Of a stretch of DNA of 64,000 nucleotides, positions 1-64,000 are shown one piece after another; positions within the stretch are counted from its first letter, which is position 1; every line of letters starts with the position of its first letter. Under the pieces are notes generated by a model that saw only the letters and a program-made list of their open reading frames with translations, was not told the origin of the DNA and searched no databases. The DNA comes from Bacteroidales bacterium (GTDB lineage: Bacteria > Bacteroidota > Bacteroidia > Bacteroidales > UBA932), in the NCBI GenBank assembly GCA_017471045.1, contig JAFUWZ010000017.1:27146-91145 (forward strand), written 5' to 3'. A program made the translations under genes and the position numbers.

Positions 1-1
1 T

Positions 2-1930
2 TCCATCGAGTTCTACGAGGGTTATATGAACGGCAAGGGACGCCGCGTCGCCGGCTCCGATCATAAGAAGCCGACGATGGGCGCCAATCTGGCGTTCTTC
101 TTCGATTACCAGATGAACTGGATGTACTGGCGTTATTTCATGTGGAATTTCGTCGGCCGCCAGAACGAAATCCACGGGCAGACGCCCGGCGACCTCGACT
201 ACGGCAACTGGGAGAGCGGCATCAAGCCGCTCGACGAGATCCGCCTGGGCGACCAGTCCCTGGCGCCGGAGGCCCTGCGTCACAACAAGGGCAAGAACCA
301 CTATTACTTCCTGCCGCTGCTGCTGGGCCTGCTGGGCCTTTTCTTCCAGTTTGCCCGCGACAAGCGGGGCTGCTGGCTGGTCTTCCTGCTGTTCTTCATG
401 ACTGGCATCGCGGTGGTGGTGTACCTCAACCAGCCGCCCTATCAGGTCCGTGAGCGGGACTACGCCTATGCGGGCTCGTTCTATGCATTCAGCATCTGGA
501 TCGGGTTTGCGGTAGCCGCGATCTACACCTGGATCCGGGATGCGATGAAGAAAGAAAACAGCGTGGCGCTCGCGGCTGCGACGACGGCCGTCTGCCTCTG
601 CGTGCCGGCCTTGATGGCTGCCCAGAACTGGGACGACCATGACCGCAGCCATCGCTACACGGCGGTCGAGATGGCGCGCAATTATCTCAATTCCGTCGGT
701 CCGGACGGCATCCTGATCACCCACGGCGACAATGATACCTTCCCGCTCTGGTATGCGCAGGAAGTCGAAGAGGTGCGCCCCGACGTGCGCATCTGCAATA
801 CCTCCCTGCTCGGTACGGACTGGCACATCGACCAGATGACCTGGGCGGTCAACCGGTCCGCTCCGCTCGACCTGAGCATCCCGCACCGCATGTACCTGTA
901 CGGGACCAACGAATATGTCTATATCAATGACGCCAAGGAGCAGCCGATGCTGCTTTCTGACGTGATCAAGATCTTCAAGCATCCGGACATCAAGGTCCAG
1001 CTGTCGAGCGGCCGGAAGGCAGATTACATCATTGCCCGCAAGCTGATCATCCCGGTCAACCGGGAGAACGCCCTCCGGTCGGGCATCGTGCCGGCTGGCA
1101 TGGCGGACCGGATCCAGGATACGATCACCTTGGAAATCCCCGCCGGCAAGAATTACCTGACCAAGCCGGAGCTTTTCATGCTCGATCTGCTGTCCAATTA
1201 TCAGTGGGACCGTCCGATCCATGTCCTCAGCCAGGGCGGAGACCTGGACATCGGGCTGAAAGAGTATCTGATGTATGACGGATTCTCCTGCCACCTCATC
1301 CCGTTCAAGAACAAGATCGGTTCTACGTATCCGGGGCTGGTCGATCCGGACCGGCTGTACAAGCAGATGACCGAAAGCTTCAGTTGGGAAGCCCTGCGGC
1401 GGGATGATTATTTCGTCGACTACCAGAACCTGATCACGCACTTGGGCGTGCTTTCCGAGCGGAGCATCTTCGTCCAGGCGGCCAACGGATTCCTGGACAA
1501 CAGGCAGTATGACCGGGCGCTGGAGATGCTGGACCTGTGCCAGAAGTGTGTGCCGGACAGCCTGTATCCGCTGGAGTCCGTCTGCCTCGGCTTCACGGGC
1601 AACGACTACATGGTCATCACGATGGTGGACCAGTACCTCCTGCTGGGCCAGCGCGAGAAGGGCCTGACCCTGGCCGCCAAGCTGGGAGACGGACTGCTCA
1701 CCGACATCCGATACTACATGCAGAGCTATCCCTATACGAAGGGCAATATCGAGACGTGTTCGAATTATATTTCCTATCTGGCGGAGACGTTGCGGGACCG
1801 TCACGAACTGGAGATGTCCGGTATGCTGCTGGACAACCTGAAGGCGCTGCTCAGCGGGGAACCGTTGCCGGGCCGCGGCGATCCGGCCCCGGCCGCAGCG
1901 CCTGCCGGGGAGGCCGGCGGGGCGAGTTAG
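2..1930 (+). CDS. DUF2723 (GT117-type) membrane protein, 5'-truncated by the window edge
   Basis: The reading frame is open at the left edge and the first in-window ATG lies well inside the protein, so this is the C-terminal part of a larger protein. Family members are usually around 1000 residues or more. Three or four hydrophobic segments are followed by the conserved stretch PPYQVRERDYAYAGSFYAF and, about 80 residues on, GDNDTFPLWYAQEVE; both are typical of DUF2723. The family is annotated as glycosyltransferase GT117 and compared with protein O-mannosyltransferases. The expected arrangement is a multipass inner-membrane part with a soluble C-terminal part. The last ~20 residues are a low-complexity Ala/Pro/Gly tail. 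The stop codon overlaps that of the convergent methyltransferase gene. Family assignment is secure; the biochemical role is known only by family analogy. Confidence 0.88.
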   Translation, partial: SIEFYEGYMNGKGRRVAGSDHKKPTMGANLAFFFDYQMNWMYWRYFMWNFVGRQNEIHGQTPGDLDYGNWESGIKPLDEIRLGDQSLAPEALRHNKGKNHYYFLPLLLGLLGLFFQFARDKRGCWLVFLLFFMTGIAVVVYLNQPPYQVRERDYAYAGSFYAFSIWIGFAVAAIYTWIRDAMKKENSVALAAATTAVCLCVPALMAAQNWDDHDRSHRYTAVEMARNYLNSVGPDGILITHGDNDTFPLWYAQEVEEVRPDVRICNTSLLGTDWHIDQMTWAVNRSAPLDLSIPHRMYLYGTNEYVYINDAKEQPMLLSDVIKIFKHPDIKVQLSSGRKADYIIARKLIIPVNRENALRSGIVPAGMADRIQDTITLEIPAGKNYLTKPELFMLDLLSNYQWDRPIHVLSQGGDLDIGLKEYLMYDGFSCHLIPFKNKIGSTYPGLVDPDRLYKQMTESFSWEALRRDDYFVDYQNLITHLGVLSERSIFVQAANGFLDNRQYDRALEMLDLCQKCVPDSLYPLESVCLGFTGNDYMVITMVDQYLLLGQREKGLTLAAKLGDGLLTDIRYYMQSYPYTKGNIETCSNYISYLAETLRDRHELEMSGMLLDNLKALLSGEPLPGRGDPAPAAAPAGEAGGAS

Positions 1931-2856
1931 CGCTTCAGGCGCACGAAGATGGAGAGCGGGAGGGCTTTGCCGAAGCGGTCACGCAAGGCGAGCTCCCCGC
2001 TTTCCATTTGGCATCCGTCCTTCAGGCGGAAGGCTTCGCGGAGCGTGGTCTCGCCGAGCAGGGGAGAGTAGCCGTTGGAGTAGAGGTTGAGGACCAGGAA
2101 GCTGTCCTTCGGCGCCAGGATCTGCGCGACGGTCCGGAGCATCTCGAAGAGACACTCGTCGAGTTTCCATTTCTCGCCGTCAGGGCCGTGCCCATAGGCG
2201 GGCGGGTCCAGGATGATCCCTTGGTAGATATTGCCGCGCTTGGCTTCGCGGCGGGCAAATTTCATCGCGTCCTCGACGACCCAGCGGATGTCCTGCAGGC
2301 CGCTGCGCTCCATGTTGCCGTTGGCCCAGGTGACGACCTGGCGCACGGAGTCGAGATGGGTGACGTCGGCCCCGGCGGCGCGGGCGGCCAGGGAGGCGGC
2401 GCCGGTGTAGGCGAAGAGGTTGAGGACCCGCGGCCTGGGGGCGCCGGACTGCCGGGAAGACACGACGAGCGTGGAGGTTTCCCGGTAGATATATTCCCAG
2501 TTGGCGGCCTGCTCGGGAAAGACGCCCACATGCTTGAAGGAGGTCAGGCCGAGGCGCAGGCTGAAATCCAGCCCTTCCTGGGCGCCCCGGTAGCGGATGT
2601 ACCACTGGTCGTCCATCTTGCGCAGGCGCTCCCAGGTGCCGCTGTCTTCCTTGCCGGCCTTGGCAAATCCGGCGCCGGGCTTGAAGCGCGTGTGGGTGGC
2701 CCTGGCCCATTCCTGGGCGCTGAGGGTCTTGTTCCAGAGCGCCTTGGGCTCCGGGCGGGCCAGGACGTAGCTGCCGAAGCGTTCGAGCTTCTCGCCGTCG
2801 CCGCTGTCGAGCAGTTCGTAGTCTTTCCAATAGGTGCCGGGATACTCGATGGTCAT
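1927..2856 (-). CDS. Class I SAM-dependent rRNA methyltransferase (RlmI-like)
   Basis: 309 residues. The SAM-binding motif I is VLNLFAYTGAASLAAR (residues 144-159), and the catalytic/substrate loop DPPAYG is at about 217-222, followed by the family's GEKWKLD stretch. The N-terminal third carries the short strand-rich segments seen in Bacteroidota versions of this family. Such proteins are usually annotated as 23S rRNA (cytosine or guanine) methyltransferases; the exact base is not readable here. The ATG lies 3 nt after the stop of the thioesterase gene on the same strand, so the two are probably co-transcribed from the divergent promoter region upstream of pgk. Its TAA overlaps the TAG of the convergent DUF2723 gene. 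Confidence 0.88.
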   Translation of the reverse strand: MTIEYPGTYWKDYELLDSGDGEKLERFGSYVLARPEPKALWNKTLSAQEWARATHTRFKPGAGFAKAGKEDSGTWERLRKMDDQWYIRYRGAQEGLDFSLRLGLTSFKHVGVFPEQAANWEYIYRETSTLVVSSRQSGAPRPRVLNLFAYTGAASLAARAAGADVTHLDSVRQVVTWANGNMERSGLQDIRWVVEDAMKFARREAKRGNIYQGIILDPPAYGHGPDGEKWKLDECLFEMLRTVAQILAPKDSFLVLNLYSNGYSPLLGETTLREAFRLKDGCQMESGELALRDRFGKALPLSIFVRLKR

Positions 2857-2859
2857 GGC

Positions 2860-3588
2860 TCAGAAGCTGAGTTTGCAGATGAAAACCTGGTTGTCGCCGA
2901 CGCGGCCTTCCACATAGTGGACCGGACCGTCGCAGGCGTGCAGGAGCCCGACCGTTTCGCCGGGACGGGCTTCCCGGTTGAAATTGATCTCGATCTCCTT
3001 GAGCGAGTGGTTGAATGTCAGTTCGTCCGGCAGGCAATCCATCGCCCAGGAGGTGTATCGGGTGTTGTTGACGTGGTGGTTGGAGTCCACGTCGGAGTAT
3101 CGGACGGGATGGTCGGCGACTTTTCGGAGGGGCAGTGCGCGGGGGATGACGATCTTGCCGGCCGGGCTTTCGATCGCATGTCCGGGATGCTCGGGATCCG
3201 CGGGGATGATCTCGGCGAGGCCGTCGGGACGCAGCATCCGGCGCTGGTCGATCTCCATGATGACCCAGGAACTGGTCGCGCTGACGAGGACCTGGCCTTC
3301 CGGGTCCAGGACCTGATAGTCACGCAGGAAAAAGACCGAATGGACCCCCTTGTGCCAGGTCTTGAGGGTGATGGGCTGGTATCGCACGGGCATCCGGTCG
3401 AAGCGCACGTGCATCCGCGCCAGGACCCAGACCGCATGGGCGGCCTCCAGGGTGACCGTGTCGTCGAAATGGCGCTCCTTGGCGCCGATGGTGGCGATCT
3501 CCTGGGCGATTTCCATGAAGGCGGCCGGGCGCAGGCAGTCGCGCACATCGGTCATATAGGTCGTAACGTTGAGTTGCTGTTGGGGCAT
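2860..3588 (-). CDS. Acyl-ACP thioesterase
   Basis: 242 residues from the chosen start, reading MPQQQLNVTTYMTD. The frame stays open upstream, but that extension runs through an AT-rich promoter region and its translation is not protein-like, so the internal ATG is preferred. The protein has two hot-dog repeats as in the FatA/FatB-like bacterial family. The second repeat contains SDVDSNHHVNNTRY (about residues 165-178), the characteristic Asn/His catalytic region. It would release free fatty acids from acyl-ACP in the cytoplasm and so set acyl chain length. It is translationally adjacent to the methyltransferase and divergent from pgk. Confidence 0.9.
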   Translation of the reverse strand: MPQQQLNVTTYMTDVRDCLRPAAFMEIAQEIATIGAKERHFDDTVTLEAAHAVWVLARMHVRFDRMPVRYQPITLKTWHKGVHSVFFLRDYQVLDPEGQVLVSATSSWVIMEIDQRRMLRPDGLAEIIPADPEHPGHAIESPAGKIVIPRALPLRKVADHPVRYSDVDSNHHVNNTRYTSWAMDCLPDELTFNHSLKEIEINFNREARPGETVGLLHACDGPVHYVEGRVGDNQVFICKLSF

Positions 3589-3608
3589 AATCACTTGGGT
3601 TGAGGTGA

Positions 3609-3616
3609 CAAAGTTA
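3609..3616 (-). promoter_or_regulatory. Probable -7 box for the thioesterase/methyltransferase unit
   Basis: Read on the minus strand this is TAACTTTG, matching the Bacteroidota TAnnTTTG box, 20 nt upstream of the thioesterase ATG. No good -33 TTTG lies at the usual 19-21 nt spacing (the nearest candidates are spaced 12 and 22 nt), so this is only a moderate call. Confidence 0.45.
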
Positions 3617-3646
3617 GCAACTTTGCCGCAAACGGCACCAATATAT

Positions 3647-3676
3647 TTTGTGTTCGTGGAATAATTCTTAAATTTG
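3647..3676 (+). promoter_or_regulatory. pgk promoter, Bacteroidota type
   Basis: TTTG at 3647-3650, an 18-nt spacer and TAAATTTG at 3669-3676. The -7 box ends 39 nt upstream of the pgk ATG, giving a leader of about 30 nt. It is divergent from the thioesterase promoter. Confidence 0.65.
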
Positions 3677-3715
3677 TAGGCTTTGTGAAAATAATTGTAA
3701 ATAGCAGTATATTTT

Positions 3716-4969
3716 ATGCAACAGTACATTGATTCCTACGATTTCGCCGGCAAGAAGGCGATCGTCCGCGTGGATTTCAACGTCCCGCTCAACGAAAACT
3801 TTGAGATCACTGATGATACCCGCATCCGGGCGGCCATCCCTACGCTCAAGAAAGTCCTCGAGAAGGGTGGAGCCTTGATCATCATGTCCCATCTCGGCCG
3901 TCCGAAAGGTGTGGATGCCAAGTTCTCCCTCAAGCACATCGTGGACCACGTCTCCGAGAAGCTCGGCGTACCCGTCCAGTTCGCGCCCGACTGCCAGAAG
4001 GCCGATGAGATGGCCGCTGCGCTGAAGCCGGGTCAGGCCCTGCTGCTGGAGAACCTGCGTTTCTACGCGGAAGAGGAAGGTAAGCCCCGCGGTCTCAAGG
4101 AAGATGCGACGGACGAGGAGAAGAAAGCGGCCAAGGCGGCCGTGAAGGAGAGCCAGAAGGCGTTCACCGCCAAGCTCGCTTCCTATGCCGACTGCTACAT
4201 CAACGACGCGTTCGGCACGGCCCACCGCGCCCACGCCAGCACCGCCCTTATCGCCAAATATTTCCCGAATGACAAGATGTTCGGTTACCTGATGGAAGGC
4301 GAGATCAAGGCGATCGACAATGTCCTCAAAAATGCCGAGCGCCCGCTGACGGCCATTATCGGCGGCTCCAAGGTGTCCTCCAAGCTCGCCGTCCTCAAGA
4401 ACCTGGTCGGCAAGGTGGACAACCTGATCATTGGCGGCGGCATGGGATACACCTTCATCAAGGCCCAGGGCGGCCAGATCGGCCTGTCCCTGCACGAGGA
4501 TGACCTCATCCCTGATGCCCTCGCGATCCTCGAGGCGGCCAGGGAAAAGGGTGTCAAGGTCTGCATCGCCCAGGATGCCGTCTGCACCCAGGAGTTCTCC
4601 AACGAGGCCCGGACGGAAGTCTTTCCTTCGACGGCCATCCCGGCCGACTGGGAGGGTGTGGATGCCGGTCCCGAGACGCTCAAGGGTTGGAAAGGCGTGA
4701 TCGATTCTTCCAAGACCATCCTCTGGAACGGTCCCGTCGGCGTGTTTGAGATCCCGAAATTTGCCAACGGCACCCTGACGGTCGCGAAGGACCTCGCCGA
4801 AGTGACGGCCAAGGGCGCCTACACCCTGGTCGGCGGCGGTGACTCCGTCGCAGCCGTGACCAAGATGGGCTTCGCCCAGAAAGTAAGCTACGTCTCCACC
4901 GGCGGTGGTGCGATGCTCGAGGCGATCGAGGGCAAGGAACTGCCCGGCATCGCCGCCATCCGCGAATAA
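3716..4969 (+). CDS. pgk: Phosphoglycerate kinase
   Basis: 417 residues, full length for the bacterial family. It converts 1,3-bisphosphoglycerate and ADP to 3-phosphoglycerate and ATP in glycolysis. The N-terminal substrate-binding signature is [11 protein letters not shown], followed by the arginine-bearing HLGRPKG loop. C-terminal nucleotide-domain motifs [17 protein letters not shown] and [11 protein letters not shown] are all present. A ~15-residue Lys/Glu-rich insertion around residues 120-145 is common in Bacteroidota enzymes. lgt starts 16 nt downstream, so the two are probably co-transcribed. Confidence 0.97.
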
Positions 4970-4985
4970 GCGATAAAGACAAGAT

Positions 4986-5870
4986 ATGAACCTGCTTCTC
5001 GTCCATTGGCACGTCGATCCCGTGCTCTTCCATATCGGGAGCCTGGAGATCCGCTGGTACTCGCTGCTCTTCGTGGCGGGATTCATCCTCGGCTGGTACA
5101 TCTTCAAATGGTTCTTCAAGCGGGAGGGGATCCCGGAGAAACTGCTGGATCCGTTGCTGTACACCCTGCTGGGTGCGACCATCGTCGGTGCCCGCCTGGG
5201 TCACTGCTGCTTCTACCAGCCGGACTACTATTTCGGCAGCTGGCAGGGTTTCTGGGAGATCTTCATGCCGTGGAAAGGAGGTCTCGCGAGCCACGGCGGC
5301 GCCATCGCGCTGTTGCTGGCGATGTGGTGGTTTGCCCGTCACTATGGCAGGAAGCACGATTTCGACTACCTCTGGATCATGGATCACCTGTGCATCGCCG
5401 TGGCGTTCGCAGGCTGTTTCATCCGCCTGGGCAATCTCTTCAATTCGGAGATCTACGGCGATGTGACGAGCCTCCCGTGGGGCTTCATCTACGAACTGCG
5501 GGGTGAGACGGAGCCGAAGCATCCGACGCAGCTGTACGAGGCGTTGAGCTATCTGATCCTCGGGCTGGTGATGGTCTGGATCTACTGGAAACGGCTGGAC
5601 AAGGTCCACCGGGGCTTCTTCTTCGGTCTTTTCCTGGTGGGCTGCTTCGGGATGCGCTTCCTGATCGAGTTCATCAAGGAGCCCCAGGTCGGCTTCGAGG
5701 AGGGCATGGTGCTCAACATGGGTCAGCTCCTCTCGATCCCGTTCGTGATCGCCGGTATCGCACTGCTGGTCTATGCGGCGGTGACGAAGCGTCCGGCGCG
5801 GGCCGTTCACCCGGAGGAAACGCCAAGAAAGCAGGCGCCTACCCACTATGCAAAAAGTTTGCGTGGATAA
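4986..5870 (+). CDS. lgt: Prolipoprotein diacylglyceryl transferase
   Basis: 294 residues, multipass inner-membrane protein. It transfers diacylglycerol from phosphatidylglycerol to the lipobox cysteine of prolipoproteins, a step needed by the many lipoproteins encoded in this window. Visible family features are VHWHVDPVLF near the start, GGLASHGGAIA (the HG loop, about residues 99-109), the signature RLGNLFNSEIYG (about residues 147-158) and HPTQLYEA. At least six hydrophobic segments can be counted. The last ~30 residues are hydrophilic and basic. It follows pgk by 16 nt. Confidence 0.96.
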   Translation: MNLLLVHWHVDPVLFHIGSLEIRWYSLLFVAGFILGWYIFKWFFKREGIPEKLLDPLLYTLLGATIVGARLGHCCFYQPDYYFGSWQGFWEIFMPWKGGLASHGGAIALLLAMWWFARHYGRKHDFDYLWIMDHLCIAVAFAGCFIRLGNLFNSEIYGDVTSLPWGFIYELRGETEPKHPTQLYEALSYLILGLVMVWIYWKRLDKVHRGFFFGLFLVGCFGMRFLIEFIKEPQVGFEEGMVLNMGQLLSIPFVIAGIALLVYAAVTKRPARAVHPEETPRKQAPTHYAKSLRG

Positions 5871-5890
5871 TGAGTATGGTGTAATCTTTG
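5858..5890 (+). promoter_or_regulatory. Candidate promoter of the RND efflux operon
   Basis: TTTG at 5858-5861, a 21-nt spacer and AATCTTTG at 5883-5890, one mismatch from TAnnTTTG. It overlaps the last codons of lgt. The expected start point falls at about the first base of the 12-bp inverted repeat that follows. Confidence 0.5.
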
Positions 5891-5896
5891 TAGCAA

Positions 5897-5928
5897 ATCA
5901 GTGCCGCTTCTTCGGGAGCGGCACTGAT
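5897..5928 (+). promoter_or_regulatory. Perfect 12-bp inverted repeat in the leader of the efflux operon
   Basis: ATCAGTGCCGCT (5897-5908) and its exact complement AGCGGCACTGAT (5917-5928) flank an 8-nt loop. No T-run follows, so it is a poor intrinsic terminator for lgt. It could be a 5'-end mRNA hairpin or a dyad operator for a local repressor. No regulator gene lies beside it. Confidence 0.6.
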
Positions 5929-5960
5929 GGTTAGTTATGTAGAAGGAAAGGTTGGTTTCT

Positions 5961-7439
5961 ATGAGGAAATATGTCCTGACGGCAGCATCCCTGCTGCTTC
6001 TGCTGCCCCTTGAGTCGGGGGCTCAATTCAAGGAAAAGGAGTTCGTGGATCCGGGCGGATCCAATCGGCTGGTGGACAAGACCGGCCTGTCGCAGGACCG
6101 GACGCTGGTTCTTACGCTCGAAGATGCGCTCAAGATCGCGCTCAGCGAGAACGTGTCTGTCAAGGTGGCAGACCGGGAGATCGAGCGCTCGCAATATGCC
6201 AAGCGGGGGACCTATGCGTCCCTGTTCCCGCAGATCGACGGTTCCGCGTCGTACCAGCGCACCATCAAGAAGCAGGTCATGTACATGGATTTCGACATGG
6301 GCGGCCTCTCCGGGATGGCGGCCGGCGGGGATGAGCAGACGGCGGCCGCCGAACTGCCCGGCGCCGGCAGCGGTTCCGCGATGAAGGACGGCTTCGAAGT
6401 CGGCCGGTGGAATACGTTCTCGGCCGGTGTTTCGGCCTCGATGCCGCTGATCAACGCCCAGCTCTGGAAGAATCTCCAGATCGCGGGCCAGGATGTTGAG
6501 CTGGCTGTCGAGAAGGCGCGCTCCTCGCGCCTGTCGATGATCACCCAGGTCAAGCAGGCCTTCTACACGGTCCTGCTGGCCAAGGAGGCGGTCAACGTGT
6601 ATCAGGAAGTCTATGACAATGCGCTCGAGAGTTTCACACAGACCGAGCGCCGCTTCAATGTCCAGAAGGCTTCCGAACTCGATTACAACCGGGCTAAGGC
6701 CACGGTCCAGAATGCGATCCCGCAGGTCTATGAGTCCGCCAATTCGGTGGCGCTGGGCCTGTGGCAGCTCAAGGCCGTGCTCGGGATGGACCTGGATACG
6801 GACATCGACGTCGCCGGGTCCTTGCAGGACTGGGCGGACCAGATGGTCTTCGATGTCGTGCCGGGAGATGAGGTCTCGCTGGACGACAACTCGACGATGC
6901 GCCAGCTCGCCATCCAGGCCGAGGAACTGGCCAATGCGGTCAAGATCCAGCAATATGCCGCCCTGCCGAGCCTGGCGCTGAGCTTCAACTACAGCATCAA
7001 TGCGATGACCAACGATTTCAATTTCAGCGAGTACCGCTGGTCGCCGTATTCGTTTGTGGGCCTGAGCCTGCAGATCCCGATCCTCGCCGGCGGGCGCCGC
7101 TACCACGCGGTCCGCCAGGCGCAGGTGCAGCGGGATGAACTGAACATGCAGCTGCGGGATACGGAGCGTCAGCTCCGGATCGCCATCCGGCAGTACCTCA
7201 GCCAGATGGAGACCAAGCTGAAGAGCTACCAGTCCGCGCAAGTGGCCGAGCAGACGGCCCGCAAGGCCTACGAGATCGCACTCAAGTCCTACAACGTGGG
7301 CCGGAGTACGATCACGGACCTCAACAGCGCCCAACTCGCCCTGACCCAGGCGGAGCTTGGTATCTCGCAGGCGATCTACGACTTCGTGCTCGCCAAGGCC
7401 CACCTCGAAGAGACCCTGGGCCACGATTTTACGGAATAA
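5961..7439 (+). CDS. TolC-family outer-membrane efflux protein
   Basis: 492 residues from ATG 5961, which is preceded by the purine-rich AGAAGGAAAGG. A TTG three codons upstream is less likely. An N-terminal signal sequence (MRKYVLTAASLLLLLPLESGA) precedes two long helical repeats of the outer-membrane efflux family, the second ending in SYNVGRSTITDLNSAQLALT, the usual helix-turn of TolC proteins. It would form the outer-membrane exit duct of the tripartite pump whose adaptor and inner-membrane pump follow 26 nt and about 1.1 kb downstream. Substrate cannot be deduced. Confidence 0.92.
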   Translation: MRKYVLTAASLLLLLPLESGAQFKEKEFVDPGGSNRLVDKTGLSQDRTLVLTLEDALKIALSENVSVKVADREIERSQYAKRGTYASLFPQIDGSASYQRTIKKQVMYMDFDMGGLSGMAAGGDEQTAAAELPGAGSGSAMKDGFEVGRWNTFSAGVSASMPLINAQLWKNLQIAGQDVELAVEKARSSRLSMITQVKQAFYTVLLAKEAVNVYQEVYDNALESFTQTERRFNVQKASELDYNRAKATVQNAIPQVYESANSVALGLWQLKAVLGMDLDTDIDVAGSLQDWADQMVFDVVPGDEVSLDDNSTMRQLAIQAEELANAVKIQQYAALPSLALSFNYSINAMTNDFNFSEYRWSPYSFVGLSLQIPILAGGRRYHAVRQAQVQRDELNMQLRDTERQLRIAIRQYLSQMETKLKSYQSAQVAEQTARKAYEIALKSYNVGRSTITDLNSAQLALTQAELGISQAIYDFVLAKAHLEETLGHDFTE

Positions 7440-7465
7440 TCCTCCCGATAATAAAGAAACGAAAT

Positions 7466-8509
7466 ATGAAACGGATTTTTCAATTTGGATGGATCGCAGT
7501 CGCGGCCGTGACGGTGGCTGCCTGCGCCGGTAAATCTTCGCAGAAAGCCTCCGAGCCCGCTTCGACGGCCTCCGCCGCTCCGGTCCAGGCAGGACCGGTC
7601 AAGGTCGAGACGGTCCTCGCTTCCGCGCGCGATGTCCCGCAGGACGAGACCTTCTCCTCCACGGTTCAGGCCTACGCGATCAACAACATCGTTCCGCAGA
7701 CCGGCGGACGCATCAAGAAAATCAATGTTGAAGTGGGCGACTTCGTCCGTGCCGGCCAGGTGCTGGCCGAAATGGACGCGCTCAACCTCGACCAGGCCCG
7801 GCTCAAACTGGTCAACGACTCGACCGAGCTGTCCCGCCTGCGCACACTCTTCCAGGAGGGCGGCGTGTCCCAGTCCGACTTCGAACAGGTCGAGCTGGCC
7901 TATAAGGTCAGCAAGTCCCAGTATGACAATTTGTTAGAAAATACGGTCCTGCGTTCGCCCATCAGCGGCGTGGTCACGGCCCGCGGTTATGACAAGGGCG
8001 ACATGTACGCCATGGCTTCTCCGATCTACGTGGTCCAGCAGATCACGCCGGTCAAGCTCCTGGTCGGCATCTCCGAGACGGACTACACCAAGCTGCACCG
8101 GGGCGACGCCGTGACCCTGACGGCCGATGCCCTGCCCGGCCGGGAATTCACCGGCAAGGTGGGCCGGATCTATCCCACGATCGACCCGGCTTCGCATACC
8201 TTCACCGCCGAGATCTTGGTGCCCAACAACGACCGGGCACTCCGTCCGGGCATGTACGCCCGCGTGAAGGTGACCTTCGAAGTCAACCACAGCATCGTGA
8301 TCCCGGATGCCGCCGTCGTGAAGCAGCAAGGCTCCGGCGTGCGCGTGGTCTATGTCGTCGGCCCGGACAATACGGTCGATCTCGTGGAGGTCAGGCCCGG
8401 TCGCCACATCGGCCGTGAGTATGAGATCCTGGAGGGCCTGTCCGAGGGTGACCGGGTGGTCGTCAAGGGCCATTCCACCCTGCGCAACGGGTCCCAGGTC
8501 ACGTTTTAA
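7466..8509 (+). CDS. RND efflux periplasmic adaptor (membrane fusion protein), lipoprotein
   Basis: 347 residues. The signal peptide ends in a lipobox (VTVAAC, Cys20), so the adaptor should be lipid-anchored on the periplasmic side. The order is typical for the family: a barrel-sandwich hybrid half (GGRIKKINVEVGDFVRAGQV), a short helical hairpin, the second lipoyl half (ENTVLRSPISGVVTARGY), then a beta-barrel domain and a membrane-proximal domain ending in LSEGDRVVVKG. It bridges the TolC-like protein and the RND pump. The pump gene starts 16 nt downstream. Confidence 0.94.
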   Translation: MKRIFQFGWIAVAAVTVAACAGKSSQKASEPASTASAAPVQAGPVKVETVLASARDVPQDETFSSTVQAYAINNIVPQTGGRIKKINVEVGDFVRAGQVLAEMDALNLDQARLKLVNDSTELSRLRTLFQEGGVSQSDFEQVELAYKVSKSQYDNLLENTVLRSPISGVVTARGYDKGDMYAMASPIYVVQQITPVKLLVGISETDYTKLHRGDAVTLTADALPGREFTGKVGRIYPTIDPASHTFTAEILVPNNDRALRPGMYARVKVTFEVNHSIVIPDAAVVKQQGSGVRVVYVVGPDNTVDLVEVRPGRHIGREYEILEGLSEGDRVVVKGHSTLRNGSQVTF

Positions 8510-8524
8510 GGGGGAGGCGCGCGT

Positions 8525-11500
8525 ATGAGTATCTATAGAAGTGCAGTCAACCATCCGGTCACGACGGCGCTGATCTTCATCGCTTTCATGATCTTCGGCA
8601 TCTTCTCGCTGTCGAAGACCTCGATCGCGCAGTTCCCGGAGTTCGACGCCAACGTGATCATGGTGATGTCGTCCTATCCGGGTGCGAGTGCCGCGGATAT
8701 CGAACAGAACCTGACCAAGACCCTGGAGAACTCGCTCAACGACGTGGCGAACCTCAAGAAGCTGAACTCCCGCTCCCGCGAGAACATCAGCCTGTTGACC
8801 CTGGAGTTCGAGTACGGCATTGACATCGAGGAGGCGACCAACGACGTCCGGGACAAGCTGGACATGGTCAATTCCCTGCTGCCCGACGGCGCTTCGGTGC
8901 CGGTCATCTTCAAGTTCAGCGCCGACGACATGCCGATCATGATCCTGTCGGCTACGGCCGACGAGTCGCTGCCCGGACTGGACAAGATCCTGGACGACAA
9001 GGTGGCGACCCCGCTGGCCCGCGTCAACGGCGTGGGAACGGTCGGTATCAACGGTGCGCCGACGCGTGAGATCCAGGTCTATTGCGATCCCAACAAGCTG
9101 CAGGCCTACGGGCTGAGCGTCAGCACGATTTCCCAGGTCATCGCGGGGGAGAACCGCAACCTGCCTTCCGGCAACATCGACATCGGCTCCGAGACCTACA
9201 ACCTGCGCGTGGAGAAGGAGTTCAAGGATCCTTCCGAGATCTTGGACATCGTCGTCGGCGCGGCCGGCGGACGCGCGGTCTATCTGCGCGACGTGGCCAC
9301 CGTCCGGGACGGCAAGGAAGAGAAGGAGCAGGAATCCTATACCAACGGCGTCCGTTCCGCCGGCATCGTGATCCAGAAGCAGAGCGGCGCCAACACGGTC
9401 AACGTCATCCGGGGCGTCAAGGCGCAACTGGAGCGGATCAAGCCCACCCTCCCGTCCGACATCGAGATCGTGACGGTCGTGGACTCGTCCGACAACATCA
9501 TCCATACGATCAACACCCTCAAGGAGACCATCCTGATCACCTTCCTGGTGGTCATGCTGGTTGTTTTCCTCTTCCTCGGACGCTGGCGTGCGACCTTCAT
9601 CATCGTCCTGTCGATCCCGATCGCGCTGCTCGCTTCGCTGGTCTATCTCTTCGCGACGGGCAACACGCTCAACATCATCTCGATGTCGGCCCTGTCCATT
9701 GCCATCGGCATGGTCGTGGACGATGCCATTGTGGTGCTGGAGAATGTCTCGACCCACTTGGAGCGGGGCGAGAAGCCCAAGGAGGCGGCTGTCCATGCGA
9801 CGGGCGAGGTCGGCATTTCGGTCATCGCTTCTACCCTGACGATGCTCTGCGTCTTCCTGCCCCTGACGATGGTCAAGGGAATGGCGGGCCTGATGTTCAA
9901 GCAGCTCGGCTGGATCGTCAGCATCATCATGATCGTCTCCACGACGGCGGCGCTGACCCTGGTCCCGATGCTGTGTTCGCGCATGCTGAAAGCCGGTCCC
10001 AAGACGGGCAAGCTGCACAATGCCATCTTCGGCCCCATCAATAAGGCGCTGGACGGCATCTCGCACGGCTACGCCCGCCTGATCGGATGGGCGACGTCGC
10101 ACCGGACCCTCGTGATCCTGGTCTCGCTCGCGATCTTCCTGCTGACCGTCGCCACGCTGGCTCCGGGCCTCAAGACGGAATTCTTCCCCTACAGCGACAA
10201 CGGCCGGCTGCAAGTCTCCGTCGAGCTGCCGGTCGGCACGGCGCAGAGCGTGACCGCGGAGGTCGCGGAGCGCCTGTACGAGCGCATCACCGAAGCGATG
10301 CCGGAGATCGTGCGCCTGAGCTACACCTTCGGCCAGGCCGACTCTGACAATACCTTCGCTTCCATGCAGAACAACGGCACGCATGTGCTCTCGATGAACA
10401 TCAACGTGGGCAGCATGGAGGACCGCAAACGGAGCACCGCCGAGCTGGCGGACGTGATCCGGGGGATCCTTGCCGACTTCCCGGAGATCCGGAAGGCCAA
10501 TGTCACCGAGGGCGGGGGCGGCATGGGCGGCATGTCGAGCGTGGCCGTGGAGATCTATGGCTACGATTTCGAGACCACCGACCGGGTTGCGGCCGAGATC
10601 CGCGAGAAGATGGCCGCCGATCCTTCCTATACGCAGGCGATTGTCTCCCGGGACCAGTACACGCCTGAGTACCAGATGGATTTCGACCGTACCAAGCTGG
10701 CCATCAACGGACTCAACTCGAGCACGGCGGGCGCGGCTTTCAGCGCGGCGATGAGCGGATCGGTGACCTCCTTCTACCGGGAGGACGGCGAAGAGTACAA
10801 CATCCGCGTGCGTTATGCGCCGGAATACCGCACCAGCATTGAGGACCTCGAAAACATCATCGTCTATAACCCGCAGGGGCGGGCGATCCGGATGAAAGAG
10901 CTCGGCTCCATCCGGGAGACCCGGGTCCCCCCGACCATCGAGCGCAAGGACCGTGAGCGCCTGATCACCGTGACCGGCATCGTGGCGCGGGGCAAAGCCC
11001 TGAGCGAGGCCGTCGAAGCGACGCAGCGCATCATTGATTCGTCGGATGTGCCGACCGAGTTGTCGGTCGTGATCGCGGGCGACTATGAGGACCAGCAGGA
11101 GATGTTCTCCGACCTGATGCTGCTGATCCTCCTGATCATCATCCTGGTCTATATGGTGATGGCCTCACAGTTCGAGTCCTTCATGGCCCCGTTCGTCATC
11201 ATGTTCTCCGTGCCGTTTGCCATCGTCGGCGTCCTGCTGGGCCTGCGGGCCACGGGCACGGCCCTCGGCATCATGGCGATGGTCGGCGTCATCATCCTGC
11301 TGGGCATCGTGGTGAAGAACGGCATCGTGCTGATCGACTATACGATCCTGTGCCGCGAGCGCGGGATGGGGATTGTGGAGTCTTCGGTCACGGCGGCCCG
11401 CAGCCGTCTGCGTCCGATCCTGATGACCACGCTCACCACCGTCCTCGGCATGCTTCCGATGGCGCTGGGCCGGGGCGAAGGATCGGAACTGTGGCGCGGC

Positions 11501-11638
11501 CTGGGCATGACGGTGGTGTGGGGCCTGTCGATCTCGACCTTGGTCACCCTGGTCCTGATCCCGACGGTGTACTGCACTTTTACGACCTGGCAGGAGCGGC
11601 GGAAAGCGAAAAAAACGGCTAAAGCGAATGTACGATGA
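8525..11638 (+). CDS. RND-family inner-membrane efflux pump (HAE1/AcrB-like)
   Basis: 1037 residues, normal for a hydrophobe/amphiphile RND pump: 12 predicted membrane segments and two large periplasmic loops. The proton-relay aspartates are present in GMVVDDAIVVLENV (Asp399 and Asp400) and the partner lysine in GIVVKNGIVLIDY (Lys931). These match AcrB Asp407/Asp408/Lys940 in context, so the pump should be proton-driven. The charged CusA/CzcA heavy-metal motif is not obvious; the DD pair is more like drug or lipid exporters. The stop overlaps the start of the PII-like gene by 4 nt (ATGA). Confidence 0.95.
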   Translation: MSIYRSAVNHPVTTALIFIAFMIFGIFSLSKTSIAQFPEFDANVIMVMSSYPGASAADIEQNLTKTLENSLNDVANLKKLNSRSRENISLLTLEFEYGIDIEEATNDVRDKLDMVNSLLPDGASVPVIFKFSADDMPIMILSATADESLPGLDKILDDKVATPLARVNGVGTVGINGAPTREIQVYCDPNKLQAYGLSVSTISQVIAGENRNLPSGNIDIGSETYNLRVEKEFKDPSEILDIVVGAAGGRAVYLRDVATVRDGKEEKEQESYTNGVRSAGIVIQKQSGANTVNVIRGVKAQLERIKPTLPSDIEIVTVVDSSDNIIHTINTLKETILITFLVVMLVVFLFLGRWRATFIIVLSIPIALLASLVYLFATGNTLNIISMSALSIAIGMVVDDAIVVLENVSTHLERGEKPKEAAVHATGEVGISVIASTLTMLCVFLPLTMVKGMAGLMFKQLGWIVSIIMIVSTTAALTLVPMLCSRMLKAGPKTGKLHNAIFGPINKALDGISHGYARLIGWATSHRTLVILVSLAIFLLTVATLAPGLKTEFFPYSDNGRLQVSVELPVGTAQSVTAEVAERLYERITEAMPEIVRLSYTFGQADSDNTFASMQNNGTHVLSMNINVGSMEDRKRSTAELADVIRGILADFPEIRKANVTEGGGGMGGMSSVAVEIYGYDFETTDRVAAEIREKMAADPSYTQAIVSRDQYTPEYQMDFDRTKLAINGLNSSTAGAAFSAAMSGSVTSFYREDGEEYNIRVRYAPEYRTSIEDLENIIVYNPQGRAIRMKELGSIRETRVPPTIERKDRERLITVTGIVARGKALSEAVEATQRIIDSSDVPTELSVVIAGDYEDQQEMFSDLMLLILLIIILVYMVMASQFESFMAPFVIMFSVPFAIVGVLLGLRATGTALGIMAMVGVIILLGIVVKNGIVLIDYTILCRERGMGIVESSVTAARSRLRPILMTTLTTVLGMLPMALGRGEGSELWRGLGMTVVWGLSISTLVTLVLIPTVYCTFTTWQERRKAKKTAKANVR

Positions 11639-11928
11639 AAGCGATCTTCATATCTTTCAACCAAGCTTATAACGACGAGATTGTCGAACTGTTGGAACGT
11701 CACGGCCAGCGTGGATACACCCGCTGGAACGACATCCTCGGCCGCGGCAGCGCTGACGGTGAGCCACACTACGGCAGCCACGCCTGGCCGGTCCAGAACA
11801 TGGCCATCCTCACGGTCGTCGAGGACGACCGGGTCGATCCCATCCTCGCGGACATCGCCGAAACCGACCGCGCTTCCCTGGACCTGGGCCTCCGCGCCTT
11901 TGTCTGGGACATCACGGATCAGTATTGA
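11635..11928 (+). CDS. Small PII-like (ferredoxin-fold) protein coupled to the RND pump
   Basis: 97 residues, no signal peptide. The pattern of a short N-terminal strand (MKAIFISFNQAY), a helix (NDEIVELLERHG), a glycine-rich loop (RGYTRWNDILGRGSADG), a strand (NMAILTVVEDD) and a second helix resembles the PII/CutA superfamily. A PII new group (PII-NG) has been described next to RND efflux genes, and this gene fits that context. The ATGA overlap with the pump gene implies translational coupling. Residues needed for nucleotide binding by classical PII cannot be confirmed. A sensory or regulatory role for the pump is inference. Confidence 0.65.
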   Translation: MKAIFISFNQAYNDEIVELLERHGQRGYTRWNDILGRGSADGEPHYGSHAWPVQNMAILTVVEDDRVDPILADIAETDRASLDLGLRAFVWDITDQY

Positions 11929-12013
11929 AGCCTGGCCGCCGCACCACTCGGGGGGCAGCAGAAAGTTTTACCCCTTCGGGGAATGCTGCCCCAAGTGGTG
12001 CGGCGGCCTGGCT
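11929..12013. repeat. Long hairpin element, copy 1 (conserved head, variable arms)
   Basis: Left arm 11929-11960 and right arm 11984-12013 are complementary over ~30 bp, with one T-T mismatch, one C-A mismatch and a 2-nt bulge. The head (11961-11983) contains TTTTACCCCTTCGGG and itself can fold as CCCC-TTC-GGGG. The same head, with one extra T, is found in inverted orientation in a second long hairpin at 63807-63887 whose arms differ in sequence. This copy begins one base after the stop of the PII-like gene and its right arm abuts the trxA -33 box. It could serve as a terminator, but no T-run follows. Confidence 0.85.
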
Positions 12014-12043
12014 TGCAAAAACACACGAAATTAACTATATTTG
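12013..12043 (+). promoter_or_regulatory. trxA-operon promoter
   Basis: TTG at 12013-12015, a 20-nt spacer and a full-consensus TATATTTG at 12036-12043, 25 nt upstream of the trxA ATG. The -33 TTG overlaps the outermost base of the long hairpin's right arm. Confidence 0.75.
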
Positions 12044-12068
12044 TCAAATACGATAAACAACTGTTATT

Positions 12069-12383
12069 ATGGCTAACGTTATTACCAATACGAATTTCCA
12101 GGAACTGCTCGCCGGTGACAAGCCGGTGCTGGTCGATTTCTGGGCCACCTGGTGCGGCCCCTGCCGCATCCTTTCTCCCACCGTGGATGAGATCGCGGAG
12201 GAGTATGCCGACCGGATCACGGTCGCGAAGTGCAATGTCGATGACGCGGAGGAGGTCGCGATGCAGTACCGCATCATGAGCATCCCTACGCTCCTGTTCT
12301 TCAAGAACGGGGAAGTCGTGGACAAGCGTGTCGGCGTCGTCTCCAAGGATGAAATTGTGTCAATCATCAACTCGATCGCTTAA
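12069..12383 (+). CDS. trxA: Thioredoxin
   Basis: 104 residues, single thioredoxin domain with the active site WCGPC at residues 28-32 and the cis-proline segment SIPTLLFFKNGE. No signal peptide, so it is cytoplasmic: a general disulfide reductant dependent on thioredoxin reductase. It is the first gene of a run of eight same-strand genes with gaps of 12 nt or less. The next gene starts 3 nt after its stop. Confidence 0.95.
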   Translation: MANVITNTNFQELLAGDKPVLVDFWATWCGPCRILSPTVDEIAEEYADRITVAKCNVDDAEEVAMQYRIMSIPTLLFFKNGEVVDKRVGVVSKDEIVSIINSIA

Positions 12384-12386
12384 GTC

Positions 12387-12983
12387 ATGAAGAGATTGTT
12401 CGTCGCTGCGCTGGCCCTGTTGCTGTCGGTTGGCGCGTTTGCCGAAGGTTTCGGACTCGTGGGAGGATTTACCTCTTCCCAGATGGAGATGAAGGACGTC
12501 AATTTCAAGTCCAGCGCCGGCATCCATGCCGGTCTCGCGTACAACCTTCCCCTGGGCGCGGGCTTCGCGCTGCAGCCGGAGTTGCTGTACAATGTCAAAG
12601 GTTTCAACTGGGGAGCCGAAAGCAGCGATGTGCTCAAGGAAAAGGCCAAGTTCGGCTATGTCGAGCTTCCGGTCCAGCTCCAGTGGGGACTCGATCTGGT
12701 GATGCTGCGTCCCTATGTCCTGGCCGAGCCTTTCGTCGGCTATGCCGTGTCGGGCAAGAAAGTCCTGGGTGGCACAGAGGCCAAGGTGGACTGGGAGGGC
12801 ATGAAGTCCCGTCTGGAATACGGCTTGGGGATCGGTGCCGGCATCGAAGTGTACAACCGGATCCAGGTCGCCTTCAAGTATTACTGGAACTTCGAGGACG
12901 CTACCCAGTGGAACCAGGTGAGTGACAAGGTCAAAGCCAAGAGTTTCAGCGGCCTGGTCTTCACGGCCGGAATCTTCTTCTAG
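12387..12983 (+). CDS. Outer-membrane beta-barrel protein (PorT-like family)
   Basis: 198 residues. A signal peptide (MKRLFVAALALLLSVGAFA) is followed by alternating hydrophobic/polar strands typical of the small 8-stranded barrels annotated as PorT or OMP beta-brl domain proteins. The C-terminus FSGLVFTAGIFF ends in an aromatic residue, as required by the BAM beta-signal. Strands such as YVELPVQLQWGLDL and LRPYVLAEPFVGYAVSG are family-like. It sits 3 nt after trxA and 3 nt before the LOG gene. Specific function is unknown. Confidence 0.8.
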   Translation: MKRLFVAALALLLSVGAFAEGFGLVGGFTSSQMEMKDVNFKSSAGIHAGLAYNLPLGAGFALQPELLYNVKGFNWGAESSDVLKEKAKFGYVELPVQLQWGLDLVMLRPYVLAEPFVGYAVSGKKVLGGTEAKVDWEGMKSRLEYGLGIGAGIEVYNRIQVAFKYYWNFEDATQWNQVSDKVKAKSFSGLVFTAGIFF

Positions 12984-12986
12984 CCG

Positions 12987-13517
12987 ATGGAGGGGAAGGT
13001 AGCTGTCTTTTACTGCTCGGCGAGTTTCGATATCGACCCCAAATACAACCAGGCTGCCCGGGAGTATGTCCGTGCCGCTTGTCGTCACGGATACGCCATC
13101 TCGTCCGGCGGGACGACCAAAGGCACGATGAAGGTAGTGGTCGATACGGCCCGGGAATGTGGCGCCCCGACGAAGGGCGTCATTCCCCGTTTTATGAACG
13201 AAGTGGTCCACCCGGATCTGGACGAACTGATCTGGACGGATACCATGGCCGAGCGCAAGGAGCGGCTGCGGGACGATGCGACGCTGGTTGTCGCCCTGCC
13301 GGGCGGCATCGGGACGCTGGACGAGTGGTTCGAGACCCTGACGCTGGCCAAACTCGGCCGCTTTGCCGGCAAGGTCATCGCCGCCAACGTGGACGGTTTT
13401 TATGATCATTTGAAGGAATTGCTCGACACTTACGTGGAGCAGGGGATGCTGGATCGGAAGTCTCGCGGATTGGCCCTGTTCGTCGACTCGGTCGAGGAGT
13501 TCGAAGCTTTGCTGTAG
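12987..13517 (+). CDS. LOG-family nucleotide phosphoribohydrolase
   Basis: 176 residues. It carries the LOG (lonely guy) signature PGGIGTLDEWFE (residues 105-116) and an upstream MAERKERL that supplies the conserved Arg/Lys. SSGGTTKGTM (about 39-48) forms the nucleotide-binding loop. Family members hydrolyse nucleoside 5'-monophosphates, in plants and some bacteria cytokinin riboside monophosphates, to base and ribose 5-phosphate. In Bacteroidales the physiological substrate is unclear. The stop TAG is immediately followed by the ATG of the polyprenyl synthase gene. Confidence 0.88.
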   Translation: MEGKVAVFYCSASFDIDPKYNQAAREYVRAACRHGYAISSGGTTKGTMKVVVDTARECGAPTKGVIPRFMNEVVHPDLDELIWTDTMAERKERLRDDATLVVALPGGIGTLDEWFETLTLAKLGRFAGKVIAANVDGFYDHLKELLDTYVEQGMLDRKSRGLALFVDSVEEFEALL

Positions 13518-14501
13518 ATGGATTTCATTCGGGAGTACCAGGCGTTTCTCCAGCCGGACTGGAGCGAGGTGGCCGGCTTGATGCAGGAGGCCCTGCAGAG
13601 CGACATCCGCCTGCTGAACCAGGCCAACGCCCACATCCTGTCGCACAACGGCAAGATGCTGCGGCCTGCGCTGTCGCTGCTCGTGGGGCGCGCCTGTGCT
13701 GGCTCCGTGGACGGGAACGGCCGCAAGATCGCCGCCGCCGCGGAGCTGATGCACAACGCGACCCTGCTGCACGACGACGTGGCGGACCGCAGTGCCGAGC
13801 GCCGCGGCGTCCCGACGACCTCCTCCCTGATGGGCAATGACGCCGCCGTGTTGCTGGGCGACTACTGGCTGGTCAAGGCGATGGACCTGATCCTCTCCTG
13901 CGGCCCCCACAGCGAGCGCTGCATCCGGATCTTCTCGAAGACGCTCTCCGACCTGGCCGAAGGGGAGATGCTGCAGTTGCAAAAGGCGGTCCAGGGGGAT
14001 ACCTCCCGGGATGATTATTTCCGGATCATCTACTCCAAGACCGCTTCGCTTTTCGAGGCGGCGTGTGTCTCGGCGGCGGTCTGTGCGGGTGCGCCGGACG
14101 AGCTGCTCGAAGCGGCGCGCGAGTTCGGCATCCGGGTCGGCATCGCATTCCAGATCCAGGACGACATCCTGGACTACACGGCGACCGATGCGCTGGGCAA
14201 GCCGACGGGGATGGACCTGAAGGAGAAGAAGATCACGCTGCCGCTGCTGGGCGCCCTGCTCGCCGTCAGCGACGAGCGCAACCGGCTGGTGCGGCGCATG
14301 GTCTGCGAGATCGATTCGCACCCGGAGCACCCTGCGCGCATCCGGGAATTTGTCCTGCAGGAGGGCGGCATCGCGTATGCGGCCTCCGTGCTGGAGGAGT
14401 ATGTCGCCAAGGCGCAGGAAGCGCTCCGCGTTTTCCCGGCCGGGGAAGCGGTGGCGATGCTTTCTGCCCTGACGCGTTTTATCGGAACGAGAACGGTATG
14501 A
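13518..14501 (+). CDS. Trans-polyprenyl diphosphate synthase
   Basis: 327 residues. Both aspartate-rich motifs are intact: first motif DDVAD (86-90) within LLHDDVADRSAERRG, second motif DDILD (215-219) followed by GKPTGMDLKEKKITLPLLG. It condenses isopentenyl diphosphate onto an allylic diphosphate to make a long-chain polyprenyl diphosphate, probably for the menaquinone side chain. The chain length cannot be told from motifs alone. It starts directly after the LOG stop and its TGA overlaps the holB ATG (ATGA). Confidence 0.92.
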   Translation: MDFIREYQAFLQPDWSEVAGLMQEALQSDIRLLNQANAHILSHNGKMLRPALSLLVGRACAGSVDGNGRKIAAAAELMHNATLLHDDVADRSAERRGVPTTSSLMGNDAAVLLGDYWLVKAMDLILSCGPHSERCIRIFSKTLSDLAEGEMLQLQKAVQGDTSRDDYFRIIYSKTASLFEAACVSAAVCAGAPDELLEAAREFGIRVGIAFQIQDDILDYTATDALGKPTGMDLKEKKITLPLLGALLAVSDERNRLVRRMVCEIDSHPEHPARIREFVLQEGGIAYAASVLEEYVAKAQEALRVFPAGEAVAMLSALTRFIGTRTV

Positions 14502-15526
14502 GGTTTTGTGAGATACAGGGGAACGACGACGTGAAGCGGGCGCTGGCCGGAATGGTGGACGCCGGCAAGGTGCCGCACGCCATCCTCTTCCACGAGGATG
14601 ACGGCTGCGGTGCGGTGCCGATGTGCGTCGCCTTCCTGCAGTATCTTTTCTGCCCGGACCGGGCGGGAGGGGATTCGTGCGGACGCTGCCCGTCCTGCAA
14701 CAAGGTTGCCAAGCTGATCCACCCGGACATCCATTTCGTCTATCCGGTGACGGGCGGATCGCTGATCCCGTCCAGTGCCAAGCCGACGGCGCTCTCCTAT
14801 GTCAAGCAGTGGCGGGATCTGGTCCTGGGCAACCCTTATTTCACCGAGCGCGATCTGGGCGAGGCGCTCGGGATCGAAGGCAAGGCGTCCCTGATCTCTG
14901 TCGCCGAGGCGCGGGAGATCCTGGGCCGGCTGTCGTTCCATTCGCTGGAAGGCGGATGGCGGGCGGTCGTGGTGTACTTGCCGGAGAAGATGAATGCCGA
15001 TGCGGCCAACCGGCTGCTCAAGTCGATCGAGGAGCCGCCGGAGCGGACGCTGTTCCTGCTTGTGACCCATGCGCCCGAAAAGGTCCTGCCGACGATCTCA
15101 TCCCGCTGCCAGCACATCCGGCTGATGCCGGTGCGGCGTCCCGGTGCGGCCGCGGGGGCCGAGGAGGCGGAAGAGCGCGAATTGATGACGGCCTTGCTGT
15201 CTGCCATTCTGGCGAGGGACCTGTCCGAAGCCCTGGAGACGGGGGAGGCCATTGCGGCCCTGCCGTCCCGCGAACGGATCAAATCCTTCCTGCACTATGC
15301 GTCCCGGATGCTGCGCAACGTGTTCCTGATCCAGCAGCATCTCCCAGCCCTGTCGGACGCGGAGGACGTGGAGGAGGAAGACCTGCACCGCTTCGCTTCC
15401 GGCTTGAAGCGTTCGTATCCCCGGTCGGTGCTGCCGCTGCTGGACCGCAGCGCGATGTTGATCGACCGGAATGTCAATGCCAAGATCGTCCTGTGTGATC
15501 TGGTCAACAAAATGTTCGTGTTATGA
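14498..15526 (+). CDS. holB: DNA polymerase III delta' subunit
   Basis: 342 residues from the ATG that overlaps the upstream stop by 4 nt. The open frame extends further upstream only as a shadow of the synthase gene. The protein is an AAA+ clamp-loader fold with a zinc-binding cluster CGRCPSCNK. Next come the sensor-region segment MNADAANRLLKSIEEPPE and SSRCQHIRL, the usual delta'/gamma arginine-finger SRC motif. It stays cytoplasmic as part of the replication clamp loader. The next gene overlaps it by 4 nt. Confidence 0.93.
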   Translation: MRFCEIQGNDDVKRALAGMVDAGKVPHAILFHEDDGCGAVPMCVAFLQYLFCPDRAGGDSCGRCPSCNKVAKLIHPDIHFVYPVTGGSLIPSSAKPTALSYVKQWRDLVLGNPYFTERDLGEALGIEGKASLISVAEAREILGRLSFHSLEGGWRAVVVYLPEKMNADAANRLLKSIEEPPERTLFLLVTHAPEKVLPTISSRCQHIRLMPVRRPGAAAGAEEAEERELMTALLSAILARDLSEALETGEAIAALPSRERIKSFLHYASRMLRNVFLIQQHLPALSDAEDVEEEDLHRFASGLKRSYPRSVLPLLDRSAMLIDRNVNAKIVLCDLVNKMFVL

Positions 15527-16716
15527 ATAACGAGAAAGAATCCATACAGTACGATTGCTACCGCGGCTGCACGGTGACGACCGATGCAGCAACCGGGGAG
15601 CAGACGTGTACCTACCGGCGGGGCTGCTGCAAGCTCCGGGATTACGATTATCTCAGGGGGGTGCCCCAGGAGCGCTACAAGGACCTCTATGAGGTGCGCT
15701 TCAAGAATACGCGCAAGGGCTTCTATATCAATGCGTCCGGCCAGAGTGTCGGGCAAGGTGACATGGTGGTCGTCGAGGCGATGAGCGGGCATGATCTGGG
15801 CATCGTGACGCTCGAGGGCGCGATGGTGGCCCGGCAGATGAAGTGCAAGGGCGTGGATCCCGCGACGGCCGAGTTCAAGAAGATCTACCGCAAGGCGCGT
15901 TCCTTCGACATTGCGAAGTGGCAGGAAGCGATCGCCCGTGAGCACGAGACCATGATCAAGGCGCGCCGGATCGCGACGGAGATGGGTCTCGAGATGAAGA
16001 TCGGGGACGTGGAGTTCCAGGGTGACGGGACCAAGGCCATCTTCTATTATATTGCGGACGGCCGTGTGGATTTTCGCCAGTTGATCAAGGTCTTCGCCGA
16101 GGAGTTCCGTATCCGGATCGAGATGAAGCAGATCGGCGCGCGCCAGGAGGCGGGGCTGATCGGCGGCCTGGGCGTGTGCGGCCGCGAATTGTGCTGCGCC
16201 AATTATATCACCAATTTCCAGTCGATTACGACCGGTGCGGCGCGGGTGCAGGACCTGTCCCTCAATCCGCAGAAGCTCGCCGGGCAGTGCGGCAAGCTCA
16301 AGTGCTGTCTCAATTACGAGGTGGCGACCTACCAGGATGCGCAGTCCCGGATCCCCCGGGTCAGCGAGCCGCTGGAGTTCGAGGACGGCCTGGCGTACCT
16401 GGTCAAGACCGACGTGCTGCGGGGCATGATGTTCTTCTCTTATGAGAAAGGATCGATGGCTGACCTGTATGCGCTGACGGCCTCCGAGGTACAGGAAGTG
16501 ATCAAGATGAACCGCAACGGGCTGAAGCCCGTATCCTTGAAGAGTGAGCCGGAGCTCTCGGCTCCGGATTTCGTCAGCGCCGTGGGTGATGACAGCATCA
16601 CACGTTTCGACAAACCGAAGGGCCGGAAAGGCGGCAAGGGCCGCCGCAACCGTCCCAAAGGAAACGGGGGCAAGGAGAACGGCAAGGGAGGCCCCGGTCC
16701 GGGGGCTGCATCTTAA
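15523..16716 (+). CDS. ricT: PSP1-domain protein, RicT/YaaT-like
   Basis: 397 residues. The cysteine-rich C-terminal signature GLGVCGRELCCA and CGKLKCCLNYE is diagnostic of the PSP1/RicT family; in Bacillus RicT belongs to an Fe-S-containing RicA-RicF-RicT complex affecting RNase Y. A further cluster of cysteines lies near the N-terminus (YDCYRGC and YRRGCCK). The C-terminal ~35 residues are a basic Lys/Gly/Arg/Asn-rich tail that could contact RNA. It overlaps holB by 4 nt, an arrangement common in Bacteroidales where holB, the PSP1 gene and gldH are neighbours. The partners are not in this window. Confidence 0.9.
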   Translation: MNNEKESIQYDCYRGCTVTTDAATGEQTCTYRRGCCKLRDYDYLRGVPQERYKDLYEVRFKNTRKGFYINASGQSVGQGDMVVVEAMSGHDLGIVTLEGAMVARQMKCKGVDPATAEFKKIYRKARSFDIAKWQEAIAREHETMIKARRIATEMGLEMKIGDVEFQGDGTKAIFYYIADGRVDFRQLIKVFAEEFRIRIEMKQIGARQEAGLIGGLGVCGRELCCANYITNFQSITTGAARVQDLSLNPQKLAGQCGKLKCCLNYEVATYQDAQSRIPRVSEPLEFEDGLAYLVKTDVLRGMMFFSYEKGSMADLYALTASEVQEVIKMNRNGLKPVSLKSEPELSAPDFVSAVGDDSITRFDKPKGRKGGKGRRNRPKGNGGKENGKGGPGPGAAS

Positions 16717-16728
16717 AATTTCCGGGCT

Positions 16729-17133
16729 ATGTGGTTCGACCGGTTGATCATCGCGTGCTTGGGGGTGCTGCTCCTGGGGGGGGCGGCGGCCTGTTCGCGG
16801 CCGGCGACCGATGAGCAATACGTCTTCGACGATGGCAGCGGGCAGTTCGACTTCGATCTTGACCTGAGTGATTCGCTGTGCGTCTATGACCTGTTTTTCT
16901 ATACACGGCTTGAGTCCCGGCTCGCACCGCCCGGATTCCCGGTCCGGGTCTATCTGACGTCCCCGTCGGGGGAACGTTACAGCGAGTCGCTGTTCTATGA
17001 CGCATCAGCGTCGCTGGTCGTGCCCTACCGCACGGACTTGGAGCCGGTGGAATATGGCCTGTGGCAGCTGTCGGTGCGGGCCCGGGCCGAGGGGCTGAAG
17101 GGCCTGGGACTGATCTGTACGCGAAAATATTGA
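16729..17133 (+). CDS. GldH-like lipoprotein
   Basis: 134 residues. Signal peptide with lipobox LGGAAAC (Cys22). The remainder is a small beta-rich domain containing VYDLFFYTRLESR and ending GLGLICTRKY. Sequence similarity to gliding lipoprotein GldH is only moderate by eye. The position directly after the PSP1 gene and before trmB is the usual gldH neighbourhood in Bacteroidales, and it is shorter than typical GldH (~155 residues). In non-gliding gut species GldH homologues persist without known function. Assignment rests on length, lipobox and context. Confidence 0.6.
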   Translation: MWFDRLIIACLGVLLLGGAAACSRPATDEQYVFDDGSGQFDFDLDLSDSLCVYDLFFYTRLESRLAPPGFPVRVYLTSPSGERYSESLFYDASASLVVPYRTDLEPVEYGLWQLSVRARAEGLKGLGLICTRKY

Positions 17134-17134
17134 T

Positions 17135-18058
17135 ATGGGACACGATAAACTGAGGAAGTTCGCGGAGAACGAGCAGTTCTCCTGTCTGCTCCAGCCGTCG
17201 GCGTCGGAGCTGCTTGCGGACGGTTTTTTCTCCCTGCGGGACCATGCCGTCAAGGGGCACTGGAACGAAACGATGTTCGATGCGGCGCGGCCGATCGTGC
17301 TGGAACTGGGCTGCGGCAAGGGCGAATATACGATCGACCTGTCGCAGCGGGATCCTTCCTGCAACTACATCGGCGTGGATATCAAGGGCGCGCGGCTGTG
17401 GAAGGGAGCGAAGTATGCCCACGAGCATCAGCTGGGCAATGTAGCGTTCCTGCGGACGCGGATCGAATTCATCAGCGCTTTCTTTGCGCCCGGCGAGGTG
17501 TCGCAGATCTGGCTGACCTTTTCGGACCCCCAGCTCAAGAGCGAGAACAGCCGCCTTACGTCGCCGGTCTTCCTGGAGCGGTACCGCCGCTTCCTGCAGC
17601 CGGGCGGGGTCATCCATCTCAAGACGGACAGCCGCTTCCTGTACGAGTATTCCCGGGCCGTGGCGCGCTGCAACGGCCTTCCCGTCCTCGCTGCGACGCC
17701 GGACCTGTATGGCACGCCGCGCGAGGCGCTTTTTGACGCAGGCATGCGCCAGAACGGCACCGGGCTGCAGCGTGCTGGGCTTTTTACCCCTTCGGGCGGA
17801 TCGGTCGATGCCCTGTACGAAGTGCAGACCTTCTACGAGCGGATGTTCCGCGCCCAGGGCTACAAGATCTGCTACCTCGCCTTCACCCTCGACGACGCTC
17901 CTTCTGTCGGTTCGGCCGTTCCTTTCCGCCATCCTACCGTGGAGGAGTTCGACCCTGCCTGGTGGCGCAGTGTCGAAGGCCCCCGTCACTTCGCTACACC
18001 GCCAGACTCTGTTACCACCCCTTTCGCGGCTACGGATCCCGGCGGTGCAGGGCAATGA
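17135..18058 (+). CDS. trmB: tRNA (guanine-N7)-methyltransferase
   Basis: 307 residues. SAM-binding motif LELGCGKGEYTIDL (about residues 53-66) and IGVDIKGARLWKGAK are followed by the family's FSDPQLKSENSRL (the FPDPW-type loop) and HLKTDSRFLYEY. It methylates G46 in the tRNA variable loop. The enzyme core should end near the strand ICYLAFTL. About 55 further residues (from DDAPSVG) have no family counterpart I recognise and run through Pro/Ala-rich sequence to the stop, so the tail may be dispensable or recently acquired. It is the last gene of the trxA operon, starting 1 nt after the GldH-like stop. Confidence 0.9.
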   Translation: MGHDKLRKFAENEQFSCLLQPSASELLADGFFSLRDHAVKGHWNETMFDAARPIVLELGCGKGEYTIDLSQRDPSCNYIGVDIKGARLWKGAKYAHEHQLGNVAFLRTRIEFISAFFAPGEVSQIWLTFSDPQLKSENSRLTSPVFLERYRRFLQPGGVIHLKTDSRFLYEYSRAVARCNGLPVLAATPDLYGTPREALFDAGMRQNGTGLQRAGLFTPSGGSVDALYEVQTFYERMFRAQGYKICYLAFTLDDAPSVGSAVPFRHPTVEEFDPAWWRSVEGPRHFATPPDSVTTPFAATDPGGAGQ

Positions 18059-18213
18059 TGGCTCCGGATTCGGAGTGGTGGATCAGTGATCGCCCGATCG
18101 GCTTGGCAGAGAAGTAACGGGTAATTAATGAAAAAAGAGACTGTGCCCCTGCTGTTTTTAGAGGGGTCGTTAAGTAGTATCTCTCAGTGATTTATAGATA
18201 ATTAAGCGCCACG

Positions 18214-19032
18214 ATGCCACACGTTAGAATGACCATGCCGGTGGAGCTGCCGGAGCCGGAAGTGATCGACGTACCGGCGCTGCTTGCATCATGCCTGTCC
18301 GGTGAGACCGAGATGATCTGCGTCCTTGGCCCCACCGCCTCCGGCAAAACCCGCTATGCGGTCCGGCTGGCCCGCGAGATGAAGCGGCTGATGGCCTCGA
18401 CCGTCATTCCCAGCTCTCTCGTCGAGATCATCTCCGCCGACTCGCGCCAGGTGTACGTCGGCATGGACATCGGCAGCGGCAAGGACCAGGAAGAATACGG
18501 CGAGATCCCCGTTCACCTGATCGACATTGCCCCCGCAGGCAGCAAATACAACGTCTATCGCTACCAGCAGGACTTCGCCCGCGTGTATGCCGACATCCGG
18601 CGGCGTGGCGCCATTCCGCTGCTCTGCGGCGGCACCGGTTTGTATATTGAAGCGGCGGCGCGGGGCTATGATTTCGGCAAGGATCAGCCCACGGTCGACC
18701 CCGCCCTGCTGCCCTCCCGCACCTTCTTCATCGGTACCCTGGTCTCTCGCGAAGTGCGGAACGAGCGGATAGACGCACGGCTCCGGGACCGGTTGGGACA
18801 CGGTCTGGTCGAGGAAGTCCGGGGCCTGCTGGACAGCGGCATCCCGGCCGAAGACCTGATCTACTACGGCCTGGAATACAAATTCGTGACCCAATATGTG
18901 CTGGGGATCCTCAGCTACGACGAAATGTTCACCCTCCTCTCCCACGCCATCCATCAGTTCGCCAAACGCCAGATGACCTGGTTCCGCGGCATGGAGCGCG
19001 ACGGCGTCACGATCCACTGGGTGACGGTTTAG
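18214..19032 (+). CDS. miaA: tRNA dimethylallyltransferase (MiaA), short Bacteroidota form
   Basis: 272 residues from the first ATG; alternatives are ATG codons at residues 6, 8 and 34, and homology starts at about residue 34. The P-loop is GPTASGKT (39-46), followed by [23 protein letters not shown] and [16 protein letters not shown]. The segment after this is shorter than in E. coli MiaA. The C-terminal [13 protein letters not shown] motif is retained. It adds an isopentenyl group to A37 of tRNAs reading UNN codons. The 155-nt gap before it is separated from trmB and holds no recognisable gene. Confidence 0.85.
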
Positions 19033-19060
19033 CTGCATTTGCACTTGTTCAGGCCGTCGG

Positions 19061-19082
19061 TTCCGCCTTTGTTCTGGCGGAA
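19061..19082 (+). terminator. Hairpin between miaA and smpB
   Basis: TTCCGCC (19061-19067) and GGCGGAA (19076-19082) form a 7-bp stem with an 8-nt loop, 29 nt after the miaA stop. It has no clear T-run behind it, so termination is plausible but not certain. Confidence 0.4.
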
Positions 19083-19095
19083 AGGAAATAATTAC

Positions 19096-19103
19096 TATCT
19101 TTG
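19096..19103 (+). promoter_or_regulatory. smpB -7 box
   Basis: TATCTTTG, full match to TAnnTTTG, ending only 8 nt before the smpB ATG. A transcript starting 5-8 nt after the box would have almost no leader. A -33 TTTG at 19068-19071 is spaced 24 nt, longer than usual. Confidence 0.6.
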
Positions 19104-19111
19104 CAGCCGTC

Positions 19112-19564
19112 ATGCCCAAAGCCAAGAGCAAAATACAGGTGACCAACCGCAGGGCCTCGTTCGACTACGAGTTCCTCGAGACTTATACGGCCGGGATCGT
19201 GCTGGTGGGGACGGAGATCAAGTCGATCCGCACCGGCAAAGCCTCTCTGCAGGACGCCTATTGCTATTTCGACCTGTCGGGCCAGCTCTATGTCCGCGGC
19301 CTCAACATCGCGCAGTATTTCTGGGGATCCTGGGGGCAGCACGAGCCCACCCGCGACCGCAAGCTCCTGCTGACCAAACGCGAACTGAAGCACCTCAGGA
19401 GCGCCTACAAACAGAAAGGCCTTACCATCGTGGCGGTCAAACTCTTCGTCGCCGACAACGGCTACGCCAAACTGGTCATCGCCCTGGCCAAGGGCAAAAA
19501 GGAATACGACAAGCGCCAGTCCATCAAGGAGAAAGACATCCGTCGCGAGCTGGACCGCGCCTGA
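19112..19564 (+). CDS. smpB: SsrA-binding protein SmpB
   Basis: 150 residues, full length. It binds tmRNA and delivers it to stalled ribosomes for trans-translation. Family features: [21 protein letters not shown] near the start, [18 protein letters not shown], then the basic C-terminal tail [19 protein letters not shown], which enters the decoding centre. The ATG is chosen because homology begins at once and no upstream in-frame start gives family sequence. The tmRNA gene itself is not in the window. Downstream begins the repeat region of the RAYT unit. Confidence 0.96.
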
Positions 19565-19580
19565 TCCGGACGGTTACCTG

Positions 19581-19793
19581 TACTTTTCCGGCGGGCAGAC
19601 ATACTTTTCATGTCACTGACCGGCTTTTCCCGATGGGCCTATAGCACTTTTTGCCCCAAAAAGCCAAAAGTGCTGTTCGACCCCCTCTTCAAAGGGACCT
19701 CAAACAGCAAAAACCCTCATCAGTGGCCGAAACTGTCGTCCCCTTGCCGGAATATCCTCTTTTAGCGGCCGAGATTGCCGTTCGCCTGTCGGC
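19581..19793. repeat. Left REP-like repeat array of the RAYT unit
   Basis: This gene-free stretch between smpB and the transposase gene (about 410 nt in all) holds several degenerate repeats in one orientation. Two 31-nt units at 19720-19750 and 19762-19792 align without gaps to a third at 20961-20991 beyond the transposase. The third contains GCGGCAGAAACTGCTGTTCG. A diverged unit lies at about 19659-19682. A longer segment, 19671-19751, is a direct repeat of 20911-20992. 19582-19605 also resembles 20874-20897. The rest, 19794-19974, shows no gene and only AT-richer sequence before the transposase start. Confidence 0.8.
19643..19674 (+). terminator. Two mutually exclusive hairpins after smpB
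   Basis: AGCACTTTT (19643-19651) pairs perfectly with AAAAGTGCT (19666-19674). Overlapping it, CTTTTTG (19647-19653) pairs perfectly with CAAAAAG (19657-19663) around a 3-nt loop. Only one can form at a time. Either could end smpB transcription, although no clean T-run follows; the second arm also forms part of the REP-like repeat. Confidence 0.45.
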
Positions 19794-19974
19794 AGTTTTC
19801 CTGGTAGAGGTCGAAAAAAACGGTCGTCTGCTGGTATAATTCAGTATAATCCGCCCTTTCTGAGATGTCCGGGACCTGCCTGACGGGGTTGTGCGCCCTG
19901 TTTTTCAGATTATCCGTGTAATATTTTCATAAACGGATCGTTCTCCTGACCTTTGTAAAACTTAAACTGTGACT

Positions 19975-20856
19975 ATGGAATGGATAGAAGAAACCGTAGA
20001 AAACTACTGGCATATATATTCTGACGGGAAACGGGCGGACATTCCCTTTCTCACGGATGAAGATAAGGTTTATGCACGGAATTCCGTTGCGATTTGTGCT
20101 TTTCAATGCAGAGTGACCATCCTGGCGGTCACCATCAACGATACGCATCTCCATGCCGTCGCCCGGGCTCCGGAGGAAAGGGCCCTGAGATTCAAAGAGC
20201 GTCTTCGAAACCGCCTGTATAGTTATCACAAGAAAGGAGGACATCCGGAAAGGATAGGGGGTGGGTTGTATTTCGCGTGTGACCCGATCCCGACCCGTAC
20301 GAAGTTGAAACAAAAGATTATCTATGTCCTTCGTAACTGCTTGGATTTCTTTCCTTTTCTTCCCGGAGAGTATCCTTGGGGATCGGGGAATCTCTATTTC
20401 GCCCGTTCGGAGATAAGACTTGGCAAACCGCTGTGTGATTATTCCCGGAGGGAACAAATCATGATCCTGCGCACCAATACCTTGTTGCCGCAGGATTGGC
20501 GCATCGACGGACAAGGGTCCGTCACGCCAGCCAGTTTTGTCGATTACCGCCAAGTGGAATCCATCTTTGTGACCGTCCGTGCATTTATCGCATTCTTGTA
20601 TGTCCGGAAGGAGGACGAAGAGGCCATGAAAAGGGACGTCGGCCGGGCCTACCTGGAATACCGGAAACTGGATGACCTCCGACAAACCGGGAACCGGTTG
20701 TCACAAAACCTTTGTAAGCACAATCTCCGGATGGCGCCCTTCGAAGCTCGGCTCAAGGTTGCTTCCCGCATGATCCGTGAGCGGGTGGCCGTTAAATCGG
20801 AGAGCCTGGCGAAGGCCCTGTATCTGAAACTGGAGGACCTGGATCGTTTGATCTGA
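19975..20856 (+). CDS. REP-associated Y1 tyrosine transposase (RAYT, IS200/IS605-related)
   Basis: 293 residues. The HUH motif is seen as NDTHLHAVA (His58 and His60). A candidate catalytic tyrosine lies in IIYVLRNCLDF (Tyr117), followed by LPGEYPWGSGNLYF, which corresponds to the YPWSS segment typical of RAYT proteins. The ~60-residue spacing from HUH to Tyr fits Y1 enzymes. The C-terminal ~90 residues are helical and may bind DNA. Such enzymes nick and join single-stranded hairpin DNA (REP sequences). The gene is flanked on both sides by related repeats and is visibly less GC-rich than smpB and metK. A GTG two codons upstream is an alternative start. No TnpB or IS ends were seen. Confidence 0.85.
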   Translation: MEWIEETVENYWHIYSDGKRADIPFLTDEDKVYARNSVAICAFQCRVTILAVTINDTHLHAVARAPEERALRFKERLRNRLYSYHKKGGHPERIGGGLYFACDPIPTRTKLKQKIIYVLRNCLDFFPFLPGEYPWGSGNLYFARSEIRLGKPLCDYSRREQIMILRTNTLLPQDWRIDGQGSVTPASFVDYRQVESIFVTVRAFIAFLYVRKEDEEAMKRDVGRAYLEYRKLDDLRQTGNRLSQNLCKHNLRMAPFEARLKVASRMIRERVAVKSESLAKALYLKLEDLDRLI

Positions 20857-20871
20857 TCAGGCGGCACTTTC

Positions 20872-20992
20872 CGACGGGCTGACAACAGTTTTTGCTTCTA
20901 CAGGCAATTATTGTCGTTCGCCCCCCCTTTTAAGAGGCCCCCGAACAGCAAAAACCTTCATCAGCGGCAGAAACTGCTGTTCGCCTACCGGA
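20872..20992. repeat. Right REP-like repeat array of the RAYT unit
   Basis: This is the counterpart of the left array, in the gap between the transposase and the convergent metK gene. 20911-20992 repeats 19671-19751 with about three-quarters identity by eye. It contains GAACAGCA (20943-20950) and its exact complement TGCTGTTC (20975-20982), and the compact internal hairpin GGCAG-AAA-CTGCT. A further diverged unit is at 20901-20922. Copies keep the same orientation as on the left. Confidence 0.8.
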
Positions 20993-21026
20993 AAAGGCGG
21001 GGATCCTTTCTGAAGGAGGGTGTGGC

Positions 21027-22295
21027 TCAGAGTCCGAAGGCGGCGCGGATCTCATCCACCCGGTCGAGCTTTTCCCAGGGGAAGAACTCCACTTCGCGCC
21101 GGACCCACTGCCCGTTGCGCAGCAGGCGCATCGGCTGCGTGTAGGGCTGCTTGCCGAAATGGCCGTAGGCGGCGGTGGGGGAGTAGATCGGATTCTTCAG
21201 GCCGAAACGGGAGATGATGGCGGCGGGGCGCAGGTCGTAGAGCCGGCGCACCTGGGCGGCGATCCGGGCGTCGCCCTGCTCGTCGAAGGCGCCGTAGCTG
21301 TCCACGAAGACGCTGACCGGCTCAGCGACGCCGATGGCGTAGGCGAGCTGGACCAGGCATTCGTCGCAGACGCCGGCTGCGACCAGGTTCTTGGCGATGT
21401 GCCGGGCGGCATAGGCGGCGCTGCGGTCCACCTTGGAGGGGTCCTTGCCGGAGAAAGCGCCGCCGCCGTGGGCACCGCGGCCACCGTAGGTGTCCACGAT
21501 GATCTTGCGGCCGGTCAGGCCCGTATCGCCCGCCGGCCCGCCGATCACAAACTTGCCCGTCGGGTTGACGTGCAGGGTGTAACCTCCGTCGAAGAGGGCG
21601 GCTGTCTGCGGCGGGAGGGACGCGATGAGGCGGGGGAGCACGATCTCCCGCACGTCGGCCTCGATCCGCCGCTGCATCGCGGCGTCATCGTCGGAGAAGG
21701 GGTCGTGCTGGGTGCTCAGGACGATCGTATCGACCCGCATGGGCCGGTGCCGGGCGGTGAAATTGACGGTGAACTGGCTCTTGGCGTCGGGCCGCAGATA
21801 AGGCATCAGCTCCGGCTCGTTGTGGCGGATGTCGGAGAGGATCCGCAGCATCCGGTGCGAGAGCGAAACGGCCAGGGGCATGTACTCCTCGGTATCGCGG
21901 CAGGCGTAGCCGAACATCATCCCCTGGTCGCCGGCACCTTGCTCAAGGGCTTCGGCGGCGGAGCGGGTCACGCCGCGGGAAATGTCGGCGCTCTGCTCGT
22001 GCAGGCGCTGGATGATCTCGCAGCTGTCGGCGTCGAACCCCAGTTCGGGGCGGTCGTAGCCGATGCGGCGGATGGTGTCGCGGATGATGCGCTCGATGTC
22101 CAGGCCCGTGGCCGAGGAAGTAATCTCGCCCGCGACCATCACGCAGTCCGTGGTGCAGAAAGTCTCGCAAGCCACGCGCGCATCAGGGTCGAGCGTGAGG
22201 TAGGCGTCCAGGATGGCGTCCGAGATCTGGTCGGCGACTTTGTCGGGGTGTCCTTCGGAGACACTCTCCGAGGTGAAAAGATAACTCTGTTTCAT
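21027..22295 (-). CDS. metK: S-adenosylmethionine synthetase
   Basis: 422 residues from MKQSYLFTSESVSEGHPDK, where homology begins. The frame extends ~60 codons upstream through the promoter, so the longer start is rejected. It makes S-adenosylmethionine from methionine and ATP. Motifs: GHPDKVADQISDAILD, the hexapeptide-like GAGDQGMMFGYA, and the P-loop-like GGGAFSGKDPSKVDRSAAY. The C-terminal residues close with EIRAAFGL. It is cytoplasmic and tetrameric in characterised homologues. It is convergent with the RAYT unit and divergent from the TonB receptor gene. No SAM riboswitch was recognised in the ~60-nt leader. Confidence 0.96.
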   Translation of the reverse strand: MKQSYLFTSESVSEGHPDKVADQISDAILDAYLTLDPDARVACETFCTTDCVMVAGEITSSATGLDIERIIRDTIRRIGYDRPELGFDADSCEIIQRLHEQSADISRGVTRSAAEALEQGAGDQGMMFGYACRDTEEYMPLAVSLSHRMLRILSDIRHNEPELMPYLRPDAKSQFTVNFTARHRPMRVDTIVLSTQHDPFSDDDAAMQRRIEADVREIVLPRLIASLPPQTAALFDGGYTLHVNPTGKFVIGGPAGDTGLTGRKIIVDTYGGRGAHGGGAFSGKDPSKVDRSAAYAARHIAKNLVAAGVCDECLVQLAYAIGVAEPVSVFVDSYGAFDEQGDARIAAQVRRLYDLRPAAIISRFGLKNPIYSPTAAYGHFGKQPYTQPMRLLRNGQWVRREVEFFPWEKLDRVDEIRAAFGL

Positions 22296-22359
22296 CGTTT
22301 TAGCATTTTTTAGACGTGGTTGCAAGCAGTCAAATCTGTCCACGTATGTCAAAGCGGGG

Positions 22360-22389
22360 CAAAGGTAGTCATTATTGTTGAAAAAACAA
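22360..22389 (-). promoter_or_regulatory. metK promoter
   Basis: On the minus strand TTG (22389-22387), a 19-nt spacer and TACCTTTG (22367-22360). The leader would be ~55-60 nt. It is back to back with the receptor promoter at 22412-22442. Confidence 0.7.
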
Positions 22390-22411
22390 CTGAAAATATC
22401 TTCGCGCGCGA

Positions 22412-22442
22412 TTGCAAGATAAGAGAAATTAGTGTAATTTTG
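22412..22442 (+). promoter_or_regulatory. Promoter of the first Oar-like receptor
   Basis: TTG (22412-22414), a 20-nt spacer and TAATTTTG (22435-22442), 53 nt upstream of the receptor ATG. It is divergent from metK. Confidence 0.7.
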
Positions 22443-22495
22443 CGCCGCGATTTTGGATGACAACTCAAAATCAATCATACTATTTCTATCATCTT

Positions 22496-25400
22496 ATGAG
22501 AAAAGCTTTTAAAAGCATGTTGCTCGCAGTCACGATGTTGATTGCGGGTACGGTTGCCTATGCGCAGGTGACCACCTCCTCCCTGGCCGGTAAGATTACC
22601 GACACCAAGGGTGAAGCTGTTCCTGGTGCTACGGTCATTGCCGTGCACATCCCCTCCGGTACCCAGTATTATGCCGTGGCGGGCAATGAAGGCCGTTACG
22701 CGATTCAGGGCATGCGCCCGGGTGGCCCCTATGAGGTCACCGTCAGCCTGCTGGGCTACGAAGAGGCCAAAGTCTCCAATGTCGCCCTCCAGTTGGGTGA
22801 GACCAAGACGCTTTCCCAGGTCCTCGCCGAGACTTCCATGGCGCTGGATGAGTCCGTAGTCGTGGCCAATGTCGATGCGGCCAAGACAGGCGCTTCCCAG
22901 GCGATCGGTCAGCGTACGATCCAGGAGATGCCGTCCATCACCCGCGGTATTGCGGATGTGGCCCGTGTCAATCCTTTCGTCCGTACCGACCAGAACGGCG
23001 GTATGTCCTTTGCCGGTGCTTCCAACAAGTACAACAGTTTCCAAATCGACGGTGCGATGAACAACGACGTGTTCGGTCTGACCAACAGCGGTTCCAACGG
23101 CGGACAGGCCGGCACCCAGCCGGTTTCCATGGAAACCATCGAGCAGATCCAGGTGAGCATCGCTCCCTTCGATGTACGCCAGAGCGGTTTCACCGGCGGT
23201 TCCATCAACGCTATCACCAAATCCGGTACCAATGAGTTCCATGGCAGTGTCTATGGTTACGGTTACAACCACGACCTCGTCGGCCAGTACACGCTTGCTG
23301 ACGGCAACAAGAGCAGCAAGTATTCCGATGAACTGACCTATCAGGCCGGTGTCACGGTCAGCGGTCCGATCGTGAAGGACAAACTCTTCTTCTTCGCCAG
23401 CTACGAGAAGTCCGACAAGTCTAACCCGAACGCCTATGGCGTCGGTTCCACGCAATCCAAGATCGACAAGGCCGTTGCCGAGGACGTTTACAAGTTCGTC
23501 AAGGATCAGTCCAAGGCCCAGGGTTACGAGTACACCGGTGAGCTCCCCAATGATCTGCAGGTCTATACCAAGTCCGACAAGATCACGGCCAAGCTCGACT
23601 GGAATATCAACAACCGCAACCATGCTTCCTTCCGTTACAGCCTCGTGAGCGCCAAACAGCTCAACTCCGTCAGCAAAGCTTCTTCCCTCAGCGCCACGGA
23701 TTACAGCTACGATTTCGTTTCTAATACCAACAGCTTCGTCGGTGAGCTCCAGAGCCGCCTGAGTGACAACCTCTCCAACGAGCTTCGTGCTTCCTACGTC
23801 CGCGTCCGCGACCAGCGCGATCCGCTCGGCGCCAAGTTCCCGATGATCCAGGTCAACAATGCCGGCGGCGGCACCATTTACCTGGGCAACGAGCGTTCTT
23901 CCGAGGCCAACCACCTCTATCAGGACATCTATTCCCTGACCGACAACCTCAGCTGGTATCTCGACCGCCACACGCTGACTTTCGGTACCCACAATGAGCT
24001 GTACCGCTTCTCCAACCTCTTCCTTCAGGATATCTACGGCACCTATTATTTCAGCAGCCCCGAAGATCTGAAGGCCGGGATTGTCAACCAGTACCGTTAT
24101 GCGCATCCGAATACCAACCTGCCCGGTGTGACCGAGAACTGGGAGCCTACCTTCCGTGCCGGTCAGTTCGGTTTCTATGCCCAGGACAAATGGGCTGTGA
24201 CCGACAACTTTGACCTTACCTACGGTATCCGTATGGACATCCCTGTTTTCTTCGACAAGCCGACGGAGAATCCTGACCTGACCACGCTCTCCAACGCGAA
24301 GGGCTGGGGCCTGAATACGGCCCAGACTGCCAAGTCCACTCCGCTGGTTTCCCCTCGCCTGGGCTTCCGTTATGACATCGCCGGCGACAGCCGTTATGTC
24401 CTCCGCGGCGGCTTCGGTCTCTTCACCGGCCGTATCCCGTTCGTCTGGTTCTCCAACAACTACTCCAACACCGGTGTCCAGCTGACTTCCTTCAATGTTT
24501 ACAGCCCGAAGATTTCCGTCATCTACGATCCGGCCAAGCAGAGCCAGAATGAGAAGGCCCTTTCCGCTGGCGGAAGCCAGACGGTCAACACCGTGGATCC
24601 CAAGTTCCAGATCGCCCAGACTGCCAAGGCCGACCTCGGCTTCGACTTCGAACTCCTCGGCATCAACTGGACCCTCGAGGGCATCTTCACCAAGACTCTC
24701 CACGACATCCAGTATACCAACCCGCTTCTGGAGAAGACCGGCCAGACGGTCGGTGACACCTATGCTTCCCTCAGCTACGACACCCGTCCGATGTTCCAGA
24801 AGATCTCCGATGCCGGCAAGATCGGTTACCTGTACAACCTGACCAATACCGACAAGGGCTATGGCTACAACCTGATGGTCCAGGCCGCGAAGTCTTTCCC
24901 GTGGGGACTTGACCTCAATGCCTCCTATACGTTCACCCGGAGCAAGAGCGTGTTCAATGGAACCTCCAGTGTCGCCCAGTCCAACTTCAATTACAACTAC
25001 CATCACTCGGATGTCAACGATCCGGAGCTTTCCTATTCGGCCTACAACATTCCTCACCAGATCAAGGTCTCTGCTTCCTGGCACGCTGACTACGGTCACA
25101 ACGACCGCTGGACCACCACCCTCGGCGCCGTCTATATCGGCACCTCCGGTGCGGCTTACAGCATCTACTATTATGGCGACCTCAACGGTGACGGCTCCAA
25201 CGGTAACGACCTGATCTGGATCCCGACGGATGCGCAGATTGACGCTATGACCTTCACGCCCGGTACCGGCGGCAATGCCAAGTACACCCCCGACGTCCAG
25301 AAGGCCAACATGAAGCAGTGGCTGGCCAACTCCAATTACATGAAGGATCATCGTGGCGAGTATTTCGACCGTTATGCTGCCAACATGCCTTTCGAGAACC

Positions 25401-25672
25401 ATGTTGACCTGCACCTCGGCCAGAAGTTCAACTTCAACGTCGGCCGGCAGCGCCACGGCATCGAGCTGGTTGTCGATATCATCAACTTCACCAACATGCT
25501 GAATCCCGCCTGGGGCCGCAGCTTCGGTATGGGTATCAACTCCTACTTCAGCCCGATCAACTTCGATAAGGGTGCTTTCACCTTCTATCATCCCGGCGAC
25601 TATCAGATGTTCGACTATGACGACTACTATTCCCGCTGGAAGATGCAGCTGGGCCTGAGGTATTCCTTCTAA
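22496..25672 (+). CDS. TonB-dependent receptor, Oar-like (receptor 1)
   Basis: 1058 residues from MRKAFKSMLLAVTM. Signal peptide ending VAYA-Q, then a carboxypeptidase-regulatory-like (CarboxypepD_reg) domain (about 25-110) with GKITDTKGEAVPGATVIAV. The plug domain follows (YNSFQIDGAMNND, IEQIQVSIAPFDVRQSGFTG, AITKSGTNEF), then a 22-strand-type barrel ending in MQLGLRYSF. There is no SusD partner beside it, as for Oar-type receptors. It is paralogous to the receptor at 27138: the first ~90 mature residues and the plug are closely alike. It has its own promoter and a strong terminator, so it is probably monocistronic. The ligand is unknown. Confidence 0.9.
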   Translation: MRKAFKSMLLAVTMLIAGTVAYAQVTTSSLAGKITDTKGEAVPGATVIAVHIPSGTQYYAVAGNEGRYAIQGMRPGGPYEVTVSLLGYEEAKVSNVALQLGETKTLSQVLAETSMALDESVVVANVDAAKTGASQAIGQRTIQEMPSITRGIADVARVNPFVRTDQNGGMSFAGASNKYNSFQIDGAMNNDVFGLTNSGSNGGQAGTQPVSMETIEQIQVSIAPFDVRQSGFTGGSINAITKSGTNEFHGSVYGYGYNHDLVGQYTLADGNKSSKYSDELTYQAGVTVSGPIVKDKLFFFASYEKSDKSNPNAYGVGSTQSKIDKAVAEDVYKFVKDQSKAQGYEYTGELPNDLQVYTKSDKITAKLDWNINNRNHASFRYSLVSAKQLNSVSKASSLSATDYSYDFVSNTNSFVGELQSRLSDNLSNELRASYVRVRDQRDPLGAKFPMIQVNNAGGGTIYLGNERSSEANHLYQDIYSLTDNLSWYLDRHTLTFGTHNELYRFSNLFLQDIYGTYYFSSPEDLKAGIVNQYRYAHPNTNLPGVTENWEPTFRAGQFGFYAQDKWAVTDNFDLTYGIRMDIPVFFDKPTENPDLTTLSNAKGWGLNTAQTAKSTPLVSPRLGFRYDIAGDSRYVLRGGFGLFTGRIPFVWFSNNYSNTGVQLTSFNVYSPKISVIYDPAKQSQNEKALSAGGSQTVNTVDPKFQIAQTAKADLGFDFELLGINWTLEGIFTKTLHDIQYTNPLLEKTGQTVGDTYASLSYDTRPMFQKISDAGKIGYLYNLTNTDKGYGYNLMVQAAKSFPWGLDLNASYTFTRSKSVFNGTSSVAQSNFNYNYHHSDVNDPELSYSAYNIPHQIKVSASWHADYGHNDRWTTTLGAVYIGTSGAAYSIYYYGDLNGDGSNGNDLIWIPTDAQIDAMTFTPGTGGNAKYTPDVQKANMKQWLANSNYMKDHRGEYFDRYAANMPFENHVDLHLGQKFNFNVGRQRHGIELVVDIINFTNMLNPAWGRSFGMGINSYFSPINFDKGAFTFYHPGDYQMFDYDDYYSRWKMQLGLRYSF

Positions 25673-25692
25673 TCCGGCAATTCTCCGTTTAT

Positions 25693-25730
25693 AAATCAGG
25701 CACCTCTTGCACGGAGGTGCCTGATTTTTT
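25693..25730 (+). terminator. Intrinsic terminator of receptor 1
   Basis: AAATCAGGCACCTC (25693-25706) pairs perfectly with GAGGTGCCTGATTT (25714-25727) around TTGCACG, and the T-run continues to 25730. It lies 20 nt after the receptor stop. The next gene's promoter is embedded in it. Confidence 0.9.
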
Positions 25731-25737
25731 AAATTTG
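25707..25737 (+). promoter_or_regulatory. Promoter of the phosphodiesterase gene, overlapping the terminator
   Basis: TTG (25707-25709) lies in the terminator loop; after a 20-nt spacer TAAATTTG (25730-25737) begins at the end of the terminator T-run. It is 20 nt upstream of the next ATG. Confidence 0.7.
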
Positions 25738-25757
25738 TCAGTCAAAACAAATTTCTT

Positions 25758-26954
25758 ATGAAACGCTTACTCCTTCTCCTTGTCTCGGTATTGGCCATCG
25801 TTCCCGCCTGTACGCAAAAGCGGGCCAATCTGACCGTCATTGTCTCCCTGGATGCATTCCGCTGGGATTTTACACAGATTCATCAGGCTCCCTGGCTGGA
25901 CAGTATCGGCCGGGCCGGCATCCAGGCCGTGATGCGACCGTCTTATCCTTCTTCGACTTTCCCGAACCATTATACGATCGCTACGGGCCTGCGTCCTGAC
26001 CACCATGGGATCGTCAACAGTGCTTTCTGGGACAGCGAGCGGGGTGTCCTGTATTCGATGGGTGACTCGGTAACTCGGAATCGTCCTTATTACTACGGCG
26101 GGGAGCCGATTTGGGTGACGGCCGAGAAGCAGGGCGTCCGTACGGCGAGCGTGTATTGGGTCGGCTCGGATATCCCGATCGGAGGCGTGCTCCCGGCGGA
26201 TTATAAGTATTGGTATGACGAGCCGCGCTTGACCTATCCGGAACGGGTGCAGGAGACGCTTCGTCTCGCTTCACTGCCCTCGAAAGAGCGTCCAAGCCTG
26301 ATCATGCTTTATTTCGACGATCCGGACTGGGCGGCCCATCAATTCGGACCCTCCGGGATCGGGACCGGGATGATGATCAGCCACCTGGACAGTCTGATGG
26401 GTGTGCTCTACACGGGCCTCCATGCCCTCCCGCACGGGGATAGGATCAACCTGATCGTAACGGCAGACCACGGCATGACGGACATCAGCGATGAACGTTT
26501 CATCCCGATCCCGGAAGTGATCGATACGGCGCTATGCGAACACATCGTATCGACCAATCCGACTACGATTTTCTCGAAGCCGGGTTGCAGGGAACAGATC
26601 CTGGATCAGCTCTCTAAAGTCGGACATATCAATGCCTGGAAATCCGAAGACGTGCCGGAACATCTGCATTACGGGACCAGCCCGCACCTGGGAGATATCG
26701 TGGTGGCACCTGATCTGGGCTGGCAGTTTGCTTTCACGCCCCGGGGGCTGCTCGGTGCGCATGGGTATGATCCCCAGGAGCCGGACATGCAGGTACTCTT
26801 CCGCGCTGCGGGACCGGACTTCAAGAAAGGATATATCAAGCCGGAGAAGTTTGACAACGTAGACATCTATCCGCTGCTGGCCCATTTACTGCACGTGAAT
26901 CCTGCCCGGACGGACGGGACCTTGGTTGAGGTCCAGGACCTCCTGGCACGATAA
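25758..26954 (+). CDS. Alkaline phosphatase-family lipoprotein (nucleotide pyrophosphatase/phosphodiesterase-like)
   Basis: 398 residues. Lipobox IVPAC (Cys18). Metal and nucleophile motifs of the NPP (type I phosphodiesterase/nucleotide pyrophosphatase) family are in order: VSLDAFRWD (Asp32), PSSTFPNHYT with the nucleophile Thr67, YFDDPDWAAHQFGP, TADHGM and GAHGYDP near the end. It would hydrolyse phosphodiester or pyrophosphate bonds of nucleotides or similar compounds at the cell envelope. It has its own promoter and lies 183 nt before the nuclease/receptor cluster, to which it may contribute functionally. Substrate is inferred from the family. Confidence 0.9.
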   Translation: MKRLLLLLVSVLAIVPACTQKRANLTVIVSLDAFRWDFTQIHQAPWLDSIGRAGIQAVMRPSYPSSTFPNHYTIATGLRPDHHGIVNSAFWDSERGVLYSMGDSVTRNRPYYYGGEPIWVTAEKQGVRTASVYWVGSDIPIGGVLPADYKYWYDEPRLTYPERVQETLRLASLPSKERPSLIMLYFDDPDWAAHQFGPSGIGTGMMISHLDSLMGVLYTGLHALPHGDRINLIVTADHGMTDISDERFIPIPEVIDTALCEHIVSTNPTTIFSKPGCREQILDQLSKVGHINAWKSEDVPEHLHYGTSPHLGDIVVAPDLGWQFAFTPRGLLGAHGYDPQEPDMQVLFRAAGPDFKKGYIKPEKFDNVDIYPLLAHLLHVNPARTDGTLVEVQDLLAR

Positions 26955-26957
26955 CAC

Positions 26958-27001
26958 TGACTTGAACTGAAAAAAGTGTCAACTTTTTTCAGTTCAAGTC
27001 A
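26958..27001 (+). terminator. 20-bp perfect inverted repeat after the phosphodiesterase gene
   Basis: TGACTTGAACTGAAAAAAGT (26958-26977) and its exact complement (26982-27001) flank the loop GTCA, 4 nt after the stop codon. The stem contains an A6/T6 stretch, so it resembles a bidirectional terminator, but the run of T lies inside the stem and not after it. Confidence 0.65.
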
Positions 27002-27137
27002 TCTCGAATATGCTTTCGAAAACCAAGTGCCGCTCTGGATGTTTGGATTTCTGTATTAGCTTTTTTTGTGGTTTTGACTTTATTTCTTAACTTGCATTGT
27101 TATACCCGCAAAAAAACAGCAAAATTAATAAGCCATT

Positions 27138-30100
27138 ATGAATCAACAATTTAAACTTAAACGATCCTTGATCTTCCTCCTGACGATGCTGCTGGGTATC
27201 TCCGCAGCAGCGCAGGTGACGACCTCCAGTATGGTCGGCCGCGTCGTGGACGAGGAGAGCGAACCCCTGGCCGGGACGGCCGTCGTCGCCGTCCACCAGC
27301 CCACCGGTACGCAATATTATGCCGTGACCAACGGCGACGGCCGCTTTTTCATCAACGGCATGCACGTCGGCGGCCCCTACAAGGTGGAAGTCTCCTTCCT
27401 GGGCATGGCGACGGTCGTGTACAACGACGTGCAGCTCAAGCTGGGCGAGGCCTACGAGATCAACCCGGTGATGAAATCGGTCAATGAGCTGAATGCCGTC
27501 ACCGTCGTGGGCGAGAAGCCTTTCAACGCCAGCATCACGGGCGCCGGGTCGAGCTTCAACCTGGAGCAGGTCGAAGCGATGCCGACGATCAACCGCAGCG
27601 TCTATGACGTGGTGAAGTTTACGCCGCAGGCCTCGCTCAACAAGAACGGCGGCATCTCCTTCTCCGGATCGAACAACCGCTACAACTCCTTCCTGATTGA
27701 CGGTGCCGTCGCCAACGACTCCTTCGGCCTGGCGGCTTCCGGTACCAACGGCGGCCAGACGGGCGCCAATCCGATCTCCTTCGATGCCATCGAGGAGGTC
27801 CAGGTCGTGATCGCCCCCTTCGACGTGCGCCAGAGCGGTTTCACGGGCGGCGCGATCAACACGATCACCAAGTCCGGTACCAACGAAATCAAGGGCTCCT
27901 TCTACTCCCACTTCTTCAACGAAGACTTGATCGGCACCACCCCCGGCAGCGCGGCGCAGATGCTGGACAACTGGAACCTGACCGAGCGGGCCAAGTACGA
28001 GAACGAACTGTACCAGACCTACGGCTTCACCCTGGGCGCCCCGCTCATCAAGAACAAACTTTTCCTCTTCACCAGCGGCGAATACTTCTCCAAGACCTAC
28101 CCCAACGCCTATTCTCCGGCCCTGGGCAGCTACGAGAACCGTCCGCTCAGCAAGCCGGTCGTGTACAAGGGCGAGCAGCTTGGCGACATCTTCAACGCTG
28201 CGATGGCTGATGCCGTGATAGAGAAATACAAGGCCACTTACGGGCCGGATACGGATTTTGCTGAGTCTTATGGACAGCATCAGGTCAAGGACCGCTCCAT
28301 CAACCTGATGGCCCGTCTCGACTGGAACATCGACGATGCCAACAAGTTGATGTTCCGCTATCAGTTCGCGGATGCCTATTCGGACAAATATGGCTCCGGC
28401 CGCTATACGTACTATTTCAACAACTCGTCTTATCTCCAGGCCAACCGGACCAATACTTTCGTGGCCGAGCTTAATTCGCGCCTGTCCGACCGGATGTCCA
28501 ACGAGCTGCGCGCCACGGCCGTCCTGGTCCGCGACCATCGCGACGTGCCTTACCAGGGCGCCACGATGTACATCCGCGACAAGATCACCTTCGACCTGGG
28601 CACGGAGTACTCCTCGGGGGCCAATTCGATGGCCAGCGACACCTACACGCTGACGGACAACCTGTCCATCTTCGCCGGCAAGCACAACATCACCCTCGGC
28701 ACGCACAACGAGTTCTTCAAGTTCAACAACGTCTATCTCCAGTACGCCAACGGCGAATACACCTTCGCCTCGCTGGCAGACTTCTTCGAGGACAACTACA
28801 ACAAATTCGACTACAAATACGCGGATCCCTTCTTCACGGGCGGCGAAACCCGCTGGGCCGCGACGACCTACGCCCTTGAGCTGGGCGCCTATGCGCAGGA
28901 TGAGTGGAAGCCTACGCGCAACTTCACCCTCACCTACGGCTTGCGGGTCGATGTCCCGATGCTGCTCAACAAGCCGACGGAGAATGCTGATTTCAACGCG
29001 ACCGCCTTCGCCCGGGACAACAATGAGTATGTCGGCGTCGTCCCGAAGGTCCAGCCGCTCTTCTCCCCGAGGCTCGGGTTCCGTCTCTTCATAGACGATG
29101 CGCACAAGTCCCTGCTGCGCGGCGGTGCGGGTCTCTTCACCGGCCGCGTGCCGTTCGTATGGTTGTCCAACGCCTACAACAACACCGGCATCGAGACCAA
29201 GTCTGTCACTTCGACGGTAACCGGCCTGCCGCTCACGAGCAATCCGTACACGGATATCATCAAGCCCGGCATCATCACCGGCACGACGGCGGGTGCCACG
29301 ATCAACACGCTCAACGAGAACTTCAAGTATCCGCAGGTGTTCCGCGCCAACCTCGGTTTCGACCAGGATTTCGGCATGGGCTGGAAGCTGACCCTGGACG
29401 CGATCTTCTCCAAGACGATGAACAACGTCTTCTTCGAGAACCTGGCGATCCGCAGCGACCATTCGGTCTATGGCGTGAACGCCGCCGCCGGCGTGGCCAA
29501 TCCCAACAGCGTCGCTCCCTACTATTCGATGGTCAGCAGCGCCTATTCGACGATCGTCGCCCTGATGACGACCAACAAGGGCTATAGCTACTCGCTGAGC
29601 GCCAAGCTGGACAAGCACTTCCCCTGGGGCCTCGACCTGATGGCTTCCTACACCTTCGGACATTCCTTCTCCGTCAACGACGGCACCTCCTCCGTCGCGT
29701 ACTCCAACTGGAAGTACAACTACGCGGTGGATACCAACTCCCCGGACGAACTGTCCTACTCCTTCTTCGACCGCCCGCATCACGTCAACGCCGTGGCGTC
29801 CTACGTTTCCCCGATGTACGGCCGCTTCCGCACGCACGTGACCCTGACCTACCAGGGCGATTCGGGCACCCGCTTCGCCTATACGATGCGCGAGTCCAAC
29901 GAGGATTTCAACGGCGACGGCCAGTTCGGCAACTCCCTGATGTACATCCCGACCCAGGCCGAACTGGTGCAGATGAACTGGACCGATGCCGAGAGTGCGG
30001 CGAAGTTCGAGAACTTCATCCGCCAGGACGAGTACCTGAGTTCGCACCGCGGCGAGTGGTCCCGCCGCTACGCCGGCATCGCTCCCTTCGAGCACCATTT

Positions 30101-30380
30101 CGACTTCCAGGTCACCGAGGACTTCTACTATGACAAGAAGCACGGCCGCAAGGTGCAGCTGATCGCCAACCTGATCAATGCTTCCAACCTACTCAACCGG
30201 GCTTGGGGCATGTATTACAGTTCCACCTACAACCGGACCATCCTGCAGCTGGACGCCCTGACCGCAGATGCCCAGGGCAACATGACTCCGACCTATTCGT
30301 TCTACGATGACAACCGGATCGGCCTGAACGACTTCAATTCCAGATGGAGATGCCAGCTCGGTGTCCGTGTCACATTCTAA
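27138..30380 (+). CDS. TonB-dependent receptor, Oar-like (receptor 2)
   Basis: 1080 residues. Signal peptide ISAAA-Q, CarboxypepD_reg domain (VTTSSMVGRVVDEESEPLAG) and plug with YNSFLIDGAVANDSFG and IEEVQVVIAPFDVRQSGFTG, then a long barrel ending CQLGVRVTF. It is a paralogue of receptor 1, 1.5 kb upstream. It opens a run of same-strand genes (18 nt to the next start) that includes two BACON lipoproteins and two nucleases. In that context it is a candidate importer for nucleic-acid fragments; no ligand-specific motif can be read. The AT-rich leader of ~135 nt has no convincing TAnnTTTG box. Confidence 0.9.
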   Translation: MNQQFKLKRSLIFLLTMLLGISAAAQVTTSSMVGRVVDEESEPLAGTAVVAVHQPTGTQYYAVTNGDGRFFINGMHVGGPYKVEVSFLGMATVVYNDVQLKLGEAYEINPVMKSVNELNAVTVVGEKPFNASITGAGSSFNLEQVEAMPTINRSVYDVVKFTPQASLNKNGGISFSGSNNRYNSFLIDGAVANDSFGLAASGTNGGQTGANPISFDAIEEVQVVIAPFDVRQSGFTGGAINTITKSGTNEIKGSFYSHFFNEDLIGTTPGSAAQMLDNWNLTERAKYENELYQTYGFTLGAPLIKNKLFLFTSGEYFSKTYPNAYSPALGSYENRPLSKPVVYKGEQLGDIFNAAMADAVIEKYKATYGPDTDFAESYGQHQVKDRSINLMARLDWNIDDANKLMFRYQFADAYSDKYGSGRYTYYFNNSSYLQANRTNTFVAELNSRLSDRMSNELRATAVLVRDHRDVPYQGATMYIRDKITFDLGTEYSSGANSMASDTYTLTDNLSIFAGKHNITLGTHNEFFKFNNVYLQYANGEYTFASLADFFEDNYNKFDYKYADPFFTGGETRWAATTYALELGAYAQDEWKPTRNFTLTYGLRVDVPMLLNKPTENADFNATAFARDNNEYVGVVPKVQPLFSPRLGFRLFIDDAHKSLLRGGAGLFTGRVPFVWLSNAYNNTGIETKSVTSTVTGLPLTSNPYTDIIKPGIITGTTAGATINTLNENFKYPQVFRANLGFDQDFGMGWKLTLDAIFSKTMNNVFFENLAIRSDHSVYGVNAAAGVANPNSVAPYYSMVSSAYSTIVALMTTNKGYSYSLSAKLDKHFPWGLDLMASYTFGHSFSVNDGTSSVAYSNWKYNYAVDTNSPDELSYSFFDRPHHVNAVASYVSPMYGRFRTHVTLTYQGDSGTRFAYTMRESNEDFNGDGQFGNSLMYIPTQAELVQMNWTDAESAAKFENFIRQDEYLSSHRGEWSRRYAGIAPFEHHFDFQVTEDFYYDKKHGRKVQLIANLINASNLLNRAWGMYYSSTYNRTILQLDALTADAQGNMTPTYSFYDDNRIGLNDFNSRWRCQLGVRVTF

Positions 30381-30398
30381 TCAAAGGAGGAAAGCGTT

Positions 30399-32816
30399 AT
30401 GAAACATATTTTCAGATTTATCACGGCGGTTCTTTGCGGCGCACTGCTGCTGTCCTGCGATTTCGACCCGTACCGGATCAACCTGTTGAGCGAGGGGATC
30501 AGCGTCAGCACGCAGGAAATCACCTTGGAGAGCACGGGCTCCGTCCCGGCCACTTTCGATCTCCAGGCTGCGGGCGACTGGATCATCGTCGCCCCGGAGG
30601 GACTGACCGTCTCCCCGAAATATGGCAATGGTCCCGCCACCGTCACAGTGACGGCTCCGGACAACGTGGACGAAGTCTGGCATGAGGTCCAGGGCCCCCG
30701 TTCGTTCAAACTCTCCGTCTGCGGTACGGACACGACGGTCCCGGTCCTGGTCAACCAGAAGGGCGAGGCCGGACTCGACGCCTCCCGCACTTATTCCAAG
30801 ATCACGGCTGCGGATGCGTTCGAGAGCGGCATGGGCTACCTGATCGTGGCCCCCGACAAGGACGGCGCCTACAAGGCCTGCGGCCAGGTCCCGGCTTCGC
30901 GCACCTACGGCTGGCCCTCGCTGGTCGCCCTCGAGGGCGACGGCGAGACCTTTACCCTGCCCGATGCCAGCCGCGCGCTGACCTTTGTCGGTACGCCCGA
31001 TTCTTTCCTGATCCGTCAGGCGGACGGCCGCTACTGGTACCAGACTGGCACCTATACGAGCTTCAATGTGACCAATGATCCCGAGACGGAGGGGTGCCTC
31101 TTCAAACTCAGTTTCGAGGACGACGGCACGGTGCGCATCGTCAACCTCGCGGTCAACAAGACGCTCCAGGCTTCGATGAAGGTCAACGGCGCCTCCTATG
31201 ACGAATATCTCTCAGACGCCGGCCTCGGCGACGGATGCGCCTGGCCCTTCCTGTACAAGGACAGCAAGGTCGCGACGGACGAGGTCCTGCTGGTCGCCGA
31301 TGCGACCGTGGATGCGATGGCCACCTCCGTTGACATCCCGGTCACTTCCAACGCCGCGACGGGCTGGCGCGTGCGCTGCCACGACGATTGGGTGAAGGAC
31401 TTCACCCGGAGCGGCAGCGGCAACGGCGTGATCCACGTCGAGTTCGACGCCAATACCCGTTACGATGCCGACCGCGTGGCCCAGATTATGGTGCTGGGCG
31501 AGACGACGGGTGCTACGATTACGCTGACCCAGGGCAAGTACGTCCCTTCGATCGCACTCGAGCCCGAGACGCTGACTGTGGCCGCCGACGCAACCACTGC
31601 CAAGTTCGCCGTCAAGGCCAATACTCCCTGGACGGTCACCTGCCCGGCGGGCGTGAGTGCCGATCCGGCCTCCGGCGAAGGAGATGCGACGGTTACGCTC
31701 TCTTTCGCGGCCAATGGCGGCGCCGGCGACCTGACGCATGAGATCAAGGTCAGCGGCAGCGATCCGCACCTCTCGGTCAAGGAGTTGACGCTGACCCTGA
31801 CGCAGCGCAGCGCGTCCAGCAAGACGCTGCCGTACAGCGAGAGTTTTGCCGATTCGTTCGGTGATTTCACCCTCAATGACGTGGCCCTGCCGTCCGGCTC
31901 CACCTATGTATGGAAGATCGACGCATCGAACCATTACGCGAAAGGCTCATCCTATTTCGGCGGCGCCAACCACGCTTCCGAGAGCTGGCTCGTTTCCCCG
32001 ACCCTTGACCTGTCCGAGGCGAAGAGCGCCCAGGTTGCCTTCCAGTTCGTCATGAACTACGGCACACCGGCCCTTTATCCCGAGGCCTTCTACGGCTATG
32101 TCATCGAGGGCGAAAACAAGACCCGGATCGATTTCAAGGGCATCCCCGCCAAGGGCTCCTGGACCTGGATCGAAGAGGTCGTGGACCTGTCCGCCTGGGT
32201 GGGCAAGAGCATCAAGTTCGCCTTCGTCTATACCTCCACGGACGCTGCGGCCTGCACGGTCGAGATCAAGAACGTCGCCTTCGACTTGAAGTCCTTCTCG
32301 GCCGCCGAGGTCCTCGCCGCCGCAAAAGACAAGGAGGTCCTGATGAAAGACGTCATCGTGACGATGGTTTACGGCAAGGGCTTCATGGTGCAGGACAAGA
32401 CCGGCGCCCATGTGCTTGTCTATCCGAATGCCGCCCCGTCCGTCCAGGTGGGAGACCGGATTGACGTGAGCGGCAAGATTGCCGTGTATGGCAATCTCAA
32501 CCAGATCGGAAAGCCCGTGGAGACGAAAGTCCTTTCTTCCGGCAATACCATCCCCTGGCCCACGCCCGCGACGCCCTCGGCTGCCGAGGTGGATGCCTTC
32601 ACCAATGACGTCCCCGGTTATCTCTACGCCAAGGTGACGGTCCAACTCGACGCCGGCAAAAACTATGAGGGTAAGATGGACGGCGGTTCCACGACGGTCA
32701 ACATCCAGTACGACAATGCCATCACGACACCCGAAAAGGGCGCGACCGTGACGGTGGCAGGCTATTTCTATGGCCATAACAACAAGGCTTATTTCTACGC
32801 GGTCTCCGCGGAGTAA
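30399..32816 (+). CDS. BACON / choice-of-anchor / OB-fold surface lipoprotein
   Basis: 805 residues, lipobox ALLLSC (Cys20). Visible order: a BACON-like Ig domain (about 30-125), a ~150-residue beta-rich module (AFESGMGYLIVAPDKDG onward), two more BACON-like domains (about 290-480), a jelly-roll choice-of-anchor J type domain (SYSFADSFGDF-like start, GANHASESWLVSPTLDLSE) and two C-terminal OB-fold-like units (EVLMKDVIVTMVYGKGFMVQD; VGDRIDVSGKIAVYG). BACON domains are common in Bacteroidota surface glycan- or substrate-binding proteins; OB folds often bind nucleic acid. It is preceded by a strong Shine-Dalgarno-like AAAGGAGG, unusual for this phylum. Most likely a surface binding protein for receptor 2. 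Confidence 0.75.
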   Translation: MKHIFRFITAVLCGALLLSCDFDPYRINLLSEGISVSTQEITLESTGSVPATFDLQAAGDWIIVAPEGLTVSPKYGNGPATVTVTAPDNVDEVWHEVQGPRSFKLSVCGTDTTVPVLVNQKGEAGLDASRTYSKITAADAFESGMGYLIVAPDKDGAYKACGQVPASRTYGWPSLVALEGDGETFTLPDASRALTFVGTPDSFLIRQADGRYWYQTGTYTSFNVTNDPETEGCLFKLSFEDDGTVRIVNLAVNKTLQASMKVNGASYDEYLSDAGLGDGCAWPFLYKDSKVATDEVLLVADATVDAMATSVDIPVTSNAATGWRVRCHDDWVKDFTRSGSGNGVIHVEFDANTRYDADRVAQIMVLGETTGATITLTQGKYVPSIALEPETLTVAADATTAKFAVKANTPWTVTCPAGVSADPASGEGDATVTLSFAANGGAGDLTHEIKVSGSDPHLSVKELTLTLTQRSASSKTLPYSESFADSFGDFTLNDVALPSGSTYVWKIDASNHYAKGSSYFGGANHASESWLVSPTLDLSEAKSAQVAFQFVMNYGTPALYPEAFYGYVIEGENKTRIDFKGIPAKGSWTWIEEVVDLSAWVGKSIKFAFVYTSTDAAACTVEIKNVAFDLKSFSAAEVLAAAKDKEVLMKDVIVTMVYGKGFMVQDKTGAHVLVYPNAAPSVQVGDRIDVSGKIAVYGNLNQIGKPVETKVLSSGNTIPWPTPATPSAAEVDAFTNDVPGYLYAKVTVQLDAGKNYEGKMDGGSTTVNIQYDNAITTPEKGATVTVAGYFYGHNNKAYFYAVSAE

Positions 32817-32842
32817 CCCGAAACTAATAATACGCGAACCAT

Positions 32843-35068
32843 ATGAAATGTAAACATTTGCTATTGGGCTTGATCGCCGCGTGTGCGGCGGTCTTCTCCT
32901 GTCAGCAGCCGGACCGGGACCTGTCGATGCCTTCCATCGAGATCAACCAGCGTTCCGCTTCCGTGGACATGCCGGCGTCGTCCTTTACGACGATGATCCT
33001 GACCAACCGGGCCTGGCGGGCTACGGCCGACGTGCCTTGGATCGCCATTGATCCGGAGAGCGGACAGGGCGATGCTTTCGGACAGACCGTCACGATTACG
33101 GTGCAGAAGAATATGGGCTACGACCGGACCGGCCACGTCACCTTCGACATCGTCTATGACAGTGCTACACTGCCGGTCTCGCAGGCCGGCATCGGAAACC
33201 CGGACGATTTCCTCATCTTCTACAACGACTTCGACCTCGAGACCGCGACCCAGACCTACGGATCCGGCGGATCGAGCTGGCCGTTCCTGGACCAGTTCGG
33301 CGGCTGGAAGAACGAGAAGGGCGTCGGCATCGCCAACCTCGAATATGCCTTCGGAGGTTTGTCCTGCCGCAACAACAGCAGTTCGAACGGCAGCTACTCG
33401 GATTACAGTGGGTCGGGCCTGAACAACCTCTTGTTCGGAACGGCCAATTACCTGGCCGTCAAGAACCTGGACCTGAAGGGAAACTCCACCTTCCGCCTTT
33501 CCTTCGGCTCGGAGAAGTATGACAACAACAACAAAGACTCCAATTTCAACACGAACGAGTTCTTCGTCTATGCCAGTGACAACGCGGAGCGGTGGGTGCC
33601 CATCAGCTACAGTTTCAACGGGACGGCGGCCGGCCGCTGGAACCTGGCCGAAGCCATCTTCTCCGTCCCTGCGGGCACGGAAAAGCTGAGCCTCTACCTG
33701 ATGGCCAGCGTGTCGAGCGTGTACCGCGTGGACGACCTCAAGCTGGAAGTCGTGCAGACTTCCGGCACCCTGCTGGATTTCTCTTACGGGATCGAGCTGG
33801 GCAGCGGCTCCGGCACCGGTGGCGGCGGCACGACGCCTTCGGACGACTATGGGGACGCACCGGTCAAGACGGTCAAGGAGTTCATCGACGCGGCCGACGG
33901 GAATACGTATTACAAACTCACCGGCAAGGTCAGCCGCTTCAGCTCCACGTACTGCAGTTTTGACCTGACGGATGACAGCGGCACCATCTATGTCTACAGC
34001 GTGGACAATAAGGACAGCTGGTCTTCCAAGATCAAGGACGGCGGCACAGTCACCCTCGCGGGTAAGTACTCCTACTATGAAAAGAACAGCCAGCACGAAG
34101 TGGTCAACGCCCAGATCCTCTCCTTCGACGGGGAGAGCGGCGGTAGCGGCGGGTCGGCCGGCGAGGTCCCGTTCAAGAAACTCGACCCTGCCTCCTTCCA
34201 GGAGGGTAAATACGTGATCGCATACCCCTCCGGCAGCAGCTTCGCCATCATGAAGAACGCCGTTCAGTCCAATTACTATGTGGCGGCTTCCACCTTCGAC
34301 CTGTCGGCCGGAACGGCCCCTACCGAGGAGCATATCTTCACCGTGGCCAAGTCCGGCAGCGGTTACACGATCCGGAACCACGAAGGCGGCTATGTCGGCG
34401 TGGAGATCAGCGGGACGCATTACAACCTCAAGCCGGGTCTTGCGACGCCTTATGTCTGGACCTTCACGGCGCAGTCCGACGGATCCATCGAAGCCCGTGG
34501 CAGCGACAGCGGTGATTATGTCCTGTCGTTTGACGCCGGCCACAACGACTTCACCCTCTTCAACAAGACTCCTTCCTATCCGACGTTCTACTATGTAGAA
34601 GGCGCTCCCTCCGGCGGTGGCGGCGATACGCCCGGCGGTGGCGGCAGCACCGACGACGGCTCGACGATCACCTGGGAAGTCGGCCTGTCCAATCAGAACT
34701 GGGCGGTGTCCAACAGCGCCGAATACGGCGCGGGCTTTGCCGCGACGGATGGCGGGATGACGGTCGCCTACTACAAGGCCGCTTCCACGACGACGCCCAT
34801 CATCGCCTCGGACAACCATATCCGTGTCTATAAAGGAAGCCACTTGTCCATCAGCGTGCCCGGCAAGACCATTACGGGCGTGGAGCTGAGTTGCCTCAAG
34901 GCCGGATCCTCCGTCTATTGCTATGACTTGACGGTAGCGGGCGGATCGACCGCCACGGCCGACAAGGATGCCCTGAAGGTGAGCTGGTCGGGCAGCATCT
35001 CGTCTTTCGAGGCGGATTCGCCCAACGGCCAGATCCGGATCTCAGAGATCAAAGTCACTTACAAATAA
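32843..35068 (+). CDS. BACON / OB-fold surface lipoprotein
   Basis: 741 residues, lipobox AAVFSC (Cys20). Order: an N-terminal BACON domain (about 30-118, with WRATADVPWIAIDPESG), and a choice-of-anchor-like jelly roll (FYNDFDLETATQTYGSGG, YRVDDLKLEVV). Next are a Gly/Ser/Thr linker, an OB-fold unit (YYKLTGKVSRFSSTYCSFDL, KDGGTVTLAGKYSYYE), a second Gly-rich linker and a ~140-residue module (FQEGKYVIAYPSG) resembling one in the preceding lipoprotein. A further Gly-rich linker leads to a C-terminal beta domain. Multiple flexible linkers suggest an extended surface-exposed protein. It lies 26 nt after its neighbour. Function is inferred from domain types and context. Confidence 0.72.
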   Translation: MKCKHLLLGLIAACAAVFSCQQPDRDLSMPSIEINQRSASVDMPASSFTTMILTNRAWRATADVPWIAIDPESGQGDAFGQTVTITVQKNMGYDRTGHVTFDIVYDSATLPVSQAGIGNPDDFLIFYNDFDLETATQTYGSGGSSWPFLDQFGGWKNEKGVGIANLEYAFGGLSCRNNSSSNGSYSDYSGSGLNNLLFGTANYLAVKNLDLKGNSTFRLSFGSEKYDNNNKDSNFNTNEFFVYASDNAERWVPISYSFNGTAAGRWNLAEAIFSVPAGTEKLSLYLMASVSSVYRVDDLKLEVVQTSGTLLDFSYGIELGSGSGTGGGGTTPSDDYGDAPVKTVKEFIDAADGNTYYKLTGKVSRFSSTYCSFDLTDDSGTIYVYSVDNKDSWSSKIKDGGTVTLAGKYSYYEKNSQHEVVNAQILSFDGESGGSGGSAGEVPFKKLDPASFQEGKYVIAYPSGSSFAIMKNAVQSNYYVAASTFDLSAGTAPTEEHIFTVAKSGSGYTIRNHEGGYVGVEISGTHYNLKPGLATPYVWTFTAQSDGSIEARGSDSGDYVLSFDAGHNDFTLFNKTPSYPTFYYVEGAPSGGGGDTPGGGGSTDDGSTITWEVGLSNQNWAVSNSAEYGAGFAATDGGMTVAYYKAASTTTPIIASDNHIRVYKGSHLSISVPGKTITGVELSCLKAGSSVYCYDLTVAGGSTATADKDALKVSWSGSISSFEADSPNGQIRISEIKVTYK

Positions 35069-35080
35069 TCCAGACGCACC

Positions 35081-36316
35081 ATGAAACAGCATATCAGACT
35101 CTTTTCCATCCTTGCGGCCCTGGCCGGGCTGGCCGCTTGCGTGCAGACGCAGGACAAGGCCCGGAAACTGGAAGTCTCCATCGTGGAGCCTGCCGTCACC
35201 TTCGATGCGGGTTCCGTTTTCGTGCGGGTCAGCTCCGATGTAGATTGGACCCTTGCCTTTGCCAACCCCGTCGATTGGGCAACGCTCAACACCACTTCCG
35301 GGACCGGCGACAAGAACAGTGTCATCATCGAGTACGACGCCAACGAAGAGCCCGATGACCGCTCCGTGACCGTCGTCGCCCTGTCCTCGGACGGTGCGCT
35401 GGTCTCGGAAGCGACCCTGACGCAGGCCGGCTATTCGGTCGATGCGCCCGAAGTGCCGACCAACGCCAACGACGGCGTCCAGTCCACGGCTCCCTTCAAC
35501 TGGTTGGAACTGCCCGCCACGGATGCGTCGGACGGGAAAGACTTCATCTGGCACTACATCCGGGTCGGGGCCAACTCCATCCGCAATTTCTCCTATTATT
35601 GGGATTATTCCAACCTGGTTGCTTTCTGGGTCGCTTATCCGCTGACGGACAGCTATATCAATAAGTACGCCGGCTCGATGCCCTATCGCTGGGGACTGGA
35701 GCCGCTTCTCCCGCGGGACAAGCAGTCCGTGCTGACGAGCGGTTTCCGGACCGGCAACCATACCGTGGACGGCGCGTTCTATGCCCGCGGCCACCAGATC
35801 GCGTTGGCGGATCGCAAGATCACCGCAGAAGCCAACATCCAGACCTGCTACGGGACCAACATGACGCCCCAGCTCAACAAGTCCGACTACGGCTCCGGGG
35901 CGCAGGACTTCAACGGCGGCATCTGGGCCAGCCTGGAGAGCCGGGTCCGTGACTGGGCTTCGTCGAGCGACACGCTCTATGTCGTGACGGGCTGCACCGT
36001 CGCCGGCAGCACCTACTATGCCCTGGACAACGACGGCAAGAAGGTGACGGTCCCGAGCGGTTACTTCAAGGCTGTCCTGCGCTATGCTCCGTCCTCGACG
36101 GTGGGCCATGACGGCTACATGGGATGTGCGGTCTATCTGGACCACAAGCTATACTCCTCCTCCGCCAAGGTGGACAAGAGCTACGCGATGTCCATCGACG
36201 AATTGGAGAAGAAACTCGGCATCGACCTCTTCGTCAACCTCCCCTCGGTGGTCGGAGACAGCCTGGCCGCGACGATCGAGGCCGAGGATCCCAAGTCTGT
36301 CAACTGGTGGTGGTGA
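35081..36316 (+). CDS. BACON-NUC lipoprotein: DNA/RNA non-specific endonuclease
   Basis: 411 residues, lipobox GLAAC (Cys20), then a BACON domain (about 30-117) and a NUC (beta-beta-alpha-metal) nuclease domain. The catalytic region is YARGHQIALADR with His238; the family Asp of DRGH is replaced by Ala235. The metal-ligand Asn is in YGTNMTPQ (Asn260), followed by FNGGIWASLE (277-286). The enzyme would cut DNA and RNA outside the cell or at its surface. The DRGH to ARGH change could alter activity, although His, Asn and the FNxGxWxxLE motif are intact. It is 12 nt after the preceding lipoprotein gene and 15 nt before a second nuclease-type gene. Confidence 0.85.
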   Translation: MKQHIRLFSILAALAGLAACVQTQDKARKLEVSIVEPAVTFDAGSVFVRVSSDVDWTLAFANPVDWATLNTTSGTGDKNSVIIEYDANEEPDDRSVTVVALSSDGALVSEATLTQAGYSVDAPEVPTNANDGVQSTAPFNWLELPATDASDGKDFIWHYIRVGANSIRNFSYYWDYSNLVAFWVAYPLTDSYINKYAGSMPYRWGLEPLLPRDKQSVLTSGFRTGNHTVDGAFYARGHQIALADRKITAEANIQTCYGTNMTPQLNKSDYGSGAQDFNGGIWASLESRVRDWASSSDTLYVVTGCTVAGSTYYALDNDGKKVTVPSGYFKAVLRYAPSSTVGHDGYMGCAVYLDHKLYSSSAKVDKSYAMSIDELEKKLGIDLFVNLPSVVGDSLAATIEAEDPKSVNWWW

Positions 36317-36331
36317 TAAAGCGGACGGGTT

Positions 36332-37414
36332 ATGATGCGTAAGACAATACTGGTATGGCTGCTGAGTTGCGCGGCCGTCTTCGGCGCCTTTGCGCAGAAG
36401 ATCGGGCCGGGCTACATCATCGGCTTCTACAACCTGGAGAACCTCTTCGACACCTATCATGACGAAGGGAAGAACGACTATCAGTTCCTTCCGGACGGCT
36501 CCAACAACTGGACGGAAGTGAAGTACGAGAAGAAACTCCACAACATGGCCACGGTCATCCGCACGATGGCCGAGGACAACGGCCGCTTCCATACGATCCT
36601 GGGAGTCAGCGAGATCGAAAACCGGCACGTCCTCGAGGACCTGGTGAGCCAGCCTGAGATCGCCCCGGCCAACTTCCAGATCGTCCATTATGACGGTCCG
36701 GACCGTCGCGGCGTCGACGTGGCCCTGCTCTACCGGCCGGATCAGTTCACCGTGCTGGAGAGTCGCTCCATCCCGTTCACCTTCGACAGCGAGATCCCCT
36801 TCGCGTATACGAAAGAAGAGCAGGAGCAGTTCCGTACCCGTGACATCCTGATGGTGCGCGGCATGATCGAAGACGAGATGTACGCGTTCTTCGTCTGCCA
36901 CCTTCCTTCCCGTTTGGGCGGCAAGGGCAACGACCTGCGCAGCCGGGGCGGCGAGATCATCTACCAGACCTCGATGGAGCTGATGCGCCTGTATCCGGGC
37001 ATCAAGATCGCGGCGATGGGTGACATGAACGACAATCCGACGGACGACTCGATGGCCATCTATCTCCACGGCCGCGAGACCCTGGACGAGGTCGGGCCGG
37101 AGGATTTCTTCTCCCCCTTCCTGTCGATGCTCAAGGCCGGTTACGGTTCGCTCGCCTATCGCGGGGAATGGAACATCTACGACCTGATCCTGGTCAACGA
37201 GGCCATGGCCAAGGGCACTTCCGGCAAATACCGTCTCCAGCCACTGGTCAAGCAGCGCAAGAAGGTCTTCTACGGGCGTATCTTCCAGAAAGATTTCATG
37301 ACCCAGCAGGACGGCCCCTACAAGGGGACTCCGTTCCGGACCTTCTCCAACGGCGCGTTCGTGGGAGGCTATTCCGACCACTATCCCACTTATATTCTTA
37401 TCGGTAAAAAATAA
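36332..37414 (+). CDS. Secreted endonuclease/exonuclease/phosphatase (EEP) family protein
   Basis: 360 residues. Signal peptide ends VFGAFA-Q (no lipobox), so it is exported, probably periplasmic. EEP catalytic elements are complete: FYNLENLF (Asn34), GVSEIEN (Glu94/Glu96), VCHLPSR (His190), GDMNDNP (Asp231, Asn233) and YSDHYP (Asp349, His350). Family members act as DNases, AP endonucleases or phosphodiesterases. In this position, between a NUC nuclease and a TonB receptor, a role in trimming nucleic acid fragments is likely but unproven. The TAA is directly followed by the start codon of receptor 3. Confidence 0.88.
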   Translation: MMRKTILVWLLSCAAVFGAFAQKIGPGYIIGFYNLENLFDTYHDEGKNDYQFLPDGSNNWTEVKYEKKLHNMATVIRTMAEDNGRFHTILGVSEIENRHVLEDLVSQPEIAPANFQIVHYDGPDRRGVDVALLYRPDQFTVLESRSIPFTFDSEIPFAYTKEEQEQFRTRDILMVRGMIEDEMYAFFVCHLPSRLGGKGNDLRSRGGEIIYQTSMELMRLYPGIKIAAMGDMNDNPTDDSMAIYLHGRETLDEVGPEDFFSPFLSMLKAGYGSLAYRGEWNIYDLILVNEAMAKGTSGKYRLQPLVKQRKKVFYGRIFQKDFMTQQDGPYKGTPFRTFSNGAFVGGYSDHYPTYILIGKK

Positions 37415-40345
37415 ATGCACAATATGGTCAAGAAAGTATTCCTTGCCGTTTCCTCTCTCCTGCTCGGCGTCTCGCTCCTGGCGCAGGTGACCGGTGGTGT
37501 CAAAGGCACCATCGTCAGCCGCGTGGACCGGAGTCCGGTCTCCGGGGCGGTGCTGAAACTGACGGGCGGCACGGAATTCGTCTCGGAGACGGTCTCCGCC
37601 CAGGACGGAACCTTCTTCTTCGGGGATCTTCCGGATGGAATCTACAACCTGACGATCGCCCACGACGAGTTTTTGGAAACGCAAGTCAATGTAACGGTCA
37701 ATGACGGTTTCGTCAAGAACCTGTTCAACCTGTCGCTCTCTCCGCGTTCGGTCGGACAGGAGCTGGACATGTCCAATTTCGCCGAATTTGACCTCGAGGA
37801 CTCCGGATACAGCGACAACCCGACGCTGCTCTTCAGCCAGAACGACGTCTTCTCCAGCATGGCGGGCTTCAACTTCAGCTCCGTCCGCTTCAAGACGCGC
37901 GGCTACGGCAGCGAGTCGCAGGACGTGTACCTGGCCGGTGTCCGGATGAACGACGCCATCACCGATTACAGTCCTTTCTCCCTGTGGAGCGGCCTCAACG
38001 AGGCGACCCGGACCAAGGATGCCACGATCGGACTGGAGTCGTCCCGCTACGGTTTCGGCGGCATCAACGGCATCACCAACATCCCGGCCAACGCTTCTTC
38101 GATGCGGGTCGGCCTTCGCGGCAGCGTGCTGACCAACAGCGCGATGTACCGTCTTCGCGTGATGCTGTCGTACGGTTCCGGCAAGCTGGACAACGGCTGG
38201 GCCTACGCCTTCAACATTTCTACCCGGCTGGGCGGCAACGACTGGATCCAGGGCGTGTACTACAAGTCCTTCGCCTACTACGGGGCCGTCGAGAAGTTCT
38301 GGGGCGACGCGCATCGTCTCGGCTTCGTCTTCATGGCTTCGCCCGGTGAGCGGGGTGCGCAGAACTCCTCCACGCAGGAGGTGTACGACCTGGTGGGGGA
38401 CAACATGTACAACTCCAACTGGGGCTGGTACAACGGGCAGATCCGCAATGCGCGCGTCCGCAAGACCCACGAACCGATCGCGATCCTCAAGTACGATTTC
38501 ACGCCTTCGGACCGGTTCCAGCTGGCGGCGACCGTCCTGTACCGCTTCGGCAAGAACGGATATACGGCGCTTGACTGGTACGACGCGGCGGATCCGCGTC
38601 CGGACTACTACCGCAACCTGCCCAGCTATTTCTACAACGAGGATCCCGACTATGACCGGACTGATATGCGCAAGGCGGCCTGGGCCCGCGAGGCCTGGGT
38701 CAACGACTATACGCAGATGACCCATGTCAACTGGGATCGTCTGTATAATGTCAACAGGCAGAGCCTCAATGAGTTCGGCTATGCCCGGTCGAAGTATGTG
38801 CAGGAAGAGCGCCACGTCGACCAGCAGGACCTCAACTTCGCCCTCTCGACGCAGTGGAAGCCCGCACGCTGGTATGAGCTGGATGCCGGGCTCAGCGCCA
38901 AGGTCAACCGCACGGAGAACTACAAGAAGATCGCCGACCTGCTGGGCGGAGACTATTTCGTGGACCTCGATAATTTTGCGGAGCGGGATTTCGCGTCCAA
39001 CCGTGCCCGGGTGCAGAATGACCTGGACTACTATTTCATGGCCGGCGCCGCCCGCGTCCTGTACAAGGGCGACAAGTACGGTTATGACTACCTGGCGCAC
39101 GTCCACAAGTACAACGCCTGGGTGGACAACCACTTCAAGGGCCGCGTGCTCAGCGGCAACCTGGCCGCCTCCGTCGGCAACCATACGCTGTGGCGCGAGG
39201 GTCTGGTCCGCAAGGGCCTCTTCGCCGGCCTGGATGAAGGCGGCAACCTGATCTATGACGAGGACGGCAACCTGCTCACCTCGTATGATTCCTACGGGGA
39301 AGTCATCACGTCCAAGGGCAATTCGAAGAAGGCCCATTTCCTGACCTGGGCGGTCAAGGGAGGTCTCGAACTGGTGCTCAGCAACCGCATGCGCCTGTAT
39401 GGCAACATGGGGTATTTCCACGATGCGCCGACCTTCAACCAATCCTTCCTGTCGCCGCGTACGCGCAACAGCCTGATTCCCGACCTGACGACGATCAAGA
39501 CGTTCTCGACCGATGTCAACTTCCAGTACTCCTACGGCGGCGTCAACGCCCGCGTGACTGCGTTCTACACCAACATCATGGACCAGAGCACGATGCGCAG
39601 CTACTACAACGACCTCCAGGGTTCCTTCGTCAATGCGGCCATGAGTGGCATCAACGAGATCCACAAGGGGATCGAGCTTGGCGTCAAGATGCCGACGCCC
39701 GTGACCAACCTGGCCCTGCAGGGGGTGCTGAGCTGGGGCGAATATTACTATTCGTCCAACCCGTATATGACGATGACCGTGGACAACAGTTCCGAACTTG
39801 TGACAGACCACCAGATCGTCCCGTACTGGATGAGCCATCCCGTCTTCAAGCGCGATCCTTCCGGCCGCATCCTGAGCGAAATCGACCATTACCAGAAACA
39901 CTATGTGCCTTCGACGCCGCAGCTTGCGGCAAGCCTGGGCCTGACCTACAACAAGAACTACTGGTTCATCGATGCGGATGTGGACTACTTCGCCCATTCC
40001 TATCTGGAGATGAGCCCGCTCAGTCGGACCGATATGGCGACGGCCGGCGGCGACGGCGTGATCACGCCGGTGGAAGTGGAGGCGATGGGCTCCCAGGAGA
40101 TGTTCGATCCGGCTTTCCTGGTCAACTGCAGCGTAGGCAAGTCCTGGTACCGGGGCGGCAACCAGATCGGTTTCTCCCTGCAGGTCAAGAACCTGCTCAA
40201 CAACCGCGGCGTCAAGACCGGCGGATACGAGCAGACCCGCCTGATCGACGACACCAAGAGCGGCGAGCGTTATTATCCCTTTGACCCCAAATACTTCTAT
40301 ATGAGCGGGATCAATTATATGTTGAACATTTATTTCAGATTCTAG
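37415..40345 (+). CDS. TonB-dependent receptor (receptor 3)
   Basis: 976 residues from ATG 37415; ATG 37424 (MVKKVFLAVSSLLLG) is an equally good start. Signal peptide SLLAQ, then a CarboxypepD_reg domain (VKGTIVSRVDRSPVSGAVL), a plug with TRGYGSESQDVYLAGVRMND and FGGINGITNIP, and a barrel ending INYMLNIYFRF. It differs from receptors 1 and 2 by lacking the DVRQSGFTG element. There is no SusD partner. The DUF5689 lipoprotein 4 nt downstream is the likely surface partner; receptor/DUF5689/EEP groupings are, as far as I recall, recurrent in Bacteroidota. Confidence 0.88.
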   Translation: MHNMVKKVFLAVSSLLLGVSLLAQVTGGVKGTIVSRVDRSPVSGAVLKLTGGTEFVSETVSAQDGTFFFGDLPDGIYNLTIAHDEFLETQVNVTVNDGFVKNLFNLSLSPRSVGQELDMSNFAEFDLEDSGYSDNPTLLFSQNDVFSSMAGFNFSSVRFKTRGYGSESQDVYLAGVRMNDAITDYSPFSLWSGLNEATRTKDATIGLESSRYGFGGINGITNIPANASSMRVGLRGSVLTNSAMYRLRVMLSYGSGKLDNGWAYAFNISTRLGGNDWIQGVYYKSFAYYGAVEKFWGDAHRLGFVFMASPGERGAQNSSTQEVYDLVGDNMYNSNWGWYNGQIRNARVRKTHEPIAILKYDFTPSDRFQLAATVLYRFGKNGYTALDWYDAADPRPDYYRNLPSYFYNEDPDYDRTDMRKAAWAREAWVNDYTQMTHVNWDRLYNVNRQSLNEFGYARSKYVQEERHVDQQDLNFALSTQWKPARWYELDAGLSAKVNRTENYKKIADLLGGDYFVDLDNFAERDFASNRARVQNDLDYYFMAGAARVLYKGDKYGYDYLAHVHKYNAWVDNHFKGRVLSGNLAASVGNHTLWREGLVRKGLFAGLDEGGNLIYDEDGNLLTSYDSYGEVITSKGNSKKAHFLTWAVKGGLELVLSNRMRLYGNMGYFHDAPTFNQSFLSPRTRNSLIPDLTTIKTFSTDVNFQYSYGGVNARVTAFYTNIMDQSTMRSYYNDLQGSFVNAAMSGINEIHKGIELGVKMPTPVTNLALQGVLSWGEYYYSSNPYMTMTVDNSSELVTDHQIVPYWMSHPVFKRDPSGRILSEIDHYQKHYVPSTPQLAASLGLTYNKNYWFIDADVDYFAHSYLEMSPLSRTDMATAGGDGVITPVEVEAMGSQEMFDPAFLVNCSVGKSWYRGGNQIGFSLQVKNLLNNRGVKTGGYEQTRLIDDTKSGERYYPFDPKYFYMSGINYMLNIYFRF

Positions 40346-40349
40346 GCGT

Positions 40350-41327
40350 ATGAAAAAGACCTTGATCGGGCTCGTTGTAGCCCTGTTTGCCTTGTTCTCT
40401 TGCGAGAAGGCCCCCGAGGATCCCGCTTTCCTGAGCGAGACCCCTCAGGTCAATACGACCATCGCCCAGCTGAAAACGCTCTATACCAAGCCCGGGACGC
40501 CGGTCGTGATCGAGGACGACCTCGTGATCGGCGGCCAGGTGATCTCTTCCGACCTGTCGGGCAACCTGTACCGGAGCTTCTACATCCAGGATGAGACCGG
40601 CGCCATCGAGATCAAGATTGGCAAGTCTTCCTTGTATAACGACTACAAACTCGGCCAGTGGGTCTATGTCAAGTGCAAGGGCCTTGCCCTCGGACAGTAC
40701 GGCGGCATGCTTCAGATCGGTTACCGGACGGACCAGCCCGAGTGGCTGAAAGTCAAGCCCTCCTACGAGACGGCGTACATCGACGTGCAGTACCTGATCG
40801 ACCAGCATATTTACCGGGGGAAGCTCGATACGCCTGTCGCTCCGGAACTCATCGATGAGGCCGGCATCAAGGCCGAAGCCAATTACGGCAAGTTCGTCCG
40901 GATCGAAGGCCTGACCTACGGAGACGAGATCTTCGTGATCCTGTATGACAAGGCCGACAATGCCACCTACCTGAGCGACAAGTCCTACGGTGTCCATACC
41001 TGGGCGATGACCCAGAAAGGCTTCATGGCCTACATGACGCCCAACGGCAAGGTCGAGCCGCAGGAGGCTTTCGACGGGATGGTGACCAAGGAGACCTGGC
41101 AGCCCCTGTATGATGCCGCGGCCGCCTACACGGTGAGCCAGTACTTCAAGATCGGCAAGACCGACCTGCAGGTGCGCACCAGCGGCTATGCCAAGTTTGC
41201 CGATACCCCGATCGACCGCAGGATCCTCGCCGGCGCCAAAGTCAACCTGACCGGCCTCCTGACTTATTACAACGGCAACAACCAGTTCACGCTGATCGAC
41301 CTCGACGGCGTGGAAATCGCAGACTGA
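40350..41327 (+). CDS. DUF5689 (OB-fold) lipoprotein
   Basis: 325 residues, lipobox LFALFSC (Cys18). The DUF5689 pattern is clear: an N-terminal TIAQLKTLY segment, then VVIEDDLVIGGQVISSDLSGNLYRSFYIQDETGAIEI, a typical OB-like unit with GQWVYVKCKGL, and a second unit near the C-terminus (AGAKVNLTGLLTYYNGNNQFTLIDLDGVEI). It probably faces outwards and binds ligand for receptor 3. It is 4 nt after the receptor and its stop is separated by a single base from the peptidase start. Confidence 0.86.
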   Translation: MKKTLIGLVVALFALFSCEKAPEDPAFLSETPQVNTTIAQLKTLYTKPGTPVVIEDDLVIGGQVISSDLSGNLYRSFYIQDETGAIEIKIGKSSLYNDYKLGQWVYVKCKGLALGQYGGMLQIGYRTDQPEWLKVKPSYETAYIDVQYLIDQHIYRGKLDTPVAPELIDEAGIKAEANYGKFVRIEGLTYGDEIFVILYDKADNATYLSDKSYGVHTWAMTQKGFMAYMTPNGKVEPQEAFDGMVTKETWQPLYDAAAAYTVSQYFKIGKTDLQVRTSGYAKFADTPIDRRILAGAKVNLTGLLTYYNGNNQFTLIDLDGVEIAD

Positions 41328-41328
41328 T

Positions 41329-43353
41329 ATGAAAAAGATCTTATTGTTTCTTGCTGCAGCCATGGCCCTTGCTTCCTGCGCCGAGCGCACCAATCCTTTC
41401 CTGGCGGAGTGGAAGACTCCGTACGGCATTCCTCCTTTCGAGCAGATCCGGTATGCGGATTACATTCCGGCCGTGAAGGCGGGGATCAAGGCCCAGCAGG
41501 CCGAGATCGATGCGATCGTCGCCTCGCAGGAGGCGCCTTCTTTCGACAACGTGATCGCGGCCTTCGACCGCAGCGGCGGCCTGCTCGCCAAGGTGACGGG
41601 CGTGCTGTACAACGTCTCCGAGACGGAGAACGGTCCCGAGATGGAAGCCATCATCGAGGAAGCGACGCCGCTCCTGTCCGCCCACGAGGACGGCATCTTC
41701 ATGAACAAAGCCCTCTACGGGAAGGTCGCAGCCGTGTACAACGCGGACCAGAGCGGCCTGACGCGGGAGCAGCAGATGGTCCTGAAGAAGATCTATGAGA
41801 CCTTTGAGCGCAACGGCGTCGGCCTGGACGAGGCGGCGCAGGAGGAACTCAAGCAGATCAACGCCGAGATGGCTTCCAAGATCAACAAGATCGGCAACAA
41901 CATCCTCGCCGAGTCCAACGCTTTCAAGCAGGAGTTCGGCCTGAGCGTGTCGGCGTATCCGGTCGCGATGGCCGAGACGGCCGACCGGGCGCTGCGCGAG
42001 CGGATCTTCAAGGCTTATTCGACGCGCGGCCACAACGGAGGTGCCAATGACAACCGCGCCCTGATCCTCGACGTGATGCGCCTGCGCATCCGTAAGGCCC
42101 GCATCATGGGCTTCGACAATCCGGCGGACTACATCCTGCAGGACAAGATGGCCCATGACCACGGGACCGTGGACGCCTTCCTGGACGACATCATGAAAGC
42201 GGCCGTCGCCAAGGCCCGGGCCGAGATCGTGGACATGCAGGCCGTCATGGACGAGGATGTCAAGGCGGGCGTGTTGCCGGCCGGCAGCAAGATCGAGCCC
42301 TGGGACTGGTGGTACTATGCCGAGCGCGTGCGCAAGGCCAAGTATGACCTGGACGAGAACCTGACCAAGCCTTATTTCGAGGCCGGGCAGGTCAAGAAGG
42401 GCCTCTTCGAAGCCGCCAAGACGCTGTACGGCGTCAACGTGGAGCCGCTTTCGGACGTGCCCGTGTACAATCCGGCGGTCGAGACTTACAAGCTCAGCTA
42501 CGGCGACGGCTCCCTGATCGGTATCTTCACGACCGACTATTTCCCGCGCGAGAGCAAGCGCGGCGGGGCCTGGATGAACAATATCCGGGAGCAGTATGTG
42601 GACGCCGAAGGCCATGACGTGCGCCCGATCATCGTCAACGTGGGCAATTTCTCCGCCCCGGATGCGGACGGCGTGGCGCTGCTGAGCGTGGACAATGTCG
42701 AGACGGCGTTCCACGAGTTCGGCCATGCGCTCCATGGCTTGCTGACGAAGTGCCACTACAAGACCGTCAGCGGCACGGGTGTGGCCCGCGACTTTGTCGA
42801 GACTTTCTCGCAGTTCAATGAGAATTTCGCCTTCCAGCCGGAACTGCTCGCCCGGTATGCCCGTCATTATCAGACGGGTGAGGTGATCCCTTCCGAACTG
42901 GTGGCCAAGATCCATGCCGCCCGGACCTTCAACCAGGGCTTCATGACGACGGAACTCTGCGCCGCTTCGATCCTGGACATGAAGTGGCATGAACTGTCGG
43001 AGATCCCTGCCGATGCGGATTCGTCGTTCATCGATCGCTTCGAAGAGAAGGTCTGCCGCGAGATGGGCCTGATCGACGAGATCATCCCGCGCTACCGCAC
43101 GACCTATTTCAACCACATTTTCGGCAGTGGCTACAATGCCGGGTATTACGGCTATCTGTGGTCGGAGGTGCTGGACAAGGATATGTTCTCCCGCTTCGAG
43201 GACCACGGCGTGTGGGATCCGGACCTGGCCCGGCAGTTTAAGGAGACGTTCCTGGAGAAGGGTGGCGGCGAGGAGCCGATGGTGCTCTTCAAGGAGTTCA
43301 TGGGCCGCGAGCCGGAGACGGAATCGTTCCTGCACGGCCGCGGACTGATATGA
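41329..43353 (+). CDS. M3-family metallopeptidase lipoprotein (Dcp/oligopeptidase A-like)
   Basis: 674 residues with lipobox MALASC (Cys17); this is a lipid-anchored member of a family that is often cytoplasmic. Zinc motif HEFGH (residues 462-466), with the downstream FVETFSQFNENF supplying the third ligand glutamate and NHIFGSGYNAGYYGYLWSE the substrate-binding tyrosines. It would cleave short peptides (dipeptidyl carboxypeptidase or oligopeptidase type) in the periplasm or at the surface. Start is 1 nt after the DUF5689 stop, so expression is coupled to the receptor 3 group. Confidence 0.92.
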   Translation: MKKILLFLAAAMALASCAERTNPFLAEWKTPYGIPPFEQIRYADYIPAVKAGIKAQQAEIDAIVASQEAPSFDNVIAAFDRSGGLLAKVTGVLYNVSETENGPEMEAIIEEATPLLSAHEDGIFMNKALYGKVAAVYNADQSGLTREQQMVLKKIYETFERNGVGLDEAAQEELKQINAEMASKINKIGNNILAESNAFKQEFGLSVSAYPVAMAETADRALRERIFKAYSTRGHNGGANDNRALILDVMRLRIRKARIMGFDNPADYILQDKMAHDHGTVDAFLDDIMKAAVAKARAEIVDMQAVMDEDVKAGVLPAGSKIEPWDWWYYAERVRKAKYDLDENLTKPYFEAGQVKKGLFEAAKTLYGVNVEPLSDVPVYNPAVETYKLSYGDGSLIGIFTTDYFPRESKRGGAWMNNIREQYVDAEGHDVRPIIVNVGNFSAPDADGVALLSVDNVETAFHEFGHALHGLLTKCHYKTVSGTGVARDFVETFSQFNENFAFQPELLARYARHYQTGEVIPSELVAKIHAARTFNQGFMTTELCAASILDMKWHELSEIPADADSSFIDRFEEKVCREMGLIDEIIPRYRTTYFNHIFGSGYNAGYYGYLWSEVLDKDMFSRFEDHGVWDPDLARQFKETFLEKGGGEEPMVLFKEFMGREPETESFLHGRGLI

Positions 43354-43365
43354 AGGGGTGAGACC

Positions 43366-44499
43366 ATGGGTACGTATGGCTACGACAAGGATTTCTTCGC
43401 TGCGCGGGGGATCAATACGGTGGAGCTCAAAAGCGTGGACGGGGCTGCGCGGGTGCTGATGGTACCCGCCTGGCAGGGCCGCGTGATGACTTCCACGACC
43501 GGCGGCAGGATCGGTCCGAGCTACGGCTGGATCAACCATGATTTCATCGCTTCGGGGCAGTTCAATCCGCAGTTCAATTCGTACGGGGGAGAGGAACGCT
43601 TCTGGATCGGTCCGGAGGGCGGTCCTTTCTCGTGGTTCTTCCCGAAGGGGGCGGAGCAGGTGTATGCACACTGGAACGTGCCTTCGATCCTCGATTCCGA
43701 TCCCTTCACCGTGGAGGCGGTCTGCGATACGGCGGTCCGTTATGTGGCCCGCGCTTCGCTGGAAAATGCTTCGGGACGGCGTTTCGAGATCGGCTTCCGG
43801 CGGGAGGTCAGCCTGGTTTCCGGGCAGGAGGCGGAGTCCCTGCTGGGCGTTCCGCTGGGTGCGGGGGTCCGGGCGGTGGTGTACCGGACAGACAATTCCC
43901 TGACCAACGAGGGCTCCTTCGCCTGGTCGCGGGAGACGGGGATGCCGTCGGTGTGGCTGCTGGGCTGCTTCAACCCGACGCCCACGACGACGGTGTTCAT
44001 CCCTTATGATCCCGTTTGTCCGGGGCGGATCGTCAACGATGCGTATTTCGGGAAGGTTCCCTCCGACCGCCTGAAGGTCTCGGACGGGGTGGTCTATTTC
44101 AAGATCGACGGGGCCTTCCGCTCCAAGATCGGCCTGCCGGCCGGGAGCGCCCGGGATGTGTGCGGGAGCTACGATCCGGTCGCGGGGGTGCTGAATATCC
44201 TGAAATACACGGCGCCCTCGGGGCCCTGCGACTATGTGAACAGCCAGTGGGGAGAGCAGGAGGATGCCTTCGGGGGAGACGTGATCAACGCCTACAACGA
44301 TGGTCCGACGGAGACCGGCGTCGTGATGGGCCCCTTCTTCGAGATCGAGACCTCGTCACCGGGCGCGGCGTTGGAGCCGGGCCAGACGCTGACGCACACG
44401 CAGTACACGATGCACCTGGAAGGCTCCCCGGCGGCCCTCGACCCCATCGCCCGCGCTGTCTTCGGCCTGTCGCTGGGCACGGTCATGTCCCAGTTCTGA
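43366..44499 (+). CDS. DUF6786-like protein
   Basis: 377 residues, no signal peptide or membrane segment seen, so probably cytoplasmic. The all-beta pattern (RVLMVPAWQGRVMTSTTGG; GGEERFWIGPEGGPFSWFF) resembles the galactose-mutarotase-like supersandwich proteins named DUF6786, which often lie near carbohydrate genes. No catalytic pair can be identified. It follows the peptidase gene by 12 nt and may be the last gene of that run. Enzymatic activity is unknown. Confidence 0.65.
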   Translation: MGTYGYDKDFFAARGINTVELKSVDGAARVLMVPAWQGRVMTSTTGGRIGPSYGWINHDFIASGQFNPQFNSYGGEERFWIGPEGGPFSWFFPKGAEQVYAHWNVPSILDSDPFTVEAVCDTAVRYVARASLENASGRRFEIGFRREVSLVSGQEAESLLGVPLGAGVRAVVYRTDNSLTNEGSFAWSRETGMPSVWLLGCFNPTPTTTVFIPYDPVCPGRIVNDAYFGKVPSDRLKVSDGVVYFKIDGAFRSKIGLPAGSARDVCGSYDPVAGVLNILKYTAPSGPCDYVNSQWGEQEDAFGGDVINAYNDGPTETGVVMGPFFEIETSSPGAALEPGQTLTHTQYTMHLEGSPAALDPIARAVFGLSLGTVMSQF

Positions 44500-44549
44500 T
44501 CCGAGCGTGCATCGGAAGCGGAGGTTATTTTTAAGAAAACGAACGGAGT

Positions 44550-45023
44550 ATGGAATTCTCTAAAGTAATCGCTGCGCGGCACAGTGTCCGCGTCTTCAAG
44601 GATACTCCCGTGGACCGGGAGATGGTGGAAGCCATCCTGGACCAGGCGGCGACGGCGCCCTCGTCCAAGAACAGCCGCAGTTCGGCTTTTGTTGTCATCG
44701 ATGACAAGGACACCTTGCAGGCCCTCTCTGAGATGCGCAGTTACGGGTCGGCGCTGCTGAAAGGAGCCGCCTGCGCCGTGGTCGTCCTCGGCGATACGGC
44801 CAAGACGGACCTGTGGGTCGAGAATGCGGCGATCAGCGCGACCTACATCCAACTCTGCGCGACCAACCTGGGCCTGGGCAGCTGCTGGGTCCATGTCAAC
44901 GGCCGCCTGCGGGATCAGAAGGATCCTTCGAAAGGAACGGCAGAAGACTACGTGCGGGAGCTGCTGGGCCTGAAAGACGCCTTCAAACCGCTCTGCATCG
45001 TCGCCCTCGGCTACGAGGGCTGA
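44550..45023 (+). CDS. Nitroreductase-family flavoprotein
   Basis: 157 residues, short for the family (usually ~170-200). FMN-binding features: ARHSVRVFKD near the N-terminus, APSSKNSRSSAFVV and the C-terminal loop; the segment TYIQLCATNLGLGSCWVH is characteristic. It is a cytoplasmic NAD(P)H-dependent oxidoreductase whose substrate is not evident. It stands alone between the peptidase group and the SusC operon. Confidence 0.88.
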   Translation: MEFSKVIAARHSVRVFKDTPVDREMVEAILDQAATAPSSKNSRSSAFVVIDDKDTLQALSEMRSYGSALLKGAACAVVVLGDTAKTDLWVENAAISATYIQLCATNLGLGSCWVHVNGRLRDQKDPSKGTAEDYVRELLGLKDAFKPLCIVALGYEG

Positions 45024-45061
45024 GCCGTGAATCCGTATCTGGACAAGCGCCGGATGGTCCA

Positions 45062-45093
45062 TTTGCATTTTTGCCGACATTTTTCTAAGATTG
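45062..45093 (+). promoter_or_regulatory. Candidate promoter of the first SusC/SusD operon
   Basis: TTTG (45062-45065), a 20-nt spacer and TAAGATTG (45086-45093), one mismatch from TAnnTTTG, 17 nt upstream of the preferred SusC ATG. The locus also encodes an ECF sigma factor, so an additional ECF-type promoter may exist that cannot be recognised here. Confidence 0.45.
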
Positions 45094-45110
45094 CAGAAAA
45101 GTGTCATCGG

Positions 45111-48100
45111 ATGCGCAGTCGGCTCTCTGTCCTTATGGTATTGCTTCTCAATTTTCTGGTGTTCGGCCAGGAGTTGGGCGGCAAGTCCCTGCCCTCGGCC
45201 AGGATCCGCTTGCCGGAAAGGACCATGACGGTCGGGCACTTCTTCCGCTCCATCGAGGAGCAGACCCGTTTTTTCGTCGTTTACAGCGAGGCTCAGGTCT
45301 CCACCGACTCGTTGGTCCGCTTTTCCCGTACGGAAGGGACCCTGGTCTTTTTCCTGAATGAATTCTCCCGGCAGACCGGCTGGCGGTATGATTATTCGAA
45401 GCGCTATATCATCGTTTCCAGATATGCACCCGGCCGTCTGATCCGCGGGCAGGTTTTGGACGAAGGAGGCCATCCCGTTTCCGGGGCGGACGTGCTTGAG
45501 TGGCCGGACCGGAAGCATTGGGCCGCTACGGACCCGGATGGTTGGTTTGAAATCGTCGTGGGGAAAAAAGACCGGCTGTCGGTGTCTTGTCTGGGATATA
45601 AAAGCACCGTCGCGGAGATTTCCGACACATTGAAGGTCGTTCTGCGGGAAGATGTGTCCCCGCTCGATGATGCCGTCGTCATCGGTTATGGCCGGCAGCG
45701 GAGGACGGACCTGACCGGGGCGATCAGTTCCGTGAAGATGCCGGAGCTGCGAGACATTCCCGCACACTCCGTTGCAGAAGCTTTGCAGGGCAAGGTCGCC
45801 GGTGTTTATGTGAACAGGGGACGGGGCCCCGGCGCTTCTGCCGACATTTTCATCCGCGGGGCGGGTTCCATCAACGGGTTGAAGCCCCTCTATGTGATCG
45901 ACGGCATGCCGGGCGGCGGTGAATTGGGCTGGAACATCAATGACGTGGAATCCATCGAAGTCATCAAGGATGCTTCCGCCGCCGCCATCTACGGGGCGAA
46001 TGCAGCCGGAGGCGTCATCCTGATCACGACCAAAGGCGGCCATGATGCTGAGCCCCGGGTGTCTTTCTCCGCCAAGACCGGCTTGACCAGGCCCGGGCGG
46101 CCGTATGAGCTCCTTCACACCCAGGATTATATCGCGGCCCGGATGGAAGCCACCGATGCGTATGATCTCCTGTGGGATGACCCTGGCTCGCTTCCCGATA
46201 CGGACTGGGCGCGGGAGTTGAATCTATATGGGACGGGTTGGGATACGGAGTATTCCCTGTCCCTGAGTGCCCGTCAAGGAAGGATGGCCTATTATCTGTC
46301 CGGCTCTTTCGCGGACGAGGAGGGCTTGCAGACCGATTTCTGGCGGAATTTCTATCTGTTCGGCAAATTTGATTACTCCGTGACGCCCAGGCTCAAGGTC
46401 GGCACCTGGATCTCGGCGTGGAAAACAAACTGGAACGACAATGCAATCGGCTGGAGGACCTTGTGGCGGTCCATCCCTTACATGAATGTATACGAGGAGG
46501 ATGGGTCTTTCTCTCCGATCCCGTCGTCGTCTCCCTTCACGGCCTGCCGGAACTATGTGGCCGAGCTCTCCTATGGAGACCATCAGCGGAAAGGGCGGAC
46601 CCGTTCGGAGGCGCGTCTGTCCTTGGAATGGAACATGACGGATGCGTTGAGACTCAGTTTTATGGGGAATGCGTTTTTCTCTTCGGAATACGACAATGTA
46701 TATCAGGAGCAGACCTATACACGCAGGACCAACGTCTCCGACCAACTGACGATGAAGGCTTCGCATGCGGAACGTTACCGCTTCTTTTCGACGCTGACTT
46801 ACGAGAAAGCCTTGGCCCGGGACCATGACCTGTTGCTGATGGCCGGTTATGAGGCCTGGCTCCACATGGACGACAAGGTCTCTGTTTCAGGCCAGAACTC
46901 CATGGTCAGCGACCCGCAGTCCATGTCCATGACCAGCGAGTATTCGCGTACGGGAGATGGGCTGTCTGAGTGGAACGGCCGGGGACTCTCGCAATTTGCC
47001 CGCCTGAACTATTCTTATCGCAGGCGGCTGCTTCTGTCCTTGAATCTCCGCCGGGACGGCTCCACCAAATTCGGCTCCAGTTACCGTTTCGGCTGGTTCC
47101 CGTCTGCTTCTGTCGGGTGGAAAATCCATGAGGAGCCCTTTTTCAGGCGGTATGGATCGGATTGGATCGATGTCCTGAAACCCAGGCTCAGTTACGGCTC
47201 CCTGGGGAATACGGATGCCTTGTCGGATTATATGTGGCAGGCGGCCTATTCCGCCGGCATCGGTTCGTATTCCTTTGACGGGACGGCGTCGGGCCGGGAG
47301 TCGGGCTTTTCCATGGTGAAGCTGATCAACGACGACATCAAATGGGAGGAGATCGTCACGGCAGATGCCGGACTGGATATCGCACTGTTCGGGAAGAGGT
47401 TCTCGGCCAGTATAGACTGGTATGACCGCAGGTCCAAGGACATGCTCTATAACCTGCGGGTGCCTTCCACCTCCGGCTCATCCGGGACCATGCCCGTCAA
47501 TCTGGGCTCGATCCAGAACCGGGGGATCGAAGGCGTTTTTTCATGGTCGGACAGGAAGGCTGATTTCCAGTATGCGATCTCCGTCAATCTCGCCCACAAT
47601 GTCAACCGGGTGCTCAACCTGGGGCAGATCAATGCGAGGATTTCCGACGGGGATCTGTCCACGACCAACGGCAACTCCGTCCTGTCTACCGGATCCGATA
47701 CCCACGTCACGGTCAACGGGCAGCCTATCGGTGCGATATGGGGTTTTCAGACGGCGGGCATCATCTCCAGTACCCGGGAGTTGGAAGATCTCAATGCCTT
47801 GGCCCGGGAAAAGGGCTTCGCTTTTTACCAGACGGCTGACACCGGAGTCGGCGACCTGCGCTATGTCGACAGGAACAAAGACGGCCACATCTCGAAAGAA
47901 GACGCCACGTTCCTGGGATCCCCGTGGCCTGACCTCCAGTATGGAGGCACCTGCTCCGCCATTTGGAAAGGGTGGGATCTGGCGGTTTCCTGGGCCGGCA
48001 TCCAAGGTCGGGACGTCGTGAACTGCATGAAGCCGTTCGAGTATGTTTTCCAGACAGACTATCAGACGACCCGGAAGATCTTCGAAACGTCTTTCATGTC

Positions 48101-48458
48101 CGGCAACGGTTTGACGGACTATCCCCGTGCCTATGCTTCCCAAGGGGACGGCGTGGTCGTGGACCCCAATGGAAACTACAACCTGATGTCCGATTTCCTG
48201 ATGGAAGATGGATCCTACCTGAGGATCAAGGATATCGTGATCGGATATACGCTTCCGGCCCGTTGGTCCCGGAAATGGTACATGGACCGTTGCCGGCTCT
48301 ATTTCGACGGCAGCAACCTTCTCACTTTCACCCGCTTCACCGGCCTTGATCCGGAGTTCCGGGGCTCTGTCACCAAGTATGGCTCGTATTTGGAAGGCAT
48401 TCCCATGATGCGGACCTATACTTTCGGCCTGAATATCGTGTTCGGAGGATGGAAATGA
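45111..48458 (+). CDS. SusC/RagA-family TonB-dependent transporter with N-terminal STN domain
   Basis: 1115 residues from MRSRLSVLMVLLLNFLVFG; an upstream GTG-initiated extension through the promoter is rejected. After the signal peptide come an STN (secretin/TonB) domain (about 28-105), a CarboxypepD_reg domain (about 112-190), the plug (PLYVIDGMPGG; VESIEVIKDASAAAIYG; ANAAGGVILITTKGG) and the barrel ending TFGLNIVFGGWK. STN-bearing SusC proteins usually signal to a FecR anti-sigma, and one is encoded downstream. It would import an oligosaccharide with the SusD partner, whose start overlaps the stop by 4 nt. It is clearly paralogous to the SusC at 51977. Confidence 0.92.
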   Translation: MRSRLSVLMVLLLNFLVFGQELGGKSLPSARIRLPERTMTVGHFFRSIEEQTRFFVVYSEAQVSTDSLVRFSRTEGTLVFFLNEFSRQTGWRYDYSKRYIIVSRYAPGRLIRGQVLDEGGHPVSGADVLEWPDRKHWAATDPDGWFEIVVGKKDRLSVSCLGYKSTVAEISDTLKVVLREDVSPLDDAVVIGYGRQRRTDLTGAISSVKMPELRDIPAHSVAEALQGKVAGVYVNRGRGPGASADIFIRGAGSINGLKPLYVIDGMPGGGELGWNINDVESIEVIKDASAAAIYGANAAGGVILITTKGGHDAEPRVSFSAKTGLTRPGRPYELLHTQDYIAARMEATDAYDLLWDDPGSLPDTDWARELNLYGTGWDTEYSLSLSARQGRMAYYLSGSFADEEGLQTDFWRNFYLFGKFDYSVTPRLKVGTWISAWKTNWNDNAIGWRTLWRSIPYMNVYEEDGSFSPIPSSSPFTACRNYVAELSYGDHQRKGRTRSEARLSLEWNMTDALRLSFMGNAFFSSEYDNVYQEQTYTRRTNVSDQLTMKASHAERYRFFSTLTYEKALARDHDLLLMAGYEAWLHMDDKVSVSGQNSMVSDPQSMSMTSEYSRTGDGLSEWNGRGLSQFARLNYSYRRRLLLSLNLRRDGSTKFGSSYRFGWFPSASVGWKIHEEPFFRRYGSDWIDVLKPRLSYGSLGNTDALSDYMWQAAYSAGIGSYSFDGTASGRESGFSMVKLINDDIKWEEIVTADAGLDIALFGKRFSASIDWYDRRSKDMLYNLRVPSTSGSSGTMPVNLGSIQNRGIEGVFSWSDRKADFQYAISVNLAHNVNRVLNLGQINARISDGDLSTTNGNSVLSTGSDTHVTVNGQPIGAIWGFQTAGIISSTRELEDLNALAREKGFAFYQTADTGVGDLRYVDRNKDGHISKEDATFLGSPWPDLQYGGTCSAIWKGWDLAVSWAGIQGRDVVNCMKPFEYVFQTDYQTTRKIFETSFMSGNGLTDYPRAYASQGDGVVVDPNGNYNLMSDFLMEDGSYLRIKDIVIGYTLPARWSRKWYMDRCRLYFDGSNLLTFTRFTGLDPEFRGSVTKYGSYLEGIPMMRTYTFGLNIVFGGWK

Positions 48459-50302
48459 ACCGGGTTGCTGTCTTCTGTCTGTCGTTGTCGCTGGTCCTGT
48501 CCGTTTCGTGCCGGGAAGCGGACTTCCTCTCGGTATACAATCCGGAGGAGATCTCTGATGCGGATTTCCCGGAGTCTCTCCAGGATGTCCGTTCTTTGTT
48601 GACGGCGGCCTATGGCGCCATGCACAGCTACGAGTTCCTAGGTTCTTACTGGAGCGGATATGCGATGTACAACCTGGATCATACGGTGGATTTCCTGTAT
48701 CGGAATGACCAGAGCTGGATCTCGATCGGCGCCGGGACGTTGGAGATAGAGAACGATAAGATCTCGGCGGAATGGAAGGTGATCAACCGGGGGATCCATT
48801 ACGCGAACATTGCCGTCGAGGGCGCACAGTCGTTCCGGCAGAAAGCGGATCCGGGGGAACGGGACCAGGTGGATCTGTATGAAGGCGAGGCCTTGTTCCT
48901 GCGTGCGTTGCTCTGGTGGCACATGATGTCCCTGTATGCGGAACCGGACCCGGATGGGGTCGGGATCCCGATCCTCAGGCACTCGGCGTCCAGTTTTGCC
49001 TCTGCACAAGTCGGCAGGGAAGCGACCGGCGCCTGCTACGAAGCGATCGTCGGGACGCTGCTTCAGGCCATTCCTTTGCTGGAGGGCCAGCACGTCAAGT
49101 CCCGCGCAGATGTCTGGTCGGCCAAGGGTCTGCTGGCCAAGACGTACCTTTTTATGGAGAAGTATGCCGAGGCCGGGGAAGTGTTGTCCGATATCCTGGC
49201 CCATAGCGGGAAGACCCTGGTCAGTTTTTCCCATCTGAGGAATATGTATAACGGGGATCCCGTTTTTGAGCATCCTTCGGAGTCTTTGTTTGAGATTGAG
49301 AATGCCCTGTTCCCATCCAATCCGAACACCTATGGATCCGGCTGGACCTGCGGATCTTCCTTGTCCCGCTGGTTTACCCATTTCTATATCCGGCAGGACG
49401 GTGTCCGGGAGAATTGTGATTTCAGCAACCTGTACTGCCATGACCGCAATCTGGTCCGTTTCGGCTATGACACGCCGGCACCTTTGAATTTTGTCCGGCG
49501 GAGCGACGATCCCCCGTCTGCTTCCGTCGGATATGTTCCCTTCAACACGACGTGGCAGGGGTATTATCTGGATGCCGCCTATGTGGCCGGCCAGCGTGCC
49601 ATGAAGGAGCGGGCTCTTGCGGGCACCGTCCTGCCCTCGGATCCGGATCCGCGGATGTATCTCAACGTGATGATCCCCTATATTGATTCCTGTCGTGCGG
49701 AGGGGGGGATGGAGTGGGCCCCTGTCGCCCAGTCTGCCAAGGGAGGATGGTATCTTCCCGGATCCGGGAATGATCCGGCGTCTTACTATGCCTTCCCCCT
49801 GCGCAAATACCAGTTCCTGGATGGCAAGCTCGTCAAGGACGGAGGTGATTGTACGGGAGAAAACGTGTACTTCATGAGATTGTCGGAAGTCTATCTGATG
49901 TATGCGGAAGTCCTGGCCCGGTCAGGGGATGAGTCCCTGGCGTTGGAGTATATCAACAAGGTACATCGCCGCGCCTATGGCCGTCATCCGGACCGGCCGT
50001 CGGAGTATGATTACCATTCGATGAGAGACAGGACGAAGACCGCCGATCCGGCGGACCATCTGGCCAACGATCCCCTGAAGTATGAGTATTTCATGGAATT
50101 GTTCGGCGAATTCCGATGGTGGGAGTACATCCGTCATTTCAGGATGGGTCAGGAAGAAGCCTCCTTTTATCAGACGCTGCGGGGCCCGGGGGATGCCGGG
50201 GTCACGGAGATCGTATTCCCGGACCGCCATTATGCCCAGCCCATTTTCAATACCGAATTGGACGCCAACCCTGCGCAGGAGCAGACCCCTGGTTATCGGT
50301 GA
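48455..50302 (+). CDS. SusD/RagB-family glycan-binding lipoprotein (pair 1)
   Basis: 615 residues. ATG 48455 overlaps the SusC stop (ATGA) and is preceded by GGAGGA; ATG 48449 is an alternative. Lipobox LSVSC (Cys19). The N-terminal FLSVYNPEEISDADFPESL and the TPR-like helices (YEGEALFLRALLWWHMMSLYA; WSAKGLLAKTYLFMEKYAEA) are typical. The C-terminal RMGQEEASF and the final NPAQEQTPGYR match RagB/SusD. It caps the SusC channel on the cell surface. Close paralogue of the SusD at 55698. Confidence 0.92.
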   Translation: MNRVAVFCLSLSLVLSVSCREADFLSVYNPEEISDADFPESLQDVRSLLTAAYGAMHSYEFLGSYWSGYAMYNLDHTVDFLYRNDQSWISIGAGTLEIENDKISAEWKVINRGIHYANIAVEGAQSFRQKADPGERDQVDLYEGEALFLRALLWWHMMSLYAEPDPDGVGIPILRHSASSFASAQVGREATGACYEAIVGTLLQAIPLLEGQHVKSRADVWSAKGLLAKTYLFMEKYAEAGEVLSDILAHSGKTLVSFSHLRNMYNGDPVFEHPSESLFEIENALFPSNPNTYGSGWTCGSSLSRWFTHFYIRQDGVRENCDFSNLYCHDRNLVRFGYDTPAPLNFVRRSDDPPSASVGYVPFNTTWQGYYLDAAYVAGQRAMKERALAGTVLPSDPDPRMYLNVMIPYIDSCRAEGGMEWAPVAQSAKGGWYLPGSGNDPASYYAFPLRKYQFLDGKLVKDGGDCTGENVYFMRLSEVYLMYAEVLARSGDESLALEYINKVHRRAYGRHPDRPSEYDYHSMRDRTKTADPADHLANDPLKYEYFMELFGEFRWWEYIRHFRMGQEEASFYQTLRGPGDAGVTEIVFPDRHYAQPIFNTELDANPAQEQTPGYR

Positions 50303-50309
50303 TTTTTAT

Positions 50310-50317
50310 TATATTTG
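50310..50317 (+). promoter_or_regulatory. -7 box upstream of the ECF sigma gene
   Basis: TATATTTG, full match to TAnnTTTG, 32 nt upstream of the sigma factor ATG and 7 nt after the SusD stop. The -33 position lacks a good TTTG. It suggests the regulators can be expressed from a housekeeping promoter independent of SusC/SusD. Confidence 0.55.
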
Positions 50318-50349
50318 TCCGACGTCATGGTCGCTTGATATCAATCCGG

Positions 50350-50904
50350 ATGGGAGAAGGCTTCGATTATAAGGATTTTTACCTCACATGGTACAGCCGT
50401 TCCAAGGCATTTGCCCGCGAATATGTGGGCGATGTGATGGAAGCGGAGAATATCGTGCAGGAGGTATTCCTGCAGATTTATCAGCGGCGAAAGTCCTTCC
50501 CGGAGGATATCAACTGGGTTTCCTACCTGTTCACGGCGATCAAAAACCATTGTCTGGATTATCTGAAAAACAGACTTCGGCGCCGGACTTTGTCGTATGA
50601 CGGTTATGACCGTCAGGCCGTAGATACGCTCCGCATGCAGGCCTTGGAGCAGCTGGATGTGGATTTTCCGGACCAGAACAGGATACAGGAGCGGATCGAG
50701 AAGGCCTTGTCGGCCTTGCCTGACCGGTGCCGCCAGGTTTTTGTCATGAACAAACTGGAAGGGAAAAAGCAGAATGATATTGCCGCCGAACTGGGTATAT
50801 CCGTCAATACGGTCGAGTCCCAGATGGCGAAGGCCTACAAGATTCTGCGGGAGGAATTGAAGGACTGTATCCCGATTTTGTTCTTCTTGCTGAATATCTT
50901 TTAG
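50350..50904 (+). CDS. ECF RNA polymerase sigma factor
   Basis: 184 residues from MGEGFDYKDFYLTWY; longer in-frame starts lie inside the SusD gene. Region 2 is the segment AREYVGDVMEAENIVQEVFL with the following NWVSYLFTAIKNHCLDYLKN. Region 4 is ALPDRCRQVFVMNKLEGKK with a helix-turn-helix AAELGISVNTVESQMAKAY. Bacteroidota ECF factors of this type are held by a FecR anti-sigma and released when the STN domain of a SusC reports ligand. The FecR gene follows at 56 nt, separated by a terminator-like hairpin. Likely target: one or both SusC/SusD operons around it. Confidence 0.93.
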   Translation: MGEGFDYKDFYLTWYSRSKAFAREYVGDVMEAENIVQEVFLQIYQRRKSFPEDINWVSYLFTAIKNHCLDYLKNRLRRRTLSYDGYDRQAVDTLRMQALEQLDVDFPDQNRIQERIEKALSALPDRCRQVFVMNKLEGKKQNDIAAELGISVNTVESQMAKAYKILREELKDCIPILFFLLNIF

Positions 50905-50908
50905 TTTT

Positions 50909-50935
50909 TCCGCCATTTCCCGTGGCGGATTTTTT
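50909..50935 (+). terminator. Terminator-like hairpin between sigma and FecR genes
   Basis: TCCGCCA (50909-50915) pairs with TGGCGGA (50923-50929) around a 7-nt loop and is followed by a run of six T. This is a good intrinsic terminator or attenuator placed between two genes normally co-expressed. Confidence 0.7.
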
Positions 50936-50960
50936 GTCTTTGCTCGTTGTAAGGATAAGC

Positions 50961-51935
50961 ATGGATATCCGCGTTGTCAAATATTTCGATCAGTCGCTCC
51001 CGGATCAGGAGTGCCGTGAACTGTTGCAGGAGGCGTTGGAGGATGAGGAGATCCGAAGAGAGATGATCGCGTGCCGTCAGTTGAGTTCTTTGCTGGCGTT
51101 GGACGAATCCAGGATAGACCGGGTCTCCGGCGAAGAGGCTTATAAGCGCTTCATCCGGCATCGCAGGACTTCTTCCGGAAGGGTCCGCTCCGTCCGTTGG
51201 ATCGGTTCCGTGGCTGCTGCGGTCCTCCTTTTCATCGGAGTCCGGGCGCTGTTCCACCCGGCGGTGGGCCTCCATCCTGCCGCAGAGGCGGAGTGGGTAC
51301 AGGCCGAGGCCCCTTCTCCCGGCGGGGTACGGGACCTTACGCTTCCCGACGGGACGCTCGTCTGCCTGAATTCCGGCTCGTCGCTCCGCTATCCCGGACA
51401 ATTCAAGGGGGAAAGGCGGGTTGAGCTGGAGGGCGAAGCGTTTTTCGATGTCAGGCCGGATGCGGCCCATCCCTTTGTCGTATCGACCGGCAAGATGGAT
51501 GTCAAAGTCCTGGGTACCCGGTTCAATGTGTTCAGTTATCCCGGCAGGGACCTTGTCATTTCCTTGTTGGAAGGTGCCGTGTGTGCCTTCCGTCCGGAAT
51601 CCCCGGAGGAGGTATTCCGCTTGAACCCCGGGGAGCAGTTGGAAGAGAGGGAAGGACGCTTTCTTTTACATGGTTTAGAGGAAGATCCCGTCACGTGGAT
51701 GGACGGCTATTTTTCATTTACGGACCGCACGCTCGGTTTCATCCTGTCCCGTCTGGAATGCTATTACAACGTCAGGATCATCGTCGCGGATCCGCATCTG
51801 CTCGAGTACCGGTACACCGGCAAGTTCAGCCGGTCGGATGATATCATCTCGATCCTGGCGGTCTTGAAAAAGATCTATCCTTTCTCGGTTTGTCCGACAG
51901 ATGATCCGGATGTGATCCGGCTGGAGTCTATCTGA
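50961..51935 (+). CDS. FecR-family anti-sigma factor
   Basis: 324 residues from MDIRVVKYFDQSL, preceded by AAGGATAAG; a GTG start 13 codons upstream overlaps the terminator hairpin and is less likely. Cytoplasmic N-terminal ~85 residues, one membrane segment (WIGSVAAAVLLFIGVRALF, about 90-108). The periplasmic FecR domain contains LPDGTLVCLNSGSSLRYP, GEAFFDV and VKVLGTRFNVFSY. A C-terminal DUF4974 domain (FTDRTLGFILSRLECYYNV) resembles an STN fold. It should bind the ECF factor and relay signal from the STN-bearing SusC encoded upstream. The TGA shares one base with the first possible ATG of the next gene. Confidence 0.93.
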   Translation: MDIRVVKYFDQSLPDQECRELLQEALEDEEIRREMIACRQLSSLLALDESRIDRVSGEEAYKRFIRHRRTSSGRVRSVRWIGSVAAAVLLFIGVRALFHPAVGLHPAAEAEWVQAEAPSPGGVRDLTLPDGTLVCLNSGSSLRYPGQFKGERRVELEGEAFFDVRPDAAHPFVVSTGKMDVKVLGTRFNVFSYPGRDLVISLLEGAVCAFRPESPEEVFRLNPGEQLEEREGRFLLHGLEEDPVTWMDGYFSFTDRTLGFILSRLECYYNVRIIVADPHLLEYRYTGKFSRSDDIISILAVLKKIYPFSVCPTDDPDVIRLESI

Positions 51936-51976
51936 TGAAAACAGTTACTACCATATTATTCTTAACACGTTATTTT

Positions 51977-54900
51977 ATGAAGAAACGTTTCATCCTTTCG
52001 GTAGTGGCAATCGCTTGTCTGGCGATTCCTTATGCCACAGTGTCCGGAGCGTCTTCTCCCGCAGCTGAACTGCAGCAGCAGGGACGTAAGACGGTTTCCG
52101 GAGTCGTGACCGATGCCGGGGGCCAGCCTGTCATCGGTGCGGTCGTGATGGTGCCGGGGACGACCCTCGGAGCCGTGACGGATGCACAAGGCCGTTATAC
52201 GCTTTCGGTCCCTGCAGGGACACCGGTCCTGGAGGTCTCCAATGTGGGATTCAAGACCCAACAGATCCCGGTCGGATCTCCGGCCGCTTACAACGTGACG
52301 CTCGCGGAGGATGCCCAGATGCTTGAGGAAACGGTGTTTGTCGGTTATGGCGTCCAGAAGAAATCCAATCTGACAGGGGCCATCACGTCTGTCAAGTCGG
52401 ATCAGATCGTCGATCTGCCCGTGACGTCCCTGACCGATGCCATCCAGGGCAAGGTGTCCGGTGTTTCCGTGACCCAGGCCAAAGGTGTCGGCCAGGCCGC
52501 ATCCATCCAGATCCGTGGCGCCGGTTCGACGGCAGGCATGGCGCCGTTGTACATCATCGACGGTATTCCCGGAGGAAGCGAAGCCGGTTTGAACCTGAAT
52601 GATGTCGAATCCATCGAAGTGATCAAGGATGCTTCCGCCGCCGCGATCTACGGAGCCAATGCCGCGGGCGGCGTGATTCTGATCACCACGAAGAAAGGCC
52701 TGATGGGGCGCCCGACCGTCAGCTTCTCGTCCAAGAATACCTTCTCGACGGTGGGGAACAAATACTACCACCTTCTGGAGACGCCGGACTTCATCGCAGC
52801 CCGGCGGGAAGCCTTCGGCGAGAATTATGTGGAGTATAATGATGCGGCCGTAACCGGCGTCAATACCAATTGGGGCGACGTCCTGGGCCTGACCGGTCAT
52901 GGATACAACCAGCAGTATACGCTTGCCGTCAGCGGGGCGGACGAGCGCTTCAATTACTACGTTTCGGGGCAGTACCAGCGTCAGGATGGCTTGCAGACCG
53001 ACTGGTGGCAGTACATCTCCGCATTGGCGAAAATGGAGTACAAGGTCGCCCGCAACGCCACGTTGGGCGCCCGTGTCAACATGGCGCGTACCACAAAGAA
53101 CTCCTATACGGTAGGCTGGCGGACCATGATGCGCACGGTCCCTTTCCTGGATCCGGTCGCAGAAGACGGATCTTTCAATCCGTTCCCGGCCTGGTATTCC
53201 AATGCCGGCGAAAACTATCTGGCGGATCTGAGCCGCAATGGCGGGCATCGTGACGAAGCGGGTGTCTCCACCAACGGGCGGCTCTATTTTGACTGGGAGA
53301 TCCTCCCTGGCCTGAAATACAATATCACGGGAAGCGCCTCTTTCGGAGGGTCTTACTCGGATGTATACACTCCGGAAAACAATACCAAGCCCACAGCTTC
53401 TTACGACAGTTACAACAAGAACCAGAGCTATTCGGAGAACTACCGGGTCTTCACTACCCTGACGTACGACAAGGTGATCGCTGACATCCATGAACTGAGC
53501 CTGATGGCCGGCTACGAAGCCGGATGGTGGATGAGCAACGGCATTGACATCACGGCCAAGGCCGGTTCCGGCAACGGGTTCGTGGTCTCGGATCCGAAGT
53601 CCTACTCCGTCGGATCCAGCCTGACGTACAGCAATGTCAAAGCGACGCTCAACAAGAACGGGCGCCAGCTTTCCCAGTTCGCCCGTCTCAATTACGCCCT
53701 GCTGGGCCGCTACCTGCTTACGGCAAATGTCCGTCGGGACGGATCCACCAAGTTCGGCCGCAACAACCGTTTCGGTATTTTCCCTTCCGTTTCTGCGGGA
53801 TGGAAGATCTCCGAAGAGCCTTGGTTCAAGGATCTGGGCGCGGACTGGGTCAGCCTGGTCAAGCCCCGTATCAGCTGGGGTGTTCTGGGCAATACCGACG
53901 CCCTGGCCAACTACAGTTATCTGAAAGAATACACGGGCGGCGTGGCCGGCCCGGCCTATTCCTTCGACGGATCGTCCATCAACACGGGATATGTGTCGGC
54001 AAAACTGATCAATAACGACATCAAGTGGGAGGAAGTCCGTACGTTTGATGTCGGTATTGACATCAACCTGTTCAAGGACAGGCTCGAGTTCGCCTTTGAC
54101 TGGTACAACCGGAACTCCAAGGATATGCTGTACAACCTGTCCGCTCCGACTTCATCGGGTATCAAGAGCTTCTTCTATGGCAACCAGTGGTGGTATGGCT
54201 GGAACACCGGTTCGATGCCGCTCAATATCGGAAGCGTATCCAACAAGGGTATCGAGTTCTCCATCTCCTGGCGCGACCGGGTCGGTGACTTCCATTATGG
54301 CGTCAGCTTCAACGGTGCTCACAATGTCAACAAAGTCATCGATATCGGAGAGGAAACGGCCAGCATCCTGACCGGCACGCTGAATCTGCCTACGGGCGGT
54401 GTCATCACCTCCCCGAGCAAGACGGTCAACGATTCTCCCATGGGTATGCTGTGGGGCCTCAGGACGGACGGTATCATCCAGACGCAGGCGGAAATCGACG
54501 CGCTCAATGCCCTCGCCAAGGAGAAAGGATTTGATTATTACTACAATGCCAATACGGGTGTCGGCGACTTGAAGTACGTGGACGTGGATGAAGACGGCCA
54601 CATCACCAAGGATGATGCCGACTTCATCGGCAATCCCTGGCCGAAGTTCCAGTATGGCGGGAATGTCTATTTCGAGTGGAAGGGAATCGATCTCAGCGCC
54701 AATTTCGTAGGCGTTCACGGCCGGGATGTGATGAATGGCATGATCCCTTGGACCTTCCGGTTCCAGTCCGACTACAATACGACCTACGATATCTTCAAGA
54801 CGTCCTATTTCAAGGGCAACGGCCTGACGGAGTATCCCCGGATCTATGCCAAGGTGGGGGACAATACCTATTCTGATCCCAACATGAACTATGGCAACAC

Positions 54901-55684
54901 CTCCGATTTCCTGGTCGAAGACGGGTCGTATTTCAAGGTCAAGAATATCACCTTGGGTTATTCCCTGCCGACCCGGATCATCGAGAAGATCAATCTGTCC
55001 CGGGCCCGGATTTATTTCTCCGGACACAACCTGGTCACACTGACCCGGTTCACGGGTCTCGATCCCGAATTTGTCGGTTCTCCGACGAACTCCGGCTATT
55101 ATGAGGAGAGCACTCCGCTGACGAAGTATCTGACGGTGGGGCTGGACATCACTTTCAGCGGACGTCATCGCGGCGTGGAACCGCGTCCTTCGGCGGCGGC
55201 TCCCAATGCCCGGATGGCCGAAGCCCTAGCTGCTGCCAATGCGCTGGCCGACCGGCTCCGTGCGGAAAACGACGGCCTCAAGCGTTCGCTCAAAGAGGCG
55301 GATGACGAATTGGCGGCCTGCCGTGCGGCGGCTCCCAAGAATATGGCTCAGAAGCGTGCGGAAGCCCTGCTGGTGGAGGATATCTATTTCGAACTGGACC
55401 AGTATGTCGTCCGGCCTTCCGAAATGCCGAAAGTCGATGCGCTGATCCGGTGCATGAAGGATCATCCGGAAGCAAATGTCAGCATCTTCGGCTATGCCGA
55501 TCAGGCTACGGGGACGGAGTCCCGTAATCTGGTGCTTACGAAAGAACGTGCCCTGGTGGTGGCGAATGCGCTCAAGGCTGCCGGGATCGACGAGAGCCGT
55601 ATCTCTACGGAGTTCTATGGCACGGAGAAGGATCCGTCCTTCTCTCCGGAGAATAACCGTCTCGCTGTCTGTATCGTGAAATAA
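51977..55684 (+). CDS. SusC/RagA-family transporter fused to a C-terminal OmpA-like domain
   Basis: 1235 residues from MKKRFILSVVAIACLA; ATG 51935, overlapping the FecR stop, is an alternative. Signal peptide, CarboxypepD_reg domain (VSGVVTDAGGQPVIGAVVM), plug (PLYIIDGIPGG; DASAAAIYGANAAGGV) and a full SusC barrel whose usual last strand is YLTVGLDITF (to residue ~1060). The frame then continues ~175 residues. A Pro/Ala linker and a predicted coiled coil (ADRLRAENDGLKRSLKEADD) come first. An OmpA-family domain (about 1130-1235) follows with IYFELDQ, IFGYADQATGT (Asp1175) and LTKERALVV (Arg1191), the two residues that bind diaminopimelate in OmpA proteins. No STN domain. The plug/barrel is paralogous to the upstream SusC. 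Partner SusD starts 13 nt downstream. Confidence 0.93.
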   Translation: MKKRFILSVVAIACLAIPYATVSGASSPAAELQQQGRKTVSGVVTDAGGQPVIGAVVMVPGTTLGAVTDAQGRYTLSVPAGTPVLEVSNVGFKTQQIPVGSPAAYNVTLAEDAQMLEETVFVGYGVQKKSNLTGAITSVKSDQIVDLPVTSLTDAIQGKVSGVSVTQAKGVGQAASIQIRGAGSTAGMAPLYIIDGIPGGSEAGLNLNDVESIEVIKDASAAAIYGANAAGGVILITTKKGLMGRPTVSFSSKNTFSTVGNKYYHLLETPDFIAARREAFGENYVEYNDAAVTGVNTNWGDVLGLTGHGYNQQYTLAVSGADERFNYYVSGQYQRQDGLQTDWWQYISALAKMEYKVARNATLGARVNMARTTKNSYTVGWRTMMRTVPFLDPVAEDGSFNPFPAWYSNAGENYLADLSRNGGHRDEAGVSTNGRLYFDWEILPGLKYNITGSASFGGSYSDVYTPENNTKPTASYDSYNKNQSYSENYRVFTTLTYDKVIADIHELSLMAGYEAGWWMSNGIDITAKAGSGNGFVVSDPKSYSVGSSLTYSNVKATLNKNGRQLSQFARLNYALLGRYLLTANVRRDGSTKFGRNNRFGIFPSVSAGWKISEEPWFKDLGADWVSLVKPRISWGVLGNTDALANYSYLKEYTGGVAGPAYSFDGSSINTGYVSAKLINNDIKWEEVRTFDVGIDINLFKDRLEFAFDWYNRNSKDMLYNLSAPTSSGIKSFFYGNQWWYGWNTGSMPLNIGSVSNKGIEFSISWRDRVGDFHYGVSFNGAHNVNKVIDIGEETASILTGTLNLPTGGVITSPSKTVNDSPMGMLWGLRTDGIIQTQAEIDALNALAKEKGFDYYYNANTGVGDLKYVDVDEDGHITKDDADFIGNPWPKFQYGGNVYFEWKGIDLSANFVGVHGRDVMNGMIPWTFRFQSDYNTTYDIFKTSYFKGNGLTEYPRIYAKVGDNTYSDPNMNYGNTSDFLVEDGSYFKVKNITLGYSLPTRIIEKINLSRARIYFSGHNLVTLTRFTGLDPEFVGSPTNSGYYEESTPLTKYLTVGLDITFSGRHRGVEPRPSAAAPNARMAEALAAANALADRLRAENDGLKRSLKEADDELAACRAAAPKNMAQKRAEALLVEDIYFELDQYVVRPSEMPKVDALIRCMKDHPEANVSIFGYADQATGTESRNLVLTKERALVVANALKAAGIDESRISTEFYGTEKDPSFSPENNRLAVCIVK

Positions 55685-55697
55685 TCAATCCCGTACG

Positions 55698-57560
55698 ATG
55701 ATGAAAAAGATCCTTTCCATTTTACAATATGTGGCCGTCTTCTGTGCGCTCGGCGCCATGTCGGCGGCTTGTAACGAGGACAAGTTCCTGGAGGTCTCCA
55801 ACCCGGAGGCGATCGGCGAAGGTAACTTCCCGTCCAATATATCTCAAGTAGAGAGATTCCTGGCAACCGCTTATGGCTCCTCGCATTGTTATATGTTCCT
55901 GGGCAACCAGTGGCCCGGGTATCTTCCTTATGCCCTTGACCATACGCTTGATTTCCAACACCGGGAGGATGACTGGAACCAGATGGCTTCCTGCCGGGTC
56001 ACGTCCAGTACGGCCAAGCTCGGAACGGGCTGGGATGGCCTTGCCGTAGTGATCCATAATACCAATACGGCGCTCGAAGCTATCCTCAATTACCGCGAAA
56101 GCGGGTATATGAAGGACGAAGAGGCCTCCCTGGTCGATGTGTACGAAGGTGAGGTGCGCTTCCTGCGTTGCATGTATTGGTGGTGGTTCCAGGAGATGTT
56201 CGGCCAGCCGGACGCCGATGGCGTCGGCATCCCGCTCTTGACCCATTCGGTGGATTCATACGCCGCGTCGCAGGTGGGCCGTGCCAAGTCGGGTGACGTG
56301 TACAACACCATGATAACGGAGCTGAACACGGCCATCGGTCTGCTTGCCCGCCAGAGCGGAAGCAAGACGCATGCGGACCAGTGGGCGGCCAAGGGCCTGC
56401 TCGCCAAAGTCTACTGGGCCTTGGAGGATTACACCGATTGTGCCAGCGTCTGCCTGGATATCATCAAGAACAGCGGCAAATCCCTGGTCAGTTTCAAGCA
56501 TTATTACAACATGTACAACGGGGACGCTTCCTACGAGCATCCGAGCGAGTCGCTGTTCGAGATCGAGAATACGCTGGGAACGTCCGGACAGGGTTATGGA
56601 TACTGGAATCCGGGGACTTCCATGTCGATGTTCTATTCCCAGAAGGTCATCAATACGGCCGGCGCCCGTAAATCGGTCTCCTATTGCAACCAATACGCGC
56701 ACGACCGCAACATCACGCGCTTCGGGTATACGGAGCCGGCTCCGCTCCACTTCCTGGCAACCAGCAAGACCGAGCCGGATTCCGAGATGAAGACCTTGTC
56801 CGGCGATACCTGGTATTATCTGCCTCAATCCTATCTGGATGCAGCCAAGGCCATGCAGCAGCGCTCCGTGGACGGGAAGGCTGTTTATGCGACGGATCCT
56901 GATCCCAGGTTCTTTGTGGGTATCTTCTTCCCATATATCAATTACTCCAAGGATACGTCCAACGGGAAGGAGGACTGGCCCATTGGCCAGAACTATGGCT
57001 CCGGCGACTGGTGGACGACCGGGAGCGGCAACAGCATCGACGAATACGCTTTCTCCACGAGGAAGTATCAGTTCATCGAGGGTGCCTTGCAGGCTCACGG
57101 GATGCTTTCCTCCCCTGAAAACACCTATTTCATGCGTCTGCCCGAGATCTATCTCCTGTATGCCCAGTGCATCAAGGATTCGGATCCGGCGACCGCGCTG
57201 GAATATGTCAACAAGGTGCATAGGCGGGCGTATGGACAGCCGGTCGATGCCAAGTGGACCAACGACTATGCCTCGCTTTCCGCACGGACCAAAACCGCGG
57301 ATCCGACCGACCATCTGGCCAACGATCCTTTGCTCTATGAAGTATGGGCGGAACTGTTTGCCGAGATGAGATGGTGGGACTATGTCCGCCATTATAAACT
57401 CGGGCCGGAAGAGTCTGCCTTCTACAAGACCGTCCGCGGACCCAGTACGGACGGGTCCACGGAGATCGTCTGGAACGACCGGATCTATACGATGCCGATT
57501 CCGGATTCGGAGTTTACCAAGAATTCCAATCCGGAGATGGTCCAGACTCCTGGTTATTGA
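55698..57560 (+). CDS. SusD/RagB-family glycan-binding lipoprotein (pair 2)
   Basis: 620 residues, lipobox MSAAC (Cys25 counting from the first of two adjacent ATG codons). Features: FLEVSNPEAIGEGNFPSN, the TPR helices (VYEGEVRFLRCMYWWWFQ; QWAAKGLLAKVYWALEDY) and the C-terminal KLGPEESAFYKTV and NPEMVQTPGY, all paralogous to the SusD of pair 1. It is the surface lid of the OmpA-fused SusC. A strong terminator follows, so the pair-2 operon can end here. Confidence 0.92.
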   Translation: MMKKILSILQYVAVFCALGAMSAACNEDKFLEVSNPEAIGEGNFPSNISQVERFLATAYGSSHCYMFLGNQWPGYLPYALDHTLDFQHREDDWNQMASCRVTSSTAKLGTGWDGLAVVIHNTNTALEAILNYRESGYMKDEEASLVDVYEGEVRFLRCMYWWWFQEMFGQPDADGVGIPLLTHSVDSYAASQVGRAKSGDVYNTMITELNTAIGLLARQSGSKTHADQWAAKGLLAKVYWALEDYTDCASVCLDIIKNSGKSLVSFKHYYNMYNGDASYEHPSESLFEIENTLGTSGQGYGYWNPGTSMSMFYSQKVINTAGARKSVSYCNQYAHDRNITRFGYTEPAPLHFLATSKTEPDSEMKTLSGDTWYYLPQSYLDAAKAMQQRSVDGKAVYATDPDPRFFVGIFFPYINYSKDTSNGKEDWPIGQNYGSGDWWTTGSGNSIDEYAFSTRKYQFIEGALQAHGMLSSPENTYFMRLPEIYLLYAQCIKDSDPATALEYVNKVHRRAYGQPVDAKWTNDYASLSARTKTADPTDHLANDPLLYEVWAELFAEMRWWDYVRHYKLGPEESAFYKTVRGPSTDGSTEIVWNDRIYTMPIPDSEFTKNSNPEMVQTPGY

Positions 57561-57570
57561 TCATCATCCC

Positions 57571-57608
57571 ATCGGGCCGGCACTGCAGATGCTGCCGGCC
57601 CGATTTTT
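57571..57608 (+). terminator. Intrinsic terminator after SusD of pair 2
   Basis: ATCGGGCCGGCA (57571-57582) pairs perfectly with TGCCGGCCCGAT (57593-57604) around a 10-nt loop, and TTTT follows. The next gene starts 16 nt later, so glycosidase expression must come from read-through or from a short promoter at this site. Confidence 0.85.
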
Positions 57609-57623
57609 ATCCCCAGTTTTGTC

Positions 57624-60600
57624 ATGACTCATCGTCTTTATCTGCCAGTCCTTTTCGCCGCCTTGGCCGCGATGCTCCTGTCATCCTGCCGCGGCTCAGA
57701 TCCGGGAGCGGAGTCCCTGGACCCGGTTCTTTTTGCTGATCCGCCCCGCGAATTCGGCGTAGATACCTGGTGGCACTGGTCCGGCTCCAATATCAGTCGG
57801 GAGGGCATCCGCAAAGATCTGCTCGCCATGCACGCCAACGGCATCAAGCGCGCGACGATCCTGGATGTCAACGGTCCCCGTATCAGCGACGTGCCTGCGG
57901 TGGAGTTTGATTCGCCCCAATGGCATGAGATGTTCCTGTCCGCCTTGGAGGTGGCGGACAGCCTGGGTATCCAGATCGGAGTACACAACTGCGCCGGCTG
58001 GTCTACCAGCGGAGGCCCTTGGATCACGCCGGAAAAGTCCAACAAGACCTATGTCTGGTCGAAAACTTATGTGTCGGGCGGGACGCTTGACCTGACCCTT
58101 CCGGAGCCGCCGTCCCTGATGGACTATTATGAAGATTATGCCATCCTTGCTTATCCGGCCCGCACGCCCCGGAATCCTTTTGCCGAGGCCCTGGTCCGTG
58201 CCGGGCACGGCGGGAAGGACATCGGCCGTGTCCTGACGGATCTGAATCCCAAATCCGTGGTCAGGCTGAGCTGGGGAGACCGGATCGATCTCGAACTTGA
58301 CGCTCCGAAAGCGGTCTCGAAGCTGGCTACGTTCATTTACAATGCCGAAAACAACTGGTCGGACGTCGATCATGAGGGACATCGTTTCATCTTGTATTCC
58401 TCTGATGACGGGCAGCGGTATACCCGGGAAGACGAGGTCCTCTCAATGGGTGTCAACAAGCTGGTGACGGATGAGGTGAAGCCATTCCGGCACCGCTTCG
58501 TGCGGATCATTTATGAAGGTCCTCCCGTGAATCTGGCGGAAGTCGAACTCTGCGGCCCGGACGCGGACCCTGCCTACCGGGAGGATATCCCGGGTTTCCT
58601 GCAGCGCCTTTATCATGTGACGGTCCGCAAGATGTCAGATTTCCAGACCCGTTTCTCCGAGACGGCCGTTCCGGTCCCGGAGGAGGAGATCCGTGACTTG
58701 ACACCGTTCCTGTCTGAAGACGGGAAGCTGCGCGCTGAATTACCGGAAGGGGAGTGGTGCATCCTGCGCTTCGGCTATACCACGACAGGGGTCACCAATG
58801 CTCCTGCAACCGATGCGGGACGCGGGTTGGAGAGTGACAAGATGGACGGGGAAGCGACGGCTTTTCATTTTGACCGCTTTGTCGGGAAACTCGTCCGGGA
58901 AGCGAGCCCCTATGTAGGGCGGGCGTTTTCTTTTGTCTTGACAGACAGCTGGGAGTGTCTCTATACCGGATGGACGGCGGGATTTCCGGCCTCTTTCCAT
59001 CAACAGCACGGTTATGACATCCGCCCGTGGCTTCCTGCCCTTTGCGGAGAGATTGTCGGGGACCGGGACAAGACGACCCGTTTCTTTGAAGACTACAGTG
59101 CCACGATCGCGGATCTGGTGGACCGCAATTATTATCGCAAGATGATGGAACTGGCGCACCAGGCCGGTCTGGAGTTTCATTCGGAACCGGTTTACGGCGA
59201 CATCGGGCCGTATCCGCCCTTGGATATCCTCCAGGCAAATGCCTGGTGCGACCTGCCCATGTTTGAATTCTGGGCCAATGTCAGCGAGGAATCGAAAACC
59301 CCGCAATACAAGACGGGCAAGACCTTATGGTCCGGGTTCCCCATCGAATCCTCTCTTTTCACGGGGAAGAAAGTCGTCGGTTCGGAAGCGTATACCGGCT
59401 TCGCCCATTTCAGTGACACCCCCCAGTCGGTCGCTCCGTTCGGCAATGCCGCCTTCTGCGCGGGAATCAACCAAATGATCATGCACAGCTATGTCCACCA
59501 GCCGTTGGACGGGGCGCCGCATCTGACGCTTACGGGCTATTTCGGCGGGCATTACAACCGGAACAACCCCTGGTACAATCTGGCGAAGGGCTGGTTTGAC
59601 TATCAGGCCCGTGTCCAATATGTACTCCAGAAAGGCGACCGGGTGACGGACGTGCTGTATTATGTCGGTGACCAGCTGCCTCAAGATATCAATTTTGCGT
59701 TCCGCCTTCGCGTTCCGAAAGGATACCGTCCCAATATTGTCAATTACGGATACCTGGACCAGGCGGTGCGTTATCCCGTGCTGGTGATCCCCGTCGAGGC
59801 TGTCGTAGGGGAAGAAACGGCCCGGAAACTATCCGCGCTGGAGAAGCGGGGCCTGAAGGTCATCCGCGAGAAAGAAGGTGAACCCCTCTCGTTTGATTTT
59901 TTGCCGGACCTGCAGAGTGAGTGTGAGGAAGATCATTTCATGTACATCCATAAGACCATCGGCGAGGACGAGGTTTATTTCCTGTTCAACCAGGAACCGG
60001 ATACCATCTCGACCCGTTTCCTGTTCCGTGTGGAAGGTAAGTCGGCCGAAATCTGGGATCCGGAGAGCGGAGCCGTATGCTCCGCCCGGGAGCAGGCTCC
60101 ATCCGGAGACGGGCGGACTTGCCTCCCCTTGACGTTCCAGCCGTACCAGACGAAGTTTGTCGTGTTCAAGCGGAAGGCCTCTGCCGCTCCCAGGGAGCTG
60201 GTGGCCGTGCGCGCCCGTGAAATCTCCGGCTGGCAGGGACGGATGGAATTTGACCCGTGTTACGACGGGCCGCTGGCTCCGCTGGACATTACATCCTTGA
60301 AATCTTTGTCGGAATTTGAGTCGGAGCCCATCCGGCATTTTGCCGGAGTCGTCACCTATCATTTGAAATTCGATCTTCCGGAAGGATTGGATGCGAATGC
60401 TCCGCTGGCGATTGATTTCGGGAAACTGTCCGCGGCGGCTGAAGTGATGCTCAACGGTGCCCCCTTGCGGCCTCTCTGGCACGACGGGAGCCTGGTCTTG
60501 ACGGATCGGCTCCGAGGGACGGGCAATGAACTGACGGTCCGGGTCGGAACTTCCCTGCGGAACCGGATGGTGGGTGACCTGACCCTCTACGGTAAACTTA

Positions 60601-60707
60601 CCCACGTCCCGTCGCCGACGGCTCTGTCCCATCTCAAAAAGGGGGATGAGTGGCTTCTCCCTTCCGGCCTGATCGGACCGGTCTCTATCGTTCAACTGGC
60701 TGACTGA
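57624..60707 (+). CDS. GH106-type alpha-L-rhamnosidase lipoprotein
   Basis: 1027 residues, lipobox LLSSC (Cys22). The N-terminal VDTWWHWSGSNISREGIRKD and GIKRATILDVNG, and central blocks FSFVLTDSWECLYTGWT and GLEFHSEPVYGDIGPYPPLD, are characteristic of GH106. A galactose-binding-like beta domain forms the C-terminal part (FDLPEGLDANAPLAIDFGKL; LTVRVGTSLRNRM). The family removes alpha-L-rhamnose, with inversion in characterised members, from rhamnogalacturonans or flavonoid glycosides. The lipid anchor suggests the periplasmic or surface face. It starts the enzyme part of the locus, 11 nt before the SGNH gene. Confidence 0.9.
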   Translation: MTHRLYLPVLFAALAAMLLSSCRGSDPGAESLDPVLFADPPREFGVDTWWHWSGSNISREGIRKDLLAMHANGIKRATILDVNGPRISDVPAVEFDSPQWHEMFLSALEVADSLGIQIGVHNCAGWSTSGGPWITPEKSNKTYVWSKTYVSGGTLDLTLPEPPSLMDYYEDYAILAYPARTPRNPFAEALVRAGHGGKDIGRVLTDLNPKSVVRLSWGDRIDLELDAPKAVSKLATFIYNAENNWSDVDHEGHRFILYSSDDGQRYTREDEVLSMGVNKLVTDEVKPFRHRFVRIIYEGPPVNLAEVELCGPDADPAYREDIPGFLQRLYHVTVRKMSDFQTRFSETAVPVPEEEIRDLTPFLSEDGKLRAELPEGEWCILRFGYTTTGVTNAPATDAGRGLESDKMDGEATAFHFDRFVGKLVREASPYVGRAFSFVLTDSWECLYTGWTAGFPASFHQQHGYDIRPWLPALCGEIVGDRDKTTRFFEDYSATIADLVDRNYYRKMMELAHQAGLEFHSEPVYGDIGPYPPLDILQANAWCDLPMFEFWANVSEESKTPQYKTGKTLWSGFPIESSLFTGKKVVGSEAYTGFAHFSDTPQSVAPFGNAAFCAGINQMIMHSYVHQPLDGAPHLTLTGYFGGHYNRNNPWYNLAKGWFDYQARVQYVLQKGDRVTDVLYYVGDQLPQDINFAFRLRVPKGYRPNIVNYGYLDQAVRYPVLVIPVEAVVGEETARKLSALEKRGLKVIREKEGEPLSFDFLPDLQSECEEDHFMYIHKTIGEDEVYFLFNQEPDTISTRFLFRVEGKSAEIWDPESGAVCSAREQAPSGDGRTCLPLTFQPYQTKFVVFKRKASAAPRELVAVRAREISGWQGRMEFDPCYDGPLAPLDITSLKSLSEFESEPIRHFAGVVTYHLKFDLPEGLDANAPLAIDFGKLSAAAEVMLNGAPLRPLWHDGSLVLTDRLRGTGNELTVRVGTSLRNRMVGDLTLYGKLTHVPSPTALSHLKKGDEWLLPSGLIGPVSIVQLAD

Positions 60708-60717
60708 TCCGCATCCG

Positions 60718-61701
60718 ATGAGAAAAACGAAGGTAGTTTTATTGTCTTTCCTGTTCAGCCTCCTGTGTCTGGGATCGGAACCGGGTGTCACCAGGAAAGT
60801 GGTCTGCTGGGGGGACAGCCTGACCGCTCCTCACCCCGGATGCTATCCGGATTCGCTCTCCCGTCTGCTCGGACCCGGATATGAGGTGGTCAACCGCGGC
60901 GTGGGAGGCGAAAACACCCTGACCATCATGGCTCGTCAGGGAGCGCGTCCCATGGTGCTGGCTCATGATGTCACTGTCTTCAAGAGTGCGGAGGTGCGCT
61001 TCGACAAATGGCTGGGGGATTCAGACGTCCCGGCCTTCCTGTCCTCCGGGGACCAGTCTGTCGTAAGGCCTTTGATCCAGCATGGCTGGGAGGAGGACGG
61101 CCCGTCGGGCGTGAACCCGTGCCGGATAGGCGGGAGGTTGTTCCAGATCCGCTCGGAGGCTCATTTCTGGTACGAGAAGTCCTTCATGTTCGAGTACAAC
61201 TATTTCCTCTGTCCGGCGGATACCCTGTCGGAAACGCTTGTCCTCCGGAAGGGAACTCCGGTTGAAACCGCTGCCATGCGGGAGCCCCGGCCCGCCTATG
61301 CCAACATCTTTTTCATGGGTCAGAACGGCGGCTTCGAGGATCCGGACGACCTTGTCCGGCAATACAAGGAAATGATTGCATACAGCGGCTGCGACCGTTA
61401 TGTCATCATCGGCTTCCATTCTCCGAATTATTGCGTCCCTGACATACGGGAGATGAAAAGGATGGAACGGACGATGAAAAAAGCTTTCGGAGCCCATTAT
61501 ATCAACAATCGGGAATATCTTGTCCGGTACGGACTGAAGGAGGCAGGCCTGGAGCCGACGCCCGAAGACGAGGCTGCCATGAAAGAGGGGCGCGTCCCTC
61601 CGCAGTTAACGACGGATGGCGTGCATTTCACCCCTGCCGCGTATGGAATCCTGGCCGGGGAGATCGCGCGTCGTTTTGCCCGCTTGAATTATACAGAATA
61701 A
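60718..61701 (+). CDS. SGNH/GDSL-family hydrolase, exported
   Basis: 327 residues. N-terminal signal-like sequence (VLLSFLFSLLCLGSE). SGNH blocks: CWGDSLTAP (nucleophile Ser34), NRGVGGENT (Gly/Asn oxyanion region, about 59-67) and TTDGVHFTPAAYG with the catalytic pair Asp300 and His303. The ~160-residue insert between blocks is larger than in the simplest esterases. In a pectin-type locus the most likely role is removal of acetyl esters from rhamnogalacturonan; substrate is inferred only from neighbours. It ends 44 nt before the GH127 gene. Confidence 0.8.
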   Translation: MRKTKVVLLSFLFSLLCLGSEPGVTRKVVCWGDSLTAPHPGCYPDSLSRLLGPGYEVVNRGVGGENTLTIMARQGARPMVLAHDVTVFKSAEVRFDKWLGDSDVPAFLSSGDQSVVRPLIQHGWEEDGPSGVNPCRIGGRLFQIRSEAHFWYEKSFMFEYNYFLCPADTLSETLVLRKGTPVETAAMREPRPAYANIFFMGQNGGFEDPDDLVRQYKEMIAYSGCDRYVIIGFHSPNYCVPDIREMKRMERTMKKAFGAHYINNREYLVRYGLKEAGLEPTPEDEAAMKEGRVPPQLTTDGVHFTPAAYGILAGEIARRFARLNYTE

Positions 61702-61745
61702 TCACTACTTTCGTTACGGTTAATCATTATTCGAAGTATCTGCGT

Positions 61746-63773
61746 ATGAGACAAAGAATGGGATGGATGGTCTTGCTGGCCTTGGCGGTATCTTGTGGGA
61801 AACCATCCGTAGAAAAGTTGCCGGCCGACGGGCTGCAGGCCCCTTATGGCGTTTATTCCGAAGGATGGATCGGACAGATCACGCCTCAAGGCTGGATCAA
61901 AGAATTCCTGGAGCGTCAGCGGACGGGCCTTACCGGACATCCGGAAGCGTTGTGCTATCCCTACAATACCTGTCTCTGGGACGGGGAAATCACGCGGGAA
62001 ACCGAAGAGCATGGTGACGACTGGTGGCGTTATGAGCAGACGGCCTATTATACGGACGGTCTGCTCCGCCTGGGCTATCTGTTGGGAGATGAGGCGTTGG
62101 TGCAGAAGGGAAAAGCAGGGATCCATTACACGCTGAACCATCTGACGGAAGATGGCAGCTATGGCTTCCGGGAGCGGAGCGGCGAACCGGAGGGCGTCAA
62201 CGTCGCCCGGGACATTGCGGCCGGGAAGTGGCTCCTGATCTGGCCTCAGGCTGTTTTCTTCCGGGCGATCCAGGCCTATTATGAGAAGACGGGCGATCCG
62301 GCCATACCGGCGGCGCTGGAGCGCCATTTCCTGAATTTCAAGGGATCCAATTATGGGAGCACGCGCAATATCGTCAATGTGGAGGGCCTGTTGTGGACCT
62401 ACGGTATGACGGGGCAGCAGCGGCTTCTGGAACTGGCCGAAGAGGGCTGGAAGGACGGTCATTTCGAGCTGAACGAAAAGACTTGTCTCAGCGACAAGCC
62501 GTTTTTCCTCCATGGGGTCAGTGTCTGCGAGGAGTTGAAGGTGCCGATGATCCTGTATGCGTGGACGGGTAATCCCCATTACAGGGATCTGGCTTTGCGC
62601 GTGGAACAGAAGCTGGAGGATGAGGCTATGCTGCCGGACGGAATCCCTTCCAGCGCCGAGCATCTGGCCGGAAGGGTGGCCAACCACAGCCACGAGACGT
62701 GCAACATCACCGACTTCTCCTGGTCCATGGGCTACTATCTGATGACGACGGGACAGGCGAAGTGGGGAGACCGGATCGAGCGTGCCGTCTTCAACGCGGG
62801 TCCCGGGGCTGTCGGGAAGGATTTCAAGACTCTGCAGTATTTTTCTTCCGTCAACCAGTTCATCTCGACCGGTACCTCCAACAACAACGAGACCATGAAG
62901 GGGAAAACCTGGATGCAGTACCGGCCGGTCCATGAGACGGAGTGCTGTGCCGGCAATGTCCACCGGTTCATGCCCAACTATGTCTCCCGCATGTGGCTCC
63001 GCTCTTCGGACGGAGGTGCCGTGGCCGCCCTGCTGGGCCCGTCGGACCTGACGCTTCCCCTGTCGGACGGAGTCTCCTGCACCATTGAGGAGCAGACCTG
63101 CTATCCTTTCGAAGATGAGATCTCTTTCCGCTTCTCTTTCCGCCGGGCAGACGGAAAGACGGTCCGGAAGCAGTATCAGTTCCCGTTCCAGTTCCGGATC
63201 CCGGAATGGGCCGAAGAGGTCCAGGTGGAATTCAACGGACATCCTTTGACTTTCGAGCGCACGGAAGGCGGCTTTGCGCGGGTGGTGCGCCCGTTCCGGA
63301 GCGGCGACGTCATCCGCGTCTCGTTCGGCTGCCGGATCGAGACTCCGGAGTTTGCCGGCCAGGGGCGCTATGTCGAGCGGGGGCCCCTGCTGTATGCTTA
63401 TTCAATCCCGACCCGGACGACACAGGACACCGTCACGTATGCCAATATCCATGGGAGGGTCTCGGCCCATCCGGATTTCAAGTGCTGGAGCAAAGTGCCT
63501 GTCGGGCCATGGAACTATGCCTTGAAGGATGCGGCAGCGGATGGCTGGAAGGTGGAGCGGGTGGACATCGGCGAGGCCTTTCCCTGGGAGGAGCCCTGCC
63601 TGAAGATCAGCGTCCCCGTAGTCAAAGTCAAGGACTGGCAGCTGGATGAAGGGAACTATACTCCGGAGAACCCGGCGGCCCCCTTTGACTGCGATCCGGA
63701 TGTGACCCGGATCGACCTGGTCCCCTACGGCACAACCTACCTGCGCCTGACCGTCTTCCCGGTCGCGGATTAG
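61746..63773 (+). CDS. GH127-type beta-L-arabinofuranosidase (DUF1680) lipoprotein
   Basis: 675 residues, lipobox LAVSC (Cys17). An (alpha/alpha)6 barrel is suggested by long helical blocks such as YYTDGLLRLGYLLGDEALVQ. The zinc/catalytic set described for GH127 (one Glu and three Cys) is present as HETC (Glu317, Cys319) and ETECC (Cys400, Cys401); one of the paired Cys is the nucleophile in characterised enzymes. A C-terminal beta domain follows (FQFRIPEWAEEVQVEFNG). The related GH146 shares these residues, so the family number is not certain. It would remove L-arabinofuranose from plant glycans. Downstream lies the second long hairpin element. Confidence 0.88.
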   Translation: MRQRMGWMVLLALAVSCGKPSVEKLPADGLQAPYGVYSEGWIGQITPQGWIKEFLERQRTGLTGHPEALCYPYNTCLWDGEITRETEEHGDDWWRYEQTAYYTDGLLRLGYLLGDEALVQKGKAGIHYTLNHLTEDGSYGFRERSGEPEGVNVARDIAAGKWLLIWPQAVFFRAIQAYYEKTGDPAIPAALERHFLNFKGSNYGSTRNIVNVEGLLWTYGMTGQQRLLELAEEGWKDGHFELNEKTCLSDKPFFLHGVSVCEELKVPMILYAWTGNPHYRDLALRVEQKLEDEAMLPDGIPSSAEHLAGRVANHSHETCNITDFSWSMGYYLMTTGQAKWGDRIERAVFNAGPGAVGKDFKTLQYFSSVNQFISTGTSNNNETMKGKTWMQYRPVHETECCAGNVHRFMPNYVSRMWLRSSDGGAVAALLGPSDLTLPLSDGVSCTIEEQTCYPFEDEISFRFSFRRADGKTVRKQYQFPFQFRIPEWAEEVQVEFNGHPLTFERTEGGFARVVRPFRSGDVIRVSFGCRIETPEFAGQGRYVERGPLLYAYSIPTRTTQDTVTYANIHGRVSAHPDFKCWSKVPVGPWNYALKDAAADGWKVERVDIGEAFPWEEPCLKISVPVVKVKDWQLDEGNYTPENPAAPFDCDPDVTRIDLVPYGTTYLRLTVFPVAD

Positions 63774-63806
63774 CGCAGGTCCCTCCCGGCGCGAAGACCT
63801 CCATCG

Positions 63807-63887
63807 AAAGTCCAGGGCCGTGACTGCGGAGTGCATTCCCCGAAAGGGGTAAAACTTCAGCACTCCGCAGTCGCGGCCCTGGACTTT
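63807..63887. repeat. Long hairpin element, copy 2 (conserved head, variable arms)
   Basis: Left arm 63807-63834 and right arm 63860-63887 are complementary over 28 bp with a single difference that would be a G-U wobble in RNA. The 25-nt head (63835-63859) is the reverse complement of the head of copy 1, apart from one inserted base and the outermost base. The arms begin with a similar CCAGG-CCG base but otherwise differ from copy 1. It is 33 nt after the GH127 stop. Downstream, 63888-64000, I see no supportable gene. Confidence 0.88.
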
Positions 63888-64000
63888 TCATTGACCAATC
63901 CCCAACGCATCGGATATTTTCGTGCCATTTCTAGATAACCCGTCCCGATGTTTATTGAGGTATAACAATGGTCCGGACCTGTCCCGCCATTCTTTTGCGA

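Follow-up and report, generated by a model that had tools for sequence, protein, structure and literature searches.

Does a SusC importer at this locus continue, in one reading frame, into an OmpA-type domain, and what would such a tail do for it? The frame lies in the window, the whole stretch of 64,000 nucleotides analysed here, which comes from a draft genome of Candidatus Cryptobacteroides. A preliminary description had read the gene as a SusC-OmpA fusion running through the last barrel strand into a linker and a complete OmpA-like domain, and this was borne out (Table 1). One open frame, whose longest possible form begins at 51935, holds a complete TIGR04056 match and an OmpA domain, both over their cut-offs. 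TIGR04056 (NCBIfam) is covered from position 1 to 981 of 981 with 760 bits against a cut-off of 368, and Pfam places the TonB-dependent barrel at residues 398-1019. The region of residues 38-1060 matches to its end a profile built from the unfused SusC proteins of the same genome, and the barrel closes with TVGLDITF at residue 1060. The linker that follows is likely helical. The OmpA match (PF00691) scores 50 bits against a gathering cut-off of 27.2; since it covers profile positions 1-84 of 98, and a standalone OmpA of the same genome 1-87, the tail is about as complete as the standalone protein.

Table 1. Features of the fused gene and its neighbours (positions in the window).
Feature	Positions	Strand	Basis
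Paralogous SusC without OmpA tail	45027..48458	+	Pfam, NCBIfam; 46.8% identity over 1032 aa
susD of the unfused paralogue	48449..50302	+	Pfam
ECF sigma factor, longest frame 262 aa	50116..50904	+	Pfam Sigma70_r2, Sigma70_r4_2 above cut-off
FecR-type anti-sigma factor, directly 5' of fused susC	50922..51935	+	FecR 61.8, FecR_C 54.8 bits
SusC-OmpA fusion, 1235 aa	51977..55684	+	Open frame; Pfam and NCBIfam matches
Complete SusC/RagA region to last barrel strand, residues 38-1060	52088..55156	+	TIGR04056
CarbopepD_reg_2, residues 40-120	52094..52336	+	Pfam, 65.8 bits
Plug, residues 129-233	52361..52675	+	Pfam, 72.1 bits
Linker, residues 1061-1124, 64 aa, Ala-rich (class A)	55157..55348	+	
OmpA-like domain, residues 1125-1235, putative peptidoglycan-binding	55349..55681	+	Pfam match 1137-1219
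Asp1175 codon, putative diaminopimelate contact	55499..55501	+	D in 134/134 rows
Arg1191 codon, putative diaminopimelate contact	55547..55549	+	R in 134/134 rows
susD partner, lipoprotein	55698..57560	+	Pfam SusD_RagB 62.4 bits, SusD-like_3 52.3 bits

The TIGR04056 score, the Plug and CarbopepD domains and the SusD partner encoded directly downstream place the protein in the SusC/RagA family. It is thus of the glycan-importer type, as had been proposed, and TonB-dependent glycan import is its putative activity. The upstream paralogue, correctly described as lacking the OmpA domain, stops 4 residues past its last strand. The two residues singled out in the preliminary description also fall where they should when the fused OmpA domain is aligned to 9uu2; by analogy with E. 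coli OmpA they are putative diaminopimelate contacts. Their columns are invariant in 100/100 fused and 34/34 standalone OmpA rows, some of which are duplicates.

The gene is not a single case. The architecture described for it stands and recurs in its genome: of 36 SusC frames nine are fused (8/35 leaving out a duplicated contig), each 1174-1410 aa long and with an above-cut-off OmpA match, and a SusD gene was confirmed by Pfam downstream of all eight distinct ones. Among the 85 fused proteins used for the trees, all reach the last or last-but-one position of the unfused-SusC profile and then carry 151-184 further residues, whereas the 27 unfused proteins of this genome carry 0-4. Behind 81 of these 85 genes lies a long frame, of 455-694 aa in the complete cases, which opens at a point from 23 nt ahead of the end of the fused gene's stop codon to 29 nt beyond it; the remaining four loci break off before this can be judged. 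The draft state of the window's genome, and the fact that the named-genome loci are mostly MAGs, might raise the suspicion of an artefact of assembly or binning where the two parts meet. In named genomes, however, SusC and its OmpA tail share one frame at 78 of 80 loci drawn from 44 assemblies (counted by accession prefix), with a few of the 78 cut off by the contig. Together with the fused frames of this genome, this excludes a junction error for practical purposes, its probability being negligible.

The preliminary description had left the rarity of the architecture aside, and within the sampling an answer can be given. Fused frames were found, among the matches listed, only in Candidatus Cryptobacteroides and in a second genus of the same family, and none elsewhere in 393 genomes of the order and 395 of the phylum. 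The only other frame above 1000 aa among the listed phylum-scan matches, G1307:C36, proved to be a VWA-OmpA protein, and the 913-aa frame G016:C106 was left out of the SusC comparison. Within the genus, 359 of 400 genomes had no fused frame of at least 1000 aa among the matches listed, and the tail thus appears dispensable. A near-match search of a plasmid collection gave no match. The carriers belong to a lineage of animal-gut bacteria. In searches of the open-licence PMC literature, none of the titles listed names a SusC or TonB-dependent protein fused to an OmpA or other wall-binding part.

The histories of barrels and tails differ, and here the preliminary description, right about the architecture, had missed the main feature, namely that SusC barrels of unrelated kinds carry the tail and that it has passed from one to another. 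A single clade of fused barrels was rejected (AU p 3.7e-34, dlnL 1903) in a comparison of 22 of the 85 fused proteins, hand-picked to cover the barrel clades, with 27 unfused ones from this genome only; the barrel tree requires 12 label changes, nine of them forced by starred branches. The tails, in contrast, fall on one side of a branch that separates 33 fused domains from 31 standalone OmpA domains (support 100/97, present in 100% of 200 bootstrap trees). This careful tree comprises 64 hand-picked rows of 134 (33/100 fused, 31/34 standalone). Absent from it are duplicate rows, numerous close relatives, L207 and L200 as the most divergent of the fused tails, and the remote standalones L001 and L002. 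Seven of the 80 loci do not enter the trees: the standalone L113, five with frames below 900 aa (L095, L097, L125, L126 and L128) and L134, which leaves the contig. The contig edge truncates L125, whose frame does not establish SusC identity. Repeated independent fusions, each drawing on a standalone OmpA, are disfavoured by the single clade of 33 tails, but in a faster tree of all 134 rows fused and standalone domains are not cleanly separated (2 changes) and class A stands beside standalone OmpA (support 94).

Single cases of tail exchange between unrelated SusC genes are shown at the level of DNA comparison. Three gene pairs are mosaics, with the tail far more alike than the barrel or the downstream DNA. 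At 4-fold sites, identity in three pairs is 0.84 for the tail (50-57 sites) against 0.46-0.51 for the barrel; such values are noisy, resting on 24-57 sites per pair. Several far pairs retain 0.63-0.75 at these sites although their tail proteins are only 0.39-0.72 identical. A change of class is seen in L055, whose barrel is 58-73% identical to those of five class B carriers and whose tail is 47-49% identical to theirs, so that a class A tail sits on a class B barrel clade. The close barrels of L133 and L190 (80.6% over 912 aa) differ in that one has a tail and the other none. Class B tails of this genome on barrels 27-28% identical share 0.82-0.85 in five pairs, and 0.61-0.65 in pairs with C49; standalone OmpA domains of the genus share 0.49-0.77 in 20 of 21 pairs. 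Part of the high conservation of the tail may be due to selection.

One ancient fusion, followed by many losses, with a slowly evolving tail and genes that never exchanged, would likewise give a single tail clade, and a conserved domain can hold about 60% identity for long. We regard this history as quite improbable, given the mosaics, the class A tail of L055, the excess of the five class B tail pairs over standalone domains and the lack of fused frames in other families among the matches listed. Homogenisation of tails within genomes was dropped as a general rule: 2865 pairs with barrels below 35% identity, including 71 within one genome, gave tail identities of 0.614 within and 0.607 between genomes (difference 0.008, permutation p 0.355). 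Within genomes, the excess at 4-fold sites was 0.037 for tails (p 0.017) and 0.029 for barrels (p 0.0055), and since the two are nearly equal that of the tail is ascribed to shared codon use. In a descriptive comparison, tails of same-class pairs (45 within a genome) were 0.714 identical within and 0.667 between genomes. Taken together, the single tail clade, the scattered barrels and the three mosaics point to an anchor cassette passed between SusC genes, and the tail domain has apparently spread by copying from one importer to the next. We lean towards a wall-anchoring cassette, made up of spacer and OmpA domain, that recombines between unrelated SusC genes with boundaries about 60-180 bases past the last strand and near the stop codon, which would make tethering swappable in Cryptobacteroides. 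In Bacteroides, SusC genes recombine in invertase-driven shufflons; the fusion family resembles these in recombination between SusC genes and differs in that its tails are common to dispersed loci, whereas shufflons invert at one locus.

What the tail does can be approached from known systems. The fusion shares with SusC/RagA proteins the Plug, the barrel, the N-terminal CarbopepD domain and the downstream SusD gene, and differs in its C-terminal extension. It resembles OmpA/OprF in having an outer-membrane barrel followed by a periplasmic C-terminal PF00691 domain, with putative peptidoglycan binding in the fusion, but theirs is a small structural barrel rather than a TonB-dependent importer, and the tails branch apart from standalone OmpA domains. 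A survey sorted 34,893 TonB-dependent transporters by their N-terminal domains (PMC6434023). RmpM of Neisseria/Bordetella likewise uses an OmpA_C-like domain and is said to tie porins to peptidoglycan (PMC8610307), but it is a separate periplasmic protein associating with porins, while the fusion carries the domain within the importer. PorE/PG1058 of the type IX secretion system is a Bacteroidota outer-membrane machine component with a C-terminal OmpA_C-like domain (PMC5053529). It has TPR, propeller and CRD domains and no SusC barrel, and the fused protein scores 36.2 bits against the curated cut-off of 600 for its family NF052230, with only the OmpA part matched; the Pal lipoprotein family TIGR02802 gave 47.6 bits against 125.35.

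Given the fusion, the motif positions, the SusC-SusD pair and the invariant Asp and Arg, the simplest interpretation is that the importer is tied to peptidoglycan, and we give a probability of roughly 0.7 to a SusC importer held non-covalently to peptidoglycan by its OmpA-type tail. Both termini of TonB-dependent barrels face the periplasm, and the tail, continuing from the last strand via the spacer, would lie there, bind diaminopimelate and so pin the SusCD complex to the wall. Since the same kind of tail serves importers that differ in sequence, and presumably in substrate, its role would concern the envelope at large, keeping SusCD in position and linking the outer membrane with the wall, and not substrate choice. 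Wall ties through OmpA domains occur in other outer-membrane machines; PorE binds peptidoglycan in vitro, as reported in PMC12204202. Against this reading stands the SusC of Bacteroides thetaiotaomicron, which has no tail and yet already remains for the most part in the outer membrane (PMC6222051), so that retention itself needs none.

The tail might instead mainly staple the outer membrane to the wall, the SusC barrel being the inducible membrane foot of an OmpA-like stabiliser. One tail family on unrelated importers suggests such an envelope-wide role, and PMC12204202 reports that pal genes were not detected in Bacteroidetes and proposes PorE as tether. We hold this possible but doubtful, because the genome already has a barrel-type OmpA (404 aa, OMP_b-brl and OmpA) and the fused genes adjoin susD, so that supply of the staple would follow diet. 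A wall tie could also aid import by bracing SusC while TonB pulls on it, or by keeping it close to ExbBD. The stretch EETVFVGYG after the CarbopepD domain, which we liken to a TonB box, would agree with this, as would the transient binding of ExbD to peptidoglycan described in PMC10771500. However, 27 of the 36 SusC frames of the genome manage without a tail and the sequence gives no direct pointer to TonB, which leaves this rather unlikely. Unlikelier still is a passenger that spreads by recombination through the homology of last strand and tail, with scant benefit to the cell: the mosaic pairs, the presence or absence of the tail between close barrels and its patchiness in the genus, among the matches listed, all fit, but drift would erode the Asp and Arg that persist in every fused row.

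SusC importers and OmpA wall ties are both known; what would be new, judging from sequence, is an OmpA-type tail on SusC that is common to unrelated importers. Because about a quarter of the SusC proteins of one genome (8/35) carry a putative wall anchor, the effects of fixing an importer in place become testable, on uptake, on TonB use, on sorting between cell and vesicle and on envelope strength. Exchange of a C-terminal cassette among transporters would, in our judgement, be an unusual form of modular evolution in barrel proteins. If true, the cassette lets Cryptobacteroides convert a glycan importer into a peptidoglycan-tethered form.

The open frame at 51977-55684 on the + strand encodes 1235 residues. 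The SusC/RagA model TIGR04056 matches it over its full length, ending at residue 1060 with 760 bits, and Pfam places an OmpA domain within residues 1137-1219, so that a complete SusC and an OmpA tail do share one frame, as the preliminary description had claimed. The two residues it named in the OmpA domain, D1175 and R1191, are found at those positions, and in the alignment both columns are kept in 100/100 fused rows and in 34/34 rows of standalone proteins, which carry an OmpA domain without a SusC barrel. The best solved relative of the OmpA domain is 9uu2, annotated as a major outer membrane protein, with an alignment that spans the GYAD and RA motifs. For the SusC part it is 8aa4, covering residues 38-1058.

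Features of the fused SusC protein and of the genes around it (gene coordinates are window positions)
Feature	Position	Strand	Remark
Second susCD pair	45027-50302		upstream of fused susC
ECF sigma factor	50116-50904		upstream of fused susC
FecR-type anti-sigma factor	50922-51935		upstream of fused susC
CarbopepD_reg_2 domain	residues 40-120	+	Pfam, above cut-off
Plug domain	residues 129-233	+	Pfam, above cut-off
TonB-dependent barrel	residues 398-1019	+	Pfam, above cut-off
Linker after last strand	residues 1061-1124	+	64 residues
OmpA-like domain, full extent	residues 1125-1235	+	111 residues
OmpA domain	residues 1137-1219	+	Pfam, above cut-off; profile positions 1-84 of 98
SusD gene	55698-57560		downstream of fused susC

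The SusD gene starts 13 bases past the stop of the fused susC and is followed, in order, by genes for a GH106 rhamnosidase, a GDSL-type match below the cut-off and a GH127-type enzyme (Pfam), which suggests a pectin locus. The sole NCBIfam match of the GH127-type protein (61746-63773) is aceric acid hydrolase, at 65.9/950 bits, far below the cut-off; together with GH106, this protein hints at pectin, perhaps rhamnogalacturonan. The upstream paralogous SusC (46.8% identity over 1032 residues) ends 4 residues past its last strand and lacks the OmpA domain, in agreement with what was first described. Encoded at 45027-48458, this paralogue ends in VFGGWK, which resembles the FGGR opening the linker of its fused relative L060, and may represent a tail loss. 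Elsewhere in the window (22457-41327), two PF25183 barrels are followed by BACON-domain proteins, by a DNA/RNA non-specific endonuclease, by an endonuclease/exonuclease/phosphatase family protein and by a DUF5689 protein; the stretch may be a nucleic-acid scavenging locus.

The window's genome holds 13 OmpA-domain matches, nine of which fall in frames 1174-1410 aa long, and 36 SusC above the cut-off, 9 with a tail and 27 without. The unfused proteins stop 0-4 residues from the end of a profile made from these very 27 sequences. Among the fused copies, one sits on a 5.4-kb contig that duplicates part of another contig at 99.98% identity: all 5382 bases of C62 (G000:C62, locus L188) correspond to part of C49 (L187) with one mismatch, so one fused susC was counted twice and 8/35 is a safer fraction than 9/36. 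When the tail alignment was used to scan named genomes, it produced 324 pattern matches and 232 relatives; 80 of these were retained. SusC was found by BLAST in the same frame as the tail at 77 of these loci, and recognition of L063 by the family model raises the total to 78; the other two are a standalone OmpA protein of Candidatus Alistipes faecigallinarum (L113) and a locus cut by its contig (L125). The junction is thus continuous in related genomes, with barrel and OmpA domain in one frame at 78/80 loci. All eight divergent fused proteins checked exceed the SusC cut-off. At L126 (4279-6330), a 683-aa frame opens after a stop within the barrel region and closes in the tail; this is perhaps a broken or mis-assembled susC.

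Within the genus, Candidatus Cryptobacteroides, at least 41 of 400 genomes have, among the matches listed, a fused frame 1000 aa or more in length; this is a lower bound, as at most eight candidates were scored per genome. In the family (299 genomes), fused frames were seen, among the matches listed, in this genus and in one other, g24 (G565, G471 and G585, plus a short frame in G642). Among the matches listed for the order (393 genomes) and the phylum (395 genomes), no fused SusC was found outside the window's genome, and the sole other frame above 1000 aa was a VWA-OmpA protein; the family, order and phylum scans may have overlooked fusions that are rare or divergent. Relatives of the window's barrel in other families, among the matches listed, show 30-37% identity in frames of 993-1169 aa, and the four that were inspected (L236-L239) stop with the last strand and lack a tail. 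A 46% relative from the window's genus (L235, 1050-aa frame) also ends there.

If a single SusC had gained the tail and then diversified, the fused barrels would form one clade. Such a clade was rejected (dlnL 1903, AU p 3.7e-34) in a sample of 22 of the 85 fused barrels with 27 unfused ones, where the tree shows 12 label changes, 9 of them forced by starred branches. A FastTree of all 85 fused and 27 unfused barrels agrees, with 12 changes, 8 forced. The tails show the opposite pattern. In the careful OmpA-domain tree, built from 64 of 134 rows with the most divergent tails (L207, L200) omitted, a single branch, supported at 100/97 and recovered in 100% of the 200 bootstrap replicates, parts 33 fused from 31 standalone domains; a faster tree that takes in all 134 rows needs 2 changes and places class A beside the standalone domains. 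Class A comprises the tails of the window's fused SusC, of C35, of C47 and of others, with spacers 63-73 residues long and 39% Ala (11 proteins); the spacers of class B are rich in Val, Glu and Lys and 40-66 residues long (74 proteins). A divergent group of fused tails (L201, L203, L204, L205, L206, L208) ends in NRRVTVxIVN, where x is S or R, and not in NRVAVCIVK; the tail of L207 (1280-aa frame) is more distant still.

Pairwise comparison of fused proteins indicates that tail identity barely follows barrel identity: barrel pairs 20-25% identical have a median tail identity of 64% (maximum 89%), and pairs 70-80% identical have tail identities as low as 49%. At locus L055 a class-A tail sits on a barrel that shares 58-73% identity with those of five class-B carriers, but the tails share only 47-49%. 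Tail presence itself differs, by gain or loss, between fused L133 and unfused L190 (barrels 80.6% identical over 912 residues) and between L106 and L189 (65.2% over 1124).

Three gene pairs, compared in 60-base windows of DNA, are mosaics. In L068/L080, two genes of one MAG, the barrel gives 21-31 matches of 39-60, the tail 52-58/60 from 180 bases past the last strand up to the stop, and the sequence beyond it 37/58 immediately, then 21-27 of 48-60. L067/L077, from different MAGs, give 23-31 of 51-60 in the barrel, 49-60/60 in the tail from 60 bases past the strand, and 35/51, then 23-27 of 44-60, beyond the stop. The window's genome supplies C3/C17, with closer barrels (24-47 of 45-60), tails at 54-59/60 from 60 bases past the strand, 49/58 in the final window, across the stop, and 25-36 of 52-60 beyond. 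At 4-fold sites, of which the tail offers 50-57, these pairs show identities of 0.84 in the tail vs 0.46-0.51 in the barrel. Estimates of this kind carry noise: some distant pairs have 0.63-0.75 at a tail protein identity of only 0.39-0.72, and weight was therefore put on pairs where 4-fold and protein identity point the same way. For comparison, the identities between standalone OmpA domains within the genus are 0.49-0.77 for 20 of the 21 pairs; the remaining pair stands at 0.96. In the window's genome, class-B tails on 27-28%-identical barrels reach 0.82-0.85 in five pairs, tail pairs involving C49 0.61-0.65, and class A vs B 0.42-0.45. Homogenisation of tails within genomes was not found as a general rule (0.614 within vs 0.607 between genomes, p 0.355). 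Given this, tail exchange, as read from sequence comparison, shows up in individual cases and is also what the barrel and tail trees imply; it is no constant process.

Among the titles listed in searches of the open-access PMC literature, none mentions a SusC that carries an OmpA domain, and a survey of 34,893 TonB-dependent transporters grouped them by N-terminal domains (PMC6434023). The SusC and OmpA parts are both known families; their fusion, its lineage-bound occurrence among the matches listed and its cassette behaviour appear to be new.

Both ends of a TonB-dependent barrel lie on the periplasmic side, so the tail could reach the wall. In E. coli OmpA, the residues equivalent to D and R contact diaminopimelate. 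Published work holds that an OmpA domain ties porins to the wall in RmpM (PMC8610307) and an outer-membrane machine of Bacteroidota in PorE (PMC5053529; PMC12204202), as proposed here for fused SusC; according to PMC12204202, a search for pal genes in Bacteroidetes detected none. From the periplasmic position, the invariant D and R and these precedents, we take the tail to be, most likely, a wall anchor: with putative binding, it would extend from the periplasmic barrel end to the wall and anchor SusCD.

Such an anchor may give a firm hold against TonB, or may act as a general membrane-wall staple. A fixed position of the importer is possible too, and the contact of ExbD with peptidoglycan, described in PMC10771500, makes this positional reading possible only. 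That the tail serves solely to keep SusC on the cell is less likely, because a tail-less SusC of Bacteroides thetaiotaomicron stays mostly in the outer membrane, according to PMC6222051. For the wall anchor, the occurrence of one tail family on unrelated importers speaks for a role at the level of the envelope.
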